From the NCBI GenBank assembly GCA_001657315.1, contig LYSV01000002.1, forward strand, positions 1 to 64,000: a stretch of 64,000 bases of DNA, read 5' to 3'. Below the pieces are notes generated by a model that was not told the DNA's origin, made no database searches, and saw only the letters and a program-made list of their open reading frames with translations. Within the stretch, counting starts at the first letter, position 1. Each line of letters opens with the position of its first letter. Positions 1 to 64,000 of this stretch are shown piece by piece. The DNA is from Flammeovirgaceae bacterium BBD 1991-12. Its GTDB lineage: Bacteria; Bacteroidota; Bacteroidia; Cytophagales; Cyclobacteriaceae. The position numbers were made by a program, and so were the translations under genes.

Positions 1-1408
1 AGGTATTGAATGATCTCTCAGCCAGCTCAACCTCAAAATAAGTATCATCAACCCTGAATCTTTTTATCTTTTTCCTGTCGGAGTTATAGCAGATAATAAC
101 GATGGTCCCTTCATCTTTGAAAGCCAGGGTATTTTTGTCAGAGCTTTCAATCCTGGTGGCGCCAGGGTCAATGAACGCGCTGAAATGTTTCATTAAATAG
201 AACTCGGGGTTATATCTCACCTCCTTCGTGCCTGTGTCTATCGTGATCATCGAATTCTGTTTCCAGCCCCAGTGGCTTTTTCCGCTTTCATCCAATACCA
301 TGTTCCAGTACATGTATGAATTGGTACCGTTGCTCAGGTAGTGCCTCATTAATTCGAATGTATTTTCTGCTGCTTCCCAATCATTGGAACCATTTCCACA
401 TACCGTTTCCGTTTGCATAAGCCTGTAGTCAGGATACTTTACATTCACTAAAGGAATAGCACCTTTACCTGCCCATTGAAAGCCTACTCCCTCGATGTAT
501 TTTTTTGCTTCAGGGTCATTCAATACAGTATCGATCCTTTCGATATGTGGACGTTCAATAGTACCCAGCCATATTTCTGCTGATTGTTCATCCTGTTCAA
601 ATTGCGGACCAAGATATTGACCTATGAATGTGGCCAGCGCAGAGGGTGTCCATATACAGGATGGGAAATTTTGGCAGGAATTCGGTTCATTCTGAACATG
701 CACGGCCTCAATTTCAATTCCCTCATCACGGTAGGCACTTAAAAATTTTGAGAAGTACAGCGCATATGCAGCAAGGTACTTATCTTCCATTCTAAACTGG
801 GTTTTCATTTCCTCACCCGCTCCTTCTTCGGTCAGATCGTTTACTATATCCGGTCTGCAGGCATAGTGTTCATTTGTTTTCATCCAGGAAGGAGGGCACC
901 AGGGAGAAGCCCAGACTTTCAGATCAGGATTGAATTTCCTGGCCTCTTTAATGTAGGGTATGAGTCTTTGACGGTCCCGTTGTATGGAGAAGTTGGCCAT
1001 TTCAAAATCGTCTTTGGTCTCATTGTGGCTGTACCAATCGACGGCATAATCATTCGCCCCCAGAGGCATCCTGTTGATGTTGAACCTGCATCCGTCAACC
1101 GGATCGAACAGCGACGCAATGACCTTCTCCTTTTCAGGTGCGGACAGAACATTCAATGCTTCCCAGCCCAGTTCATTGAAGCAACCACCAAATCCCTCGA
1201 TCATCTGTTGTGTTTTCTGAGGGAATACAGTGATCAACGTTGTGTCCGATCCATTTGCGTCTGTTGTTTTGATTACTTCATTGGTCTGCCATACTGCTTC
1301 TCGGCTACTGCTTATCCATTCTACAGTGGTTTGGTCCTTTGGTGACGGGCTGCAGCAGCCTGATAGAACGATGATTGCAAGAATTATTGGTAAGATGTTT
1401 ATTTTCAT
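1..1408 (-). CDS. GH30 glycosidase lipoprotein, 3' end cut by window
   Basis: Retaining beta-glycosidase of family GH30 (glucosylceramidase-like). I translated the open minus frame from an ATG at 1408; it stays open to the window edge (469 complete codons), so only a short C-terminal piece should be missing. The start is followed by a lipoprotein signal peptide ending IVLSGC. Family hallmarks in order are IEGFGGCFNE (about residue 60), FNINRMPLGANDY, KVWASPWCPPSWMKT, the acid/base segment VHVQNEPNSCQ, and MQTETVCGN, whose Glu fits the nucleophile. It is last in the minus-strand run, 42 bp after a sulfatase. Lipid anchoring places it in the periplasm or on the cell surface. GH30 members cut beta-glucosyl, xylosyl, fucosyl or galactosyl bonds, so the sugar specificity is open. 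Family assignment is firm, substrate is not. Confidence 0.88.
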   Translation of the reverse strand, partial: MKINILPIILAIIVLSGCCSPSPKDQTTVEWISSSREAVWQTNEVIKTTDANGSDTTLITVFPQKTQQMIEGFGGCFNELGWEALNVLSAPEKEKVIASLFDPVDGCRFNINRMPLGANDYAVDWYSHNETKDDFEMANFSIQRDRQRLIPYIKEARKFNPDLKVWASPWCPPSWMKTNEHYACRPDIVNDLTEEGAGEEMKTQFRMEDKYLAAYALYFSKFLSAYRDEGIEIEAVHVQNEPNSCQNFPSCIWTPSALATFIGQYLGPQFEQDEQSAEIWLGTIERPHIERIDTVLNDPEAKKYIEGVGFQWAGKGAIPLVNVKYPDYRLMQTETVCGNGSNDWEAAENTFELMRHYLSNGTNSYMYWNMVLDESGKSHWGWKQNSMITIDTGTKEVRYNPEFYLMKHFSAFIDPGATRIESSDKNTLAFKDEGTIVIICYNSDRKKIKRFRVDDTYFEVELAERSFNT

Positions 1409-1450
1409 TTTCCTGTTTCATTTGTTACTAAGTATTTGTTTTTTTGGGAG

Positions 1451-2881
1451 CTAATCTTCAAAATAGCTTTCATCCACCTGGTCAAGTACAGGCGGCACTT
1501 TTTTTATCCCGTCAAGATGTCTTCCGGCTACTTTTTTTAAGCGATCAACCACCTCAGGGTGTTCAGCCGAAACGTCCCTTTTTTCAGAGGGATCCACATC
1601 CAGGTTGTACAACAAGGGTGGATCATGATGAACCGGCTTTTCTCCAACAAAAAGGGTATGGGTGGTGAAATGAATTTTCCATGGACCCGACCGGACGGCG
1701 TACAGCTGCTCCCCCTGATGGTAGAATATATCCGGGCTCACATGACCGTCGCTTCCCAGAAACACCGGCATCATGTCTGATCCATCCATTACCCTGTCGT
1801 TTGGTATGCTGGCCCCACTGAGTTTGACAATGGTGGTGTACAGGTCCATGGCCGTTGACATAGCCTGCGTCGTCCTGTTACCCTCAATGGTCCCCGGCCA
1901 CCATGCAATGGCGGGTTCACGCATACCCCCTTCCCATGTGGATCCTTTCCCCTCTCTTAAAAGCCCGGCAGAGCCTCCTTCATCTCCCTTGATCAACCAT
2001 GGGCCATTGTCACTGGTAAAAAATACCAGTGTATTCTCCGATAGTCCTGTTTCCTTCAGCGATGAGAGGATCTCCCCCACGCTCCAGTCGAGCTCCTCTA
2101 CTACATCACCGTAAAGCCCTGCAGCACTTTTTCCTTCAAAGTCCTGGGAGGCAAATAGCGGAATATGCGGAAAAGTATGTGCCAGGTATAAAAAAAATGG
2201 CCCGGACGGGTTGGATCGAATGAAGTCGAGTGCCTTTTCTGTATAAAGTCGGGTTAAAGTGCGTTGATCCACATCCTTATCAATGATGGTAGAGTCCTCG
2301 ATCAACAGAGTGCCTTTTGGAAATTTATGCTTAGGTTTCCAACCGGACAAGGTGTCCTGCATCATATCATTTGAATACGGTGTACCAAAGAAATAGTCAA
2401 ACCCATGGTTAAAAGGCAAATGCTCATGTAAATGACCCAAATGCCATTTGCCAATGATCGCCGTACTATAGCCCTGGGTTTTCACTGCTTCAGCGATAGT
2501 GATCTCTTCCTTTGGCAGCCCTCCGGTCGAGAATGGAAAAAGCACCTGAAACCTATCACCGGTCACTCCGGATCGTACCGGCAACCTTCCCGTGAGCAGT
2601 GCAGCCCTGCTGGGCGTGCAGAGCGGAGCCCCCACATAGAATTGGGTGAACTTCAACCCTTCATAGGCCATGTTATCAAGGTGAGGCGTTTTAATGGTGG
2701 GATGACCATATACGCCCAGATCTCCGTAGCCCAGGTCGTCCGTAAAAATGACAATAACGTTGGGTTTTGTATTGCTGCTCTCGCTTACAGGCCGGGAACA
2801 ACTCCATATCAGAAGGGCCAATCCGGGGAGTAACACCTTTGAGATACTTAAAATAATGGCTTTCAAAGACCTACGACTCAT
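1451..2881 (-). CDS. S1 sulfatase lipoprotein (arylsulfatase A/GALNS-like)
   Basis: Formylglycine-type sulfatase of 476 residues that would remove a sulfate ester from an oligosaccharide in the periplasm. The signal peptide ends LLIWSC (lipobox Cys28). The metal-binding FTDD is near residue 47 and the nucleophile motif is C88-T-P-S-R followed by [16 protein letters not shown] and FFTSDNGPW supply the Lys/His and Asp/Asn ligands. The pattern PVRSGV after the motif recalls arylsulfatase A and N-acetylgalactosamine-6-sulfatase relatives, so a galactose-type sulfate is a reasonable guess only. Its ATG overlaps the stop of the upstream propeller glycosidase gene by 4 bp, which means the two are translationally coupled. 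All catalytic residues are present. The maturation enzyme (FGE or anSME) is not encoded in the window. Confidence 0.92.
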
Positions 2882-4047
2882 TTTCTTACCAGGGAATACA
2901 TCTGTTCAGTTCCATACTGTCCGGAATTAAAATAGATCCTGGCCTGACCCTCTGGCGTGACCAGCATGTGGTGTCTCCAGAAGTTTACGCCCAGGCCGGC
3001 CTCCAGCTCATGTGGGTTCAGGTCCTCCGGGTAACGAAAAGGGCTGTATTCTGATACAGGTTCCCATTCAGCGTTGATCCAGTCGCCCGTGCTTTGTACC
3101 CAGCCGCCCAAAGAGGGTGCAGGTTCTCTGTGGCTTTCATCTTCAGGGGGTGTTGGGCTGCCATTGATCAGTCCGTACCAGCTTTTTGTTTTTTCATGAT
3201 AAAATATCTGTGGGGTACTTATCCATCCCTGGTTCCAATCATCGGATTGCCCCGGACGTTGTAGTACGCGTACTTTCCTTGCCTCAGGCGCATTGGGATG
3301 CCAAAAAGCCAGTACGGTCCCTGAGCCAAATTCCGCTCCGGGCTGTTTCTTCTGCGCTTTGGCAGGGTAAGCCTTGTAAAAAATGGCAACGGAATCCCGG
3401 TCAGCAAACCAGTAAGCCGTTGGCGTATCACAATGCCTGCCATCCATAAAATCACCGTCAGGAGACAGCAAGGGCTGTTTCAGGATAGTCCAGGGACCGG
3501 CCAGTTGGTCGGCCCATGCGCCCTGAATATGCTTTCTTCCCTCTAAATTGCAGGTGAATATGGACCAGTACCGATCATTGATTTTAGCTGCGGTATTGAG
3601 TTTTTTAGCCTCCATCACCACCCACCATTTGTGTTGTCTTCTGGGGTCCACCAGGTCTTCCGGATTGGCAATATTGATCTCTCCCTGCTTGGTCCAGTCA
3701 CCAGGTCCTATCGCTTCGGCAGATCTGCTGGTGGCAATACCGGTAGTAGTGTAGCGCCCGATACTGTCCAGGCCACCACCGAAATAGAACATCCGCCAGG
3801 CATTAATATCTTCATCCCAGACGATGCACGGGTCGCCGGCTACCCGGCTGTCAATGGAAAAACCTTCACCCCGTGGGAGTACACATTCGGGATCTATCTC
3901 CCAGTTGGTCATCATAAAGTTGGATGTATCCCCTTCGGTAACGTGTTCCTTTTTTTCGTTCTGTATGGATTGGCACTGCATGCAAAGACTGCATCCCACC
4001 ACCATGATGGGCAACCCCGGGAATTTCATTTTAAAAAAGTTATGCAT
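2878..4047 (-). CDS. Five-bladed beta-propeller glycosidase, GH43/GH117-like
   Basis: Predicted exo-acting glycosidase of 389 residues. The N-terminus has a lipoprotein-like signal (MVVGCSLC). The region [19 protein letters not shown] (Asp72 a candidate catalytic base) is typical of the first blade in clans F/J and GH117 enzymes. Further conserved blocks are [28 protein letters not shown] and [21 protein letters not shown] cannot assign it to GH43, GH32 or GH117 from reading alone. A close paralogue lies at 29851-31029 on the other strand; both keep the same blocks, so the family is under selection in this locus. It is flanked by sulfatases and coupled (ATGA overlap) to the one downstream, which suggests it acts on desulfated or sulfated ends made by its neighbours. 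Confidence 0.7.
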
Positions 4048-4111
4048 AGCTTATATCAATTCTGTGTCAGGTTTTTGATGAAGATCTTTCATTATTCCTT
4101 TTAAATGTGGT

Positions 4112-5824
4112 TCACCTCCCGCGTGCTTTACTCCAGGGCCAGGGTTTCACCTGTACCTTTTCCGCCCATTCTTCCCATTCGGAAGCCAGCTGTTGAACCA
4201 CGTCAGGTTTTTCAGAGGCCAGGTTTTTTGTTTCTGTCCTGTCATTTTCCATATCATATAGTTCCCAATTGCCCTTGCCTGCTCTTTCCACGGAGACAAG
4301 CTTGAAATTGCCCTTTCGAATGGCCCTTCTTCCCAGGTGTTCCCAGCAGAGCGTTCTCTCCTCTTTTGTAAAATTTGTAAACGTCGTCACCAGGCTCTTT
4401 CCCTCCATAGGGGTGATCGCATGGTTTTTGTATTCTTCCGGATAATCAGCGCCGGCTACATCCAGACAAGTAGCCATAATATCCATTACATGAGCAGGCT
4501 GGGATCGTAGCTCCCCTTTGGCATCAATTCCAGCCGGCCAATGCGCTACGAGGGGCGTGGCTATACCACCTTCATGCAGATAGCGTTTGTATTTTTGAAA
4601 GGGTGAGTTGGAAACATTTGCCCAGGGTACACCAATACTCTGATATGTTGTATCAGCCCCTGCCAGGATGTGAGGAAGATTGAATCTATGTATTGCCCTG
4701 CCATCCGGAGTTTTGTCCGGGAGATTTTTTTCAAACCATCCACCGGGCATTATTTCTTCAGCGCTGCCACCATTATCGGATAAAAAGAGAATAACAGTAT
4801 TTTCAAGCTGGCCATTTTTCTTCAGTACCTGGATCACTTTTCCGATGCCCTGATCCATCAGGTCTACCATGGATGCATGGACTTCCATGCGCCTGGCTTC
4901 CCATGCTTTGTGGTCTGTATTCTTCCACTCACCGACGGAAGTATCACGTAGCGTTAGCTGCCAGTTTTCATTCACTACACCCAGTTCCTGGAGTTTTTCA
5001 TATCTCTTTTTACGGACAGCATCCCAGCCGGCATCATATTTTCCCTGGTACCGTACTATATCTTCTTCCGGAGCGTGTAAAGGCCAGTGTGGCGCCGTAT
5101 ACGCCAGATACATAAAAAAAGGCTCCTCTTTTTTACTATTCAGATGGTCCTGAATAAACTGTGCTGCGGAATCTGTGATGGAATTTGTATAGTAAAAGTT
5201 ATTCACCGGAACGGGAAGGGGAGTATTGTTGTAGGTAAGGGTTTTGGTATGATAGAAGCCACTTCTGCCAAAACCCGCCAGGCTGCCGTAAAATTTATCA
5301 AAACCTCGTTGGACAGGCCAGTTGTGTTTTGAGCTATCCGGATGGATAAATCGTGTTACATGCCACTTGCCACACATATAGGTAGCATAATTGGCTTCTT
5401 TTAAAGCCTCGGCAATAGTGACACATTTGTTATTTAAATCAGCCCTGTATCCGTCGAAACCCCTGTCCATGTTGGTCATGGCCCCCACCCCTGTCTGATG
5501 TGGGTACAATCCTGTTAACAGACTTGCCCGTGTAGGGCAACATCGGGCGCTATTGTAAAACTGAGTATACCTCAATCCATTCGCTGCCAGCGCATCCAGA
5601 TTGGGGGTATTGATCTCGCTTCCAAAACAGCCTAAATCCGAGAATCCCATGTCATCCGCCATAATCAACAGGATATTTGGTCTGTTGCTTCCGAGCTTGT
5701 CTTCTTCCTCTTTCCGGATTTTTTCGCAACTGCCAGTCAGTATTAAAACCAGCAGCAGCCAGGGCAGGCCATCAAGCCTTACAAAATTTGTTTTCATTTT
5801 TGTGAGTGACGTGACTGAAGTCAT
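4112..5824 (-). CDS. S1 sulfatase lipoprotein, S1_4-like arylsulfatase
   Basis: Sulfatase of up to 570 residues. Two in-frame starts are possible: the ATG at 5824 and the ATG at 5797. The second gives a cleaner signal peptide (MKTNFVR then a hydrophobic run ending LILTGSC) and may be the true one. Metal motif MADDMGFSD (about residue 56), nucleophile motif C95-C-P-T-R-ASLLTGLYPHQ, Lys/His in CGKWHVT, and Asp/Asn in FLSDNGGSAEE. The CCPTR plus LYPHQTG signature and the length match the large arylsulfatases of the S1_4 type. The sulfatase half of the fusion protein at 35360-38110 is a close relative (same GKWHVT and NSPF/NTPF-KRY regions). It lies 5 bp downstream of the S1_8-like gene and 64 bp upstream of the propeller glycosidase gene, within one probable operon. 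Confidence 0.92.
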   Translation of the reverse strand: MTSVTSLTKMKTNFVRLDGLPWLLLVLILTGSCEKIRKEEEDKLGSNRPNILLIMADDMGFSDLGCFGSEINTPNLDALAANGLRYTQFYNSARCCPTRASLLTGLYPHQTGVGAMTNMDRGFDGYRADLNNKCVTIAEALKEANYATYMCGKWHVTRFIHPDSSKHNWPVQRGFDKFYGSLAGFGRSGFYHTKTLTYNNTPLPVPVNNFYYTNSITDSAAQFIQDHLNSKKEEPFFMYLAYTAPHWPLHAPEEDIVRYQGKYDAGWDAVRKKRYEKLQELGVVNENWQLTLRDTSVGEWKNTDHKAWEARRMEVHASMVDLMDQGIGKVIQVLKKNGQLENTVILFLSDNGGSAEEIMPGGWFEKNLPDKTPDGRAIHRFNLPHILAGADTTYQSIGVPWANVSNSPFQKYKRYLHEGGIATPLVAHWPAGIDAKGELRSQPAHVMDIMATCLDVAGADYPEEYKNHAITPMEGKSLVTTFTNFTKEERTLCWEHLGRRAIRKGNFKLVSVERAGKGNWELYDMENDRTETKNLASEKPDVVQQLASEWEEWAEKVQVKPWPWSKARGR

Positions 5825-5829
5825 AGGCG

Positions 5830-7353
5830 CTATTTTTCTGCTGTTTTATTTACCATGTCAGCGAAATATTGTTCGTTACCGAGTATTCTGGGGTCCTGCG
5901 TTCTCTTCAACTCCTCATCCAGTTTGGCGGATAAGGTGTCTTTTATGGCCTTTAGGTGGATACCCCCGGCCAGGTTATTAAGCTGGTAGGGATCATTTTT
6001 TACATCATACAGCTCCTCTGTGGGCCTTTTGACAAACGTATTATTGAAAAGCTCAGGGTATTTATCTTTGTTATTGAAAAGGTAGGTTTTGGAAGGTCCT
6101 CCGTCACTCCATCCGCTTCCCGGTGTGGGATCGTTCGGGGGCCATACAGGACCTTCAAGCTCACCGAGAGGAGGATTATCCGGATGGTAATTTTTGATAT
6201 ACAAATAATCTCTGGTGCGAATGGCACGTGTGGGAAAATCAGTACTTCCGGGGCGGTTGGCTCCCCCGTGTCGCTCCAGCCCGAATGTGACAAACTCTCT
6301 GTGATCTCTGGTCTTACCGGTCAAAAAGGAGATAAGGCTTTTACTGGTCATGTCCTCCGGTATTTTGATACCCGCAGCTTCCAGAAATGTTGGTGCAAAA
6401 TCGGTGATACTAACAAGTGCATCACTTACCTGACCCGGTGTGATCTTTCCTGCCCAGCTTACGGCGAGGGGCACATGAGTACCTGACTGATAAACATTGG
6501 GTTTACCACGGGGAAATGCCATACCATTGTCAGAAGTGACAACGATAATGGTGTTTTCCAGCTCGCCTATCTCTTCCAGTTTGTCAAGCATACGCATGAG
6601 ATGACGGTCGTACCATTCTATTTCAAAGGCATAGTCCAGAATATCTTTTTTAACAGTGTCGGACTCAGGGAGGAAACCGGGGAATTCGTTGATGTCCTCC
6701 GTCTTTTTACCATGTTTTATCCCTACCTCCCATTCGAGAGGGCGGTGAGGCTCCTTCGGGCCGAACCAGTAGCAAAATGGCCTGCTGTCACGCTCTTCAA
6801 GAAATGCATTAAAATTAGCGGCGTAGTCCTGGGAGTTCATAAACTTACCGGGAGTTTCGTTGATGATTTCGGTGTAGGGTTTTCCGGCAGGATTGAACCT
6901 CCTGTCATCAAATTTCCCAGGGCCCCATCCCTTGCCCCCTGAACCCACATGATAACCGTTCTCTGACAGAAGGTCAGTATATGTCCTTAAGCCCGCAGGC
7001 CAGGGTTTGTGATTCATGCTGGCTTCACCTAGCTGATAAAAGGCCTTGCCCGTTAGGATGGAAGCCCTCGAAGGTCCGCACGAAGGTGCAGCAACAAAAC
7101 CATTGTTGAAAAGGACCCCATTACCGGCCACAAGGTCGAAAGCAGGGGTGCTTACAAACTTACAACCATATGCACTGGCGTGAGGAAAGGATTGATCGTC
7201 AGAAATACAGAACAGAATGTTTGGCCGGTCATCGGATTGCCGGACGGAGCAGGAGACATAGAATGTAAATAACATCCCTATTCCACCAGCCCAAAAAAAA
7301 CTGCTTCTTTTGATCATTCCATGGATCGTTTTATCAGACTTCAATATTTTCAT
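5830..7353 (-). CDS. S1 sulfatase lipoprotein, S1_8 (N-sulfoglucosamine sulfohydrolase)-like
   Basis: Sulfatase of 507 residues. The lipobox is YVSC (Cys35). The metal motif is CISDDQSF and the nucleophile motif is C92-G-P-S-R-ASILTGK. It resembles the heparan N-sulfatase (sulfamidase) branch, and shares the signature DNGMAFPRGKPN with the gene at 11273-12883, so the two are paralogues. Where most sulfatases have GK-x-H after the core sheet, this protein reads GGKGWGPGKFD, so the usual His is replaced by Trp; the paralogue reads GKGVGPF. Whether this marks a subfamily habit or altered chemistry cannot be told here. The ATG overlaps the stop of the upstream S1_7-like gene (ATGA), which shows tight coupling. 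A sulfamidase branch would suggest amino sugars, but activity on O-sulfate is equally possible. Confidence 0.88.
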   Translation of the reverse strand: MKILKSDKTIHGMIKRSSFFWAGGIGMLFTFYVSCSVRQSDDRPNILFCISDDQSFPHASAYGCKFVSTPAFDLVAGNGVLFNNGFVAAPSCGPSRASILTGKAFYQLGEASMNHKPWPAGLRTYTDLLSENGYHVGSGGKGWGPGKFDDRRFNPAGKPYTEIINETPGKFMNSQDYAANFNAFLEERDSRPFCYWFGPKEPHRPLEWEVGIKHGKKTEDINEFPGFLPESDTVKKDILDYAFEIEWYDRHLMRMLDKLEEIGELENTIIVVTSDNGMAFPRGKPNVYQSGTHVPLAVSWAGKITPGQVSDALVSITDFAPTFLEAAGIKIPEDMTSKSLISFLTGKTRDHREFVTFGLERHGGANRPGSTDFPTRAIRTRDYLYIKNYHPDNPPLGELEGPVWPPNDPTPGSGWSDGGPSKTYLFNNKDKYPELFNNTFVKRPTEELYDVKNDPYQLNNLAGGIHLKAIKDTLSAKLDEELKRTQDPRILGNEQYFADMVNKTAEK

Positions 7354-8828
7354 TGACTAAAAGGAACAGGTGTTTTATTTATTTTTGGAAGCGACTCCTT
7401 CAAGTCAGCGATCACCTCCCGGTATTTGGCTGAATCAATACGGTTATGCCATTCATGGGGGTCTGTTGTATGATCGTAGAACTCTTCCGAACCGTCACGA
7501 TAGCGGATAAACCGGTAATCCCTGGATCGTATAGCATGGTTTTTGTACCCATAGGTAGTGCTTACGTGCCTGTCCCATTCCATAGCCGGATCCTTCAGCA
7601 GGTCGATCAGACTATTTCCGTCCAGTCCTTTTTTTTCAGGCAATTGACAGATGTCGACAAGTGTAGGATATATATCGAGCAGACTCACTGGCCAATCTGT
7701 CGATGACCCTTCTGTGGTGATATCCGGCGCACGGATAAACAGTAAATTCCTTGTAGCTTCTTCCCATAGGGTTTCTTTTCGCCAGTGTTCTTTTTCCCCC
7801 AGGTGATAGCCGTGGTCAGACCATAGTACAATAACAGTATTGTTCTTGTAGCGGCTGTTATCCAGCCCTTTCATCAATTCACCCAGACAATAGTCAGCAA
7901 AGCTTATACTGGCCAGGTAAGCCCTTACTGCTTCCTTCCAAACTCCTCTTTTCAAAATATTTTCATGATCACCGGTAATGCTGCTGTCCGGGGTGTTGAT
8001 ATCAAGCGGATCACCAAAACCATGTGCCAGGCCTTTGGCAAAGTCGGAAAGGTCCTTCAGATCATCTTCGATTACCTCAGGCAGGATCAGTTCTTCCAGA
8101 GGATAGAGATCAAAAAACTCCTGAGGAACGTACCAGGGTAAATGTGGGCGGTAGATGCCACAAGCCAGGAAAAAGGGTTTATCATGCTCTTTTTGAAGCT
8201 GGTCCACCACCCAGTTTACAGATTTCATATCTCCCATTGAATCCGGTTTAACAGCAAGCGGCGCCCAATCGAAATGGCCGGCTTCCCTGGTCCGGTTCAG
8301 CCGGTTATCTCTAGCGGGACGGGGGTCCCGGGGCATGTGCCGGGTCTTACCGGGCCAGTAGTCATTCCACGATTTCGGGTCAGGCCATTTGTTATGAAAG
8401 ATCTTGCCTGCCCCGGCCGCATAATAGCCGTTTTTCATAAAATATTGTGGGATGGTCAGGGCATCTTTCAGTACTTCGCTTTCACGCCAATGATGAAGAT
8501 TATAATAGATCCCTGATCTGTCAGGCGCTACCCCGGTCATAAGTGCGGCCCGAGAAGGATTACACAGCGGTGCGGCACTATGGGCATTGTTGAAGAGCAT
8601 CCCCTCACTTACCAAACGATCAATATTTGGTGACTTTACCTGTTCGTGTCCGCCTAATGGAGTTAACCAGTCGTTAAGATCATCAATGGAAATGAACAGA
8701 ACATTGAGTGGTTCAGCACGAAGGGAGTCTTCCTTGTGGGATGAATGGCAGGATAGAAAAAGACAAGTCAGAAAAACAGCCAATTGTATATCAATCGGCC
8801 TTTTGAAGGACAACCGTGGATACATCAT
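7350..8828 (-). CDS. S1 sulfatase lipoprotein, S1_7 (iduronate-2-sulfatase)-like
   Basis: Sulfatase of 492 residues, first gene of the packed run reaching the left window edge. The lipoprotein signal ends LFLSC (Cys27). Metal motif SIDDLNDW, nucleophile motif C89-N-P-S-R-AALMTGV, and GKIFHNKWPDP, the GK-x-x-H spacing typical of the iduronate-2-sulfatase branch. WSDHGYHLGEKEHWRKETLWEEATR is the usual late signature (written here only to show its Asp-His and Lys). The gene at 26777-28243 is a clear paralogue with the same DDLNDW and CNPSR-type segments. Known S1_7 members often remove 2-sulfate from uronic acids or sulfates from galactans, so the enzyme fits a sulfated uronate or galactose unit. 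The 282-bp gap upstream suggests that it may start its own transcript. Confidence 0.92.
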   Translation of the reverse strand: MMYPRLSFKRPIDIQLAVFLTCLFLSCHSSHKEDSLRAEPLNVLFISIDDLNDWLTPLGGHEQVKSPNIDRLVSEGMLFNNAHSAAPLCNPSRAALMTGVAPDRSGIYYNLHHWRESEVLKDALTIPQYFMKNGYYAAGAGKIFHNKWPDPKSWNDYWPGKTRHMPRDPRPARDNRLNRTREAGHFDWAPLAVKPDSMGDMKSVNWVVDQLQKEHDKPFFLACGIYRPHLPWYVPQEFFDLYPLEELILPEVIEDDLKDLSDFAKGLAHGFGDPLDINTPDSSITGDHENILKRGVWKEAVRAYLASISFADYCLGELMKGLDNSRYKNNTVIVLWSDHGYHLGEKEHWRKETLWEEATRNLLFIRAPDITTEGSSTDWPVSLLDIYPTLVDICQLPEKKGLDGNSLIDLLKDPAMEWDRHVSTTYGYKNHAIRSRDYRFIRYRDGSEEFYDHTTDPHEWHNRIDSAKYREVIADLKESLPKINKTPVPFSQ

Positions 8829-9110
8829 CTTTGAGTTAAAAGGGGACCGATCCTTAAAATATTCAGTCGGATACTTTTACAGCAGACTTCCGATAAAATT
8901 TTAAGATTGATCCTCTTGCATCAATTAACTACTTTGATCTTTAATAAATAATCCACAGGTTGGAAGACGAAAAGGTAGAAAAAAATTTAATCTATCATCA
9001 ATAATTCTTTCATTTTTTTGAAAAATAATAGTTTCCTGCATGCTGAATGAGCGGTCCTCAAGCATGTATTTACTCACACATTGCTGACAACGTATATACC
9101 GGCAAGGGCA
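8829..9110. other. Intergenic gap within the minus-strand array, no gene seen
   Basis: This 282-bp AT-rich stretch separates the GH36 gene from the sulfatase run downstream. On the minus strand it must hold the end of one transcript and possibly a promoter for the next. I saw no hairpin followed by a T tract and no convincing Bacteroidota -33/-7 pair (TTTG and TAnnTTTG). No open frame of note. Confidence 0.5.
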
Positions 9111-11186
9111 TCACGGGATCACCTTGTAAGTGTATAGTGCGAAGGAAAATTCCTCGGGCAGATCAAAAGCTATCGAGCCATTGGAACCGGTTACTACATC
9201 AAAGGAGGTCGCCTTACCCAGCAGGCCTGTCAACTTCACTTTCACTCCCTTCTTCAACCATGTGTCTAAAGTATGGCGACGTTCCGGGTGGCGCTCCCGG
9301 AAGATCAGCAGGAACCCTTCCTTTTCATCAGTAATGGATTGAAAGCCTGTCCATCCGAACCCATTAGGCTCCATCCCCACGGGAAGAATAATACCTTTAT
9401 GTATGTCATGTTGTACAGCTTTATAACTTTGAAACAGCCCGGCGGCAGTCTGTACAGCTTCATCAGGCAGTTGACTTAACTCCATCCAGGCAAGGGGTTG
9501 AGCCATAAGTGTTGTAGCTATTTGATAGGCAAAGGGAACATTGCCCGGCGCAAGGATGTCTTCTTTTTGATAGCGATCCATATTTCTTGTGTTATTCAGG
9601 AACTCGATTTGAAGTCTTTCAGGGGGTATATACCTGGAAAGCATCCATAAGTTCCGTAAAGTGGAATGCGGATAATAGTTCACCCAGTCCGTATAGCGGT
9701 TCTCTAAAAACACATTGCCATATTCCGTAAAATAGTGATAGCCCATTCTGTGTCCGGCGGTTACGTCCATATTAAAGACTACCTGACCTCTGGTGGCAGT
9801 GAGCACCTTGTCAAAGAGCTTTCTCAGGTTGAGCTCAGCCTGTTTGCTTGAAAAATCTATACCATCCATCTTGAACACCCGGATACCCCATTTTTGATAA
9901 TAGTCGATCAGTATCTCGGCATCCCGCTCCCAAAGTGAATAGCTATCTTTTTTACTGGCGTTGAACCAAAGACAGATTTCAATGTTTTTCCTCTTTGCTT
10001 CCTGTACTATGGTCTCAAAACCATTGGGAAACCGCTCTTTATGGGGCTGCCAGTCTTCTCTGCTCCAGCTGTCCCACTTTTTGCCTGCTTTTGAAGCGGA
10101 ATTTCTGGATAACCCCTGCTGCCAGCCATCGTCCAGCTGTAAATGTGTAATGCCCATTTTTGAAGCGGCCTCTATCTCTTCAAGGATAAACTGTTCGTTC
10201 ATGCGACTGTCTCTGCTCCGGTCTCCCCATGTATTGGCAACGATCATTTCATCCCTGGAAGCGACTAAATTGCGAGCCGCTTTCTGATATGTTCGGATCG
10301 CTGTTAACTGATCCTTCTCTGCCTTACCGGTTACTCCAACGGCATAACCATAACCTCTTGTCCATTGGTCCGGGCGCACATCTTCCGGGAGTATTCCCAA
10401 TCCATGGATCTGCAATGCCTTATGGGTCATGGTAAAGTCTGCACCCTCATACCCGTGCTGACTTTCACCCAATGGTGCTTCCTTGATTACTACAAATGAA
10501 GTTTCCTCCAGCGGGTTGCTGGTGAAAATAACATTGCCGCTGAAACCAAGAGGTCTGATATAGGCCACATATTCCTCACCCTGAACCAATGTGTTGTTAT
10601 GGTCAGTTGCTTCAGCAAAAACACGTGTTTTGATTTTCCAATGTGGGCGACGGAACGGTATGATACCTATTCTGACCTTTTGAGAATTTGTTTTGATCTT
10701 TTTCTCTACCATTTCGCGGCTCCCATGATCAGGGGATGACCCCCAGTGTAACCCTGCCTCACCGCGAAGGTAAAAATGATGGCTGATCAGACGTGTTCCG
10801 GGATGGATCCTGATCACCCGCCTTACGTCTAATTTACCTTGCTTAAAGGTAATGACGGCTTCGAGATAAGGATCGTCGTTGGTAGATAATCTTTGTGTAG
10901 ATGTAGAAAGGCTACCTTCACTGGCCGTGGACAGGTCTTCGGATATTTCAAAATCCGGCAGGGAGTTTTCCGGAAAAAACAGGCCCAGACCGTCACGGTT
11001 GACAAATTTCAACGGAATCAGATTCCCATGGTTCCATTTAAAATAATGGGTGGTCTGGTCATTCTGAAGAATGAGGGTATCCCCTTCTATAAATGCCTTA
11101 CATCCTTCCAGGGTTTGTGAGTGCCCTGCAAGAGTGAAAAGGCCTGTTAAAAACATACTAAATACAAAAAAGTGTCGTGTAACCAT
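9111..11186 (-). CDS. GH36-type alpha-galactosidase, secreted
   Basis: Retaining alpha-galactosidase-like enzyme of 691 residues. A type I signal peptide precedes the cleavage region GHSQ. The N-terminal half (about 30-300) is the beta-supersandwich seen in GH36, then a TIM barrel. Motifs are NTWGDRSRDSRMNE, LQLDDGWQQG (Asp352/353), ICLWFNASKKD, and VFKMDGIDF, whose Asp441 is the expected nucleophile of the K-x-D motif. FLENRYTDWVNYYPH probably carries the acid/base Asp. The C-terminus is a short beta domain. The gene stands between the S1_8-like sulfatase (86 bp upstream) and the sulfatase run, so alpha-linked galactose exposed after desulfation is a sensible target. Other alpha-glycosides cannot be excluded, because GH36 also includes N-acetylgalactosaminidases. 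Confidence 0.87.
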   Translation of the reverse strand: MVTRHFFVFSMFLTGLFTLAGHSQTLEGCKAFIEGDTLILQNDQTTHYFKWNHGNLIPLKFVNRDGLGLFFPENSLPDFEISEDLSTASEGSLSTSTQRLSTNDDPYLEAVITFKQGKLDVRRVIRIHPGTRLISHHFYLRGEAGLHWGSSPDHGSREMVEKKIKTNSQKVRIGIIPFRRPHWKIKTRVFAEATDHNNTLVQGEEYVAYIRPLGFSGNVIFTSNPLEETSFVVIKEAPLGESQHGYEGADFTMTHKALQIHGLGILPEDVRPDQWTRGYGYAVGVTGKAEKDQLTAIRTYQKAARNLVASRDEMIVANTWGDRSRDSRMNEQFILEEIEAASKMGITHLQLDDGWQQGLSRNSASKAGKKWDSWSREDWQPHKERFPNGFETIVQEAKRKNIEICLWFNASKKDSYSLWERDAEILIDYYQKWGIRVFKMDGIDFSSKQAELNLRKLFDKVLTATRGQVVFNMDVTAGHRMGYHYFTEYGNVFLENRYTDWVNYYPHSTLRNLWMLSRYIPPERLQIEFLNNTRNMDRYQKEDILAPGNVPFAYQIATTLMAQPLAWMELSQLPDEAVQTAAGLFQSYKAVQHDIHKGIILPVGMEPNGFGWTGFQSITDEKEGFLLIFRERHPERRHTLDTWLKKGVKVKLTGLLGKATSFDVVTGSNGSIAFDLPEEFSFALYTYKVIP

Positions 11187-11272
11187 TTCAAAATGCTATG
11201 TAGTTATGATTTAAGGTTCATGTCATAGGAGGTCAGAGGTATTTACCGGGTTCATTGCTGTTCAAACCATGA

Positions 11273-12883
11273 TCATTCAACCTGCTCAGGTTTTGGAAAT
11301 TTTCTCATACGGGAATATCTTTTGTAACGGTCAAAAATTTCAGTGTCAGGTCCCGTTATGCGCGGATCATTGGATCTTTTCAACTCTTTTAGCAGTGCTT
11401 CCTTCAGCTCGTTTTCAACAGCCCTGAATGCAAGTACTCCCGATAAATTTTCCAGGCAAAACGGATCGCGGGTCACATTGTATAGCTCGTATTCCGGACG
11501 TTTTCCATGCGCCAGTGTGAAATACCGCTTGGTGTCATCCTGTTTAAGATTTTCGATGATATAGGTCTTTGTTGGAGAGTCATCAATGTCTGTATAGGCA
11601 GCATCCGGAATGTATTGTCCGTTTTGATCTAATCCATGGATAGGAAGTAATCGCGTTGTATCGTTGCTGTCGAATTTTTGGGGTGCACCGGCGGGCCATC
11701 GTTCTGGTTTCATATTCCAGATGAAGATGAAATCTTTGTTCTTAATGGCCCGTTGTGGATACCCTAGGTTTAAGTATCTTGACGAAGAGTGTCTTTCCCG
11801 ACCAGACAACGCATATTTTCTGGTACTGTCCACTATTCCTTCTTCTTTCGATTTTAGGATGTCCAGGAAACTTCTTCCAGACATCGCGGGCATTCCTTCT
11901 TTCCCGGTATTTGTCACTTCCAGCATTGTAGGTGCCAGATCAATAAAGCCGATCGGATCATCCACCACTCTTCCACCAGGGAAATTTTTGGGATAGCGAA
12001 TGGCCATCGGAACATGTACACCGTATTCATAGGCATTGGACTTGGCTCTGGGGAATGGCATACCATTATCTGCGGTTACGATCACTATGGTGTTTTCCAA
12101 TTCACCTGTTGCTTCGAGGTATTCCAGCATTTTTTGCAGATGCTGGTCGAACCACTCAATTTCAACCGCATAATCCAGTATATCACCCCTTGTTACTTCA
12201 CTGTCAGGCAGAAATCCGGGCACTTCTGCGTCTTCCAGCTTCTTACCCAGGCGCTTCCATGAACCTTTTTCATAAACACGGTGTGGTTCATAAGCACCAA
12301 ACCAAAAGAAAAATGGAGTGTCCTTCCGGCTATTTTCCAGGAAGTATTTGAAATTTTCAAAATAGTTGATCTTGCTAATGCCGGTGCTGTGGCGTTGATC
12401 ATTATCCGGGCTGTACCTGATATTGCTTCGAGTCAACCCCGCTGCATCGGTTTTTCGGATCAATGGATCTTCACCTTCAGCATCATACCGGAAAGGGCCT
12501 ACACCTTTTCCGGTTCGTCCTGTTCGGTAGCCATTATTTTCAAGCTGGTCAATGAACGAAACATACTTTTTTAGCCATACCGATGCATGTTGTCCGGATT
12601 GTTCGTTTTGCCAATGGTGGCGTCCGGTAACAATAGCGCTTCTTGAGGGGGCGCATCCCGGTGAGCCTGCATAGCAATTTGCAAAGTACACGCCCTCATG
12701 CGCGATCTTATCAAAGCCCGGAGTATTGACAAAATTACTGCCTGCAAAACTTGTATGTGCAAAAGATTGATCATCGCTGATGACGAAGAGAATATTCGGC
12801 CGATCCTGGCCCGAAGGTCGATCTTCGCAACCAAACGTCAACCCTATTAATAACATACCAAAACAAATCCTCATCATTATCAT
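11273..12883 (-). CDS. S1 sulfatase lipoprotein, S1_8-like (second copy)
   Basis: Sulfatase of 536 residues at the head of the minus-strand array. The short lipoprotein signal MIMMRICFGMLLIGLTFGC (lipobox Cys19) fits the start. Metal motif VISDDQSFAHTSF, nucleophile motif C77-A-P-S-R-SAIVTGRHHWQNEQSG, late signature TADNGMPFPRAKSNAYEYG. It is a paralogue of the gene at 5830-7353: both share EIEWxDxHLxxML, GELENT and DNGMxFPRxK. The usual GK-x-H His is again missing (TGKGVGPFRYD). The 500-bp divergent gap to the sigma-factor gene should carry its promoter. Sulfamidase-like or O-sulfatase activity both fit. Confidence 0.88.
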   Translation of the reverse strand: MIMMRICFGMLLIGLTFGCEDRPSGQDRPNILFVISDDQSFAHTSFAGSNFVNTPGFDKIAHEGVYFANCYAGSPGCAPSRSAIVTGRHHWQNEQSGQHASVWLKKYVSFIDQLENNGYRTGRTGKGVGPFRYDAEGEDPLIRKTDAAGLTRSNIRYSPDNDQRHSTGISKINYFENFKYFLENSRKDTPFFFWFGAYEPHRVYEKGSWKRLGKKLEDAEVPGFLPDSEVTRGDILDYAVEIEWFDQHLQKMLEYLEATGELENTIVIVTADNGMPFPRAKSNAYEYGVHVPMAIRYPKNFPGGRVVDDPIGFIDLAPTMLEVTNTGKEGMPAMSGRSFLDILKSKEEGIVDSTRKYALSGRERHSSSRYLNLGYPQRAIKNKDFIFIWNMKPERWPAGAPQKFDSNDTTRLLPIHGLDQNGQYIPDAAYTDIDDSPTKTYIIENLKQDDTKRYFTLAHGKRPEYELYNVTRDPFCLENLSGVLAFRAVENELKEALLKELKRSNDPRITGPDTEIFDRYKRYSRMRKFPKPEQVE

Positions 12884-13383
12884 ATGGTCATTTTAACACC
12901 ATCCATTGAAAGGTAAAGGTTAATGTTACGTCCTTTGGGTGGGACCCAATAGTTCGTAACAATCAGTCTGTGTTACTTCCTCTTATCATCCTGCCGGGAG
13001 TTGGTCATCGCTTTTTTGAGCACTTCCCATTGAATAGGTCCGGATGTTCACAAGACGCACAAAATTTCACTTACCCTTATGATGAGTAGCTGTTGTCCTT
13101 TTTTGCCGGCCCAAAAAAAGTCTCTCAAAGTCTGAAATCGACTATTCGCGAGGGAGGGGTTATCGAGTTGAATTAATTGAATTGTAACCTACTCATTGTC
13201 AAATATTTACCCTGTAGATCTCTTGATTTCCGGTGATTTTTTTTGAACCCTTCAGCCGATTGCGTTCATTTCAAAATTGGTTTAATCCTATTGATTAAAC
13301 TCTTTTTCATAGAATCGGTAAAATAACCTCTGTTTTTTGCGAAGTTTTCAATTTCGCCTTGATTTTCAGCCCTAAAATAACTA
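12884..13383. promoter_or_regulatory. Divergent control region between minus array and FecI operon
   Basis: This 500-bp gene-free stretch lies between two divergently read units and must contain at least two promoters. Visible structure: a short hairpin TTGGGT-GGG-ACCCAA near 12933-12948, and the inverted repeat listed separately at 13280-13300. A weak candidate -33 element TTTG is at 13242-13245 but lacks a good -7 partner. No open frame has a recognisable product. Confidence 0.5.
13280..13300. promoter_or_regulatory. 8-bp perfect inverted repeat upstream of the sigma gene
   Basis: Arms GTTTAATC (13280-13287) and GATTAAAC (13293-13300) flank a 5-bp spacer. TCTTTTT follows at once on the plus strand, so it could be a small terminator-like hairpin or a protein-binding site. 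It ends 83 bp before the sigma-factor start. Confidence 0.35.
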
Positions 13384-14058
13384 TTGTTAAAAAATCATCA
13401 GCTTCCCTTGCCGTTAAACGTTTCTCATAGCGCCCTGGACAAAAGAGTTGATCTTAAGAAAGATCATCCTCTGTTGGCCGATTTTGAGAGCCTTCCTGAG
13501 AAAACAGTTTGGGACCATTTCAGAAACGGCAGCGACGAAGCATATTCTTTTATTTACATTAAGTTTTTTCCCGTATTATACAATTACGGCAGGCAGTTCA
13601 CAGCCGATACGGCCCTTGTAAAGGATGCTATTCACGATGTTTTTGTAAATATCTGGAATCGAAAAGAGCACTTGTCACCCACAGATTCCGTAAGATTTTA
13701 TCTCCTTGCTTCCATCAGGCGACGTATCGTTAAATCCGTAGGGAAGCTGAAAAAAAATGACAGGAACCGTTCCCGGACCTTTGAAATTGTCATGCCTATA
13801 GAGGCACAGATCATTGCCCATCAAAACGAGAAGGAGCAGATACTGAAAGTCCGTGAGGCAGTGAACCGCTTAACACCCAGGCAGAGAGAAGTTGTCTTCC
13901 TCATGTTTTATGAAGATCTTACCCACAAGCAAATCGCCCAAATGCTCTCCCTCGAGACCAAGACCATCTATAACCTTTTGAGTAAAGCGATGATAGCCCT
14001 TAAAAAGGTAATGGGGCCACTTGTTATTTTGGCGACATCGCTTTTTGCAGACCTTTGA
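13384..14058 (+). CDS. ECF sigma factor, FecI-like
   Basis: Extracytoplasmic-function RNA polymerase sigma factor of about 224 residues. Region 2 is around residues 38-110 (DHFRNGSDEAYSFIY, KDAIHDVFVNIWNRKE) and region 4 around 155-215 (NRLTPRQREVVFLMFYEDLTHKQIAQ, then a recognition helix LSLETKTIYNLLSKAM). The frame opens right after an in-frame TAA at 13378 and has no ATG before residue about 135, so a TTG (13384, or the one in HPLLADF) must start it; the N-terminus is uncertain. The downstream FecR-like gene and STN-SusC make a classical cell-surface signalling set, in which FecR releases this sigma to transcribe the susC operon when ligand is bound outside. It may also drive the divergent sulfatase array (inference). 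Confidence 0.9.
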   Translation: MLKNHQLPLPLNVSHSALDKRVDLKKDHPLLADFESLPEKTVWDHFRNGSDEAYSFIYIKFFPVLYNYGRQFTADTALVKDAIHDVFVNIWNRKEHLSPTDSVRFYLLASIRRRIVKSVGKLKKNDRNRSRTFEIVMPIEAQIIAHQNEKEQILKVREAVNRLTPRQREVVFLMFYEDLTHKQIAQMLSLETKTIYNLLSKAMIALKKVMGPLVILATSLFADL

Positions 14059-14250
14059 TCAACACAAAGCAGTTCTATCAATACGTGCTATTCTGAAAAT
14101 ATTTTAAAAAACCACCCCTTTCGTTGTTGGTATAGCATAAATAATTCCGCTTTATTGATAAAATCATAAAAATTTGGGGGGAATTGATTCGGGTAGGGAG
14201 AAAAAGCGGTCTGCTGCCTTTTATAAGTAAATGGCCAGTAAGACACGGAG

Positions 14251-15294
14251 ATGAACTATTCAAAATTTAGTGTTGAAGATTTTGTGAATGATGAGTACTT
14301 CAGACAATGGGTACTCAAACCAAATGATAAAACCAGGAAGTTCTGGACGGAATGGCTCGGGCGTAACCCTTCAAAGAAAAAGGAAGTTGAGCGTGCCAGG
14401 AAGATCGTGAGTCAGTTTGAGTTTCACACGTTCCATCCTACCAGGGAGGAGCTGGGAGAGGTATGGCAGAAGATCAAAATGACTCGTAATAGTGAGCAGT
14501 CATCCGCCAGGGTGATCCCTATAAAGCAGGATAAAAAAACACCCCGGATCAAACCAGCAGGCACTTTCTATAAAGTAGCAGTGTCGCTCCTTATTCTCAC
14601 CGTAGCAGTGATGGCCCTTTATCGTAACTCCGAATCCGTATTTTATGAAAAGTTTACTACGGAGTATGGTCATATGGAAACCATTGTGTTACCGGATGAA
14701 ACGAAGGTCACGCTCAATGCAAATTCTGTGCTTAAAACCGGCAGATCATGGTTGGGAATGAATTCCAGAGAGGTATGGCTGACCGGCGAGGCATATTTCG
14801 ATGTCTCAAAGCAAATATCAGCGGAAGGAGACAACGTGAATTTCACCGTTCATACAAGCGATTTGCAAGTGAAGGTGCTTGGGACACAGTTTGCTATAAA
14901 CACCAGAAGAGAGAAGACCCGGGTGGTCCTGACTGAAGGTAAGGTTAAACTGGATCTGGCGGGTGAAGAGGAGGTCTATATGAACCCTGGTGATATGGTG
15001 GAATTCTCCAGCATAGATGAAAGCCTCAAAATCCAGAAGGTGGATCCCAATGCTTATGTATCATGGAAAGAGAACAGATTGATATTTGATGGCTCCACAC
15101 TGAGAGAGATCGCTGATGTCCTTGAAGATCATCATGGATTAAAAATTATTTACGAAGATGATTCCCTGCTGAAGAAAAGATTCAGGGGCGCGTTTGAAGC
15201 GAACAAGATAGACCTGCTGCTTGAGGCGATCGCAGAATCTTTTGACATAGAAGTAATAAGAGAAGGAAATGAAATAATAATGAAGAATAAATAA
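14251..15294 (+). CDS. FecR-like anti-sigma factor
   Basis: Inner-membrane signal transducer of 347 residues. The N-terminal cytoplasmic part (1-105) would hold the sigma factor. One membrane helix FYKVAVSLLILTVAVMALY lies at about 108-127. The periplasmic FecR domain follows (TEYGHMETIVLPDETKVTLNANS, AYFDVSK, VLGTQFAINTR, VVLTEGKVKL), and the last 70 residues match the DUF4974 domain (LIFDGSTLREIADVLEDHHGLKI) that meets the STN domain of the transporter. The gene is 192 bp after the sigma gene and 68 bp before susC. Gene order FecI-FecR-SusC makes the assignment firm. Confidence 0.93.
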   Translation: MNYSKFSVEDFVNDEYFRQWVLKPNDKTRKFWTEWLGRNPSKKKEVERARKIVSQFEFHTFHPTREELGEVWQKIKMTRNSEQSSARVIPIKQDKKTPRIKPAGTFYKVAVSLLILTVAVMALYRNSESVFYEKFTTEYGHMETIVLPDETKVTLNANSVLKTGRSWLGMNSREVWLTGEAYFDVSKQISAEGDNVNFTVHTSDLQVKVLGTQFAINTRREKTRVVLTEGKVKLDLAGEEEVYMNPGDMVEFSSIDESLKIQKVDPNAYVSWKENRLIFDGSTLREIADVLEDHHGLKIIYEDDSLLKKRFRGAFEANKIDLLLEAIAESFDIEVIREGNEIIMKNK

Positions 15295-15298
15295 AAAA

Positions 15299-15335
15299 AT
15301 CCCGCCAGTGAAAGTGCCATTTCAGTAGGCGGGAT
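15299..15335 (+). promoter_or_regulatory. Leader hairpin between FecR and susC
   Basis: Outer stem ATCCCGCC (15299-15306) pairs with GGCGGGAT (15328-15335), and inner stem TGAAA (15309-15313) with TTTCA (15320-15324), around a 6-nt loop. No T tract follows, so it is more likely a partial terminator, processing site or mRNA stabiliser, giving susC a level different from fecR. It ends 27 bp before the susC ATG. Confidence 0.6.
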
Positions 15336-15362
15336 ACATGTTTAACAATAATCCAAGCAAAT

Positions 15363-18300
15363 ATGATGAATTATTTACAAGTCATGCAGGGGCTATTGCT
15401 TTTTGTTTACTGTGTTAATGTAATTCCGGTTTCTGCCCAGCAGGATACGGATCTGGTACTGAGCATGGTGCAGGCAAAAAGCTTTAACACTGTGCAGGAT
15501 GCTAGTGAAAAACTTCTCAGCGAAGTTTTGGCCGACATGGAGATCCGGTATGACATTAGCATCTCCTATGACCCGGTACTGATCACTGGTAAAAGGGCAA
15601 ACTACACGATCGATCTGGACCACTCTGTTGAAGAGAATTTGAATGATCTGCTTGATCGGCAGGGCCTGCGATTCAAAAAACTTGACAAGGGCTATTATTT
15701 AATACTGGCCAAAAAAAAGAAGAAGAGCCCTCCGAAAAAACTGGGATTGAGAAATGAGCCTTCCCCCAACACAGCACTGCCAAAATGGACCGGAGACCAG
15801 TTGCAGACCCTGAGGGTCAAAAGGGATAAAATTGTTACCGGTAAGGTCACTGATGAATTCAATAATCCACTGCCGGGTGTAAACGTCTTCGTTAAAGGTA
15901 CCACTATAGGCACGGTTTCCGACGTTGAGGGTAACTATCGCCTTTCGGTACCGGATGACTCAGATGTACTGTTATTTTCTTTCATCGGATATACGACGGA
16001 AACAATAACCATAGGATCACAGGTTGTGATCGATATACAACTCGTACCGGATATTTCTACGCTGCAGGAAATTGTAGTAGTAGGGTATGGAACCCAACAA
16101 AAAAGAGATCTTACGGGATCTGTAGTATCCGTCAAGGGGGAGGATCTGGTCAATATTCCCGTACCCCGTATTGAGGAGCAGCTCAAGGCAAAAGTACCGG
16201 GACTACAGATCACCACTACCGGGAGTCACCCTGGGGGAACCATTCAGATTCGCCTGAGAGGAAACAATTCAATACAGGGAGACAATAGTCCGTTGATCGT
16301 CATTGACGGTATGATCGGCGGCGATCTTTTCTTTCTAAACCCTAACGACATCGAATCTGTAGAAGTGCTAAAAGATGCTTCTGCCACAGCCATTTATGGT
16401 GCACGTGGTGCCAACGGTGTGATAATAGTGACGACCAAAAAGGGATCGGGTGATGTGAAAGTGAATTTTGATGCCTTTTACGGATGGCAGCAGGTGAATA
16501 AGACCATTGATGTGCTCAACGCTGATCAGTTCAGGGAGGTTTTCAATCAAACGCATCCAAGTGACCCTTTAGAGGAATCCGCAGTAGATGTTGACTGGCA
16601 GGATGAGATCTATGAGGTGGCAGCAATTCAAAACTATCAGCTGTCCTTTTCAGGAGGAAGTGAGGAAACCAGTTATTTGTTTTCTACCAGCTATTTTGAC
16701 CAGCAGGGAATTGTTCCGGGCTCAGACCTTAACCGTGTCACTGTGAGGCTCAATTTGGACCAGAAGATCGGTGATAGGGTCAAGATTGGTAATAACCTGT
16801 CCTTTGGCAGGACGATCAATAATCTTGTAAGAATGAATGAAGGGTTTGGAAGCTTTGGCAGTCCTCTCAGCACATTGTTGCTACAAGCCCCTCCGGTCAT
16901 ACCCATCATTGATCCCGACACGGAGGATTTTTCAAGAAATGAACTCAATCCTAATCGCGAGAACCCTGCAAGGCTTGTGGAACAACGCAATGATATACGG
17001 ACCAACAACTATCTCATTGGTAATTTCTACGGCAATATTGAACTGGTCAAAGGCCTCAGCTACCGCCTCAATTTAGGATATATTGTTCGCGATTTCCTTC
17101 AGCAGCGGTACGATGGTGTAGACATGGTAGGCTCACAGGGCGGCAGAGCCCGGGTTGAGACCACAAAGAGAACGGAACTTCTGCTTGAAAATACACTTAC
17201 TTATCAAGGTACCTTTGCCGAAAAGCATGACCTGACCGTATTGGCGGGTTTTACTACTCAGGAAAGTAACAGAGACGATACCTCTATTGAAGGAACGGGT
17301 TTCTCCAGTGATGAACTTAAATTCGATGCCATACAGACGGCCACTACCATTGGTCCTGTTTCTACAGGATCCTCTCAGGAGAGGATAGCGTCATTTTTAG
17401 GAAGGATAAATTACCGTTTTGCAGATAAGTACCTGCTTACGGCATCTTTCAGAGCGGATGGGGCTTCCGTTTTCGCCGAGAACAACAAATGGGGATATTT
17501 CCCTTCGGCTTCTGTCGGCTGGATCGTAAGTGACGAACCCTTTCTGTCAGACCAGCGGATGATAAGTAACCTAAAGCTGCGAGCCAGTTATGGTTCTACC
17601 GGCAGTCCCAATATCAGCCCCTTTCAGTCTTTAGCCTCTTTCAACTCAGGACAGGAGTATACGCTTGGCGAGGAGGTGGTTTTTAACGGGACGTTGCCTA
17701 ATCGCGTGGCCAATGCAGACTTGAAATGGGAAACAACCAGCACCTTGAATTTTGGCATTGACCTGGGCTTTTTGGATCAAAGAATTGAGATAGCCGCTGA
17801 GTACTATGAAAAAGAAACCGAGGATCTGCATTTCAACAAGCCCCTGCCGGACTACACCGGGTTTTCTACCCAGACCCAGAATGTTGGCCGTACCACCAAC
17901 AAAGGGTTCGAACTCGCCGTGAATAGTGTCAATCTCGATGGTGTGGTGAAATGGAACAGTAATTTCAATGTGTTTTTTAATCGCAACGAAGTAGTAGAGA
18001 TCGGTGATGATTTCCAGGATGAGTTATTTGTAGCAGGCGGAGCGGGTACCGCCCAGCTGGCTGACGCCACTGTACTGAGAGAGGGTGAACCACTGGGATC
18101 TTTCTTTGGCTATATCTTCGACGGCATTTATCAGAATCAGGAGGAGGTGGACCGCTGGCAGCAACCCGGTGCTGTTCCGGGTAGTGTAAAGTTTTTTGAC
18201 AGAAATGGTGATGGAGTGGTCAATGTCGAGGACAGAGGCATTATAGGTAATCCACAGCCGGACTTTGTATGGGGTTTTACAAATAACCTGTCTTTTAAAA

Positions 18301-18764
18301 ATTTTGATCTGAACTTTACTTTTCAGGGGGTACAGGGTGCAGATGTGTTTTGGGCCACCAAGTATTTTTTACTCAGATCCAACGAAGAGGATAACATGCT
18401 GACGGACGTGCTGAATGCCTGGACCGGAGAAGGCACCTCCAACACCCAGCAGGCCCTTGATCAGGACCCTGGCGAAATGTCAACCAGATATATTGAGGAT
18501 GGCTCCTATATTCGGTTGCAAAATGTAGCACTGGGCTATAATCTGCCCGGAAGTATTCTTGAGAAGTTAAAAATGACCCGTTTAAGGTTTTACATCAGTG
18601 CTCAAAATCTTTTCCTGATCACGGATTATCCCGGTTATGACCCTGAGGTAAATTCCAGGGGAGGGAACGGAAGGATCTCCAGACAAAACCAGGTACTTGG
18701 ATATGATGAAGGTGCCTTTCCGGGAGTACACACTTTTACGCTGGGTCTGAATGCAATATTTTAA
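15363..18764 (+). CDS. SusC-like TonB-dependent transporter with STN signalling domain
   Basis: Outer-membrane glycan importer of 1133 residues. A signal peptide ends VSAQQ. An STN domain follows (about 45-120, ADMEIRYDISISYDPVL to GLRFKKLDKGYYLIL), then a basic Lys-rich linker, a carboxypeptidase-regulatory-like domain (about 158-235, GKVTDEFNNPLPGVNVFVKGTTIGTVSD), and the TonB plug starting LQEIVVVGYGTQQKRDLTGSV. The rest is the 22-strand barrel, ending in Phe (TLGLNAIF) as barrel proteins usually do. The STN domain ties it to the FecR/FecI pair just upstream: ligand transport would raise expression of its own operon. SusD follows after 17 bp. The second SusC in the window lacks STN. Confidence 0.96.
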   Translation: MMNYLQVMQGLLLFVYCVNVIPVSAQQDTDLVLSMVQAKSFNTVQDASEKLLSEVLADMEIRYDISISYDPVLITGKRANYTIDLDHSVEENLNDLLDRQGLRFKKLDKGYYLILAKKKKKSPPKKLGLRNEPSPNTALPKWTGDQLQTLRVKRDKIVTGKVTDEFNNPLPGVNVFVKGTTIGTVSDVEGNYRLSVPDDSDVLLFSFIGYTTETITIGSQVVIDIQLVPDISTLQEIVVVGYGTQQKRDLTGSVVSVKGEDLVNIPVPRIEEQLKAKVPGLQITTTGSHPGGTIQIRLRGNNSIQGDNSPLIVIDGMIGGDLFFLNPNDIESVEVLKDASATAIYGARGANGVIIVTTKKGSGDVKVNFDAFYGWQQVNKTIDVLNADQFREVFNQTHPSDPLEESAVDVDWQDEIYEVAAIQNYQLSFSGGSEETSYLFSTSYFDQQGIVPGSDLNRVTVRLNLDQKIGDRVKIGNNLSFGRTINNLVRMNEGFGSFGSPLSTLLLQAPPVIPIIDPDTEDFSRNELNPNRENPARLVEQRNDIRTNNYLIGNFYGNIELVKGLSYRLNLGYIVRDFLQQRYDGVDMVGSQGGRARVETTKRTELLLENTLTYQGTFAEKHDLTVLAGFTTQESNRDDTSIEGTGFSSDELKFDAIQTATTIGPVSTGSSQERIASFLGRINYRFADKYLLTASFRADGASVFAENNKWGYFPSASVGWIVSDEPFLSDQRMISNLKLRASYGSTGSPNISPFQSLASFNSGQEYTLGEEVVFNGTLPNRVANADLKWETTSTLNFGIDLGFLDQRIEIAAEYYEKETEDLHFNKPLPDYTGFSTQTQNVGRTTNKGFELAVNSVNLDGVVKWNSNFNVFFNRNEVVEIGDDFQDELFVAGGAGTAQLADATVLREGEPLGSFFGYIFDGIYQNQEEVDRWQQPGAVPGSVKFFDRNGDGVVNVEDRGIIGNPQPDFVWGFTNNLSFKNFDLNFTFQGVQGADVFWATKYFLLRSNEEDNMLTDVLNAWTGEGTSNTQQALDQDPGEMSTRYIEDGSYIRLQNVALGYNLPGSILEKLKMTRLRFYISAQNLFLITDYPGYDPEVNSRGGNGRISRQNQVLGYDEGAFPGVHTFTLGLNAIF

Positions 18765-18781
18765 TATAAGAATAGACAGTC

Positions 18782-20278
18782 ATGAAAAAGATCATATACA
18801 GCATAATTGCATTATTAACAATATCCACATCATGTGAAGACTACCTGGAGGAAGATCCCAAAATTGCTTCCCCGGATAACTTTCCAAAAACGGAAGAAGA
18901 TGTACTTTCCTTGTTTGGAGCATCACTAAACCATCTCCATAATACAGGGGGTTACTTTGAGCGTGCTCTGATGTTCATGGTAGAGGTGGCGGCGGACCAT
19001 TCAAGTACCAAGCGGAATGCAACGGACGATCGTGGTGCCCTTAACTTTTATACATTTGATTCGGACAATGGAGAGAATGATCGTGCCTGGAGGGAGCTCT
19101 ATCTTGGGATCAATGAGATGAACTTTATCATTAGCGCTTTGGAAGAAACCAGTGAGCCGTGGATGCCGCCTTACCTGGGAGCTGCCAAGGCATGGCGCGC
19201 CTATTTGTACTCTGACCTGGTGCAGTATTATGGTGATGTGCCCATCTTTACCAGATCTATAGAAGCTGTTTCAGAAGCCACCGAAGCGATGAGACAGCCG
19301 ACATCGGAGGTGTATGCACTGATCATCAGGGATCTGACAGATGCAGAAGTACTGTTGGAGGGGCATGAATGGGACCTTCCTGGCCTGCCCGGCGAAACCT
19401 TTGCCAAAACGGCCCTTGCCCGTGTTTACATGACCATGGCCGGTGAGCCGGTAAACGATATGTCCAAATGGGCTATGGCCGCTCAAAAAGCCAAAGAGGT
19501 CAAAACCCTTGGCAGGCATGCCCTGGTAAAGCCTTACAGTGATCTTTGGCAGTTGGAAAACAGAAATAATGAAGAGATCATTTTGGCGGGTCAGCGCTCA
19601 CTGGTTGGGGGAGCTACCAGATCACTAATAAACAATCGCACCCGGCCCAGAAACATTGGAGAACTTAGAGGTGCCGGGGAGTTCACAGCCAGCCTTGGCT
19701 TGTACAACAGGTTTTCCCCAAACGATTTGCGTAGAAGCGTGTCAGTTCAAACTGAATTTATTGATTCAGTGTCTAACCCCCGGGATACTACCCATTACAC
19801 GGAACTTGGGAATTCCCGTGAAGCACAGCCTTATTATAGTAAATACTGGGATTCTGACCGTGCTCCTGAAGACTGGCGTAATGACGAAAGAAGAAATTCC
19901 AATGCCATTCCGATTTTCAGGTATGCGGAGGTACTTTTAATGATCGCCGAGGCTGACAATGAGGCCAACGGCCCTACCGCAGAAGCTTATGACGCGATTA
20001 ATGAAGTACGGGACAGAGCGGGACTGCCACCACTGAACGGACTGAGCAAGGAACAATTCAGGGATTCAGTCAGACTTGAGAGAGAACTCGAACTTTGCAT
20101 GGAAGGAAAAAGACGCTTCGATCTGGTCCGGTGGGGAACCTTCCTTGAGGTGATGTCGCAGGATGAATTTGCCGCGGATAACGTCCGGCCTCATCATGTT
20201 CTGTTCCCAATCCCATTGAATGAGAGAAGGTTGAACAACAAGATCACTCAAAATGCAGGATACGAAGATGCCTTGTAA
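18782..20278 (+). CDS. SusD-like surface glycan-binding lipoprotein
   Basis: RagB/SusD family protein of 498 residues, the lid of the SusC transporter upstream. The lipoprotein signal ends LLTISTSC (Cys18), followed by the usual EDYLEEDPK. The TPR-like helices are seen in AWRELYLGINEMNFIISALE and AAKAWRAYLYSDLVQYYGDVPIF. The C-terminal SusD signature IPIFRYAEVLLMIAEADNE, INEVRDRAGLPPL and RELELCMEGKRRFDLVRW is complete. It sits 17 bp after susC and is probably the last gene of the FecI-driven unit, since a terminator-like hairpin follows. Confidence 0.95.
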   Translation: MKKIIYSIIALLTISTSCEDYLEEDPKIASPDNFPKTEEDVLSLFGASLNHLHNTGGYFERALMFMVEVAADHSSTKRNATDDRGALNFYTFDSDNGENDRAWRELYLGINEMNFIISALEETSEPWMPPYLGAAKAWRAYLYSDLVQYYGDVPIFTRSIEAVSEATEAMRQPTSEVYALIIRDLTDAEVLLEGHEWDLPGLPGETFAKTALARVYMTMAGEPVNDMSKWAMAAQKAKEVKTLGRHALVKPYSDLWQLENRNNEEIILAGQRSLVGGATRSLINNRTRPRNIGELRGAGEFTASLGLYNRFSPNDLRRSVSVQTEFIDSVSNPRDTTHYTELGNSREAQPYYSKYWDSDRAPEDWRNDERRNSNAIPIFRYAEVLLMIAEADNEANGPTAEAYDAINEVRDRAGLPPLNGLSKEQFRDSVRLERELELCMEGKRRFDLVRWGTFLEVMSQDEFAADNVRPHHVLFPIPLNERRLNNKITQNAGYEDAL

Positions 20279-20382
20279 ATGAGGATATCGGAAATGCAGA
20301 CTCTCTTATCTGGCGGTTGCCTGTATCAGCGTTTGACAAAATCGTTGAGTTTAATGTAAACATATAAGATACCACAGGTTGG

Positions 20383-20433
20383 ATAGCACCCCCTGGGTTA
20401 CGATGGCAAGGTCATTGTCAGTTGGGGGGCTAT
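20383..20433 (+). terminator. Terminator-like stem after susD
   Basis: ATAGC and CCCCC (20383-20393, one bulged A) pair with GGGGG and GCTAT (20424-20433) across a 30-nt loop, and TCTTTTC follows. It lies about 105 bp after the susD stop. The rest of the 20279-20873 gap shows no other gene, so GH88 and the genes after it probably have their own promoter here. Confidence 0.5.
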
Positions 20434-20873
20434 TCTTTTCGTTATAATACAGAACTCCGGCTCAGTGGAAAACCATAACGATCATTGAGTTATATAGGCT
20501 AACACAGGGGTTGGAAAGAGCGGGTGAAGATTCAGGAATGTAATTGTTCCGCAAATCTTACTGTAACACCAGGGGTTTTCCGGAGGGACCAGATTGGTTT
20601 TATTTTCGCCTCATCACATTGGTAAGTCAGAAAGCAAGGTCTTTCGGGGTGTGATTTTTTTTGGTTTGACCTATTAGAAAACACAATCTTATTTGTCCTC
20701 TTAAAGAGGTTTATATGATAACCATCTACCTGATAAGCTGAAAACATATGATAAAGCCAACTCATTTTGAAGATTTTGTTTCATGGGTCACAATGGATGC
20801 CGGTTCTCACAATCGAGGTCAGTCAGGCGCTGTAGGTTTACAGAACCATCAAAAATCACGAAGTTCACCTGCG

Positions 20874-22097
20874 ATGATCTTCTCAGCGATGCAAAGTTCA
20901 GGCTCCCGTCAAACCTGTCTGTCTCTGCTTCTCACTCTGATCATTCTCTCCTGTCAACCTCCTGTCCAGGAAGAGATGGAAACACCCATTGATGAAGTTA
21001 TGAACTCAAGCCTTGACAGGGCGATCCGTCAATACAAACAAATGCACAAAGTACTTCCGGATACGCTTTTCCCAAGATCACTGGACAAAAATGATCAGCT
21101 GGTGACCAATCAGCGACAATGGTGGACCAGCGGATTTTTTCCCGGTAGCCTCTGGTACTTGTATGAGTATTCAGGAGATGAGTCCATCAAACAAATGGCG
21201 CTCGACAGAACAGCAACACTCGAAAAGGAACAATACAACAACATGGATCATGACATTGGGTTTAAAATGCTATGCAGCTATGGCAATGGTATCCGGATCA
21301 CAGGTGATAGTTCGGCCACTCCTATATTGATCCAAAGCGCTGCGTCGCTGATCAGTCGCTTCAGGGAAACAACCGGTGTCATCAAGTCCTGGGAGGGATT
21401 CAGGGAGTACAAATACCCGGTGATCATTGACAATATGATGAACCTTGAGCTGCTCTTCTGGGCCTCAAAAGTAAGTGGCGATCCAAAATACAGGAAAGTG
21501 GCCATCAGCCACGCTGATGTTACCCTTGCCAATCACTTCAGACCCGACAACAGCAGCTATCATGTACTGGCCTACGATTCACTGACGGGGAAAGTACTCG
21601 CCAAAAAGACCGCTCAGGGTGCTGCTGATGGGTCTGCGTGGGCACGTGGGCAGGCCTGGGGGCTTTACGGCTACGTTATGACTTACCGCGAGACAAAGGA
21701 TAACCAGTACCTGAGACAGGCTGAAAAGATCGCCAACTTTATCCTTGACCATCCCAGTCTACCGGAAGATCACATTCCCTACTGGGATTTCAATGCCCCG
21801 GGCATTCCTGATGCACTAAGGGATGCATCAGCCGCTGCCATAACAGCCTCAGCATTGATCGAATTGAGCGGTTATGTAAATAAAGAACTGAAAGACAAAT
21901 ACCTCAAGGCAGCAGAGACCATGATCAGAAGCCTTTCAGGAGAAGATTATCTTGCCAGGGAGGGGAAAAACGGTCACTTCATCCTTATGCATGGAGTAGG
22001 CCACAAGCCCGGGAACAGCGAAATTGATGTACCCCTAAGCTATGCTGACTACTACTTTATTGAAGCCATGATGAGATTTAGAAAACTAAAACCGTGA
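20874..22097 (+). CDS. GH88 unsaturated uronyl hydrolase, lipoprotein
   Basis: Hydrolyses the unsaturated uronic acid left at the non-reducing end by a polysaccharide lyase, through hydration of the double bond. The frame is open from 20748, but the ATG at 20874 (or 20889) gives a proper lipoprotein signal ending LIILSC, so 20874 is preferred. With that start the two key Asp residues are in NMDHDIGF (about residue 127) and VIIDNMMNLELLF (about 186), with the 59-residue spacing expected of GH88. Also seen are QWWTSGFFPGSLWYLYEYSG, DGSAWARGQAWGLYGY and DHIPYWDFNAPG. The stop overlaps a GTG of the lyase frame downstream, which makes a lyase/GH88 pair. This is strong evidence for a uronic-acid polymer. 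GH105 is less likely given these motifs. Confidence 0.9.
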   Translation: MIFSAMQSSGSRQTCLSLLLTLIILSCQPPVQEEMETPIDEVMNSSLDRAIRQYKQMHKVLPDTLFPRSLDKNDQLVTNQRQWWTSGFFPGSLWYLYEYSGDESIKQMALDRTATLEKEQYNNMDHDIGFKMLCSYGNGIRITGDSSATPILIQSAASLISRFRETTGVIKSWEGFREYKYPVIIDNMMNLELLFWASKVSGDPKYRKVAISHADVTLANHFRPDNSSYHVLAYDSLTGKVLAKKTAQGAADGSAWARGQAWGLYGYVMTYRETKDNQYLRQAEKIANFILDHPSLPEDHIPYWDFNAPGIPDALRDASAAAITASALIELSGYVNKELKDKYLKAAETMIRSLSGEDYLAREGKNGHFILMHGVGHKPGNSEIDVPLSYADYYFIEAMMRFRKLKP

Positions 22098-22154
22098 TCC
22101 CCTTGAACTCAATACCATACCTCCTCTACCGCTTCCTTGCTCAGCTGGTGCTCC

Positions 22155-22212
22155 AACTGGCGCAGGTTTTCCAAATCTGTGCACACCCTATGCACAAGGT
22201 TCTCCGAACCTT
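22155..22212 (+). repeat. Palindromic repeat A, copy 1
   Basis: Two linked hairpins: a degenerate GCGCAGGTTT-TCC-AAATCTGTGC (about 22160-22182) and the perfect AAGGTTC-TCC-GAACCTT (22196-22212). The same pair in the same order and strand occurs at 29769 and 44770. In this copy both arms of the first hairpin changed together (C to T opposite G to A, plus one G-T wobble), so the fold survived. The second hairpin lies inside the lyase reading frame and reads KVLRTF. Confidence 0.8.
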
Positions 22213-24247
22213 CGTCAGTCATGATCTCGTCCCCATCCATGGTCTGTGTTTTCACAGACCATCCCAAAAACTTCATTTCCTTGCCTTCCTGGTCTTAACA
22301 TCATTTAGCTACTTTCCAGCCCTGACCCAGACCAACCCAGACTGGAAACCTCTCACTGAAAGGTACGCTCGAGAGCAACTACATACTATGCTGGAATCAC
22401 CGGACATATGGCAGCTCTATCCCAAAGCCACCAACCGGGAAGCCTGGGAAAAAGTGCCACACTACATGAAAGACCGCTGGATCAAACGCGGTGAAGAAGC
22501 CCTGTCCTACGAGTGGACCGCCCTGCCTGCCACTCTCTTCCTGGACTATGCCCGGACAGGGAATCGCCAGCCTTACAGCAGTAAACTCTACGAAAGACGC
22601 ATCAAAATGCGCCAGCTGGTACTGGCCGAATGTATGGAAAACAAAGGCCGGTTTATCGACCAGATCATCAATGCCATCTGGCTTATTTGCGAGGAAACCT
22701 TCTGGGGGATTCCTGCGCATATTGGCATGCAAAAGGCCGGTATGGGGCTGCCTGATGCCGGAGAACCTGTTGTGGATCTGTTTGCCGCTGAAACCTCGGA
22801 GATGCTGGCATGGTCAGTTTACCTGCTCAGGGAACAGCTGGATGAAGTATCACCTCTTGTTTACCAACGGGTAAAACTCGAAGCCCGGCGCCGGGTACTT
22901 GACCCAACCCTTACCCGCGATGATTTCTGGTGGATGGGGCTGAACAAGGATCCGAAAAGAGAGAAAGTGGGGAACTGGAACCCATGGATTGCCTCCAACT
23001 GGATGGCTACCGCCATCCTTTTGATTGAGGACAAGGAAAAGCTGATCGATCACATATCGAAGATCCTGAAAGTCCTTGACGCCTATGTGGGTAAAAACCC
23101 AGCGGACGGAGCTTCTGACGAAGGGCCGCACTATTGGGGTCATGCCGCAGGATCACTGTTTGACGCGTTGGAGTTACTTTATGGAGCTACCAACGGTAAA
23201 TTCAATATCTATGATGACCCTCTTATCACTCAAATGGGCCAGTACCTCAACCGCATGCATATCAACGAACAATACTATTTCAACTATGCCGATGCCGTTC
23301 CCTACATCCGGAACAACGCATTCCTGATCTATCATTATGGCTACCGTATCAATGATCCTTCGCTAATGGATCTCGGGGCGTATCTTGTTCCTTTTGGCGA
23401 CTACAAGGAACGGGCAGGCACGCACGACGGAATGAGCCGGGTGCTACGCGAGATTTTCCTGGTGGAAGAGCTGCAGGCCAGTTCACAGGAGCATCTTTTT
23501 CTGAGGGATGTATGGATGCCAGTATCCCAGCTTATGACGGCTCGCCAGAAAGCCGGATCCGCACAGGGTTTTTTCCTGGGCGCAAAAGCAGGACACAATG
23601 CTGAAGGCCAGGGGCACAATCACAATGACGTAGGCAATTTCATTGTCTATTATAATGGCAAACCAGTGATCATAGATGTGGGCATGGCCAGCTATAACTC
23701 CAAAACCTTTAGCCCAAAGCGCTATGAGATATGGAACAATCAGTCGGCATACCACAATCTGCCCACCATCAATGGTATAATGCAGCATAACGGACGGGAA
23801 TTCAGGGCCAAAAATGTGAATCACTCTGCCGATAAAAGAAGGGCCACACTTTCTATGGATATTTCCGGAGCGTATCCTCCGGAGGCGGGATTGGAAACAT
23901 GGAATCGTGTCCTTACTCTGGACAGGAAAAAGGGGATCACGTTGTCGGATACCTATAAGCTTAACGGAACAAATGGGAAGATACAGCTTTCGTTGATGAC
24001 CATCTGCAAGGTAGATACCAGTACGCCGGGACAATTGGTCTTCCAAACGGATACTGAGAGTGGTAAAGATGTAATGATGACCTATGATGCCGAAAAATTG
24101 TCCGTTGCCAAGGAACAATTGCCCCTCAACACGAAGCATGATCCCCGCATCAAACAGTATTGGGGAGAATATATGGTAAGGATACTCTTTAGTACTAAAA
24201 ACGAAATACAGGAGGATAATCTGGTATTTCAGATTTCAGACAGATGA
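22190..24247 (+). CDS. Heparinase II/III-type polysaccharide lyase
   Basis: Secreted beta-eliminating lyase. The open frame begins at a GTG (22094) that overlaps the GH88 stop. I prefer the ATG at 22190, which gives about 685 residues. No start codon exists between the repeats and the signal peptide core LHFLAFLVLTSFSYFPALTQ, so the leader must include repeat-derived codons. An alpha-helical toroid fills the first half (EAWEKVPHYMKDRW, DDFWWMGLNKDPKREKVGNWNPW, DEGPHYWGHAAGSLFDALELL). The beta-sandwich starts with AGHNAEGQGHNHNDVGNFIVYYNG and KRYEIWNNQSAYHNLPTING, the His/Tyr-rich core of heparinase II/III enzymes. The subfamily (PL12, 15, 21, 33, 37 or another) cannot be settled by eye. The GH88 partner shows that uronic acids are cut. 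The phosphotriesterase-like gene follows after 33 bp. Confidence 0.85.
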   Translation: MHKVLRTFVSHDLVPIHGLCFHRPSQKLHFLAFLVLTSFSYFPALTQTNPDWKPLTERYAREQLHTMLESPDIWQLYPKATNREAWEKVPHYMKDRWIKRGEEALSYEWTALPATLFLDYARTGNRQPYSSKLYERRIKMRQLVLAECMENKGRFIDQIINAIWLICEETFWGIPAHIGMQKAGMGLPDAGEPVVDLFAAETSEMLAWSVYLLREQLDEVSPLVYQRVKLEARRRVLDPTLTRDDFWWMGLNKDPKREKVGNWNPWIASNWMATAILLIEDKEKLIDHISKILKVLDAYVGKNPADGASDEGPHYWGHAAGSLFDALELLYGATNGKFNIYDDPLITQMGQYLNRMHINEQYYFNYADAVPYIRNNAFLIYHYGYRINDPSLMDLGAYLVPFGDYKERAGTHDGMSRVLREIFLVEELQASSQEHLFLRDVWMPVSQLMTARQKAGSAQGFFLGAKAGHNAEGQGHNHNDVGNFIVYYNGKPVIIDVGMASYNSKTFSPKRYEIWNNQSAYHNLPTINGIMQHNGREFRAKNVNHSADKRRATLSMDISGAYPPEAGLETWNRVLTLDRKKGITLSDTYKLNGTNGKIQLSLMTICKVDTSTPGQLVFQTDTESGKDVMMTYDAEKLSVAKEQLPLNTKHDPRIKQYWGEYMVRILFSTKNEIQEDNLVFQISDR
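22239..22262 (+). repeat. Palindrome B, copy 1 (inside lyase leader)
   Basis: Perfect 10-bp arms ATGGTCTGTG and CACAGACCAT around a TTTT loop. An identical stem with a GGGA loop is at 51225-51248. Both copies lie in the coding leader of a lyase gene and in the same reading frame (HGL-x-x-HRP). Confidence 0.8.
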
Positions 24248-24280
24248 TCGTTAATTTTTGAATTCAGCTTGTTGACAAAA

Positions 24281-25315
24281 ATGGACAGACGTGTATTTAT
24301 CAAAACCACCTCCCGGCTTTCGGCTGGCCTGGTGCTTTTACCCGATTTTGGGATTACGTCAAGACCTGGGAAGGGCTATATCATGACCGTTAACGGGAAG
24401 ATAAAGCCCTCCGAAATGGGGCTTTCACTAACTCATGAACATGTACTGGTGGATGGGTCGAAAGGTGCCACAGGAGAAATATGGTGGGATAGGGAAGATG
24501 TAAAAAAAGTAGTAATCCCCTACTTGGATGAACTGAAAGAGCATGGCTGCAGGACCTTCTTTGAATTTACCCCGAGCTACATTGGTAAGGATGTAAAGCT
24601 GCTTAAGGAGCTTGCAGATGCTACAGGGCTGCAGATTATCACGAACACAGGCTATTACGGCGCCAATAACAACAAGCACATTCCGGATCATGCGTATGGA
24701 GAATCTGCCGAGCAACTGGCGGCAAGATGGGTCAGTGATTTCAAAAACGGAATGCAGGGAACAACCATTAAGCCCGGATTCATCAAAACCGCTGTGAACA
24801 AAGGGCCTTTATCCGAATTCCACCAAAAACTGATCAAAGCAGCAACCCTTACACATCTTAAAACGGGACTGACAATTGCTTCTCATACAAGTGATGGAGA
24901 ACCTGCAATGCAGGAAATTGAGGTTGTCATTGAAAACGGTGCGGATCCTTCGGCCTTTATCTGGACACATGCCCAACATGAAAAAGACCTTTCGACCCAC
25001 CTTGAAGCTGCGAAAAAAGGGGCGTGGATCAGTCTCGATAATGTGCGTAGGAAAAACGTTGAAAAGTACGTTACAAAGATCCTAAACCTGAAGGAAAATG
25101 GGTACCTCGGTCAAATTCTGCTATCCCATGATGCAGGTTGGTACACACCGGGGCAGGAAAACGGTGGCAACTTCCGGGGATACACATCGCTATTCACACA
25201 TCTGATACCAGCCCTCAGGGAAACCGGTTTTACACAAGGTGAAATTGATCAGATAATGATAAAGAACCCGGCCGAAGCTTTTGCCATACGGGTAAGGAAG
25301 TATCGTAGGAAATGA
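24281..25315 (+). CDS. Tat-exported phosphotriesterase/lactonase-like amidohydrolase
   Basis: Binuclear metallohydrolase of 344 residues in the PTE-like group. The ATG at 24281 is chosen over the TTG at 24269 because it begins MDRRVFIK, a twin-arginine signal (RR-x-F-x-K), so the enzyme is folded before export. Metal ligands are all visible: LTHEHVLVDG (His-x-His), GFIKTAVNKG (bridging Lys), IASHTSDG (His), WTHAQHEKD (His) and LLSHDAGWY (Asp). Family members cut lactones, phosphotriesters or other esters. In a PUL, opening of a sugar lactone or removal of an ester or acyl group is the likely job, but no substrate is shown. Its stop overlaps the next sulfatase start by 4 bp. Confidence 0.85.
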   Translation: MDRRVFIKTTSRLSAGLVLLPDFGITSRPGKGYIMTVNGKIKPSEMGLSLTHEHVLVDGSKGATGEIWWDREDVKKVVIPYLDELKEHGCRTFFEFTPSYIGKDVKLLKELADATGLQIITNTGYYGANNNKHIPDHAYGESAEQLAARWVSDFKNGMQGTTIKPGFIKTAVNKGPLSEFHQKLIKAATLTHLKTGLTIASHTSDGEPAMQEIEVVIENGADPSAFIWTHAQHEKDLSTHLEAAKKGAWISLDNVRRKNVEKYVTKILNLKENGYLGQILLSHDAGWYTPGQENGGNFRGYTSLFTHLIPALRETGFTQGEIDQIMIKNPAEAFAIRVRKYRRK

Positions 25316-26772
25316 GTGGGATGAGGAAAATATTCGGCTTACTGGTGTTGTTCCCTTTGTGCAGTTGTACTACCACAGCTCAACCGGATACAGCAGAAAT
25401 GAATGTGCTGTTCATTGCCGTAGACGACCTGCGTCCCGAGTTAAGCAGCTATGGGCAGTCCCATATCATTTCACCGAATTTCGATCGCCTTGCCAGCCAG
25501 GGGATGGTATTTGAAAGAGCCTATTGCCAGCAGGCTGTTTGTGCCCCTTCCAGAAACAGTCTGCTCACCGGCCTGAGACCCGATTCCCTGAAGATCTATA
25601 ACCTGAGCACTAATTTTAGAACCAATGTACCCTATGTAGTAACGCTCCCTCAGCACTTTAAGAACAATGGCTACCAAACGGAGGCCATTGGGAAGATCTA
25701 TCATACGGGACATGGCAATCATGATGACAGTATCTCATGGAGTGTACCCCGGTGGTATCACAGCGCATACAAAAAACAGTTTGCGCAGATCAACAGAAAC
25801 GATACCATGGGCATACAAGGCTCTTTGCCCGCCTTTGATGGTAGAAAGATCCCCTGGTACGCTTCCGAATTCCCTGAGAGTAACCTGACAGATGTGGGGA
25901 TAACGGACAGGGCCATTGAAAGATTGAGCGCGCTAAAAAACAAGCCCTTTTTCCTTGCGGTAGGTTACCTTAAGCCGCATCTGCCCTTCATTGCTCCCAA
26001 AAAGTACTGGGACCTCTATGACCCGGACAACATCAGGATCCCTGACCGGGTTCGTCCAGAAGGCACAGCCGGTTTTGCCCTTGCCAACTTCGGGGAATTG
26101 CGGAAGTACCATGGTATACCGGCTGAAGGATACCTCAACGATGATCAGACCCGCGATATGATCCATGGCTATTATGCCTGTGTGTCCTTTATTGATGCGC
26201 AGCTGGGGCGACTGCTGGATGAGCTCGCAAGACTGGAGCTGGACAGGAATACCATTATTGTCCTTTGGGGGGACCATGGATGGAAGCTCGGGGAATACGG
26301 AGAATGGTGTAAGCACACCAACTTTGAGCTGGATACCAGGGCGCCACTCATGGTAAGCACACCTTCCATGCGAGCCAAAGGGAGAAAGACCAACGCTTTG
26401 GTGGAGTTTGTGGATATCTATCCCACATTGTGTGATGTAGCCGGGTTACCATTGCCCGACCATCTGCAGGGCAAAAGCTTCGGGCCTCTGCTGGATGATC
26501 CTGCATTGCCCTGGAAACAATCCGCTCTGAGCCAGTACCCAAGAAGTAAGGCAGGGCTCATGGGCTATTCGTTACGTACAGATCAATACCGGCTGGTAAG
26601 CTGGAGAGACAAAAACACCCGCAGAGAGATAAGAGCCAGTGAGTTGTATGATCACCATGCCGATCCCACTGAAAGCAGGAACATCGCCAACCTGCCGGAG
26701 TACATTCCGGTGGTGAAGGAATTGAATGAAAGGCTGGACAGGGAATATATTCAAATACATACATTCAACTAG
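25312..26772 (+). CDS. S1 sulfatase lipoprotein, S1_7-like
   Basis: Sulfatase of 486 residues. The lipoprotein-type signal ends LFPLCSC. Metal motif AVDDLRPELSSYG, nucleophile motif C77-A-P-S-R-NSLLTGLRPDS, and GKIYHTGHGNHDD with the GK-x-x-H spacing of the iduronate-2-sulfatase branch. WGDHGWKLGEYGEWCKHTNFE is the late signature (Asp-His, Lys). Its closest relative in the window is 43288-44733 (same DDLRP, WCKHxxF and ALVEFVDIYPTLCDVAGL regions), rather than the DDLNDW pair. It is translationally coupled to the phosphotriesterase-like gene by an ATGA overlap and followed after 4 bp by another S1_7-like sulfatase. Confidence 0.92.
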   Translation: MSGMRKIFGLLVLFPLCSCTTTAQPDTAEMNVLFIAVDDLRPELSSYGQSHIISPNFDRLASQGMVFERAYCQQAVCAPSRNSLLTGLRPDSLKIYNLSTNFRTNVPYVVTLPQHFKNNGYQTEAIGKIYHTGHGNHDDSISWSVPRWYHSAYKKQFAQINRNDTMGIQGSLPAFDGRKIPWYASEFPESNLTDVGITDRAIERLSALKNKPFFLAVGYLKPHLPFIAPKKYWDLYDPDNIRIPDRVRPEGTAGFALANFGELRKYHGIPAEGYLNDDQTRDMIHGYYACVSFIDAQLGRLLDELARLELDRNTIIVLWGDHGWKLGEYGEWCKHTNFELDTRAPLMVSTPSMRAKGRKTNALVEFVDIYPTLCDVAGLPLPDHLQGKSFGPLLDDPALPWKQSALSQYPRSKAGLMGYSLRTDQYRLVSWRDKNTRREIRASELYDHHADPTESRNIANLPEYIPVVKELNERLDREYIQIHTFN

Positions 26773-26776
26773 GGAT

Positions 26777-28243
26777 ATGAAAAAAGAGAGAACCACAGGA
26801 ATTGGGAAAAGAGTAAGCTATGCTCTGGCTTGTATGATCGGATTAACGTGCTTTTCATGTCTGTCGGATCCTGAGGAAGTTCGGCCTAATGTTCTTTTCA
26901 TTTCCATTGATGACCTGAATGACTGGGTAGGAGTACTTGAGGGGCATCCTGATGCAAAAACCCCCAACATCGATCGACTGGCGAATGAAAGCACCCTGTT
27001 CACAAAGGCTTATCCTGCAGCTCCGTTGTGCAACCCTTCACGATCGGCTCTACTCACCGGGATCCAGCCTTTCACTTCCGGTGTTTATGACAATAAGCAA
27101 CCTCTGCGGGACAGCCCGGTATTGAAAGAGGTACATACACTTCCTGAATATTTCAGAAAAAACGGTTACAAAGCCATGGGTTCCGGCAAGGTATTTCATT
27201 ACCGACATGACACGGTATCGTGGGATTATTACTGGCCTTCCAACGATCAGATCAGGCCTGGTGACCCGGCTCCTCCCACAGTTCCAATGCATGGTATGCC
27301 CATGTACGACCGGTTTTTTGATTGGGGCCCCCTGGAGGTAGAGCCTTCTGATATGGGTGACTGGAAAGTAGCAGAATGGGTAGCTGGTCAACTACAACAG
27401 GATCATGATAAACCTTTCTTCCTCGCCTGCGGCTTTTACAAGCCTCACCTTCCCTGGTATATACCCCAAAAATACTTTGACCGCTATCCGCTGGAGGAGA
27501 TCCGGCTTCCGGAGGTAAATGAAAATGATTTGGAAGATGTACCTGCGCTGGGTAGGGCCATGGCCAAACTGAAAGTTCTCAGAGACGATGATATACCCGG
27601 TGATAGCGTGGAGGGCGATCATGCCAGGGTGTTACGATATGGTAAATGGAAGGAAGGTGTTCAGGCGTATCTGGCGGCATTGACCCTGGCCGACGAGTGC
27701 CTGGGAAAAGTGCTGGATGCTTTGGAAAACAGCAGGTACAGGGACAATACCATCGTAGTGCTGTGGTCTGATCATGGCTGGCACCTGGGAGAAAAGCATC
27801 ACTGGCGCAAAGCTACCTTGTGGGAAGAAGGTACGCGTAGCTTACTGATGTTCAAAGCCCCGGGAGTCACCCGGGCAGATACGCGGGTGGATTGGCCGGT
27901 AGGACTGATCGATATTTACCCAACACTACTGGACCTGACCGGGCTGCCTCAAAAAGACGACCTGGAGGGGAATAGCCTGTACCCGCTCCTGAAAGATCCC
28001 AAACAGGACTGGGATAAACCTGTGATCACCACACACCGGTACAAAAATCAAAGTATCCGCTCCATCCGCTACCGGTATATCCGCTATGCCGATGGCACGG
28101 AAGAATTATATGATCATGAGGCGGATCCAATGGAGTGGACCAATCTGGCTGGGCAAACACGTTATGATCCGGTCAAGGCTGAGCTGGCCAAATGGTTGCC
28201 GGAAACCCATGCTCCCTATATACCTAACAATACTGCAAAATGA
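26777..28243 (+). CDS. S1 sulfatase lipoprotein, S1_7-like (DDLNDW type)
   Basis: Sulfatase of 488 residues. The frame is open from 26726 but overlaps the previous gene; the ATG at 26777, 4 bp after that gene's stop, gives MKKERTTGIGKRV and a lipoprotein signal ending LTCFSC. Metal motif SIDDLNDWVGVLEGH, nucleophile motif C85-N-P-S-R-SALLTGI, GKVFHYRHD, and the late Asp-His signature WSDHGWHLGEKHHWRK. It pairs with 7350-8828 on the opposite arm of the locus, sharing CNPSR, CGFYKPHLPWYIP/CGIYRPHLPWYVP and DWPVGLIDIYPTL/DWPVSLLDIYPTL. The stop overlaps the next sulfatase ATG by 4 bp. Confidence 0.92.
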   Translation: MKKERTTGIGKRVSYALACMIGLTCFSCLSDPEEVRPNVLFISIDDLNDWVGVLEGHPDAKTPNIDRLANESTLFTKAYPAAPLCNPSRSALLTGIQPFTSGVYDNKQPLRDSPVLKEVHTLPEYFRKNGYKAMGSGKVFHYRHDTVSWDYYWPSNDQIRPGDPAPPTVPMHGMPMYDRFFDWGPLEVEPSDMGDWKVAEWVAGQLQQDHDKPFFLACGFYKPHLPWYIPQKYFDRYPLEEIRLPEVNENDLEDVPALGRAMAKLKVLRDDDIPGDSVEGDHARVLRYGKWKEGVQAYLAALTLADECLGKVLDALENSRYRDNTIVVLWSDHGWHLGEKHHWRKATLWEEGTRSLLMFKAPGVTRADTRVDWPVGLIDIYPTLLDLTGLPQKDDLEGNSLYPLLKDPKQDWDKPVITTHRYKNQSIRSIRYRYIRYADGTEELYDHEADPMEWTNLAGQTRYDPVKAELAKWLPETHAPYIPNNTAK

Positions 28244-29718
28244 AGCTATTGAAAAGATACATCGCATTGATTTTACTGGTTTCGCCCGGGGCCTGCATCT
28301 ACGCGCAAAAAGCCCGGAACCAGCAACCGAACATCCTGTTCATTATCGCAGATGACCTGGGGTGGAAAGATACGGGGTTTAACGGCAGTCATTTTTTTGA
28401 AACCCCGAATCTTGATCAACTGGCCAGCCAGGGTATGTTTTTCTCCAATGCCTATGCCAATGCCCCCAATTGCGCGCCGAGCAGAGCTGCCATCTTCTCA
28501 GGGCAATATGCTCCCCGTACCGGAGTCTATACAGTAGGAAGTTCGGAGAGAGGAGAGACCGAATGGCGGGCAGTGATCCCTACCCCCAACCAGCACCGGC
28601 TGGACGCTGAAAAGATTACCATCGCAGAAGCGCTGAAGCCGGCAGGATACACGACAGGCTTTGTAGGTAAGTATCATCTGGGTGCATCGCATGATAACAA
28701 CGGACCTGCTGAACAGGGCTTTGATGTTAATGTGGCCGGGTGTTACAATGGTAAACCCTTCTCCTATTTCAGTCCATACCGGCATGAGATCCTGGAAGAC
28801 GGTCCGGAAGGGGAATACCTTACCGACAGATTGACGGATGAAGCCCTGAAGTTTATAGATGATAATAAAGAGGGACCATTTTTCCTTACTATGGCGTACC
28901 ACTCCCCGCATACCCCCATTCAGGCAAAGCTTCCCAAAATGTGGAAATACATTCCAAAACCCCCGTCCAACGGTCAGTTCGATCCCATTTACGCCGCCAT
29001 GATCGAGAGCCTGGATGACAATATTGGTAGGCTGGTTGACAAACTGGAAGCATTGGGTATTTCCGAAAATACAGTGATCTTTTTTTTCTCCGATAATGGT
29101 GGCCTGCATGCCGTCACCTCGATGAAGCCCCTGAAAGGGTTCAAGGGAATGCTCTATGAAGGAGGGATACGCATTCCTATGATCGTGAAATGGCCAGGTA
29201 AAGTTCCTCCCGGGTCGGTGTGCAATGAACCGGTCATTGGAACAGACCTTTATCCTACTTTTCTTGAACTGGCAGGGGCGACACCGCCAAAAAACTACCC
29301 TTTGGATGGGGAAAGCGTCAGGCCATTGTTCACCCGGCAGGGAAAGCTGAAGCGAGACGCAATATTCTGGCATTATCCGGTCTACCTGCAGGCGGGATAT
29401 GGACTGAATCAGCTTTGGCGCACCACACCGGTTGGCGTCATCAGAATGGGGGATTACAAGCTGATGGAATTCTTTGAAGATGGGCACCTCGAATTGTACA
29501 ACCTGAGGAATGACATTGGAGAAGCAAATAACCTTGCCACTCTTGAGTCTGAAAAAGCAAAGGAAATGTTGCAACGCATGAGCAGGTGGCGCAAAGAGAT
29601 CGGAGCGCCGTTTCCATTGGAAAAGAATCCGGATTATGACCCGTCATCCCTTAAGTTGCAGAATAAGCCCGTCAGGAACAGGGAAAGGATTTATTATTTC
29701 AGAAAACCCCAGGGATGA
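28240..29718 (+). CDS. S1 sulfatase, S1_16-like
   Basis: Secreted sulfatase of 492 residues. The signal peptide resembles type I (GACIYAQKA), not a clear lipobox. Metal motif IADDLGWKDTGFNGS, nucleophile motif C78-A-P-S-R-AAIFSGQYAPRTGVYTVG, Lys/His in VGKYHLG, and Asp/Asn in FFSDNGGLHAV. The SGQYAPRTGVYTVG ending of the core motif is characteristic of one arylsulfatase branch that I believe is S1_16 (members act on 4-sulfated galactose or GalNAc); this number is from memory and needs a database check. It is the last gene before palindromic repeat copy 2 and ends the PTE-sulfatase-sulfatase-sulfatase cluster, all coupled by 4-bp overlaps or gaps. Confidence 0.9.
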   Translation: MKLLKRYIALILLVSPGACIYAQKARNQQPNILFIIADDLGWKDTGFNGSHFFETPNLDQLASQGMFFSNAYANAPNCAPSRAAIFSGQYAPRTGVYTVGSSERGETEWRAVIPTPNQHRLDAEKITIAEALKPAGYTTGFVGKYHLGASHDNNGPAEQGFDVNVAGCYNGKPFSYFSPYRHEILEDGPEGEYLTDRLTDEALKFIDDNKEGPFFLTMAYHSPHTPIQAKLPKMWKYIPKPPSNGQFDPIYAAMIESLDDNIGRLVDKLEALGISENTVIFFFSDNGGLHAVTSMKPLKGFKGMLYEGGIRIPMIVKWPGKVPPGSVCNEPVIGTDLYPTFLELAGATPPKNYPLDGESVRPLFTRQGKLKRDAIFWHYPVYLQAGYGLNQLWRTTPVGVIRMGDYKLMEFFEDGHLELYNLRNDIGEANNLATLESEKAKEMLQRMSRWRKEIGAPFPLEKNPDYDPSSLKLQNKPVRNRERIYYFRKPQG

Positions 29719-29768
29719 ACACAATCAATCAGAACAAACCGGCGAACTGTATTGAACTGAACTGGCCG

Positions 29769-29825
29769 AACTGGCGCAGGTTCTCCGAACCTGTGCCCAA
29801 CGTAATACGGTTCTCCGAACCTTAG
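29769..29825 (+). repeat. Palindromic repeat A, copy 2
   Basis: GCGCAGGTTC-TCC-GAACCTGTGC (about 29774-29796) is followed by CGGTTC-TCC-GAACCTTA (29808-29825). It lies between a sulfatase stop and the ATG of the propeller glycosidase, ending 25 bp before that ATG. The TGAACTGGCC just upstream (29758) recurs at 41631. Confidence 0.85.
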
Positions 29826-29850
29826 TTGAAGACTAACAAAAACGAATGAA

Positions 29851-31029
29851 ATGAAACTCAAAATATACCTTTTTCTTACCATTTTCCTCATTCTAAGCTG
29901 TCAGCCAAAGCAGTCTGAAACTCAGAACGAAGCACCATTAACAGCATCTGAAGTCAGGGAGCCGGCTAATTTCAGAGAAGCCAAATGGCAGGTTGATCCT
30001 CGTCCGGTACTTACGCGTTCCGGAGGCAATGCGTTTGATTCACATGTAGTCGGCGATCCATGCATCGTGTGGGATGACGAAATTGACACGTGGCGGATGT
30101 TCTACTTTGCCATGGGCCGAGCTGAGGATGGAGAGGAACTACTGAGTGCAGGCATGGCCAAAAGTAAATCTGCGGAAGAGATCGGTCCGGGAGACTGGGA
30201 AAAACTGGGTCAGGTGAAGATCACAAACCCGGAAGATTTTACGTACGAAACCGGTTGGCACAAGTGGTGGGTGATCATGGATGCCTATCAGCCTAATCTT
30301 GCGGCAAAGATCAAGAAGAAATACTGGTCCATTTTCACCTGCACCACTCCAAATGAAGAAGGTGGGAAGAACAAATTTATGCAGGTAGCCTCAGCGGATC
30401 AGCTTAAAGGTCCGTGGACTGTGATTGAGCAACCTGTACTTTCACCGGAAGAAGACTGGTTTGATGGACTTCACTGCGACACACCCACTGCCTACTGGTT
30501 GGAGGACCAAAACAGGATAGCTATTTTCTATAAAGCCTATCCCAAATATGCCCAACCGGAACAAAAGGAATCTGCCTTTGGGTCAGGAACCGTTCTGGCT
30601 TACTGGCACCCTGGCGAGGCGGAGGCGGAAAAGGTAAAGATTTTACAGCGCCCCGGTCAGTCCGGTGCATGGAACCAGGGTTGGATGAGCACACCTCAGG
30701 TGTTTTATGACGAAAAAACAAAAAGCTGGTACGGTCTGATCAACGGCAGCCCTACAGCGCCTGAAGATGAAAGCCATCGTGAGCCTGCCCCTTCATTGGG
30801 CGGATGGGTGGTAAGCGGTCCGGAAGGTTTGGAAAGTAACTGGTCACCTGATACGATGAACAGCCCGTTCCTCTACCCTAAAGACCTCGATCAGAAAGAA
30901 CGGGATGCAGGTTTAGGGGTCAATTTCTGGCGTCATCATTTGCTGGTTACACCACAGGGGCAGGCCAGAATATTTTTCAACTCCGGCCAGTACGGTACGG
31001 AGCAGATGTATTCCATGGTGATGAGGTAA
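29851..31029 (+). CDS. Beta-propeller glycosidase lipoprotein, GH43/GH117-like (second copy)
   Basis: Paralogue of the protein at 2878-4047, 392 residues. The lipobox is LILSC (Cys17). Shared blocks in the same order: [11 protein letters not shown] (Asp69), [91 protein letters not shown] (core only cited) and VNFWRHHLLVTPQGQARIFF. The two differ in the N-terminal blade, where this copy has a longer loop (AMGRAEDGEELLS), which may set the subsite. Repeat A copy 2 precedes it. The calcineurin-like phosphoesterase begins 14 bp after the stop. Function: predicted exo-glycosidase, substrate unknown. Confidence 0.7.
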   Translation: MKLKIYLFLTIFLILSCQPKQSETQNEAPLTASEVREPANFREAKWQVDPRPVLTRSGGNAFDSHVVGDPCIVWDDEIDTWRMFYFAMGRAEDGEELLSAGMAKSKSAEEIGPGDWEKLGQVKITNPEDFTYETGWHKWWVIMDAYQPNLAAKIKKKYWSIFTCTTPNEEGGKNKFMQVASADQLKGPWTVIEQPVLSPEEDWFDGLHCDTPTAYWLEDQNRIAIFYKAYPKYAQPEQKESAFGSGTVLAYWHPGEAEAEKVKILQRPGQSGAWNQGWMSTPQVFYDEKTKSWYGLINGSPTAPEDESHREPAPSLGGWVVSGPEGLESNWSPDTMNSPFLYPKDLDQKERDAGLGVNFWRHHLLVTPQGQARIFFNSGQYGTEQMYSMVMR

Positions 31030-31043
31030 CGTATGGTGGGCCC

Positions 31044-32168
31044 ATGAAGATATTTAAAAAGAAAATTCCAGGGCAGAAGAGATCCTCTCCCGGAAATCGG
31101 GAACGGTGGATCCTGCTTATGGTTATCATCCTGTTTTTGGGTTGCTCTGCTAAGGAAAAACAAGATAATACTGAAGAACCATGGACCTTCGTCAGTATTC
31201 CGGATTTCCTTAATAAAGACACCCGCTATCCCCATCCGGGTTTTGAGGAGGCGCTCACGTATTTTCTCCAGTCGGTTAAAGCCGAAAACCCTGATTTCGT
31301 ATTGGTGCCGGGGGATTTGGTAGATGGCAGATGGCCTTCAAAGATGGAACCCACTGAGGAAGCTATTTTGGAAAAAGCAGCCGTTTTTTACCCCGCCTGG
31401 AAGGCGCGGATGGCGGCCAACGGACTGAAGTACTATGCCGCTGTTGGTGATCATGAGGTGGGAGACAACCCCTGGCCAGCAGAGAAAGCTAAGCTGGTCC
31501 CGGTTTTCGAAGAGCAGTTTAGAGATTACCTGCAAATGCCCGAAAACGGCCCGCACCACATGAAGGGTCTGGCCTATTATTTTATCCACAACAATACCCT
31601 GTTCGTGACAGTGAATGTATTTGAACCAGGAGTGGGACCAGAAGGTAATATAGTGGCTCAGGTTTCCGGCAAACAACTGGAGTGGCTGGACAATGTACTT
31701 GGATCCCACAAAGGCGTGGATCATATCATCGTAATGGGGCACACACCTGTTCTGGGACCAGTGAATAAATTGAACTCCAGTGGTATGATGCTGGAAAAAG
31801 GCAGGGATTCCGGTCTGTGGAAAACACTGGCCAGGCACAGGGTGGACCTTTATCTCTGTGGTGAAGTACATGCCATCACCTGTACGGAAAGGGATGGGGT
31901 ACAGCAGATCGCCCATGGCAGCCTGTTTGGATGGAACCCGACCGTCAACTACCTGAAAGGCACGGTTTCTTCCAACAGAATAAAACTTGAGCTCAAGGAG
32001 ATCGATATTATTCCCAGGCTTGAAGGCAGGAAGTCATTGGCTGTGGAATTTACAGATGAGGTGATGGAAAAGGGGTTCCGGACCGTGGGAACGATGACCA
32101 TTGATAAATCAGGGCAAGAAATTAAAAAAATGAAGTCGGGATGCTATGTAGAATCAGCAGATGAGTAG
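31044..32168 (+). CDS. Calcineurin-like metallophosphoesterase lipoprotein with altered motif I
   Basis: Periplasmic lipoprotein of 374 residues (lipobox FLGC, Cys34). The metallophosphoesterase motifs are VLVPGDLVDGR (Asp91), AAVGDHEVGD (about 133), IIVMGHTPVLG (about 230) and LYLCGEVHAIT (about 275). The first motif, normally D-x-H, reads IPDFLNKD, so the first His ligand is absent. A homologue of PhoD follows with an 8-bp overlap, so the two are co-translated. Known relatives act on phosphomonoesters or diesters. In a sulfatase-rich PUL it could remove a phosphate from the glycan or have moved to another ester. The role is inference. Confidence 0.75.
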   Translation: MKIFKKKIPGQKRSSPGNRERWILLMVIILFLGCSAKEKQDNTEEPWTFVSIPDFLNKDTRYPHPGFEEALTYFLQSVKAENPDFVLVPGDLVDGRWPSKMEPTEEAILEKAAVFYPAWKARMAANGLKYYAAVGDHEVGDNPWPAEKAKLVPVFEEQFRDYLQMPENGPHHMKGLAYYFIHNNTLFVTVNVFEPGVGPEGNIVAQVSGKQLEWLDNVLGSHKGVDHIIVMGHTPVLGPVNKLNSSGMMLEKGRDSGLWKTLARHRVDLYLCGEVHAITCTERDGVQQIAHGSLFGWNPTVNYLKGTVSSNRIKLELKEIDIIPRLEGRKSLAVEFTDEVMEKGFRTVGTMTIDKSGQEIKKMKSGCYVESADE

Positions 32169-33996
32169 TGTGTTGAAACATATTGGATGTGGGTTGTTCA
32201 TTTTATGGCAATCCTATGCGTTGGCGCAGGACCTTGAGGTAACGCATGGTCCCATGCTTGGGAAAGTATCTCATAACAGCATGGGGATTTGGGTGAGGAC
32301 CTCAGGGCAAGGAGTTGTGTTTGTAAAATATGGCCCCGAAGGGCAGTTAAATGACTCGGTGGCCATTTCTACAAGCATTGAACATGATCTCACAGGCTGG
32401 GCGCGTATATCAGGACTTGAATCGAATACAACCTATTATTATCAGGTAGGAAACACGTTGAGTAGTTTTAAAACCCTGCCGGATACATCAGATTATTTGG
32501 ATTCTGTTCATAACAGAAAAGGCCTTTTCAATTTCTCGTTTGAATTTGGCAGTTGTAACTATCGCCGGCCGGAGCGGGTAGCAAAATATGATATGCCCGC
32601 TTATCTGACAATGAATCGGCTGGTCGCCGGTAAAGTGGACTTTGCAATTCAGAACGGTGATTTTATTTACGAACGTGGCCGGGGATATCCTGTTGAAGAA
32701 TGGGCAAGGGAGGTAGGGATCGGGCAAAATCAATACCCTGATTTGGTACAGCTCGCACCATCCGTAGTGGGGGTCTGGGAAAACTATAAAATGTATCTGG
32801 AGGATTCCAAAGCATTAATCGAATGGCATAGCAGAGTGCCCTCTATGTTTACAATGGATGATCATGAGATTGTCAATGATGTTTACGGCACCGGCGAAAT
32901 TGGCAGGGTACACCGCAAACCCGTTTTTAGAGATATCGCCACTCAGGCGTGGTATGACTATGTAGGGTGGAGCAATCCTGACCCCTATGATCAAAAGATC
33001 CACTTTGGCATGGCCAGTTTAAAGAAAGGGGAAGACATCCTCATTGACAGGAACGCCGATTTTTTGGAGCACAACTTCGATCTGGCTGTGAACCTGCATG
33101 TGCATTGGGGAGGGATAGAAGCAGGCTCCAGGGGAGATCAATATGATGAACTGCCAGGAGATGCAAATGCCGGGGTCTACGAGATTGTTGAGGTATTGGA
33201 CCAAAACCGCCTCAGGATCTATCCGCCAGCCAGGGCTTCAAAACAATCTGCCTATTCTATTGGCAGGCAACTTTACACAAAGCTAACCATCAGTAATGCG
33301 GAATTTTACATACTGGATACCCGCATGAATCGCGGAATGCATGATGTAAATGAGCCAGACAAGCCAGGGCTTTCCATGCTTGGGAACAAACAAAAAGAAT
33401 GGTTAAAACAGTCCATGCGGGAAAGCAAGGCAGACTTTCATTTTGTAGTATCCAGTGTCAATCTTATGGTTCCGCACCGGGGCAGTCTCCTAAAGGGTGT
33501 TCTGAAAAATAAAGATGACGCCTGGACGGTGTTTCTTGATGAACGTGAGGAGCTTATCAATTTTTGGGATAGCCTGAATGCACCGGTTTTTGTGCTCACG
33601 GCGGACCTGCACAACAGCTTCGTATCCAAAATTACGGACAACGTTTGGGAATTTGCCTCGTCTCCCCACAGTTCCAAAAATCACATGGCCTCTCATGAGG
33701 GTGGAAGAGCGGCCAATGGTGTGCAACAATTCGACGTTCGTCCCTTTGAAATGAGATGGTCTACCTTTTTTCTGGATGATACAGATAAAGAAGCCCTGTG
33801 GCAACCAACATATTGTGTAGTGCGGGTGAACAACGTTTTTAATAATCCAACCGAAGTCGGAAAAGAGCGTTGGGTGGCCTATCCGCATCCTCAGGTTATC
33901 TTTCAATATTATAGCGGCAATACTGGAGACCTGCTATATGCAGAAGCAATTTCCACCATTGGTTTTGACAGGGAAGCAGATCCGATTAAAAAATGA
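32161..33996 (+). CDS. PhoD-like alkaline phosphatase/phosphodiesterase
   Basis: Secreted metallophosphatase of 611 residues. The signal peptide ends SYALAQ. An N-terminal fibronectin-like PhoD_N domain (LEVTHGPMLGKVSHNSMGIWVRTS to SNTTYYYQVG, about 25-110) leads into the catalytic part: FEFGSCNYRRPERV, FAIQNGDFIYERGRGYP, FTMDDHEIVNDVYG and VFVLTADLHNSFVSK. The insert between DDHE and the later strands (HVHWGGIEAGSRGDQYDELPGD) is longer than in typical PhoD. The start overlaps the phosphoesterase gene and the stop overlaps the next sulfatase start (ATGA). A second, shorter PhoD-like protein is at 46132-47658. PhoD enzymes use Ca/Fe centres to cut phosphate esters. A glycan phosphate is possible, or an unrecognised ester. 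Confidence 0.82.
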   Translation: MSSVLKHIGCGLFILWQSYALAQDLEVTHGPMLGKVSHNSMGIWVRTSGQGVVFVKYGPEGQLNDSVAISTSIEHDLTGWARISGLESNTTYYYQVGNTLSSFKTLPDTSDYLDSVHNRKGLFNFSFEFGSCNYRRPERVAKYDMPAYLTMNRLVAGKVDFAIQNGDFIYERGRGYPVEEWAREVGIGQNQYPDLVQLAPSVVGVWENYKMYLEDSKALIEWHSRVPSMFTMDDHEIVNDVYGTGEIGRVHRKPVFRDIATQAWYDYVGWSNPDPYDQKIHFGMASLKKGEDILIDRNADFLEHNFDLAVNLHVHWGGIEAGSRGDQYDELPGDANAGVYEIVEVLDQNRLRIYPPARASKQSAYSIGRQLYTKLTISNAEFYILDTRMNRGMHDVNEPDKPGLSMLGNKQKEWLKQSMRESKADFHFVVSSVNLMVPHRGSLLKGVLKNKDDAWTVFLDEREELINFWDSLNAPVFVLTADLHNSFVSKITDNVWEFASSPHSSKNHMASHEGGRAANGVQQFDVRPFEMRWSTFFLDDTDKEALWQPTYCVVRVNNVFNNPTEVGKERWVAYPHPQVIFQYYSGNTGDLLYAEAISTIGFDREADPIKK

Positions 33997-35363
33997 ATAA
34001 TGCAATTCTCATGATATGGTTTAGGAAAGCCGGATTCTTATTGACGCTTGTGACCAGTTTGTCATGGGCGCAGCAAAAACCCAACCTCATTCTCATTGTT
34101 ACCGATGATCAGGGGTATGGAGACCTTGGCTGTTATGGCGCCAAAGACCTGGAAACACCCAACATTGATGCCCTGGCGGCTTCGGGAGCCCGGTTCACCC
34201 AGTGGTACGCCAACTCACCGGTATGTGCCCCATCCAGGGCCTCGTTGATGACCGGGCTTTACCCTCATAATGCAGGGGTTCCGGACTTGCTGGCCCCGCG
34301 GTCCCCTGGTCTTTCGCTGAACAGGGTGACCCTGGCGGAGGTCTTAAAAAAGACAGGATACAAAACCGCAGCTTTTGGGAAATGGCACTTGGGGGCGGCT
34401 GAAGGTTACCTGCCGAATGACAGAGGATTCGATCAGTTTTTTGGTCACCTCGAAGGCACACTCGATTATTTCTCTCATATGTATTACCTGTCCCGTGCGC
34501 CGCGGCCCTTTCATGACCTTTGGAGAAATACCGAAGAGGTGTGGGAAGAAGGCAATTACATGACCCATTTGATCACGAGAGAGGCGGTGCAATTCATTCA
34601 GGATAATAAAGATCAGCCATTTTTCCTTTATGTGGCGTTCAACGCTCCGCATCAGCCATTGCACATGCCCAGGGAATATCTTGATCGGTTCAGTCATCTT
34701 GATCCCCAGCGTCAGCGAATGGCGGCTATGTTGGCCGTGGTGGATGAGGGAGTGGGAAAAATAATATCGCAGTTGGAACAATCGGGCTTGCGTGACAATA
34801 CAGTGGTGTTTTTCATGAGTGATAATGGCGGAGCCAACAATGCCAAAAACTTCCTTTCGAATGAGCCGGAGCAGTTTTATTATGGAGCTAACAATGGAGG
34901 GTTGAGAGGTCATAAAGGCAGTGTTTTTGAAGGAGGCATCAGGGTTCCGGCCTGCATAAGCTGGCCTGGGATGATCAGCCAAGGGCTGGTTATTGACGAA
35001 CCGGGATCAGGCATGGATATTTATCCTACCTTTCTCAAAATAGCAGGAGCAGGATACCCCGGATACCCACTGGATGGGCATGACATCATACCGCTACTTA
35101 GCAACGGCACAAAGTCTCCCCGCGAATTCCTTTTTTGGGAGTATGCCGGTCAGCATGCCATAAGAAAGGGCAAATGGAAACTCTCGTTGAATACAATGCT
35201 TGATTTTAGAAGAGAAGGGCCACAGGTGTTTTTGGCCGATCTGGAAACAGACCCTGGTGAGACCCATAACCTGTCGGACCAATACCCAAAATTGGTCCAG
35301 GAACTCAGAACTCAGTTCGATTCATGGTACGAATCCGTAAAGCCCAATTTACCTTCCAAATGA
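33993..35363 (+). CDS. S1 sulfatase, arylsulfatase type
   Basis: Secreted sulfatase of 456 residues. Signal peptide with cleavage near LSWAQQ. Metal motif VTDDQGYGDLGCYGAKDLETPN, nucleophile motif C78-A-P-S-R-ASLMTGLYPHNAGVP, Lys/His in FGKWHLGAAEG, Asp/Asn in FMSDNGGANNAK, then LRGHKGSVFEGGIRVP. The overall pattern matches medium-length Bacteroidota arylsulfatases of the carrageenan/galactan type (S1_19-like is my guess). It is coupled by ATGA overlaps to PhoD upstream and to the sulfatase-epimerase fusion downstream. Confidence 0.92.
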   Translation: MNNAILMIWFRKAGFLLTLVTSLSWAQQKPNLILIVTDDQGYGDLGCYGAKDLETPNIDALAASGARFTQWYANSPVCAPSRASLMTGLYPHNAGVPDLLAPRSPGLSLNRVTLAEVLKKTGYKTAAFGKWHLGAAEGYLPNDRGFDQFFGHLEGTLDYFSHMYYLSRAPRPFHDLWRNTEEVWEEGNYMTHLITREAVQFIQDNKDQPFFLYVAFNAPHQPLHMPREYLDRFSHLDPQRQRMAAMLAVVDEGVGKIISQLEQSGLRDNTVVFFMSDNGGANNAKNFLSNEPEQFYYGANNGGLRGHKGSVFEGGIRVPACISWPGMISQGLVIDEPGSGMDIYPTFLKIAGAGYPGYPLDGHDIIPLLSNGTKSPREFLFWEYAGQHAIRKGKWKLSLNTMLDFRREGPQVFLADLETDPGETHNLSDQYPKLVQELRTQFDSWYESVKPNLPSK

Positions 35364-38110
35364 CAGTACAGAATATCCATATGGTGGTTTTTATTGTAGG
35401 AAGCATACTGCCGGCCACTTCGTGCTTTCCCTCTTCGGATCCTGCGACCGGATCAAAGCCCAATATCATCATCATTATGGCCGATGACATGGGGTATTCA
35501 GACCTTGGATGTTACGGCTCTGAAATTAAAACGCCAAACCTGGATCGTCTTGCTGCCGGAGGTTTAAAATTTACCCGGTTTTACAACGCCGGCCGTTGCA
35601 GCCCATCCCGGGCGGCATTGCTTACCGGTCTGCATCCGCATAAGGCCGGTGTAGCCTGGTTGTCCACTGAGCCAAAAGGGAATACAGTCCCGGGTTACCG
35701 CGGTAACCTCAATCATCAATCCGTTACCATTCCGGAAGTGCTAAAAAGTTCAGGATACACGAGCTATCTGAGTGGTAAGTGGCACGTTACTGAAGTGAAA
35801 TTGATGAAAGCACCCACTCCGGCTCCCAGCTGGCCTACCCGTCGGGGATTTGATCAGTTTTTTGGTACCATTAACGGGTTGGCCGATTACTTCATTCCTG
35901 TGGACCTGAAAAGAAATGATGACCCTGTTTCCTGTCCGGAAAACTTTTATTACACTGATGCGATCAGCGATACAGCCGCCGCCTTTATTTCCCAACATGT
36001 CAAAAACAAGCCGGATGATCCATTTTTTATGTATGTGGCCTATACAGCACCCCATTTTCCACTACAGGCTAAACCGGAGGACATCGCGAGGTATGAAAAC
36101 ACCTACCTGTCGGGCTGGGATGAGATAAGGGTACAAAGATTTGAACGTATGAAAAAACTGGGCCTGATCAAGGCTGAAGCACCCCTTCTCCAGAGAGATG
36201 CTGAAGTAAGGCCATGGGATGAGCTTGATGAGGCAAGTAAAAAAGAAATGGCAAAACGAATGGCCATATATGCTGCCCAGGTAGACTGTATGGACCAGGG
36301 GATTGGTCGGATCCTTTCAGCGCTGGAATCCAGTGGACAGATCGACAATACCCTCGTCTTCTTTCTGTCGGATAACGGGGCTTCTGCTGAATTCAAGTCA
36401 GAGCTGGATCCCGATCCTGCCTTGTTGGGAACGGCTGAATCTTACGAAAGCTATCGCATGGCATGGGCTCATGTGAGTAATACTCCCTTCAGGCGATACA
36501 AACACTGGGTGCATGAAGGAGGCATCCGTACCCCATTGATCGTTTCGTGGCCTGGCCGGATCAGGGAGCCCGGCAAATGGGTCCATGACCCGGCATACAT
36601 CACAGACCTGATGGCTACTGGCCTGGAAGTTGCCAACGTCCGGTATCCAGAAGAATTTAACGGTCATTCTATCCACCCGCATGACGGAGTAAGCTTATTG
36701 CCGGTGCTTGGAGGCGACAAATTGAACAGAGATACACTTTACTGGGAGCATGAAGGGAACAGGGCCATCAGAATTGGCAACTGGAAGCTGGTTTCTCGTG
36801 GAAAACCTCTGGCTCCCTATTTTGGTGACTGGCAATTATACGATCTTGATAGAGACCCGGCGGAACGAACAGACCTTTCAGCAAGTTCTCATGAAAAGGT
36901 AGCTTCCATGTCCGATGCCTGGTATAAGTGGGCAGAACGGAGCTATGTTTTTCCGCTGGACGGCCGGCCAGGAAGAGCAAGGCGGGATACTTCCGGGTAT
37001 GCGGTCCGAAAGGAAAAATTCGGGAACATGCCGGATGGAAGGGAGGTAAGCCTGTTCACGCTGAAGAATTATGATGGTGTGCAGGTTAAGATCACCAACT
37101 ACGGAGGGATCATCACTCAGATCATTACCCCCGACAAAAATCAATTCTACAAAGACATAGTACTTGGGTTTGATACATTCCAGGAATATCTTACCAAAAA
37201 CGGCCCGCACTTCGGTACCCTCATCGGACGGTACGCCAACAGAATTGCCTATGGGAAATTTGAACTGGATGGCAAAACATACGACTTACCGAAGAACCGA
37301 CCGCCGCATCATCTGCATACCGGTGATGAACGCGGCTTTGACCGGGTGCTATGGGATGCTGAGATCGTGAGAGATCATGGGCAGGAAAAACTGCGTCTGA
37401 CCTACACCAGTCCCGATGGCAATGAGGGCTATCCCGGAAACCTGGCTACTACGGTGGACTATTATCTGACCGACAGTAGCGAGCTGGTGATCGATTACAA
37501 GGCAACTACTGATAAACCTACCATTGTAAATCTCACGAATCATACGTATTTCAACCTTTCCGGTCGTGATACCCGTCAGATGAGGGGTTACGGCCCGGAT
37601 CTGGACAAATACGACCGGATCATGGATCATGAGGTATATATTAACGCTGACCGCTATACTCCTGTGAACACTTCTCTTATACCTACCGGTGAGATCCTTC
37701 AGGTAAAAGGAACCCCGTTTGATTTTACTGTACCTAAAGTGGTTTCAGAGGATGGTTCCGAAGGATATGATCATAATTTTGTTCTTAACAGAGTGAATGA
37801 GACTGACCTTGTGCTGGCTGCCATTGTTCGCGATCCAAAAACCGGCCGGACCATGGAGGTACATACAACCCAGCCAGGATTGCAATTCTATACCGGCAAT
37901 TTCCTGTCTGAAAAAATCGTGGGTAAACGGAGCAGGCAGTTAATGAAGCATGCTGGCATGTGCCTGGAAACGCAAAACTATCCCGATGCTCCTAACCACA
38001 GGAATTTCCCTGATCCAGTGTTGCGTCCTGGGGAAGTATATCACCACAAAACGATTTACAGGTTCGATGTTCGACCAGACCAAATGAAACAACAACGTCA
38101 TGAAAAATAG
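35360..38110 (+). CDS. Sulfatase-aldose 1-epimerase fusion protein
   Basis: Single uninterrupted frame of 916 residues from the ATG at 35360, which overlaps the previous stop (ATGA); the frame is open from 35324 but this start gives a lipoprotein-type signal ending LPATSC. Residues about 34-545 are a complete S1_4-like sulfatase: IMADDMGYSDLGCYG, C80[17 protein letters not shown], SGKWHVTE, FLSDNGASAE, and a full C-terminal subdomain ending near KWAERSYVFPLDGR. A short linker leads to residues about 553-916, a complete galactose mutarotase: FGTLIGRYANRI, HHLHTGDERGFDRVLWD, NEGYPGNLA, NLTNHTYFNLSG (catalytic His), YDHNFVLN, and CLETQNYPDAPNH (catalytic Glu). A desulfated free sugar would be released next to an enzyme that interconverts its anomers. 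The stop lies 11 bp inside the next gene. Confidence 0.93.
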   Translation: MTVQNIHMVVFIVGSILPATSCFPSSDPATGSKPNIIIIMADDMGYSDLGCYGSEIKTPNLDRLAAGGLKFTRFYNAGRCSPSRAALLTGLHPHKAGVAWLSTEPKGNTVPGYRGNLNHQSVTIPEVLKSSGYTSYLSGKWHVTEVKLMKAPTPAPSWPTRRGFDQFFGTINGLADYFIPVDLKRNDDPVSCPENFYYTDAISDTAAAFISQHVKNKPDDPFFMYVAYTAPHFPLQAKPEDIARYENTYLSGWDEIRVQRFERMKKLGLIKAEAPLLQRDAEVRPWDELDEASKKEMAKRMAIYAAQVDCMDQGIGRILSALESSGQIDNTLVFFLSDNGASAEFKSELDPDPALLGTAESYESYRMAWAHVSNTPFRRYKHWVHEGGIRTPLIVSWPGRIREPGKWVHDPAYITDLMATGLEVANVRYPEEFNGHSIHPHDGVSLLPVLGGDKLNRDTLYWEHEGNRAIRIGNWKLVSRGKPLAPYFGDWQLYDLDRDPAERTDLSASSHEKVASMSDAWYKWAERSYVFPLDGRPGRARRDTSGYAVRKEKFGNMPDGREVSLFTLKNYDGVQVKITNYGGIITQIITPDKNQFYKDIVLGFDTFQEYLTKNGPHFGTLIGRYANRIAYGKFELDGKTYDLPKNRPPHHLHTGDERGFDRVLWDAEIVRDHGQEKLRLTYTSPDGNEGYPGNLATTVDYYLTDSSELVIDYKATTDKPTIVNLTNHTYFNLSGRDTRQMRGYGPDLDKYDRIMDHEVYINADRYTPVNTSLIPTGEILQVKGTPFDFTVPKVVSEDGSEGYDHNFVLNRVNETDLVLAAIVRDPKTGRTMEVHTTQPGLQFYTGNFLSEKIVGKRSRQLMKHAGMCLETQNYPDAPNHRNFPDPVLRPGEVYHHKTIYRFDVRPDQMKQQRHEK

Positions 38111-39392
38111 AAAGGACCACAGGAGAGGTTTTATCAAAAAAATATTGGGAGGCTCCGCTATGGCAATCACTCTGCCTGCTATGGGATTTTCAGGAAGAAA
38201 TGAGCCTGATCCTTTAACAGCCCCTGGAGAACGAGCATCATCAGACGAAGCCTATTGGGATCTGGTCCAAAGCCAGTACCAAATAAAGCCAGATCTGATC
38301 ATGATGAATGCCGCCAATTTTTGTCCGGGTCCTTACCCGGTGAGTCGAACGATGATCGAACACCTGCAGGGGCTGAACACCAACGCCTCTTCCCAGGATC
38401 GGAAAAAATATAAACAGATCTACGAAGAAACAGTCGCGGTATTGGCTGACTACCTTGGTGCCGATCCGGAAGAGATCGCTGTAACCCGGAATACCAGTGA
38501 GAGCAACAACATTATCAACAACGGCATCGATCTGAAACCCGGGGATGAGGTGATCTACTGGGGTCAGAACCATGAAACATTGAATATCGCATGGGAAGTA
38601 CGGGCTAAACGCGACGGTTTTAAGGCCGTAGAGGTCATTACCCCTCGACAGCCGAAAACAGAAGAAGATCTGATCCGGCCATTTAAGGACGCCATGACCA
38701 AAAAGACCCGGCTGATCTGCTTTTCCCATATTTCCAATCAATCCGGTACATTATTGCCAGTTAAAAAGCTTTGTGCCCTTGCGAGGGAAAGAAATATCCT
38801 TAGCCTGGTGGATGGCGCACAAACCTTTGGGTTTATGAATATCGATGTAAAAGAAATGGGATGCGACTTCTACACCGGCAGCGCCCACAAATGGCTGACA
38901 GGCCCCAAGGAATCAGGGGTTCTCTATATTCGAAAAGACGCGCTCAACAGGATATGGCCACTTGTGATCAGCAAAGACTGGAAGTGGGAGCATGAGTGGA
39001 CTGTGAAGAATCTCGTATGTTATGGTCAGCGCAATGATGCCACCATAGCCGCTTTCAAAAAGGCTATTGAATTTCACAATATGATCGGCAAGGATCGGGT
39101 AGAGGCCAGGGTACGTGAGCTTGTCAACCGTTTAAAAGACAGACTCAGGGCTGAGGTGCCGGGAGTCGAATTTGTAACACCGCTGGAGCCGGATATGTAT
39201 GCCTGTATACTGGTATTCAACCTGCCGGACACAGACTCTGATGCGGCTGTTGCGAAGTTGTATAAAGATCACCGGATTGCCTGTGCCGGTACGCACGATG
39301 GTTTCAACGGGATACGGCTTTCTCCAAATATCTACAACACGAAAGATGAACTGGATGAAGTGATAAAGGTATTGAAGAAACTCAGGGTTTAA
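38100..39392 (+). CDS. Tat-exported class V PLP-dependent enzyme
   Basis: Fold-type I PLP enzyme of 430 residues resembling isopenicillin-N epimerase and cysteine desulfurase relatives. The N-terminus carries a twin-arginine signal (HRRGFIKKILGGSA, then a hydrophobic stretch), so the folded holo-enzyme would be moved to the periplasm. Motifs: MNAANFCPGPYPV, TRNTSESNNIINNG (phosphate cup), SHISNQSGTLLPV, LVDGAQTFGFMNID (Asp that holds the pyridine N) and GSAHKWLTGPKESG, whose Lys264 would form the internal aldimine. The start overlaps the fusion gene by 11 bp and CE15 follows after 13 bp, so it belongs to the PUL transcript. A PLP enzyme in a glycan locus could deaminate or lyse an amino sugar or amino-acid substituent, or desulfurate. 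No role is shown. Confidence 0.85.
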   Translation: MKNRKDHRRGFIKKILGGSAMAITLPAMGFSGRNEPDPLTAPGERASSDEAYWDLVQSQYQIKPDLIMMNAANFCPGPYPVSRTMIEHLQGLNTNASSQDRKKYKQIYEETVAVLADYLGADPEEIAVTRNTSESNNIINNGIDLKPGDEVIYWGQNHETLNIAWEVRAKRDGFKAVEVITPRQPKTEEDLIRPFKDAMTKKTRLICFSHISNQSGTLLPVKKLCALARERNILSLVDGAQTFGFMNIDVKEMGCDFYTGSAHKWLTGPKESGVLYIRKDALNRIWPLVISKDWKWEHEWTVKNLVCYGQRNDATIAAFKKAIEFHNMIGKDRVEARVRELVNRLKDRLRAEVPGVEFVTPLEPDMYACILVFNLPDTDSDAAVAKLYKDHRIACAGTHDGFNGIRLSPNIYNTKDELDEVIKVLKKLRV

Positions 39393-39405
39393 GGTTCCTG
39401 CTATT

Positions 39406-40671
39406 ATGAAAAACGCCAACATATTCATCAGCGCTTTTTTTCTTGTGCTTTTTGGGGCATTTCTGTCCAGCCGGGCACAGCTACCGACGGCGAATTATGA
39501 CGAGAACAGGGTGCCTGAATATATCTTACCGGCATTACCGACCACCTTGAAGGAATGGGAGAATTCCCGGAGTGGGTTGATAGCTCAATTTGAAAACGAA
39601 GTTTACGGCCGGGTTGCGGAAGGTTCCTTTCGAACAGAGGTGACCATTACCAGACAACGTAACGGTGTCCTTGCGGGAAAAGCCGACCTGAAAGAGATCC
39701 GTGTCCAAATCATTACATCCAGAGGGGAGCTTCCCATTGATATTCTTTTGCTCACCCCTTTGGGCAGCACAGGTCCGATGCCTGTCATTTTGGGCCTGAA
39801 CTTTTATGGCAATCATTCCATTCACAGGGATACGGCCATTTCCCTTTCAGACCGGTGGATGAGGCGAAACGAGGATTATGGTATTGAAAATAATAAAGCT
39901 ACAGAAGCCTCCCGGGGTGTCCGGGCTTATCGTTGGGCCATAGACAAGATACTTAGCCGTGGGTATGCATTGGCCACCTTCTACTATGGAGATGTGGACC
40001 CGGATTTTCATGATGGTTTTAGCAATGGGGTCCATCCATTGTTTTATCAGGAGGGTCAGATCGCTCCCCGGCCTGATGAATGGGGTTCTGTCAGTGCCTG
40101 GGCCTGGGGAACACGCCGGGTGTTGGATTATTTGCAAACAGACCCCCAAATTCATGAGGGCAAAATAGCACTTTTCGGCCATTCCAGGTTGGGTAAAACA
40201 GCATTGTGGGCAGGAGCACAAGACAAACGCTTTGCTGCGGTAATTGCCAATAATTCAGGCTGTGGAGGCGCTGCGTTGTCCAGAAGGAAGTTCGGTGAGA
40301 CAGTACAGATCATCAATACCAGCTTTCCTCACTGGTTCTGCACCAATTTCAAAAAGTACAACGAACGGGAGTCACAACTACCCGTGGACCAGCACCAATT
40401 GATCGCGCTGATAGCCCCCAGACCAGTTTATATCACCAGCGCCAGCGAAGACCTGTGGGCCGATCCGAAGGGAGAGTTTTTGGCAGCACGGGAAGCCGGC
40501 AGGGTCTACTCCCTGTACAATAGTACAAGTAATCCCCTACTTGAGAAAATACCGCCGTCGCATACGCCGGTCCTTGGACCAATTAGTTACCATATGCGGT
40601 CAGGAAAGCACGATGTGACCGACTATGACTGGGACCGCTTTTTGGATTTTCTGGACCTGCATTTTAAATGA
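39406..40671 (+). CDS. CE15-like glucuronoyl esterase
   Basis: Secreted serine esterase of 421 residues, alpha/beta-hydrolase fold. Signal peptide ending SSRAQ. The nucleophile elbow is FGHSRLGKTAL (Ser260), the bacterial form of the CE15 G-x-S-R-x-G-K motif. SASEDLWADPKGEF gives the acidic residue and MRSGKHDVTDYDW the catalytic His. Also present is the CE15 block WGSVSAWAWGTRRVLDYL. CE15 enzymes split esters between uronic acid carboxyls and an alcohol, which supports an esterified uronate in the substrate. A second, more distant CE15-like esterase is at 44846-46135. It lies in the middle of the plus-strand run. Confidence 0.88.
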   Translation: MKNANIFISAFFLVLFGAFLSSRAQLPTANYDENRVPEYILPALPTTLKEWENSRSGLIAQFENEVYGRVAEGSFRTEVTITRQRNGVLAGKADLKEIRVQIITSRGELPIDILLLTPLGSTGPMPVILGLNFYGNHSIHRDTAISLSDRWMRRNEDYGIENNKATEASRGVRAYRWAIDKILSRGYALATFYYGDVDPDFHDGFSNGVHPLFYQEGQIAPRPDEWGSVSAWAWGTRRVLDYLQTDPQIHEGKIALFGHSRLGKTALWAGAQDKRFAAVIANNSGCGGAALSRRKFGETVQIINTSFPHWFCTNFKKYNERESQLPVDQHQLIALIAPRPVYITSASEDLWADPKGEFLAAREAGRVYSLYNSTSNPLLEKIPPSHTPVLGPISYHMRSGKHDVTDYDWDRFLDFLDLHFK

Positions 40672-40725
40672 TCACGGTATGAGCCTTGGAAAAACAAATT
40701 CTTTGATAGACATAAAAAATGGATC

Positions 40726-41610
40726 ATGGCTACTCTGTTGAAATATATCTTATATTCCTTCCTTGTGGTGATCGTACTGATACATTTGTCCTTTAGGCAA
40801 AAGCGGCCCGTGAATGAAAATGAATGGCAAATGCTTTTCAATGGTGACAACCTGGATCAATGGTATACCTATCTGGCAAAACCCCATCCTGCCTCCAAGG
40901 TGAAAGGGATCGAAAAGGATGAAGATGGGAATTACCTCATGCCTGTGGGATTAAATAAAGATCCGCTTAATGTCTTTTCCATAGTTGACAAAGATGGGGA
41001 AAAGGTGATCCGAATATCAGGAGAAGTGTTTGGGACACTTATCACCCATAAGGAATTTGAGAACTACCATTTATCGCTGGAGTATAAGGCCGGTACCCGG
41101 AAATATCCACCCCGGGAGAACAAGAAAAAGATCGATAGTGGCGTTCTCTATCATTCTGTAGGAGAAGAAGGGGCATGGGAAGAGCACTGGATGAGATCTT
41201 TCGAATGTCAGGTAAAGGAGGGTCAGATCGGTGATTTCATTACGATAGATACCGTGCTGGCCGATATACCCTGTGTACCCACAAAGCCGGGGCGGCCGCA
41301 GATGTACAAGCCTGGGGCTGACATGTGTACTTTTCGGCATTATGCTCCCTATTGCCGGCACGGGGGAGAATTTGAAAATCCCAAAGAAGAATGGAACAGA
41401 GTGGAGATCTATATGTATGGGGATACCAGCGTTCACCTGGTCAATGGCAAAGTCAATCTGATCGCCTATAACCTGCGCCATATTGAAAATGGCAGGGAAG
41501 TGCCGCTGACCAAAGGTAAGATCCAGCTTCAGTCAGAAGGTGGAGAAGTGTTTTATCGTGATATTAAAGTGAGACCGATTAATGAAATACCTGATGAATT
41601 GCTGAAGTGA
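40726..41610 (+). CDS. 3-keto-disaccharide hydrolase (DUF1080) family protein
   Basis: Protein of 294 residues with one N-terminal membrane anchor or signal (LLKYILYSFLVVIVLIHLSF, about 4-23). The DUF1080 jelly roll starts at WQMLFNGDNLDQWYTYLAK and continues with LITHKEFENYHLSLEYKAG, KKIDSGVLYHSVGE and FECQVKEGQIGDF. VEIYMYGDTSVHLVNGKV and GKIQLQSEGGEVFYRDIKVRPI close the fold. The family includes hydrolases of 3-keto-glycosides made by sugar 3-dehydrogenases. No such oxidase (GMC or Gfo/Idh/MocA) is in the window, so a plain glycan-binding or hydrolytic role is equally possible. Confidence 0.85.
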   Translation: MATLLKYILYSFLVVIVLIHLSFRQKRPVNENEWQMLFNGDNLDQWYTYLAKPHPASKVKGIEKDEDGNYLMPVGLNKDPLNVFSIVDKDGEKVIRISGEVFGTLITHKEFENYHLSLEYKAGTRKYPPRENKKKIDSGVLYHSVGEEGAWEEHWMRSFECQVKEGQIGDFITIDTVLADIPCVPTKPGRPQMYKPGADMCTFRHYAPYCRHGGEFENPKEEWNRVEIYMYGDTSVHLVNGKVNLIAYNLRHIENGREVPLTKGKIQLQSEGGEVFYRDIKVRPINEIPDELLK

Positions 41611-41630
41611 AGCCGTCAAATCCCCTGGGG

Positions 41631-41659
41631 TGAACTGGCCTGAAAAATGTTCTCCGGAT
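41631..41659 (+). repeat. Probable decayed copy of repeat A
   Basis: TGAACTGGCC followed by GTTCTCCGG matches the left side of copy 2 (29758 onward) with a deletion between, and again lies just upstream of a plus-strand PUL gene. The palindrome itself is lost. Confidence 0.35.
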
Positions 41660-41675
41660 AAAAAAGTATGTAGAA

Positions 41676-43265
41676 ATGAAGTTATGGATATGTTTGGTTT
41701 GTTCCTTAAAGCTGTTGCTGGCGCCGTTATATGCTCAGCAGGTAATGCCCGTACGTTCTGATGATTTTATAGACTACATGGGCATAGGAGCTTCGTTTGG
41801 TAATGATTTCGGAGCTAATGATGAATTGGTCTACAGTGGTCTCGATGAACTGGGTATCCGCTATATAAGAGGATGGATGAACTGGTTGAATACCGGTGTG
41901 ATAGGGGTAAATGAATTCAGAGACCTGGGTATAAGAATGTGTGGTCTGTGGCAGGATCCAAAATTAAAAAGACCGCTCGAATGCAGACCGTTGCTGAAAA
42001 CCTATGGCCCGGATTTTTTCATTGCCATTGAGGGACATAACGAGCCCGATATTTTTAGCAGGGACAGGTGTTATGAAGGAGTTTGCAACGACACCCGTAA
42101 CGGAATATACGATGCCTCAGTAAAACAACATAATGCTCTTTTTGAGGATCTGAAGTCTGACCCGGAAACAGCTGATATACCTGTAGTGGCACCCTCTTTT
42201 GCAAGGACGAGGCAAATTAAAAGTGCCGTAGGACTAAAGCATGATCTTCGCAATCTGCACTATTACCCGGTCTGGGGAGAAAACTCATACCCCACCGCCG
42301 GTTACGGATGGGAAAGCACAAGTTGGGAGGAGGTGCTGATGAATGTTGATGACTATGGTTCTGATGCAGGAATATTCTTCACCGAGAGCGGTAATGGTAT
42401 TCACCAGCTATCCGAGCGAGCCCAGGCAAAATATATTGGAAGAATGTTTGCAGAATATTTTGGGCAGGTCAGTGGTATAGAAAAGTTCTTTTATTTCAGA
42501 TTACAGCAGCAATTCAATACGGGCAGTGGTCATGAGGAGTGGGGCCTTGTAGATACATTGGGGAACAAACTTTATGCATTCCATGCGCTAAAATCCATTA
42601 TCGACCTGCTGAAAGAAGCGTCTTATAGTAAACAGGCAGGAAAATGGATACTCCCCAGTGAGGATTTCATCCTGCAACCGCTGACTGTATCCTATACCGG
42701 TAAATTGTCAACGACCCATGACCTCCTTTTGCAAAAAGGGAATGGCAGGTACTATTTGCTTTTATGGCAGGAAGTTAATTCCTACCTGGCCGCCGGTAAA
42801 GAGGATCTCGAACCCCCTAATGATGAGGTTACAATAAAAATAAGCGAAGGCATCAAAAATGTACGTCAATTCAGCTACACTTCCATCTTCCGGTTTGAAT
42901 CTACCATGCTCAATGTCTCAAATGGGAATGAAGTTTCCCTGCAGGTACCTGACCATATTACTATCATTCAATTTGACAGTGGCAGCGATCAGGAGGTAGT
43001 TGCTGGTTTTGAAGGATTGTCCTCTGGGGAAATCAGTATTTACCCTAATCCCACCAGTGGACAGGTCCATATCAGAACGAATAGCGATGCAGTCAAAAAT
43101 GCGAGCGTTTTCATAATTGACCTGACCGGACAGGTAGTAGAGGAATTTACAATTCATAATGGGACCGTTGATTTATCAAATCAACAACCCGGGCTGTACT
43201 ACTTCAAGGTAATGACGAACGATGGGTTGACGGTAAGACCGATCTTCTTCAACCCGGATCATTGA
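41676..43265 (+). CDS. Clan GH-A-type glycosidase with T9SS sorting tail
   Basis: Secreted TIM-barrel glycosidase of 529 residues. Signal peptide ending LAPLYAQQ. The barrel shows GIRYIRGWMNWLN, then FIAIEGHNEPD, whose Glu123 after Asn fits the acid/base, and IFFTESGNG, whose Glu237 fits the nucleophile. A beta domain follows (about 340-440). The last 78 residues are a type A T9SS sorting domain: ISIYPNPTSGQVHI, VFIIDLTGQVV and LSNQQPGLYYFKV. It is therefore exported across the outer membrane and probably attached to the surface, the only clear T9SS cargo in the window. I cannot name the GH family; GH39, GH30 and GH79 relatives are possible. Probably endo-acting on intact polymer (inference from location). 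Confidence 0.8.
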   Translation: MKLWICLVCSLKLLLAPLYAQQVMPVRSDDFIDYMGIGASFGNDFGANDELVYSGLDELGIRYIRGWMNWLNTGVIGVNEFRDLGIRMCGLWQDPKLKRPLECRPLLKTYGPDFFIAIEGHNEPDIFSRDRCYEGVCNDTRNGIYDASVKQHNALFEDLKSDPETADIPVVAPSFARTRQIKSAVGLKHDLRNLHYYPVWGENSYPTAGYGWESTSWEEVLMNVDDYGSDAGIFFTESGNGIHQLSERAQAKYIGRMFAEYFGQVSGIEKFFYFRLQQQFNTGSGHEEWGLVDTLGNKLYAFHALKSIIDLLKEASYSKQAGKWILPSEDFILQPLTVSYTGKLSTTHDLLLQKGNGRYYLLLWQEVNSYLAAGKEDLEPPNDEVTIKISEGIKNVRQFSYTSIFRFESTMLNVSNGNEVSLQVPDHITIIQFDSGSDQEVVAGFEGLSSGEISIYPNPTSGQVHIRTNSDAVKNASVFIIDLTGQVVEEFTIHNGTVDLSNQQPGLYYFKVMTNDGLTVRPIFFNPDH

Positions 43266-43287
43266 AGCCGAAAAAAATAATTAAAAA

Positions 43288-44733
43288 ATGAAAAAAAATA
43301 TTGTCGTTATTCTTATTGCAGGTTTGGGATTTGCCTGTCAGAAAAGCCCCGAAAAATCAATGCCATCAAAGCCGAACGTGCTTTTTATTGCCGTAGATGA
43401 TCTGCGGCCGATGTTAGGAAGTTATGGCCATCCGTTGATCAGAACCCCAAACATTGACAAGTTGGCTTCAGCAGGAACTGTATTTGAAAGAGCATACTGC
43501 AATGTTCCGGTCTGTGGTGCGTCACGGGCCAGTCTGCTCACCGGACTGCGTCCCACAGCGAACCGGTTCCTGGACTACGATACATGGGCTGAAAAGGATG
43601 CTCCGCAGATAACCAGCTTGCCCGCCTTGTTTAAACAAAACGGATATCATACGGTAAGTCTTGGGAAGATATTTCATTTCCCCGATGACCTGGAGGAGAG
43701 CTGGTCGGAAAAGCCATGGCGTGCCAAATTCACCTACAAGGGGGGCAAACAAAGTATGGCGCGCAATTACTTACTGGAGTCCAACCAATTGCTGCAGGCC
43801 CGGCCCGGAAAAAGAGGACGCCCCTATGAAATGGCAGATGTACCTGACAGCGCCTATTTTGACGGACAAGCGGCTAAGAGGGCCATAAACAAATTGAAGG
43901 AGTTCAGCCGGACAGACACTTCGTTCTTTCTGGCTGTAGGATTTCTTAAACCTCACCTTCCCTTCAATGCTCCCGGAAAGTACTGGGACATGTATCCCGA
44001 GGAAACCATAACCCTTGCAGAAAATTCCTTTTGGCCCCGGGATGCTCCCCGTGAAGGCTGGTACGGTACCGGAGAGCTTCGAAAATATCACGATGTGCCC
44101 AGGCAAGGTCCCATTCCTGACTCACTGGCCCTCAAGCTGGTAAGAGGCTACCGGGCTTGTGTCAGCTATGTGGATGCATTGATAGGGGAAGTGATACGAA
44201 CGTTGAAAGAAACGGGACTGGACAAAAATACCATTGTAGTACTATGGGGAGATCACGGATACCTTTTGGGGGAGCACAGGCTGTGGTGCAAACACATCAC
44301 CTTCAATAAAGCGCTGCAGGTACCGTTGATCATTAGCGCTCCGGGCTACGCTTCTGACCAGCGGGTCAGCGCTTTGGCAGAATATGTGGACCTTTATCCT
44401 ACGCTATGTGATCTTACGGGATTAAAAAAACCTGGCCACCTCGCAGGGACCAGCCTGATGCCGTTGCTCCAGGATCCCACAGGTTCAGTGAAAGAATATG
44501 TGGTTTCCAGGTATCTGGATATGGAGGCCATCAAAACAGACAGGTTTTTATACACGGAGTGGGTCGATAGCCTGGGTCAGGTACAGGACCGTATGCTATA
44601 TGATCATAGCAGTGATCCTGATGAAAATGTAAACATAGCCGGGCAGCCGGAATTTACCGGGACCGTACAGGAGCTTAGTCAAAAATTGAAAATGGTCCGG
44701 GCTTCAGATTCGGAGAGTCTGTCAATACGCTGA
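43288..44733 (+). CDS. S1 sulfatase lipoprotein, S1_7-like with CGASR motif
   Basis: Sulfatase of 481 residues; lipobox GFAC (Cys17). Metal motif AVDDLRPMLGSYG. The nucleophile motif reads C76-G-A-S-R-ASLLTGLRP: Ala replaces the usual Pro at the third position, an accepted variant (C-x-A-x-R) for formylglycine formation. GKIFHFPDDLEESWSEKPW and WGDHGYLLGEHRLWCKHITF follow. It is the paralogue of 25312-26772. It ends shortly before repeat A copy 3. Confidence 0.92.
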   Translation: MKKNIVVILIAGLGFACQKSPEKSMPSKPNVLFIAVDDLRPMLGSYGHPLIRTPNIDKLASAGTVFERAYCNVPVCGASRASLLTGLRPTANRFLDYDTWAEKDAPQITSLPALFKQNGYHTVSLGKIFHFPDDLEESWSEKPWRAKFTYKGGKQSMARNYLLESNQLLQARPGKRGRPYEMADVPDSAYFDGQAAKRAINKLKEFSRTDTSFFLAVGFLKPHLPFNAPGKYWDMYPEETITLAENSFWPRDAPREGWYGTGELRKYHDVPRQGPIPDSLALKLVRGYRACVSYVDALIGEVIRTLKETGLDKNTIVVLWGDHGYLLGEHRLWCKHITFNKALQVPLIISAPGYASDQRVSALAEYVDLYPTLCDLTGLKKPGHLAGTSLMPLLQDPTGSVKEYVVSRYLDMEAIKTDRFLYTEWVDSLGQVQDRMLYDHSSDPDENVNIAGQPEFTGTVQELSQKLKMVRASDSESLSIR

Positions 44734-44742
44734 ACCGTGATT

Positions 44743-44767
44743 AGCCCAGATTCAGAGAATCCGGGCT
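44743..44767 (+). terminator. Hairpin after sulfatase gene
   Basis: AGCCC (44743-44747) and GATTC (44749-44753) pair with GAATC (44757-44761) and GGGCT (44763-44767), leaving one A-C mismatch and a 3-nt loop. No T tract follows, so full termination is doubtful; it may only dampen reading into the esterase gene. Confidence 0.4.
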
Positions 44768-44769
44768 CT

Positions 44770-44827
44770 AAGCTGGCGCAGGTTCTCAGAACCTGTGTCA
44801 ATCAATAAAAAGGTTCTCCGAACCTTA
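44770..44827 (+). repeat. Palindromic repeat A, copy 3
   Basis: GCGCAGGTTC-TCA-GAACCTGTG (about 44775-44797), a 12-nt spacer, then AAGGTTC-TCC-GAACCTTA (44810-44826). It ends about 19 bp before the ATG of the second CE15-like gene. Loop and spacer differ from copy 2 while the stems are kept. Confidence 0.85.
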
Positions 44828-44845
44828 GTGAAACTTTAAAACGTG

Positions 44846-46135
44846 ATGAAAAACAAACACTGGATAACGCACACTATACTAATGGCAATCATCTTTTCAT
44901 GCCATCATCGATCTTCCGACGAACCAACCTCAGTTGCCGGGCCAAAGCCATTTCGCGAAGTACAGGATCTGCCCCTTCAAAAATCTATGCCGGAACTGAT
45001 GGTCACTTCAAGAGGGGACACCATCCGCTCTGTGCAGCAATGGGAAAGACACAAGGATTACATAAAGCGAATGCTTGTATTTTATCAATACGGTGAAATG
45101 CCTCCCAAACCACAAAATGTGGAGGTTCAAGAAACAGAGCGGCTAACGGAAAGTGACAGGGTTCACAGCAGCTATGATTTCACCATTGGACGGAACGGGA
45201 AAACCCTTACATTTCGGGTAGGACTGATACGACCACAACAGGAGAAAAGATATCCGGTGATCATTAAAAATGACCGCTACCGCTTTGATATCAACGAGGT
45301 TGAAAATGAAGAGTCGCGAGAGAAGTATACCAAACAGAATCGTTTGGCAACGGACTATCTTGTAGCTGATGAGGCAGTGAAGAGGGGCTATATCTATTGT
45401 AAATTTGTGCGGGAAGATGTAGCCAGGGATGTCAACGGTCCAAAAGAGGGACGGATATTTGATCTGTATCCGGAATATGAATGGGGCGCCATTACCGCTT
45501 GGGCGTGGACCTACCAAGTGGTCATTGACTGGCTGGAGGATCAGCCCTTTGTAGACAGCAACCGGATCGTAGCCACGGGCCATTCCCGTGGAGGCAAGAC
45601 AGCGCTTGGCGCAGGTATTTTTGATGAACGGATTGCGATAACGGTCCCTAATTCCTCCGGGCTTGGAGGGACCGGTAGTCTCAGGTTTTATGATTTTGAT
45701 AAGGGTGATATCCAAACCATCGATCACCAGGTGAAACGCTTTATCCATTGGTGGCCACAGCGATGGTATACCTTAAAAGACCACATTGAAAAAGTACCGT
45801 TCGACACCCACTTTGCCAAGGCGCTGATCGCTCCAAGAGCACTTTTGAACACGCATGCGAGACATGATTTTTGGGCAAACCCCTATGGTACTTACCTGAC
45901 TTATCTAAGATCACTCGAACCCTTTGAACTGTACGGTGTGCCTGACCATAATGCTATTCACTGGAGAGACGGCGACCATGCTCAGGATAAGGAAGACTGG
46001 TGGGCTCTTTTTGAGTACTGCGATCGGATATTTTATCAAAGACCCACAGAGCTGAAATTCGATGAGAATCCCTATCCTGAGATATATCAATTTGATTCCC
46101 TTGAAAAACACGATGTCATAAAAACCCGACCATGA
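44846..46135 (+). CDS. CE15-like esterase, lipoprotein (second copy)
   Basis: Serine esterase of 429 residues. GTG (44843) and ATG (44846) are adjacent; ATG is preferred. The lipoprotein signal ends AIIFSC. Conserved CE15 features: YQYGEMPPKP, YEWGAITAWAWTYQVVIDWL, nucleophile elbow ATGHSRGGKTALGAG (Ser247), FAKALIAPRALLNTHARHDFWANPYG and IHWRDGDHAQDKEDW with the catalytic His. It is clearly diverged from the esterase at 39406, which may mean a different alcohol side or sugar. The PhoD-like gene downstream overlaps by 4 bp. Acetyl esterase activity is an alternative. Confidence 0.82.
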   Translation: MKNKHWITHTILMAIIFSCHHRSSDEPTSVAGPKPFREVQDLPLQKSMPELMVTSRGDTIRSVQQWERHKDYIKRMLVFYQYGEMPPKPQNVEVQETERLTESDRVHSSYDFTIGRNGKTLTFRVGLIRPQQEKRYPVIIKNDRYRFDINEVENEESREKYTKQNRLATDYLVADEAVKRGYIYCKFVREDVARDVNGPKEGRIFDLYPEYEWGAITAWAWTYQVVIDWLEDQPFVDSNRIVATGHSRGGKTALGAGIFDERIAITVPNSSGLGGTGSLRFYDFDKGDIQTIDHQVKRFIHWWPQRWYTLKDHIEKVPFDTHFAKALIAPRALLNTHARHDFWANPYGTYLTYLRSLEPFELYGVPDHNAIHWRDGDHAQDKEDWWALFEYCDRIFYQRPTELKFDENPYPEIYQFDSLEKHDVIKTRP

Positions 46136-47658
46136 CCATACCAAATAAATTTCCTGTAAAAGCATTTTATTTCATTGCACTCACCCTTGCCGCATGTACC
46201 GGTGAAGCCGTAGAACAAAACATTTTTAATGCGCAGGGAGAAATAGCCGGAGAGGCGACGCAGACCAGTGTGATCCTACAGACTCGTCTGACGTCCAGTG
46301 ATACGCTTGTGGAGGGTGATATACCCGGTGCCTCGGGTTTTGCCCGGTTTGAATGGAGCCCTGAGGCCGATCTTTCGGATCCGGATGTTTCTCCCTGGCT
46401 GGCAGCTTCCGCGGACAATGATTTTATTTTAAAAGCAAAACTTGAACATCTTAAGGCAGGTACAAAGTACCATTACCGGATCCGGTTTGGAAAGGACTCA
46501 CTTAACACCTTTTTGGGAGAACGCCGGTCATTCCGAACGCTGCCTGCCACAGACAGCAACCAGCCTCTGGATTTTGTGGTGACCTCGTGTTACAACTATC
46601 ACCGCTTTCACTACGGCCGCCTGGACAAGCCGGAGGAGCGCTACAAGGGGGAAGATAAAGCGCTGGGGTATCCCGCTCTGGGTGTCATCAAATCACTGAG
46701 CCCTGACTTTGTGGTATTTACCGGCGATAATGTTTACTACGATACCCCTCAGACCGACTCTCTTCGGGCTAAAACGCCTGCTCAGTTACGGAAGAAATGG
46801 CACGAACAGCTCGTGCAGCCAAGGTTTATCGATCTTTTTTCAACAGTGGCTACTTACTGGGAAAAAGATGATCATGATCACCGTTTCAATGATTCTGACA
46901 CTCTTACAGATTTCAAATTACTTTCACATCTGGCCCTGGATGACAAGGTAGATCCTGCTTCTCTGAAACTTCCGTCACATAGAACGGGTGTTGTGATGTT
47001 CAGAGAGCAGGTACCGGTAGTGGATCCCAATGACCCTGATGCAGTTACCTATCGTACACACCGGCTGAACAAACACGTGCAGGCTTGGTTCACGGAGAAC
47101 AGGGATTACCGAAGTCCCAATGACCTGCCTGACGGCCCGGATAAAAGCATATGGGGAGAAGAGCAGAAGCAATGGCTCAAAGAAACTTTACTTGCCAGTG
47201 ATGCTGATTTCAAACTGCTGATCTCACCCACCCCACTTGTGGGGCCGGATGACGCCTATAAAATGGATAACCATGTGAACCATAAAGGTTTTCGGCATGA
47301 AGGAGAAAGCTTTTTGAAATGGGTCAGCGAAAACCGGTCCGAATTGAATGGTTTTTTCATCATTCATGGTGATCGTCACTGGCAATATCATTCCGTGCAT
47401 CCCCTGGGTATTGAAGAGTTTTCCGTGGGAGCTATTGACGATTCCAACTCCAGAGAGCCTCGGCTACCAGGAGACCCGTCTTCTACCGATCCACAAGGTA
47501 CAATTGTTCAACCCTATGTGACAGCTGAGAAAACCGGAGGGTTTTTGCGTATAAAAAATGTCGTATCAAACGGCAGACCTACTTTGCGGTTCATATTTAG
47601 TAATGAGAAAGGGGAGATACTTTATGAAACTACGAAAGTGGCCGGTGATCTCATGTGA
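46132..47658 (+). CDS. PhoD-like phosphatase lipoprotein (second copy)
   Basis: Metallophosphatase-like protein of 508 residues, lipobox LAAC (Cys22). An N-terminal PhoD_N-like beta domain (about 30-135, GEATQTSVILQTRLTS to GTKYHYRIRFG) precedes VVTSCYNYHRFHYGR, FVVFTGDNVYYDTPQTD, WEKDDHDHRFNDSD, LKETLLASDADFKLLISPTPLVGPDD and FFIIHGDRHWQYHS. The Asp, Asn and His ligands of PhoD enzymes are all there. It is shorter than the copy at 32161 and not an obvious recent duplicate. It closes the long plus-strand run, with a hairpin beyond. Phosphate ester or another ester of the glycan: not decided. Confidence 0.82.
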   Translation: MTIPNKFPVKAFYFIALTLAACTGEAVEQNIFNAQGEIAGEATQTSVILQTRLTSSDTLVEGDIPGASGFARFEWSPEADLSDPDVSPWLAASADNDFILKAKLEHLKAGTKYHYRIRFGKDSLNTFLGERRSFRTLPATDSNQPLDFVVTSCYNYHRFHYGRLDKPEERYKGEDKALGYPALGVIKSLSPDFVVFTGDNVYYDTPQTDSLRAKTPAQLRKKWHEQLVQPRFIDLFSTVATYWEKDDHDHRFNDSDTLTDFKLLSHLALDDKVDPASLKLPSHRTGVVMFREQVPVVDPNDPDAVTYRTHRLNKHVQAWFTENRDYRSPNDLPDGPDKSIWGEEQKQWLKETLLASDADFKLLISPTPLVGPDDAYKMDNHVNHKGFRHEGESFLKWVSENRSELNGFFIIHGDRHWQYHSVHPLGIEEFSVGAIDDSNSREPRLPGDPSSTDPQGTIVQPYVTAEKTGGFLRIKNVVSNGRPTLRFIFSNEKGEILYETTKVAGDLM

Positions 47659-47739
47659 ATCTACATGGCGTTCAAATTAATTCAGCGTTACTCAAAGAAA
47701 ATATTGATGATGTGTAGCCTAATCAGGCAATCTCAAAAA

Positions 47740-47771
47740 TGAACAACGATCGTTCTGGTATTAGTTGTTCA
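47740..47771. terminator. Hairpin between convergent genes
   Basis: TGAACAAC (47740-47747) pairs with GTTGTTCA (47764-47771) around a 16-nt loop. It stands between the plus-strand PhoD stop and the minus-strand regulator stop and could serve both directions, although T tracts are poor. Confidence 0.45.
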
Positions 47772-47789
47772 TATGATAATAAACCGTCA

Positions 47790-48086
47790 CTAGTTCTTTT
47801 TCAGCCCTTTAAAGTAGTCTGAAATTGAATCGACATAAGCTTCATAGGCGTCAATACCCTTGTCAGTGATCTCACAGGTGGTAAGCGGATAGTTGCCTCT
47901 AAAGGATTTATTTACCTGAATATATTCTGCTGCTTTTAGCTTTTTTAGCTGGAAGCTCAGATTACCCTTTGTTGTCTGTATATTTTCAAGGAGAAAACTA
48001 AATTCTGCCGTTTTTACACCGATCAGAATAGACATTATGGCTAACCTGACCTGTGAATGCAACAACGGATCCAAGTCATCAAACAT
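47790..48086 (-). CDS. Winged-helix transcriptional regulator
   Basis: Small DNA-binding protein of 98 residues. It begins MFDDLDPLLHSQVRLAIMSIL, the usual opening of the compact winged-helix group (HTH_27, MarR/ArsR-like), followed by the recognition region TTKGNLSFQLKKLKAAEYIQVNKSF and a wing GNYPLTTCEITDKG. There is no ligand domain. It is the second gene of a two-gene minus-strand operon, 3 bp after the membrane-protein gene. The palindrome upstream of the operon is the probable binding site, so it would control itself. Members usually sit beside membrane or transport genes; a link to the PUL is not shown. Confidence 0.85.
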   Translation of the reverse strand: MFDDLDPLLHSQVRLAIMSILIGVKTAEFSFLLENIQTTKGNLSFQLKKLKAAEYIQVNKSFRGNYPLTTCEITDKGIDAYEAYVDSISDYFKGLKKN

Positions 48087-48089
48087 AGA

Positions 48090-48704
48090 TCAATGACTTT
48101 TTCGTTTTGAATACAAAATATGGCCGGGGACGATGAATGCTATTAGCCAGGCAATAGCCTCAACCAACAGTTGTTCCCGTAAAGCCAGAAATGAGCTGAT
48201 ATATGCCAACATACCGAATACAATTCCTCCTGCCACCAGAAGTTTGTACCGGAGGATACCCCCCGTAACCACGATGGCAAACGCGATGACCACCATGAAA
48301 ATGGGGTGTTGTAGTTCAAAGTTTATGTTGTGTAAAACATTACCTTGGATAAGATTGATAAGTACCTGACAAAAAAATACGGAAACCCAAACATACCTGA
48401 GGGATATCCCGATATAGGTTTGGACCTTTTTACGCTGTTTTACAATATGATATATTGTAAAAACAACAGTAAATATACCCAGTGCATATCCCGCATAACC
48501 CAGGATATCCTTGACTTGAAATGTGAGAATGAACGTTCTTTGTATGTAGTTGTTGATATAGGAATAAAACATCGTCCAACCCCATAGAATAAATAAGATC
48601 CCATCATTTCTCAGCTTCTTCCGGGAGACCTGGATCATTTCTTTGATCACCTGAATAGATTGTTTTTCATCAAATGCTGCTGGTTTTTGATTAGCTGCTT
48701 CCAT
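48090..48704 (-). CDS. Six-helix membrane protein of unknown function
   Basis: Protein of 204 residues. The ATG at 48704 is chosen: the longer frame starts at a TTG inside the operator palindrome. A soluble N-terminus of about 33 residues is followed by six hydrophobic segments (about 35-54, 67-88, 99-118, 133-152, 154-174, 178-197) and a basic tail (YSKRKSH). No enzymatic motif is seen. It is co-transcribed with the winged-helix regulator, a common pairing in Bacteroidota in which the membrane protein may sense or modulate the regulator (inference). I do not recognise the family. Confidence 0.75.
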   Translation of the reverse strand: MEAANQKPAAFDEKQSIQVIKEMIQVSRKKLRNDGILFILWGWTMFYSYINNYIQRTFILTFQVKDILGYAGYALGIFTVVFTIYHIVKQRKKVQTYIGISLRYVWVSVFFCQVLINLIQGNVLHNINFELQHPIFMVVIAFAIVVTGGILRYKLLVAGGIVFGMLAYISSFLALREQLLVEAIAWLIAFIVPGHILYSKRKSH

Positions 48705-48728
48705 GATTAATAGTTTCTTAGGCAAAAC

Positions 48729-48770
48729 TGGTTTGTAGTACAAACTTAATTAAGTTTGTATTACAAACCA
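48729..48770. promoter_or_regulatory. 42-bp near-perfect palindrome, probable operator
   Basis: The two 21-bp halves are reverse complements with a single mismatch. Each half contains a smaller dyad: TTTGTA-G-TACAAA on the left and TTTGTA-T-TACAAA on the right, joined by CTTAATTAAG. It lies 25 bp upstream of the membrane-protein ATG on the minus strand, over the expected promoter, so two regulator dimers could bind side by side. Confidence 0.75.
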
Positions 48771-48909
48771 AATAGTTGCGGGCTGACTCTTCACATGACA
48801 ACACCTGTACAGCTTCGAAAAATGGCACCAGTAGCTTGTACAGCCCAGATAGGGAGTAGAGTACTTATGAAACGAGGAGGGTGGCTGGCGGACTCATGTA
48901 ACTAACTTT

Positions 48910-49003
48910 GTATCCAAAGGAGTTGATGATAAAGGATACTGTAAAAATCTGCTTAACAGTGAGAGTATCGTACATTTTCCTGATCTATGGAGACTTTGGA
49001 TAC
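48910..49003. promoter_or_regulatory. Spaced 10-bp inverted repeat upstream of the glycosidase gene
   Basis: GTATCCAAAG (48910-48919) and CTTTGGATAC (48994-49003) are perfect reverse complements 74 bp apart. They lie in the 332-bp divergent gap 48771-49102, which also has a looser hairpin (CTGTACA and TGTACAG, about 48807-48845) and no credible gene. A role as paired binding sites for the second unit is possible. Confidence 0.35.
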
Positions 49004-49102
49004 CTCCATTCTCCTATCTGATACATAATTCACCCCACCCATGGAGTTCTGCCGTTACTTTTGATTTTAACACGGATCATTCCAATAAATCCATCAACAG
49101 GC

Positions 49103-51175
49103 ATGCCTATACCTTTAAGAATTCTTGAAAGGATCGGAGTTGCGACTTTGGTCCAAATGGTGTTTTTGATTTTCCTTGCAGGGTGCGACCGCCAGGAAGA
49201 TTACATCAGTGGTGATCTGAAAATTTTTCTGGAACCGGAAAACAGGTCCAATCTGCAATTCAGGGCCTTTGAGGCCGGTGGTGGTGGATTTGTAATGGAA
49301 GAGTCTGTAGTGCGGCAAGGTGTGAGCTGCACATGGCAGGTGCAGGATGGTGATACGACACTACTGCTTGAGTTAAAGGACCAGTATGGGTACATTGAAG
49401 GCTCGGTCAAAGCCTTACGTTTTCCTGAAAGTTGGAAAGGATTTGAACAGTTGCTCCTCAATGTGGACAATCCAAATCCGCACCCTGTTTCCATGGCGCT
49501 CACCGTTTTTGGCCCGAGGAATATTCTGACAGATACATTTGACATTGCCACCGGAGAAAGTCCTACACTACGACTGTCATTGCTGGACCTGCCTCTTGCA
49601 GCAGGCCATCGCGAATTGTATATCCCACGCAAGATAAGACTTTGGACATCGGCAACCCAACATGATTTTCAACTGTCCATCGAGAACCTGAGATTGAGAC
49701 CACGCGAAGATTCCATTGACCTAACCTGTGTTGACGCTTTTGGGCAGCGCATACGGGGAGTGTGGGACCATAAGGTCCGAAATGAGTCTAAGCTGGCCGA
49801 TTTAAAGGTAGAAGAAGACAGGTATTTGTCAGTTAAGAAAAAGGATCCGGAATGGGGTGATTTTTTTGGGTATATCTCCGGCGAAAGTTTTAAAGCCTCG
49901 GGGTTTTTCCGCGTAGAAAAAACCAGAAGAGACGGTAAGGATCGATGGTGGTTTATCACGCCTGAGGGCCGGCCTTTCTGGTCGTTGGGGGTCACCTGTG
50001 TCAGACCCTGGAAAAATCTCCGGGCAGTGACTAAGACCAAAGGCAGAGAATATCTTTTCGAAAAGTTACCCCCCTCCACGGGGCCATACGCTGCAGCCTG
50101 GGCCAGTGATTCCACGATCAGCTTTTTCCACCTTAACCTGTTAAAAAAGTACGGGGCCGCAGACCGCTGGCGTGACCGGGCCCTGGAAAGGATCCAAAAG
50201 TGGGGACTGAATACGCTCGGTAACTGGACGGAGGACAGTGTTCTTTTTAAAAGGAGGGTACCTTATACCTTTAGCTTCAATACCTGCGATAAGCCCGGGC
50301 TGGATATGGGTAAGCGGATCTGTGATGTTTTTAGCCCGGCATGGATCGCTTATACGGACAGTGTACTGTCACAGGCGGCAGCGCTCAGGGAAGATCCATG
50401 GTTGATAGGCTATTTTGTGGATAACGAAGCAGGATGGAACGAATTGGATCTGTTGACCAGGTCCCCGACATCCAGCATCCTTCGCGACAAATGGGTAACA
50501 TTGCTCAAGGAAAGATACGTTGATCTTGATGCTCTTAATCGTTCATGGGATTCTACATTCCGGTCGTGGAGTGAGGTGCACATCATGAACGGTGATTCAC
50601 TGGAGCATAACACATCCTTTCAGAAAGACTATTTGAGATTGGAAGAGGTTTTTGCGGACCAGTATTTCAAAGTGATCTCCACTACGCTGAAAAAATATGA
50701 TCCCAACCATCTGTACCTCGGCTGCCGGTTTACCAGAAGTCTGAAACCGGATCATATTCTGAAAGCGGCCGGACGTTATTCCGATGTGATCACGGTGAAC
50801 GTTTACTCCCTGGCACCTGAAAAGGAACAAATGGAAGCGTGGCACCAGAAAACAGGCAGGCCCCTGCTCATAGGTGAACACCATCTTCCGCTGCTCAGCG
50901 AACGGCAGCTACCACCCATCTACAGGGCTTTTACACCTGAAGAGCGCTATCGTCATTACATTGAATATGTTCGAACCTTTGCAGAAATGCCTTTTTCCCT
51001 GGGATGCCACTGGTACCAGTTCAGTGACCAACACATCACCGGTAGAGCATCCAATGGTGAGAATCAAACCATTGGACTGGTAGATATCACGGACCAGCCA
51101 CACCAGGAAATGATAGAGGCCATAGGTGTCTGCAGTAAAAATATCTATCAATGGCACAGCAACGCCACATATTAG
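49103..51175 (+). CDS. GH50/GH42-like clan GH-A glycosidase lipoprotein
   Basis: Lipoprotein of 690 residues; the ATG at 49103 is chosen over the TTG at 49061 and gives a signal ending LIFLAGC. Residues about 20-215 form a beta domain resembling a carbohydrate-binding module. The barrel starts at WWFITPEGRPFWSLGVTCVR, like agarases of GH50. IGYFVDNEAGWNELD holds Glu442 (acid/base candidate) and PLLIGEHHLP holds Glu592 (nucleophile candidate); FSLGCHWYQFSDQ follows. Known GH50 enzymes cut beta-1,4 bonds in agarose, so this suggests a beta-galactose backbone or side chain. A GH42-like or new family cannot be excluded. The second lyase gene starts 12 bp downstream. Confidence 0.75.
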   Translation: MPIPLRILERIGVATLVQMVFLIFLAGCDRQEDYISGDLKIFLEPENRSNLQFRAFEAGGGGFVMEESVVRQGVSCTWQVQDGDTTLLLELKDQYGYIEGSVKALRFPESWKGFEQLLLNVDNPNPHPVSMALTVFGPRNILTDTFDIATGESPTLRLSLLDLPLAAGHRELYIPRKIRLWTSATQHDFQLSIENLRLRPREDSIDLTCVDAFGQRIRGVWDHKVRNESKLADLKVEEDRYLSVKKKDPEWGDFFGYISGESFKASGFFRVEKTRRDGKDRWWFITPEGRPFWSLGVTCVRPWKNLRAVTKTKGREYLFEKLPPSTGPYAAAWASDSTISFFHLNLLKKYGAADRWRDRALERIQKWGLNTLGNWTEDSVLFKRRVPYTFSFNTCDKPGLDMGKRICDVFSPAWIAYTDSVLSQAAALREDPWLIGYFVDNEAGWNELDLLTRSPTSSILRDKWVTLLKERYVDLDALNRSWDSTFRSWSEVHIMNGDSLEHNTSFQKDYLRLEEVFADQYFKVISTTLKKYDPNHLYLGCRFTRSLKPDHILKAAGRYSDVITVNVYSLAPEKEQMEAWHQKTGRPLLIGEHHLPLLSERQLPPIYRAFTPEERYRHYIEYVRTFAEMPFSLGCHWYQFSDQHITGRASNGENQTIGLVDITDQPHQEMIEAIGVCSKNIYQWHSNATY

Positions 51176-51187
51176 TGAAATTCCCGT

Positions 51188-53095
51188 ATGATCACACTAC
51201 CTAAAAATCTTCATGGTTGCACCCATGGTCTGTGGGGACACAGACCATACTGCCTTTGCAGACTGTCATTGGCCATCTTGATGGTTCTGTTGGCTGTAGC
51301 ATCCTCTCAGGCACAGGAGGCTCATGTTCACCCCAGGTTACTCCTGGGCTCCAGGAAATGGAATGATTTCAGCGCAAGATCAGATAAAGCACCGTTCAGT
51401 ACCTGGATGAAAATTCTTGAGCAAGAAGCAGGACAAACGGCAAATACGCCGGATCCCGATGATATCACACATGAAATGGCGCCCGTCTATGCATTTCTTT
51501 ATCATACCACCAGGGACTCGAAGTGGGCAGAGCTGGCGTGGGAACAGTGCCTGCAGATCACCCGGGACACCCTGTTTCTCTCACTCCATTCCTTCGGATT
51601 ACGAAGAGCGCAAATGCTGAAAAACCTGGCCATTGCCTATGATTTTGCCTACCCGGCCTGGGCAAACGACCGGCGTCGGAGCATAGCAGATGCATTGTAT
51701 GACGGCATGATCAGGGTGAACGCCAGCATGGGGCCTATGGCCAACTACTCCATTGCCAGTAACTGGATGGGTATCCGGTATGGGGCGGTGATCCTTGCCG
51801 CCCTGGCTTGGGATAACCTGGACCATGATCATTCCAAAATAGCCAGATCGTTTTTATGGGATGCCACCAAACGTCTTCAGGATCACCTTAATGCCAATTT
51901 TCATCGTGAAGGTTGGAATGGTGAAAGCCTTGGATACTTTCATTATGCCTGGACCTGTGTGGGCCCGGCTCTGATCGCCTTACGCAACAGCCTGCAAACC
52001 TCCGATGCCTTTGAGCTCGAAAAATTCGCTCCCCATCTCATTCAAAGTATGCACGGTGTAGCCATCTCCAACGTGGCCATTGAGACCATGGAAGCTACAG
52101 GTATGAAACCAGACCTTTCGGATGACAACCTTTTTCTGTCGTCGGTCATGCTGTACGCTCAGGGTTGCCGCTTATTCCCACGTAAGCAGGTACCGGCCCT
52201 CCGTTGGATGTTGGATTATATGGGCACGGAGCTGAATCTGAAACGGTCCGGGCTTGCACTTCTTTATGCGTTGCTGTATTATCCGGTAGCTGTTCCGCCC
52301 ACCAATCCCGAAGCATTGGGTTGGCATACTTTTACCGACAATGACAAGGGAATTGTGATCCACCGAAACCGGTTTCAGGATGAAAATGATATTGTGTGGG
52401 TGCATAACATAAGCCAGAACCGTGTTCGCGGACATTCCGGTCCGGATGTGAATACGATCCGTTTATTTGGTCTGGATGTGCCGTGGATCATCGGTGCAGG
52501 CCGTACCGGAGAGATCGCCGGGCAATCCAACTTTTTTCCCGAAACTATCCGCAGGACTGAAAACGCCAGTACGTTGGGTAAGTTTTTGAGAGCGGACTGT
52601 TCTGAGTGGTTCTGCCGCACAACCGGTTTGGGCAGCAACGTGAATACCCTTGAGCATAAACGCACCTGTTTTTCATCATTTGATAGTCATTTTGGGGCTG
52701 AAGCGGTGATCGTTGTAGCAGACTCTTCAGAAAATGGTGTCCGGTGGCGGATCAATACCCCTGAATTTAACATATTGACAAAACAAAAGCAGGGATACAC
52801 TTTAACCGCGCCTAATGGCAATACGATGCAAGTAAGGGTGATAGGTTCTCCGGTCAGCGACCTCGAGGACGGACTGATACGGTATGGAGGCAGCACAGTG
52901 CGTCATAATCCATTCATAAAATACAAGGGTGTGGTTTATGAAAACAGCCGGTGGATCGACCTGTTCACAGGATCCAATGTGCTGGTAGTGATCACGCTTC
53001 AGCCTAAAGGAGTAAAGCACCCGGAGATAGCATGGGACGGCAGATCCCTTTCCATAAATGATCAACAATTTGAGCTCTACGGGCATGATGAATAA
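51188..53095 (+). CDS. Heparinase II/III-fold lyase-like protein
   Basis: Secreted protein of 635 residues, predicted alpha-helical toroid plus beta-sandwich. The ATG at 51188 is the only good start: a 26-residue leader that contains palindrome B (read as HGLWGHRPYC) precedes the signal core LSLAILMVLLAVASSQAQ. The toroid begins HPRLLLGSRKWNDF and contains NYSIASNWMGIRYGAVILAALA, FHREGWNGESLGYFHYAW. In the sandwich, HNISQNRVRGHSGPDVNTIRLFGLDVPW corresponds to the His/Asp-rich strand of heparinase II/III enzymes (cited in part). It differs strongly from the lyase at 22190, so the two probably cut different bonds. It belongs with the GH50-like gene to the second unit. Subfamily not assigned. 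Confidence 0.7.
   Translation: MITLPKNLHGCTHGLWGHRPYCLCRLSLAILMVLLAVASSQAQEAHVHPRLLLGSRKWNDFSARSDKAPFSTWMKILEQEAGQTANTPDPDDITHEMAPVYAFLYHTTRDSKWAELAWEQCLQITRDTLFLSLHSFGLRRAQMLKNLAIAYDFAYPAWANDRRRSIADALYDGMIRVNASMGPMANYSIASNWMGIRYGAVILAALAWDNLDHDHSKIARSFLWDATKRLQDHLNANFHREGWNGESLGYFHYAWTCVGPALIALRNSLQTSDAFELEKFAPHLIQSMHGVAISNVAIETMEATGMKPDLSDDNLFLSSVMLYAQGCRLFPRKQVPALRWMLDYMGTELNLKRSGLALLYALLYYPVAVPPTNPEALGWHTFTDNDKGIVIHRNRFQDENDIVWVHNISQNRVRGHSGPDVNTIRLFGLDVPWIIGAGRTGEIAGQSNFFPETIRRTENASTLGKFLRADCSEWFCRTTGLGSNVNTLEHKRTCFSSFDSHFGAEAVIVVADSSENGVRWRINTPEFNILTKQKQGYTLTAPNGNTMQVRVIGSPVSDLEDGLIRYGGSTVRHNPFIKYKGVVYENSRWIDLFTGSNVLVVITLQPKGVKHPEIAWDGRSLSINDQQFELYGHDE
51225..51248 (+). repeat. Palindrome B, copy 2 (inside second lyase leader)
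   Basis: Arms ATGGTCTGTG and CACAGACCAT, identical to copy 1 at 22239-22262, with loop GGGA in place of TTTT. It lies 37 bp after the start codon. Confidence 0.8.
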
Positions 53096-53442
53096 GCTTT
53101 TCTTCCGGATGTTTTGAAATAGCGTTCCGTGATAGCCCTTTGCCGGGCTGATCTTTCATCCACCACCTCTTTGCTGGTGGTAAAGAATGTTGCCCGTTCA
53201 TAGGCCGGCCGTTTTATTGGTAGTATGACCTGGATCATTGGAACTGACAGGAATTCTTCAGGCCTTAAATACTATGGCGATACGGCCAGGCTCATAGTTA
53301 CAAAGAAAGGATAGTATGGTTACATGATACCATTGGGCACGTATTTGACACTTCTTTACTACAATGGAGGCCTCATCTTTAATAAATTGTACGATCGGGC
53401 GCAATCCCGATAATTTACAAATTCAAACCAAACCCATTAGTT
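53096..53442 (+). promoter_or_regulatory. Leader region of second susC with hairpins
   Basis: A 347-bp stretch with no gene. It shows AGCCC-TTTGCC-GGGCT (about 53134), CCACCA/TGGTGG (about 53160-53180), and, near the gene, ATCGGG (53394-53399) pairing with CCCGAT (53406-53411) 31 bp before the susC ATG. The last one recalls the hairpin before the first susC. No clear -33/-7 promoter was recognised. Confidence 0.45.
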
Positions 53443-56400
53443 ATGATAAAAGTATTACTGGCTTTTATGTTGCTACTCTGTGCTATGGTTACAGCCTTTG
53501 CACAGGCTACGGTCACTGGAAGGGTGGTGGAAGTAGACACCAATGAACCCATACCCGGTGTGAATGTTCTGGTGCGGGGCACCTCTACCGGAACGGTTAC
53601 CGGTATGAATGGAGAGTATAGCATTGCCGTGCCGGAGAACGCCGTACTGATCTTCAGTTTCGTTGGATTCGAGACAGAATCCATCGAGGTTGGTTCCCGG
53701 AGCATTATTGACGTTGTGATGTCCTATGATATTTCCACTTTACAGGAAGTAGTAGTGGTTGGCTATGGCTCACAGGACAAACGTGACCTTACCAGCTCGA
53801 TAAGTCAGATCGACGCAGAACAGCTTGACCTTGTCCCCGCTGTATCAGTGGATAACATCATGCAGGGTCTGGCCTCGGGTGTGCAGGTTTCAACGGCCAA
53901 TGGTGTGCCCGGAGCTCCCACAAGGGTCATGATAAGAGGAACCAATTCGATCTCATCGGGAACAGAACCCTTGTGGGTGATCGATGGAATGATCCTGAGC
54001 CAGAGTGGCGAACTGGACGGATTGTCGAGAAACGAAGCCACGGTTCCCCAGAATCCTCTATCTCTGATCAACCCCAACGACATTGAATCCATTGAGGTGT
54101 TGAAGGACGCCGCAGCCACATCGATCTACGGATCCCGTGGTGCCAACGGGGTGATCCTGGTCACCACTAAAAAGGGAAAGGAGGGTGTAAAGAGCTTTAA
54201 CATTGATTTCCAACAGGGAGTGACGGATGTAGTGCGGGGACCGGAAGAGATCGGTTTCGTAGATGGCGATACCTGGCTGGCTTTGGGAGATCAGGCCCGC
54301 GCCAATAACGGTTTGGCACCCTATGATCTGAATTCTGCATTGAATTCCGGAAGAGATCCCAATGCTGTACTGGACCGAAGCCAGGCTGAGAATACCAACT
54401 GGTTTGATGAGGTGCTTAGAAATGGAGCCTTTACAGACCTGAATGTGTCTGCTGCCAATGGTACGGAAAATGCCAGCTACTATATATCCGGGCAGTACCG
54501 GCGGGATAAAAGTGTTCTTCAAAACAATGATCTGGAACGTGTAAGCCTGCGGACCAATCTTGACTTTAAGGCGGTCGATAACCTGGATATTGGTCTCAGG
54601 GCTACCGTGAGCTATTCAAAAAATGAAAGAGCCGCTAACGGAGGCGGACCAGACGGGAACAGCTTCATGGCCAGAGGCGGTTATGATCAGGTCAATACAG
54701 ATACTTACCCCTGGCTGCCCATCCTGCATCCTACAGTAAGGGATGAAAACGGCAACCAGGTGCTTTTTGATCCGCTTTCAGGCAATAATGTATTGGCCAC
54801 CCTCAACCGGGACAACTATATCAATGACCTCGAATCCTACAGAGCCATTGGAGGCCTGTTTCTGGAGTATTATCTGCCTTTTATCAAAGGATTATCCGTT
54901 CGGTCAGAAGCTGCCTATGATTTTTTCCATACCAGTAATATTGAATGGGGCAATACCGTGATACGGGAAGGCAGCAGCTACGCTTTTGACAATTCCAATA
55001 CCTTCCGGAGAATGAACTATAATCTGTATACCTCCTATAACCGGTCCATTGGAGCCAACCACCATTTGAATGTTGTGATGGGGGTGGAACAGACCTCTCA
55101 GCAACAAAGGGAAAGAAATCTTGAGGCAGATGAATTGAACGGTACCCTGAAAGAGGTAGGGCAACCCGGAAATGTACTTAGGGTTACAGGTCGCCTGAGA
55201 GGTGAGATCTATTTCAGAGGCTTTTTTGCCCGGGCAAACTACAGGCTGTTCGACAGATATCTTTTGGGCCTGAGCCTGAGAAGGGATGGGTCATCGATCT
55301 TCACCTCCGACAATCGATGGGGTACTTTTCCGGCAGTCTCTGCAGGCTGGATCATTAGCGACGAAAGCTTCATGGATGGCTTGCCTGTGCTAAACTTCCT
55401 GAAGCTGAGGGCAAGTTACGGACTTACAGGAAATGCCAACATCAGCCCACGGGCTACGGTGACTTCCTACGATACATGGGGTCAGTACGGTGACGTAGGG
55501 GCCGGTGATCTTTTGAGGACCATTGCCAATGAGGACGTGACCTGGGAAACCACCAATGCCATGGATGTAGCTCTTGATTTCGAACTGCTTGAAAACAGGA
55601 TTTCCGGTAGCGTGGGGTACTACCATCAAAATGTCACCGACATGTTGTTCAGGGTACCCGTTCCTGTTTCCTCAGGCATATTTGATAACAACCCCACGAT
55701 CTGGGATAACATCGGAGATATGAAAAACTACGGTTTTGAAGTATCCCTTAATGCCACAGTCATCAATTCCGGTGATCTCAAATGGGATGTGGGTTTTAAT
55801 TTCACCACCAATAAAAATGAAGTTACCCGGCTCAAGGATGATGATGATGAATTATACGACCGCAATGCCAATGGCCTGGTGACCCGCGTAGGACAACCGC
55901 TGGCATTTTTCAGACTGGCAAGGTATGCGGGTATTCACCCTGAGGGCGGTTATGAATTGATTGAAGAGATGGACCTCGAGCGCTTCGATGAGACAGGCGA
56001 GCGGGTAGCTACAGGCAACCTTATCCCGGCCTCACGGGCCAATTTACAGGAACATCTGTTCGACGACACCGACAAAACCAGCCTGCCCACGTGGTTCGGA
56101 GGGTTCAATACCTCAGCCACGTACAAGAACATAGATGTTAGCTTGTTCTTTGCCTTCCAGGGAGGCAACTACATTTTCGATGAAGCGGAATATGAATCTA
56201 CCTTTATAGGCGCACCTGTACTGCGGTCAGATCTGGTCAATAACACCTGGACACCTGAAAACCCCAATGCAGAGTATCCCCGGCTGGTCTGGGACAGATT
56301 GTTTGATGTCATTGAGGAAGGGGGTTCGATCAGCGAAGACGTACGCTTCGACCCAAGAAGAGATGGTCAGCGCCATGATAAGTTCCTTCACAAGGGAGAC

Positions 56401-56652
56401 TTTTTGCGGCTACGGACCCTTTCCGTAGGCTACTCCCTGCCTCAAAACATTCTGGAAAAACTGCATGTAAGACGGCTCAGGGTCTTTGTGATGGCTAACA
56501 ACCTGTTTACCATTACTGGTTATGATGGTTATGATCCTGAAGCGGTGGATACCTCGGGAGATTCTCAGGAAAGGAATATTAGTCAGGGGTGGCTGGGGGT
56601 TCAACTGCCACAGGTAAGAACATATAGTGCCGGCATTAACCTTGGATTCTAA
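53443..56652 (+). CDS. SusC-like TonB-dependent transporter without STN domain
   Basis: Outer-membrane importer of 1069 residues. Signal peptide ending VTAFAQ, then at once the carboxypeptidase-regulatory-like domain (TVTGRVVEVDTNEPIPGVNVLVRGTSTG, about 22-95), the plug (LQEVVVVGYGSQDKRDLTSS) and the barrel, ending SAGINLGF. There is no STN domain and no sigma/anti-sigma pair beside it, so it must be regulated differently from the first SusC. SusD follows after 5 bp. The barrel is clearly diverged from the other SusC, which points to a different ligand or fragment size. Confidence 0.96.
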   Translation: MIKVLLAFMLLLCAMVTAFAQATVTGRVVEVDTNEPIPGVNVLVRGTSTGTVTGMNGEYSIAVPENAVLIFSFVGFETESIEVGSRSIIDVVMSYDISTLQEVVVVGYGSQDKRDLTSSISQIDAEQLDLVPAVSVDNIMQGLASGVQVSTANGVPGAPTRVMIRGTNSISSGTEPLWVIDGMILSQSGELDGLSRNEATVPQNPLSLINPNDIESIEVLKDAAATSIYGSRGANGVILVTTKKGKEGVKSFNIDFQQGVTDVVRGPEEIGFVDGDTWLALGDQARANNGLAPYDLNSALNSGRDPNAVLDRSQAENTNWFDEVLRNGAFTDLNVSAANGTENASYYISGQYRRDKSVLQNNDLERVSLRTNLDFKAVDNLDIGLRATVSYSKNERAANGGGPDGNSFMARGGYDQVNTDTYPWLPILHPTVRDENGNQVLFDPLSGNNVLATLNRDNYINDLESYRAIGGLFLEYYLPFIKGLSVRSEAAYDFFHTSNIEWGNTVIREGSSYAFDNSNTFRRMNYNLYTSYNRSIGANHHLNVVMGVEQTSQQQRERNLEADELNGTLKEVGQPGNVLRVTGRLRGEIYFRGFFARANYRLFDRYLLGLSLRRDGSSIFTSDNRWGTFPAVSAGWIISDESFMDGLPVLNFLKLRASYGLTGNANISPRATVTSYDTWGQYGDVGAGDLLRTIANEDVTWETTNAMDVALDFELLENRISGSVGYYHQNVTDMLFRVPVPVSSGIFDNNPTIWDNIGDMKNYGFEVSLNATVINSGDLKWDVGFNFTTNKNEVTRLKDDDDELYDRNANGLVTRVGQPLAFFRLARYAGIHPEGGYELIEEMDLERFDETGERVATGNLIPASRANLQEHLFDDTDKTSLPTWFGGFNTSATYKNIDVSLFFAFQGGNYIFDEAEYESTFIGAPVLRSDLVNNTWTPENPNAEYPRLVWDRLFDVIEEGGSISEDVRFDPRRDGQRHDKFLHKGDFLRLRTLSVGYSLPQNILEKLHVRRLRVFVMANNLFTITGYDGYDPEAVDTSGDSQERNISQGWLGVQLPQVRTYSAGINLGF

Positions 56653-56657
56653 GTCGA

Positions 56658-58268
56658 ATGAAAAAAGAAGACATCATGAAAAATATACGATACATTATCT
56701 CCATAGGTATCATTATTGCCACCTGCACCGCTTGTGACAATGAGGAGTTTTTTGAACTCGAGGCCCCACCGCAGGCTCCATGGTTAAGCCTGTCGGACCT
56801 GGAGAAAGCACCTATCGGGGCCTATTACGCACTTACCGGCAATGGAGGTACCATGTCCATATTTGGCAGTGGAAGAATAGCCGGAGAGGTCTTTGCAGAC
56901 GGTGTTCGTATTGCGCCAGATGCCGAAGATTTTGATCCGCAGCAGGACGCCGTCGACATGTATAACAGGACCACCACCGGTACCGGCATAGCCATCATGG
57001 ACCGGCCCATCTTCAATAGCGGATACCTCGCCGTGGGGCACGCCAATGGAGCGATTGATTTTATCGAGGAGAATAATGACGACCCCTTTAGAAATCCTGC
57101 CACGCTCAATGAAGTGGCAAGGATAAAGGGTGAACTGTACTTTGTCCGTGCGTATGCCTACTATTGGCTGGCCCGCATCTACCTGCCCGCCTATCCCAAT
57201 GACGAACTACGGATCCCCTTCAGGGTCAACCAGGCGTTGAATTTTGATGAGGCCATAACCTCTGAACTTGCCTCTGCCAACATGATCTATGATCAGATCG
57301 TGAGTGACCTGCGTACGGCTAAGGATCTGTTGCCGGAGAGATATGAAGACGGGGTGCACGATCCTTCTTTCCAGGATGGCCGGGCCAATAAATTTGCCGC
57401 CGCCGCCCTACTGTCGAAAGTGCTGTTCCACATCGGCAGCCATGATGAAGCCCTTGAGGAGTTGAACTTCGTTATTGACCAAAATGGAGGTGACTACGAC
57501 CTCAGTGAAGATCCGATCGAGGCATGGAATAAGACCGGCATAGCCCGGGGCCGGGAGGTGATCTGGTACTACACACTGTGGACCGGTGATGGATTGGGTG
57601 GGTCCAGCGGTAACTGGAAGCATCCGCGCAGATTTGAATGGTACAACACCACCACACGGGATTCGGACAATCCGGCTGACAACGGAAGCCGGTTCATCGT
57701 AGCCAGTGATGAGTTCCTTACCCGGGTGGGATGGATGGATCCCGGCGACCTTTCGGAAACAACCGCAGCGCTCGACGATAAGCGCTATACCCAGCTTTTC
57801 TCCCGCTTTGAGCCATCAGGGGCAGGTACCGGTGTGGAAGAACCGAGGGGAGCTTTCGAGCCCAGCCGTCCTTACGTGTGGGGCAGTAAGTATTACAGGA
57901 GCGGTGTACGAAGGAGCACAAATCTACCCATTCTTCGTCTGGCGGATATGTACCTGCTGAGGGCTACTATTCATGCCAGTGCAGGAGGTTTTAATGACGC
58001 AAGATCCGACCTGAATGCAGTCAGGAACAGGGCAGGGCTGGCAGATTATGCAGGTATGGATGCTGACCTGTTGGATGCCATTGAAGTGGAAAGAATGATC
58101 GAAATGGCATTTGAAGGAGACCGGTTGTATTATCTCCAGGGACTACAAAAAGATATCCCCGACGGAGACCGGGGTACAGGTTCAACGCCTTGGAATGACG
58201 CAGCATTTTATTCTGAAATACCGGATTACGAGATTGATCTGAACCGGGCATTTTCCGGCTCGGACTAG
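56658..58268 (+). CDS. SusD-like surface glycan-binding lipoprotein (second)
   Basis: RagB/SusD family protein of 536 residues paired with the SusC upstream (5-bp gap). Two starts are possible, ATG 56658 and ATG 56676; the second gives MKNIRYIISIGIIIATCTAC, a compact lipoprotein signal. SusD marks are AYYALTGNGGTM, VARIKGELYFVRAYAYYWLARIYLPAYPND, ILRLADMYLLRATIHASAGGFNDARSDLNAVRNRAGL and EVERMIEMAFEGDRLYYLQGL (cited in part). It is followed by a gap with a hairpin and then the FG-GAP gene. Confidence 0.95.
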   Translation: MKKEDIMKNIRYIISIGIIIATCTACDNEEFFELEAPPQAPWLSLSDLEKAPIGAYYALTGNGGTMSIFGSGRIAGEVFADGVRIAPDAEDFDPQQDAVDMYNRTTTGTGIAIMDRPIFNSGYLAVGHANGAIDFIEENNDDPFRNPATLNEVARIKGELYFVRAYAYYWLARIYLPAYPNDELRIPFRVNQALNFDEAITSELASANMIYDQIVSDLRTAKDLLPERYEDGVHDPSFQDGRANKFAAAALLSKVLFHIGSHDEALEELNFVIDQNGGDYDLSEDPIEAWNKTGIARGREVIWYYTLWTGDGLGGSSGNWKHPRRFEWYNTTTRDSDNPADNGSRFIVASDEFLTRVGWMDPGDLSETTAALDDKRYTQLFSRFEPSGAGTGVEEPRGAFEPSRPYVWGSKYYRSGVRRSTNLPILRLADMYLLRATIHASAGGFNDARSDLNAVRNRAGLADYAGMDADLLDAIEVERMIEMAFEGDRLYYLQGLQKDIPDGDRGTGSTPWNDAAFYSEIPDYEIDLNRAFSGSD

Positions 58269-58294
58269 ATGCCGTTTTATTGTTGTGACATAAG

Positions 58295-58317
58295 GTGGTC
58301 TTGAAAGTTATGACCAC
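58295..58317 (+). terminator. Hairpin after second susD
   Basis: GTGGTC (58295-58300) pairs with GACCAC (58312-58317) around an 11-nt loop, 27 bp after the susD stop. No T tract, so it may only reduce read-through. Confidence 0.35.
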
Positions 58318-58399
58318 GACTCATCGGGGATTCCCGGATTTTACTGAATTCAGGGGGTCCCCAATTTACTTAATAGTTTACTCCTGAACACAGAGCTTT

Positions 58400-61300
58400 T
58401 TGAGTGCGTTGCAAAACAATTGCTGTCCCACTGGTAATAGTAAAAACTCCGGGTACCTGGTCCTGATATTTCTTTGCATGTGGATAGGTGCAGCCCTATG
58501 GCTTTTAGGCTGCCGAAAAACAGAACTTGCACATACAGAGACGAGCAAGGAACCCATCCCTCTTTTCAGGATCAGGAACTCCACACATACCGGTGTCACC
58601 TTTACCAATGAAATCAAGGAAGACAGTAAACGGAACATCATACGGTACCAGGGCTATTATGACGGAGGCGGAGTAGTAGCGGCAGATTTCAATAATGACG
58701 GACTGCCCGACCTTTACTTCACAGCAAATTCATCTCCCAATAAACTGTACCTCAACAGAGGAAACCTTCAGTTTGAAGATGTCACCAAAAAAGCAGGACT
58801 GCAGAAACAAGGATTTGGCTGGTATACCGGAGCTACGGTGGTGGACATCAACGGTGATGACTGGCTGGACCTGTATGTTTGCAAGTCGGGACTTTTTAAG
58901 CCCGAAAACCGTAGAAATCAGCTATTCCTTAACAACGGAGACCTCACCTTTACCGAAGTTGCGTCCGATTATGGGCTGGACCACGCCGGGTATTCGACTC
59001 ATGCGGCTTTCTTTGATTATGACCGTGATGGTGATCTGGACATGTACCTGGCCAATTACGGTCCAGGTGACCTTACCGTTGATAATGAGCTGGCTTTTAA
59101 GCTGAGAAAGGAAAGCGATCCCTACAATGGTGATAAATTGTTTGAAAATCTGGACGGACGCTTTGCAGATGTAACTGCCCGGGCCGGCATCAGAGACCAC
59201 AGGTTCGGATTTGCTCACTCTGTAGGCATAGGCGATTTGAATAGAGACGGCTGGGAAGACATTTTCGTTGGCAATGATTTTTCCGAATACGATTACCTTT
59301 ACCTCAACGAGGGCAATAAAACATTCCTGGAGTCTTCCAAAATCTCCTTCAAACATATTTCAAATTATTCTATGGGCAGCGATGTTGGTGATTTCAACAA
59401 CGATGGCCTTTTAGACATCATTGTGCTGGACATGGTGGCGGAAGATCACCGGCGGCAAAAGGAAAACATGGGAGGTATGCAGAGACAGGCCTTTGAGCAG
59501 TTTGTAAAGCTGGGATTTCACTATCAGTACATGTCCAACATGCTTCACATCAATAATGGCAATGAGACCTTCAGTGACCTGGCCCATCTGGCCGGGATCT
59601 CCAATACAGACTGGAGCTGGGCACCACTGCTGGCCGACTTTGACAATGACGGATGGAAGGACCTCTACATCACCAACGGCCTGAAAAGGGATGCCCGCAA
59701 TGAAGATGCACGGCTACTGTTTGTAGAGATGCTAAAAACGGCCGAAGCAGAAGGCCGGAAGTCACTCACCGAACAGGAATGGGCGCGGGCGCTGAATGCC
59801 ATGCCTTCGGAGAAACTGATCAATTATATGTACAGGAACAATGGCGACCTGACCTTCGAAAAGGTATCAACAGAATGGGGCCTCGGATACGCCTCCTTTT
59901 CCAATGGAGCTGCTCATGCAGATCTGGACAACGATGGCGACCTTGACCTGGTGGTCAACAATATCAATGAGCCTGCTTACATATTTGAGAATCTGAGTGT
60001 GCAGTTCGAAACAGGGAATTATCTGAAAATAAAATTCATCGGCCCCAGTTCGAACAGGGATGGCCTCGGAACAAAGATCTGGATTTACAGCGGAGCAGAT
60101 CAACAGTTTCAGCAGTATTATTTTACACGCGGCTACCGGTCTGCCATGGCGGGACCCATGCACTTCGGACTGGGATCGAATGCAAAGGCAGATAGTATCT
60201 GGGTAGTGTGGACGGATGAAAAGGTGCAGGTAATTCGCGACGTTCAGGCAAACCAGACACTGGAAGTAAATTATGGGGATGCAAAACAGCCGTCCGCAGG
60301 ACCCTACGGGGGATCTGTTGTTATGCAGGACGCAGGGGCATATTTTCGGACCGTTACAAAGGAATTGAACCTCAACCACAAGACTCCGGAAAACGATTAT
60401 GATGATTACCTGCGGGAGGAATTGCTGCCCCATAAAATGTCAACACTTGGCCCTTTCATTTCTGTAGGCGATGTCAACAATGATCTTTTGGAAGATTTTT
60501 TTGTGGGAGGTGCAAAGGGTTATTCCGGTAGTATTTTCTTTCAGCGATCAAACGGAACATTCTTTAAAAGTAAGCAAAGAGACCTGGAGGACGATGCAAG
60601 GTTTGAGGATATGGGCAGCGCACTGTTCGATGCCGACGGAGACAACGATCTCGATCTGTATGTGGTCAGCGGTGGGAACGAGCTGGGGGTGGGATCGGAA
60701 GAGTACCAGGACAGATTATATATCAATGATGGCAAGGGACATTTTTCGCGGGCGAGCCACCAGCTTCCTAAGCTGCAGGAAAGCGGCTCCGTCGTAATAC
60801 CAGAAGATTTCGATGGCGATGGCGATCCGGACCTGTTTGTAGGAGGACGGATGGTCCCTGGCCGCTATCCCTGGCCTGCCACCAGCTATATTCTGGAAAA
60901 CACCAATGGAACTTTTGCAGATATCACATCCCACATTGCTCCGGATCTTAAGGAGCTGGGGATGGTCACCGCCGCGGTGTGGACGGACTATGACCGGGAC
61001 GAGGACAAGGACCTTGTTGTAACAGGAGAATGGATGTCCATCCGGGTATTTGAAAATCAACAGGGCAGGTTTGTAGATCAGACGGACATGTGCGGGCTGT
61101 CACAAAGCAGCGGCTGGTGGTTCAGCCTGATGGCTCATGATCTGGATGATGATGGCGATGAGGATCTGGTAGCCGGGAATGTAGGGCTAAATTACAAATA
61201 CCAGGCTTCTGCGGATGAACCGTTCCACGTATTCAGCACGGACTTTGATGGTAACGGTTCCAATGACATTGTTCTGGCCTGGCTCGATCAGGGCGAAGTG

Positions 61301-61822
61301 TATCCTCTCAGGGGAAGGTCCTGCTCTTCTTCACAGATCCCCGGTCTTAAGGAAAAATTCCCAACCTACAAAGCCTTTGCCAGCGCCTCGCTGGAGGAAG
61401 TCTATGGTATGGGTGAGCTGAATAGCGCTTTACACTATCAGGCCCATACCTTCGCTTCAAGCTATTTTCAAAACAATGGAGACGGTACTTTTACCATCAT
61501 TCCTCTCCCAAACCCGGCACAGACCTCATCGATAAATGGCATTCAGGTCCTCGATGTGGATGAAGACGGTCATAAGGACCTTATGGTAGCAGGCAATCTG
61601 TATAGCTCAGAGGCTGAGACCGTTCGAAACGATGCCGGATACGGTATGTTTTTGAAGGGAGATGGTAAAGGAAATTTCCGATCCGTTCCCTACGTCCGTT
61701 CAGGCCTTTTTATTGATGGTGATGTCAAGGATCTGAAACGGATACAAACCTCAACGGGTCCGGTGCTGCTGGCTGGAAAGAATAACGATCACCTTCAGGC
61801 TGTTCGAATATTACGAAATTAA
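58400..61822 (+). CDS. FG-GAP/VCBS repeat lipoprotein with central UnbV (ASPIC) domain
   Basis: Protein of about 1140 residues. The frame starts with TTG at 58400, which leaves room for a signal ending ALWLLGC; the ATG at 58478 would be too short, so the start is uncertain. Fourteen calcium-loop repeats of the D-x-D-x-D-G type are visible. Seven lie before residue 530 (for example ADFNNDGLPDLYF, FDYDRDGDLDMYL, ADLDNDGDLDLVV), then an ASPIC/UnbV domain (about 540-623, NYLKIKFIGPSSNRDGLGTK to DSIWVVWTDEKVQVIRDV), then seven more (GDVNNDLLEDFFV to LDVDEDGHKDLMV). This suggests two seven-bladed propellers around UnbV. Such proteins often follow SusC/D in marine Bacteroidota and may bind glycan at the surface, but the function is not known. 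Confidence 0.88.
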   Translation: MSALQNNCCPTGNSKNSGYLVLIFLCMWIGAALWLLGCRKTELAHTETSKEPIPLFRIRNSTHTGVTFTNEIKEDSKRNIIRYQGYYDGGGVVAADFNNDGLPDLYFTANSSPNKLYLNRGNLQFEDVTKKAGLQKQGFGWYTGATVVDINGDDWLDLYVCKSGLFKPENRRNQLFLNNGDLTFTEVASDYGLDHAGYSTHAAFFDYDRDGDLDMYLANYGPGDLTVDNELAFKLRKESDPYNGDKLFENLDGRFADVTARAGIRDHRFGFAHSVGIGDLNRDGWEDIFVGNDFSEYDYLYLNEGNKTFLESSKISFKHISNYSMGSDVGDFNNDGLLDIIVLDMVAEDHRRQKENMGGMQRQAFEQFVKLGFHYQYMSNMLHINNGNETFSDLAHLAGISNTDWSWAPLLADFDNDGWKDLYITNGLKRDARNEDARLLFVEMLKTAEAEGRKSLTEQEWARALNAMPSEKLINYMYRNNGDLTFEKVSTEWGLGYASFSNGAAHADLDNDGDLDLVVNNINEPAYIFENLSVQFETGNYLKIKFIGPSSNRDGLGTKIWIYSGADQQFQQYYFTRGYRSAMAGPMHFGLGSNAKADSIWVVWTDEKVQVIRDVQANQTLEVNYGDAKQPSAGPYGGSVVMQDAGAYFRTVTKELNLNHKTPENDYDDYLREELLPHKMSTLGPFISVGDVNNDLLEDFFVGGAKGYSGSIFFQRSNGTFFKSKQRDLEDDARFEDMGSALFDADGDNDLDLYVVSGGNELGVGSEEYQDRLYINDGKGHFSRASHQLPKLQESGSVVIPEDFDGDGDPDLFVGGRMVPGRYPWPATSYILENTNGTFADITSHIAPDLKELGMVTAAVWTDYDRDEDKDLVVTGEWMSIRVFENQQGRFVDQTDMCGLSQSSGWWFSLMAHDLDDDGDEDLVAGNVGLNYKYQASADEPFHVFSTDFDGNGSNDIVLAWLDQGEVYPLRGRSCSSSQIPGLKEKFPTYKAFASASLEEVYGMGELNSALHYQAHTFASSYFQNNGDGTFTIIPLPNPAQTSSINGIQVLDVDEDGHKDLMVAGNLYSSEAETVRNDAGYGMFLKGDGKGNFRSVPYVRSGLFIDGDVKDLKRIQTSTGPVLLAGKNNDHLQAVRILRN

Positions 61823-61844
61823 AAGTTGGCTCATTGTCCCTGGG

Positions 61845-61954
61845 AACTCACCCCTCTCGCTCAAACAAAGTTTGAGCATTTCCCTCTCTAAGCTTAGAGA
61901 GGGACCGATCCTGTTCCGAATGCTACAGCATTCGGAACAGGATCAGGGTGAGTT
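61845..61954. repeat. Cloverleaf palindromic element with three hairpins
   Basis: Closing stem AACTCACCC (61845-61853) with GGGTGAGTT (61946-61954). Inside: hairpin 1 GCTCAAAC-aaa-GTTTGAGC (61859-61877), hairpin 2 TCCCTCTCTAAG/CTTAGAGAGGGA (61881-61904), hairpin 3 with perfect 17-bp arms (61907-61923 and 61928-61944, tip GAATGC-taca-GCATTC). All stems are perfect and only 1-5 nt separate them. It sits 22 bp after the FG-GAP stop. It could end transcription, but the form is that of a dispersed palindromic element. The remaining 103 bp to the next gene show nothing clear. Confidence 0.8.
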
Positions 61955-62057
61955 GAAACGACCCCGGTAACCATTTTATGATTCAGCGAAACATAGTTCC
62001 CCCTCAAGTGGGCAGGTTCATTCTAATTTTAGATCACCCTTTGTCAAACCATTATTT

Positions 62058-64000
62058 ATGATCTACAGGATTGTATTTCCCGCACTCTGGTTCCTGATAG
62101 GATTTTTATCCTTTGTTAAAGGTCAGCACACCAATGAATTTCTACACAGTGTTTACGATTCATTACATCATTCCAAACGCCAGGCTGATTTCAAGGCCAT
62201 CCGCCCTATGCCGGCAGGTGTGGTATACATTCAGCGCCCGGGCGAAGGTGAAGAGGAAATACGTGAGCACTTCCGCCTCATGAAGTCACTGGGCTTCAAC
62301 AGCCTCAAGCAGATCATGACCGTGCCCGGATGGACATTGGAAGACGTGCAGCTCATTGCCCTGGAGGAGGGGATCATCCCCTGGTGGTATGGAGAAGGGG
62401 GCTGGGAGCCCATCACTGACCAGTTGTTGGATAAGCTGGGTATACCTGCGCAGGCGTCCATCGCGAAGATCAGACAGCACCCCAAAATGCGTGCGTATCA
62501 GATGCAGGTACTTCGGGAAAGGGTTCTTAAATTCAAGGCCTACCGGGCAAAGCACGGCACTATTTTAAGGACTCACAGCCGGGCCTATGACCCTGCCATA
62601 GGTGGAAGAGGGATTGAGCTTAGCGAAAAGGGGGACGGGCTGTTTACACAATGGGCCCGTGATCACTACAAAACGATCGATAAGCTCAACTTTTCGTGGA
62701 ATATGCATCATCACGGCATGGGAACTCCGTTCACTTCATGGGAAGATTTTAGTGACAACTGGAATGCAAAGGTGAGCCATCGTGAATACCGTCATAGGAT
62801 GGATATTTTCCGGTTCAAGGCTATCCATGGTTATTCGAATGTAAAGCGCTATGCCGAGGGGCTTGATGCATTTGATGCCCATATCCCCTACCGTGGTGGC
62901 GGTGAGCTTGGCCTGTTCTTACCTGCAGCCTATATGGGTGTGAATATGGAAGGTATAGCTGAAGTGGTAAAGGATTACGGCTCCTTTTATCCCTCCACAC
63001 ACCTGAGCTGGCATTTTGACCAAACGGACAATGAAGTGGTACGACCATTTTATATGCAGGCTTCTCTGATGAATGACTACTTCAAGGGCGGCTGGACAGG
63101 GGGCTGGGAGTCTACCGGCGGTCCTCAGCAGTTTGACGGGGAAAAGACCAGCAGCAACCTGAATGCCTACTATGTGGACGGAGGCACGATCCTGCAATTG
63201 TACATGAGTCAGATGGCTGCAGGGTTCAAAGGGTTCGGCATCTGGTGCTGGAGTGTGCGGAGCTCAGGAAAAGAGGGTGGTGAATATGCCCTGCTGGACA
63301 GGAACAATCAACCCACAGACCGTGCAGTACGGTTGGGCAGGATGGCCAAAGCCATGCAAAAATACAGGGATGAAATATGGGAAGCACACAAAGAGCCCCT
63401 GGTGGGGGTTTATGTGGACTGGAATAATGATGCGGCCTGGGGGGCAATGTCCGTGCGTGGAAGGGATAGCTTCAGGATGTTCCCGGTAGAAGCGCGGATT
63501 GGTGCGAGTCGGGCACTTATGAATGCCAATGTGCCCTTTGAGTACGTGACGGCCGATGATCTGAAAAATGGCCTGGCTGCCCGGTACAGCGTGATCTACC
63601 TGCCTGCCGTTGTTTCGCTGGACACGGATGTATTCGAGATCCTTGAAAATTACGTGCAGGACGGAGGCCGGCTGGTCATGGACCTGCCAGGCGGGAAGTT
63701 TGATCAGTACACGGCTTTGTTGCCAACAGGCAAGGGATCTCAATTCTCCCGAGTATTTGGGGTGACGCTGGACAATTATCAGTTTTCGGGATCCAACAAA
63801 ACTCTACGCGTGGAGGGTAGGGACTGGACAGGCTTTGTGGTAGACATGACACCCTACAAGGCTCAGGTCAAAACGAACTATAGTACCGGAAAGCCTGCCG
63901 TCACAGAAAACAATTACGGCAAAGGTACGGCAGTACTGCTTGGGCTCGACCTTTCCCATCAGTGTTTGAAACCTGGTAACGTTTGGGCGGAGCAACGGCT
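62058..64000 (+). CDS. GH42-like beta-galactosidase, 3' end cut by window
   Basis: I translated the frame from the ATG at 62058; it is open to the window edge (647 complete codons). Signal peptide MIYRIVFPALWFLIGFLSFVKGQ. The barrel starts VVYIQRPGEGEEEIREHFRLMKSLGFNSLKQIM, with RTHSRAYDPAIGGRG, LFTQWARDHYKTIDKLNFSWN and a late GGWESTGGPQQFDG, whose Glu fits the nucleophile, then FGIWCWSVRSSGKEGGEY. From about residue 460 a trimerisation-type domain is seen (LVGVYVDWNNDAAW, VPFEYVTADDLKNG, YLPAVVSLDTDVFEIL, GGRLVMDLPGG). This matches GH42 beta-galactosidases in order, though the sequence is divergent. It supports beta-galactose in the substrate of the second unit. Confidence 0.82.
   Translation, partial: MIYRIVFPALWFLIGFLSFVKGQHTNEFLHSVYDSLHHSKRQADFKAIRPMPAGVVYIQRPGEGEEEIREHFRLMKSLGFNSLKQIMTVPGWTLEDVQLIALEEGIIPWWYGEGGWEPITDQLLDKLGIPAQASIAKIRQHPKMRAYQMQVLRERVLKFKAYRAKHGTILRTHSRAYDPAIGGRGIELSEKGDGLFTQWARDHYKTIDKLNFSWNMHHHGMGTPFTSWEDFSDNWNAKVSHREYRHRMDIFRFKAIHGYSNVKRYAEGLDAFDAHIPYRGGGELGLFLPAAYMGVNMEGIAEVVKDYGSFYPSTHLSWHFDQTDNEVVRPFYMQASLMNDYFKGGWTGGWESTGGPQQFDGEKTSSNLNAYYVDGGTILQLYMSQMAAGFKGFGIWCWSVRSSGKEGGEYALLDRNNQPTDRAVRLGRMAKAMQKYRDEIWEAHKEPLVGVYVDWNNDAAWGAMSVRGRDSFRMFPVEARIGASRALMNANVPFEYVTADDLKNGLAARYSVIYLPAVVSLDTDVFEILENYVQDGGRLVMDLPGGKFDQYTALLPTGKGSQFSRVFGVTLDNYQFSGSNKTLRVEGRDWTGFVVDMTPYKAQVKTNYSTGKPAVTENNYGKGTAVLLGLDLSHQCLKPGNVWAEQR

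Follow-up and report, generated by a model that had tools for sequence, protein, structure and literature searches.

A single gene in the window that we analysed, 64,000 nucleotides of contig LYSV01000002.1 of Flammeovirgaceae bacterium BBD 1991-12 (Fulvivirga group), joins a sulfatase to a mutarotase, raising the question of whether the product is a genuine bifunctional enzyme or the outcome of an error or an accident. The initial annotation described one chain without a frameshift at 35360-38110, and the frame, on the + strand, was indeed a single uninterrupted one of 916 residues with no stop, as is that of its ortholog. With its longest start, the frame would run from 35324 to 38110, but start 35360, which overlaps the stop of the upstream gene as ATGA, was preferred because it aligns with the start of the fusion in Fulvivirga sp. 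M361. The chain comprises an S1_4-like sulfatase (residues ~32-531), a linker (~533-547) and an aldose 1-epimerase (~548-906), with the following features:

35360..38110, +, gene of the sulfatase-mutarotase fusion (916 aa, or 928 aa from an upstream ATG at 35324)
35360..35425, +, N-terminal signal segment ending in Cys22 (PATSC; LITSC in M361), resembling that of a lipoprotein by eye
35459..36637, +, Pfam Sulfatase domain PF00884 (E 2.5e-60)
35597..35611, +, CSPSR formylglycine motif, residues 80-84 (Cys80), with Arg79 just before it (motif search)
35774..35788, +, GKWHV motif, from residue 139 (motif search)
36368..36379, +, SDNG motif, residues 337-340, with Glu344 four residues past its Gly (motif search and alignment)
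36956..37000, +, linker of about 15 residues, of low model confidence (residues 533-546 under 50)
37001..38077, +, mutarotase (aldose 1-epimerase) half, covering residues 548-906 and matched by Pfam PF01263 at 37052-38062
37316..37318, +, His653, opposite the LHGG histidine of human GALM (alignment)
37541..37543, +, His728, the histidine in TNHTYFNL (motif from residue 726; alignment and motif)
37967..37969, +, Glu870, the glutamate in CLETQ (motif from residue 868; alignment and motif)

The signal segment suggests that the protein would be exported and is probably lipid-anchored. By the lipobox rule, Cys22 would be the lipoprotein cysteine; a crude lipobox pattern matched 16 of 32 mutarotases and 16 of 48 sulfatases and is too crude to serve as evidence.

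The match of the sulfatase half to PF00884 was far over the cut-off in a Pfam search of the fusion and covered profile positions 1-300 of 301. The motifs noted initially (CSPSR, GKWHVT and SDNG) were recovered as CSPSR at residues 80-84, GKWHV from residue 139 and SDNG from residue 337. In type I sulfatases, the Cys is converted post-translationally to formylglycine by FGE or anSME. The CSPSR sequence lies within the PF00884 domain and conforms to the type I (S1) motif [CS]-x-P-x-R, as given in PMC5066984, making this half a type I formylglycine sulfatase by sequence. Of 110 columns whose conservation among relatives (up to 45 rows) is 90% or higher, the window retains 108 and M361 107. The solved structures nearest by sequence were 7all (7.9e-120), which we take to be BT4683 of Bacteroides thetaiotaomicron (3S-Gal, endo), and 1hdh (4.7e-89), an arylsulfatase of P. 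aeruginosa. The earlier label "S1_4-like" fits these relatives by full-domain closeness, 1hdh being assigned to S1_4 in PMC5066984. As for desulfation at O3 of galactose, the activity of BT4683, Arg79 and Glu344 line up with 7all residues taken to be R72 and E335, and a review names a Glu and an Arg, without numbers (PMC10154612).

The mutarotase half matched PF01263 (Aldose_epim) with an E of 5.1e-90, far over the cut-off, over profile positions 2-299 of 299. The full domain claimed at the outset, with the His of NHTYFNLSG and the Glu of CLETQNY, is therefore present, the residues being His728 and Glu870, and the half belongs to the aldose 1-epimerase / galactose mutarotase family, with galactose only a candidate for its sugar. 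By alignment, Asn627, Arg628, His653, His728, Asp804, Gln838 and Glu870 match human GALM residues taken to be catalytic. This half passed the subfamily model NF008277 (285.5 versus 240) but not the TIGR02636 galM_Leloir equivalog cut-off (310.1 bits versus 397.65), and for that reason we do not name it a Leloir GalM equivalog.

A structure model of the fusion (pLDDT 82.4, pTM 0.65) superimposed its sulfatase half on 7all (Z 45.4, rmsd 2.3, 464 aligned) and its mutarotase half on human GALM 1snz (Z 44.9, rmsd 1.9, 333 aligned), with a linker predicted to be flexible. An earlier model (pLDDT 78.9) was discarded for its poor sulfatase C-terminus, which arose because 18 sulfatase-only rows had spilled into the mutarotase columns.

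The window comes from a draft assembly in 282 contigs, where two genes could have been wrongly joined by misassembly or a frameshift, and an assembly error would have undone the initial annotation. However, the independent genome of Fulvivirga sp. M361 carries both domains in one frame of 910 aa, 77% identical to the window fusion, and the linker region (residues 532-560) is 69% identical and aligned gap-free. This ortholog rules out assembly error, and we regard an artefact of either kind as having a negligible chance. The "stops inside" the M361 alignment lay outside the frame, in the alignment ends, and the M361 frame is open over all 910 aa. Its 24-kb locus matched 10 of 20 other window genes, in the same order and with 71-87% identity. 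Between the two fusions, the sulfatase halves shared 78.0% and the mutarotase halves 79.4% identity, and dN was 0.141 in each half with dS saturated; both halves are under similar constraint. In a third genome (G073, of another genus), the same mutarotase type lies beside the same aminotransferase gene, and the contig end falls inside the mutarotase. In a mutarotase tree, G073 fell within the fusion clade (100/100) and grouped with M361 (97/75); with a contig that begins inside the mutarotase, it is a candidate fusion only. We infer a single origin, in which a sulfatase was joined to a mutarotase without a signal peptide.

The same comparison bears on a proposal of the initial annotation, that the mutarotase half might bind sugar and so target the sulfatase, which is taken here as a module without catalysis. 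Carbohydrate-binding modules are frequent appendages of such enzymes. However, the two halves are conserved to the same degree, and both species retain the mutarotase catalytic residues, with the His and Glu motifs also present in the G073 fragment; this retention of catalytic residues makes the proposal very improbable.

Each fusion's mutarotase half retained 103 of the 115 columns that are at least 90% conserved in 33 rows (32 standalone mutarotases and the G073 fragment). The fused mutarotases of both species depart at 11 common columns that are otherwise nearly fixed, including position 654, right after His653, which is Thr/Ser in the fusions but Gly in 32 of 32 standalone rows. Such departures might reflect a mutarotase acting before desulfation, refilling, on a still sulfated reducing-end sugar, the one anomer on which the sulfatase acts. 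HsSQM, which acts on sulfoquinovose, is an example of a GalM-family mutarotase for a sulfo-sugar, although that sugar is a sulfonate and not a sulfate ester, and HsSQM is also active on galactose, glucose and glucuronic acid (PMC5902678). Moreover, three of the departures, Ala626, Gln838 and Asn873, need not mean a new substrate, since human GALM has the same residues, and the endo action of BT4683 (PMC10154612) also counts against mutarotation before desulfation, which we consider improbable.

The gene lies among others that may share its substrate:

33993..35363, +, upstream sulfatase gene, its stop overlapping the fusion ATG (M361 has a 79% ortholog in this position)
38100..39392, +, downstream protein with a class-V aminotransferase fold (nearest NCBIfam model PvdN, under its cut-off)
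22094..24247, +, polysaccharide lyase of the same locus, closest to PL33 structures
20748..22097, +, relative of GH88 unsaturated glucuronyl hydrolases (same locus)

The aminotransferase-fold gene adjoins the fusion-type mutarotase in all three genomes found with that mutarotase. Elsewhere, the source genome encodes another long chain, a sugar transporter joined to a sulfatase; the closest transporters in the genus are standalone.

Complete fusions were found in two genomes in all, those of the window and M361, with G073 a third genome cut by the contig end, so the conservation in many genomes that the initial annotation had named as possible support was not borne out. In searches of overlapping genome sets, a complete fusion was present in 2 of 15 genomes of the genus (E <= 1e-120; any match in 4 of 15) and 2 of 390 of the family (full-length query, E <= 1e-150; 13 with any match), whereas the 1 of 390 in the order (E <= 1e-150; 4 with any match) and the 1 of 316 in the phylum (E <= 1e-150; 3 with any match) were the window itself. 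At E <= 1e-140, none was found among 159 genomes of the phylum of G1013 (8 with any match) or 155 of the phylum of G1016 (3 with any match). Because at most 2 to 5 candidates were scored per genome in the family, order, phylum, G1013-phylum and G1016-phylum searches, a divergent fusion could be missed there. The mutarotase half alone matched in 182 of 245 family genomes (E <= 1e-70) and, among the matches listed, the only mutarotase frames longer than 500 aa were those of the window (946) and M361 (919); in a set of 13 genomes, 10 had a match, the longest frame being 476. None of 251 plasmid records with a match covered >80% of the query at one place, no stretch of the viral contigs matched, and a contig search gave 12 loci with one fusion, that of M361. 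S1_4 frames of 632-750 aa had been suspected as fusions; the two inspected by eye (L092 and L104) have other C-terminal extensions. The searches took in relatives as well as Bacteroidota, Planctomycetota and Verrucomicrobiota and gave no further fusion, so the fusion is rare and narrow. No sulfatase-mutarotase enzyme was described in the titles and abstract openings of the best-ranked literature matches (mostly the best 12-20 of a longer list), which supports the earlier statement that no described enzyme of this architecture is known.

Nor was a mutarotase gene found in any of 60 S1_4-like sulfatase loci other than the fusions (>250 bits; tblastn E <= 1e-20), of which 23 were of 11.6-21.6 kb and 37 of only 3.1-6.5 kb, several spanning the same place. 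The S1_4-like loci that do have a mutarotase are the fusion itself, and the pairing was not seen outside it in this set. A mutarotase adjoining some sulfatase gene does occur, as in L082 (from G1013), where a sulfatase gene that is only distantly related (27% identity, 110 bits) comes after a mutarotase gene.

This narrow distribution, with two complete examples, would suit an accidental, harmless fusion of two enzymes of the locus, brought about when a stop codon and a signal peptide were lost, in which the halves work uncoupled on their own substrates and joining fixes only their ratio and location. The short linker, predicted to be flexible, and the transporter-sulfatase chain of the same genome, where fusions evidently occur, point the same way; on the other side, the fusion has stayed intact although the two species have diverged to saturation at synonymous sites, and its linker region is conserved. 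We consider such an accident unlikely, though a serious contender, and with only two complete examples an advantage of joining cannot be read from repeated origin.

On balance we favour, with modest confidence, a genuine bifunctional enzyme, exported and probably lipid-anchored, performing two consecutive steps of sulfated-polysaccharide breakdown. The PL33-like lyase and the GH88 relative count for consecutive steps, and the best reading of the gene content is that the fusion serves a large locus directed at a polysaccharide that carries sulfate and contains uronic acid. The N-terminal formylglycine sulfatase would take a sulfate ester off a sugar, either within an oligosaccharide or as a monosaccharide. 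The C-terminal mutarotase, on its flexible linker, would then exchange the free reducing sugar between its alpha and beta forms, and this exchange may supply the preferred anomer to the next enzyme or transporter. The activity of each half, the order of the steps and the benefit of tethering are presumptive. The best-studied S1_4 relative, BT4683, is endo-acting with little affinity for galactose monosaccharide (PMC10154612), and this fits a free-sugar product poorly. The shortfall against the galM_Leloir cut-off and the lack of a mutarotase gene in the S1_4-like loci other than the fusions likewise count against the favoured reading. Coupled desulfation and anomer exchange, the other proposal of the initial annotation, remains plausible. 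It is doubtful that the coupling extends to a reaction that both desulfates and flips, in either order, the reducing sugar of a polysaccharide not yet described, sulfated and with uronic acid in it, with a defined anomer or open-chain sugar handed to the co-conserved, apparently Tat-exported PLP enzyme next door; if true, anomer control would be an extracytoplasmic step in sulfated-glycan breakdown. Outside the cytoplasm, anomer exchange has, as far as we are aware, seldom been treated as part of polysaccharide degradation, and a chain tying it to a sulfatase marks a step at which the anomer may matter. The fusion also offers a direct route to the sugar released by the locus and a ready candidate two-activity enzyme for assay.

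Compared with known systems, the whole sulfatase half aligns with the S1_4 sulfatases AtsA of Pseudomonas aeruginosa (1hdh) and presumably BT4683 (7all), and keeps, relative to 7all, the FGly motif, GKWH, SDNG, the Arg that precedes the FGly Cys and the Glu that follows DNG; whereas those are single-function chains, the fusion adds a mutarotase after the sulfatase. The mutarotase half shares its fold and catalytic residues with GALM/GalM (human 1snz, Lactococcus 1l7j), which are free-standing, whereas here it forms the C-terminal part of a chain that also carries a sulfatase and a signal segment. HsSQM/YihR likewise places a GalM-like mutarotase in the breakdown of an acidic sulfur-bearing sugar, but that sugar is a sulfonate, and the abstract of PMC5902678 does not describe the enzyme as fused. 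The structure 6hr5, the S1_25 module of a Formosa rhamnosidase, we take to be of the same protein as P36 of Formosa agariphila. P36 joins an S1_25 sulfatase to a GH78 rhamnosidase for consecutive steps on ulvan (PMC8511951) and is a precedent for such steps within a single chain. Like P36, the fusion carries two intact domains in one chain and links a sulfatase to a second catalytic domain, but this domain is an epimerase instead of a glycoside hydrolase, the S1 subfamily differs, and consecutive action is putative for the fusion. Yeast Gal10 (1z45), a UDP-galactose 4-epimerase joined to a mutarotase and a precedent for fusing the latter, also has the mutarotase as its C-terminal half, the partner being a UDP-sugar epimerase in Gal10 and a sulfatase in the fusion.

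The forward-strand frame at 35324-38110 contains no stop codon. Translation probably begins with the ATG at 35360, which shares bases with the stop codon of the sulfatase gene upstream and lines up with the first codon of an ortholog in Fulvivirga sp. M361. The predicted 916-residue product matches both PF00884 (Sulfatase, 2.5e-60) and PF01263 (Aldose_epim, 5.1e-90) in Pfam over nearly the whole of each profile, in agreement with the initial annotation of a sulfatase and an aldose 1-epimerase in one unbroken frame. The product passed the NCBIfam cut-off of the galactose-1-epimerase subfamily (285.5 bits vs 240) and missed that of the Leloir equivalog (310.1 vs 397.65 bits). The upstream gene and the parts of the chain, all on the forward strand, are:

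33993-35363 (+), upstream sulfatase gene, its stop overlapping the fusion ATG as ATGA
Residues to about Cys22 (+), putative signal segment, lipoprotein-like by eye
Residues about 32-531 (+), sulfatase half, with CSPSR at 80-84, GKWHV from 139 and SDNG from 337
Residues about 533-547 (+), linker, with pLDDT below 50 in the model
Residues 548-906 (+), mutarotase half, with Asn627, Arg628, His653, His728, Asp804, Gln838 and Glu870

In the AlphaFold2 model of the fusion (29-row alignment; mean pLDDT 82.4, pTM 0.65), VIA-align superposed residues 32-532 on the solved sulfatase 7all (Z 45.4, rmsd 2.3, 464 aligned) and residues 546-905 on human GALM, 1snz (Z 44.9, rmsd 1.9, 333 aligned), and the top Foldseek ranks were held by the same two kinds of structure.

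The M361 ortholog (locus L013, 11368-14100) is a 910-aa frame with both Pfam domains. It is 78.0% identical to the window's protein over the sulfatase half, 69.0% over residues 532-560, which span the linker, and 79.4% over the mutarotase half. These identities, together with a dN of 0.141 in each half (NG86; dS saturated), indicate that the two halves are under comparable constraint. When 20 other window genes were sought in the 24-kb M361 locus (E <= 1e-30), 10 were matched at 71-87% identity with their order kept, among them the genes of the upstream sulfatase (79%) and the downstream aminotransferase (73%). For one further gene the sole match, at 42%, fell where a better match already lay, and nine had no match at this threshold, the locus ending first for some. 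An assembly error, the case that the initial annotation had set against the fusion, is excluded by this intact single-frame ortholog in a syntenic locus.

Complete fusions were found in 2/15 genomes of the genus (E <= 1e-120), 2/390 of the family, and, as the window's own only, 1/390 of the order and 1/316 of the phylum (each E <= 1e-150), in overlapping genome sets with few best candidates scored per genome, so that distant fusions may escape. With the same restriction to few candidates per genome, none was detected at E <= 1e-140 in 159 genomes of a phylum taken as Planctomycetota or 155 of one taken as Verrucomicrobiota. The conservation in many genomes that the initial annotation named as possible support for a functional coupling was not seen in these searches. 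The neighbouring aminotransferase occurs in only three of 295 family genomes (E <= 1e-150), those of the window, M361 and G073 (same family, another genus), indicating that the neighbourhood is rare as well; in all three, the same mutarotase type adjoins it. This gene (38100-39392, forward strand) encodes a PvdN-like class-V aminotransferase-fold protein within a polysaccharide locus, with a twin-arginine-like N-terminus by eye.

The sulfatase tree groups the two fusions together (100/100), while their position among standalone Bacteroidota sulfatases is weakly supported (surrounding forks 84/64 and 83/53). In the mutarotase tree, the fusions and G073 likewise make up a single clade, set on a long branch (0.72). 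Both trees fit a single origin. The G073 contig starts inside a mutarotase; the fragment is 70% identical to the fused mutarotase, is followed by the same aminotransferase gene and lies inside the fusion clade (100/100). Other sulfatase-half matches in that genome were at most 48% identical (E <= 1e-30). G073 is probably a third fusion. Its fragment (L038, contig C326) pairs with M361 rather than the window (97/75) despite the different genus, which hints at locus transfer between genera.

A second fusion lies outside the window in the same genome (G000:C222:40907-43840, reverse strand; L088 7908-10841), a 977-aa frame in which residues 36-481 match an MFS sugar transporter (PF00083) and residues 521-874 a sulfatase (PF00884). 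It was seen only in this genome among the 15 of the genus, the nearest transporters in G011 (taken to be the M361 genome) and another genome (G012), 68-69% identical, lying in frames of 468 and 491 aa.

The window is a polysaccharide-utilisation locus, with 11 PF00884 proteins among those scanned and two SusC/SusD-like pairs. It also encodes a GH88 relative (nearest structure 3wiw, 365.6 bits, which we take to be heparin-type), an agarase-like protein, presumably GH86, two glucuronyl-esterase-like proteins, and a lyase that matches solved structures of the PL33 family (418.6 bits). In excerpts of PMC11848413, which name these structure entries, the substrates of PL33 are glycosaminoglycans and gellan. 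Taken with the sulfatases, these proteins point to a sulfated, uronic-acid-containing polysaccharide as the target. Three other window genes were observed: a second S1_4-like sulfatase, which lacks a mutarotase and shares 44-47% identity with the sulfatase half of the fusion (4112-5824, reverse strand); a 635-aa protein beside the agarase-like protein, with no Pfam or PDB sequence match (51188-53095, forward strand); and a 389-aa protein that has no Pfam match and is encoded between two sulfatase genes (2878-4047, reverse strand).

The simplest reading, by analogy with the ulvan-degrading enzyme P36 (see below), is that one chain would carry out two consecutive steps, those of the sulfatase and the mutarotase. 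In the fusion, Arg79 and Glu344 are aligned with 7all residues that are presumably the O2-binding Arg and Glu of the S1_4 enzyme BT4683. Excerpts of PMC10154612 describe BT4683 as cleaving the O3 sulfate of internal galactose units, binding O2 through Glu and Arg, and having little affinity for galactose monosaccharides. Such an endo-type relative makes a free-sugar product of the fused sulfatase less expected, which argues against the two-step reading. The other proposal of the initial annotation, that the mutarotase half is a mere sugar-binding module, is disfavoured because its catalytic residues are retained. In each species, this half carries another residue at 12 of the 115 columns that are strongly conserved among its relatives (>=90% conserved in 33 rows), 11 of these columns being common to both; a Gly to Thr/Ser change at 654 adjoins His653, and Ala626, Gln838 and Asn873 are the residues of human GALM. 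The fused mutarotase may instead work on a still-sulfated sugar, a possibility for which HsSQM, a mutarotase for a sulfur-bearing sugar (PMC5902678, abstract), provides a precedent.

The pairing of sulfatase and mutarotase was not found in titles and abstract openings of CC0, CC BY and CC BY-SA literature, among the matches listed, nor by term in excerpts of PMC5066984, PMC10113389, PMC6499787 and PMC9096561. Each kind of enzyme is already known in fused form. Excerpts of PMC8511951 describe P36 of Formosa agariphila (S1_25 + GH78), in which one chain performs consecutive steps of ulvan breakdown; like the present fusion, it joins a sulfatase to a second enzyme, but its partner is GH78 rather than a mutarotase. 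Yeast Gal10 (1z45) likewise holds a fused mutarotase, whereas the partner here is a sulfatase.
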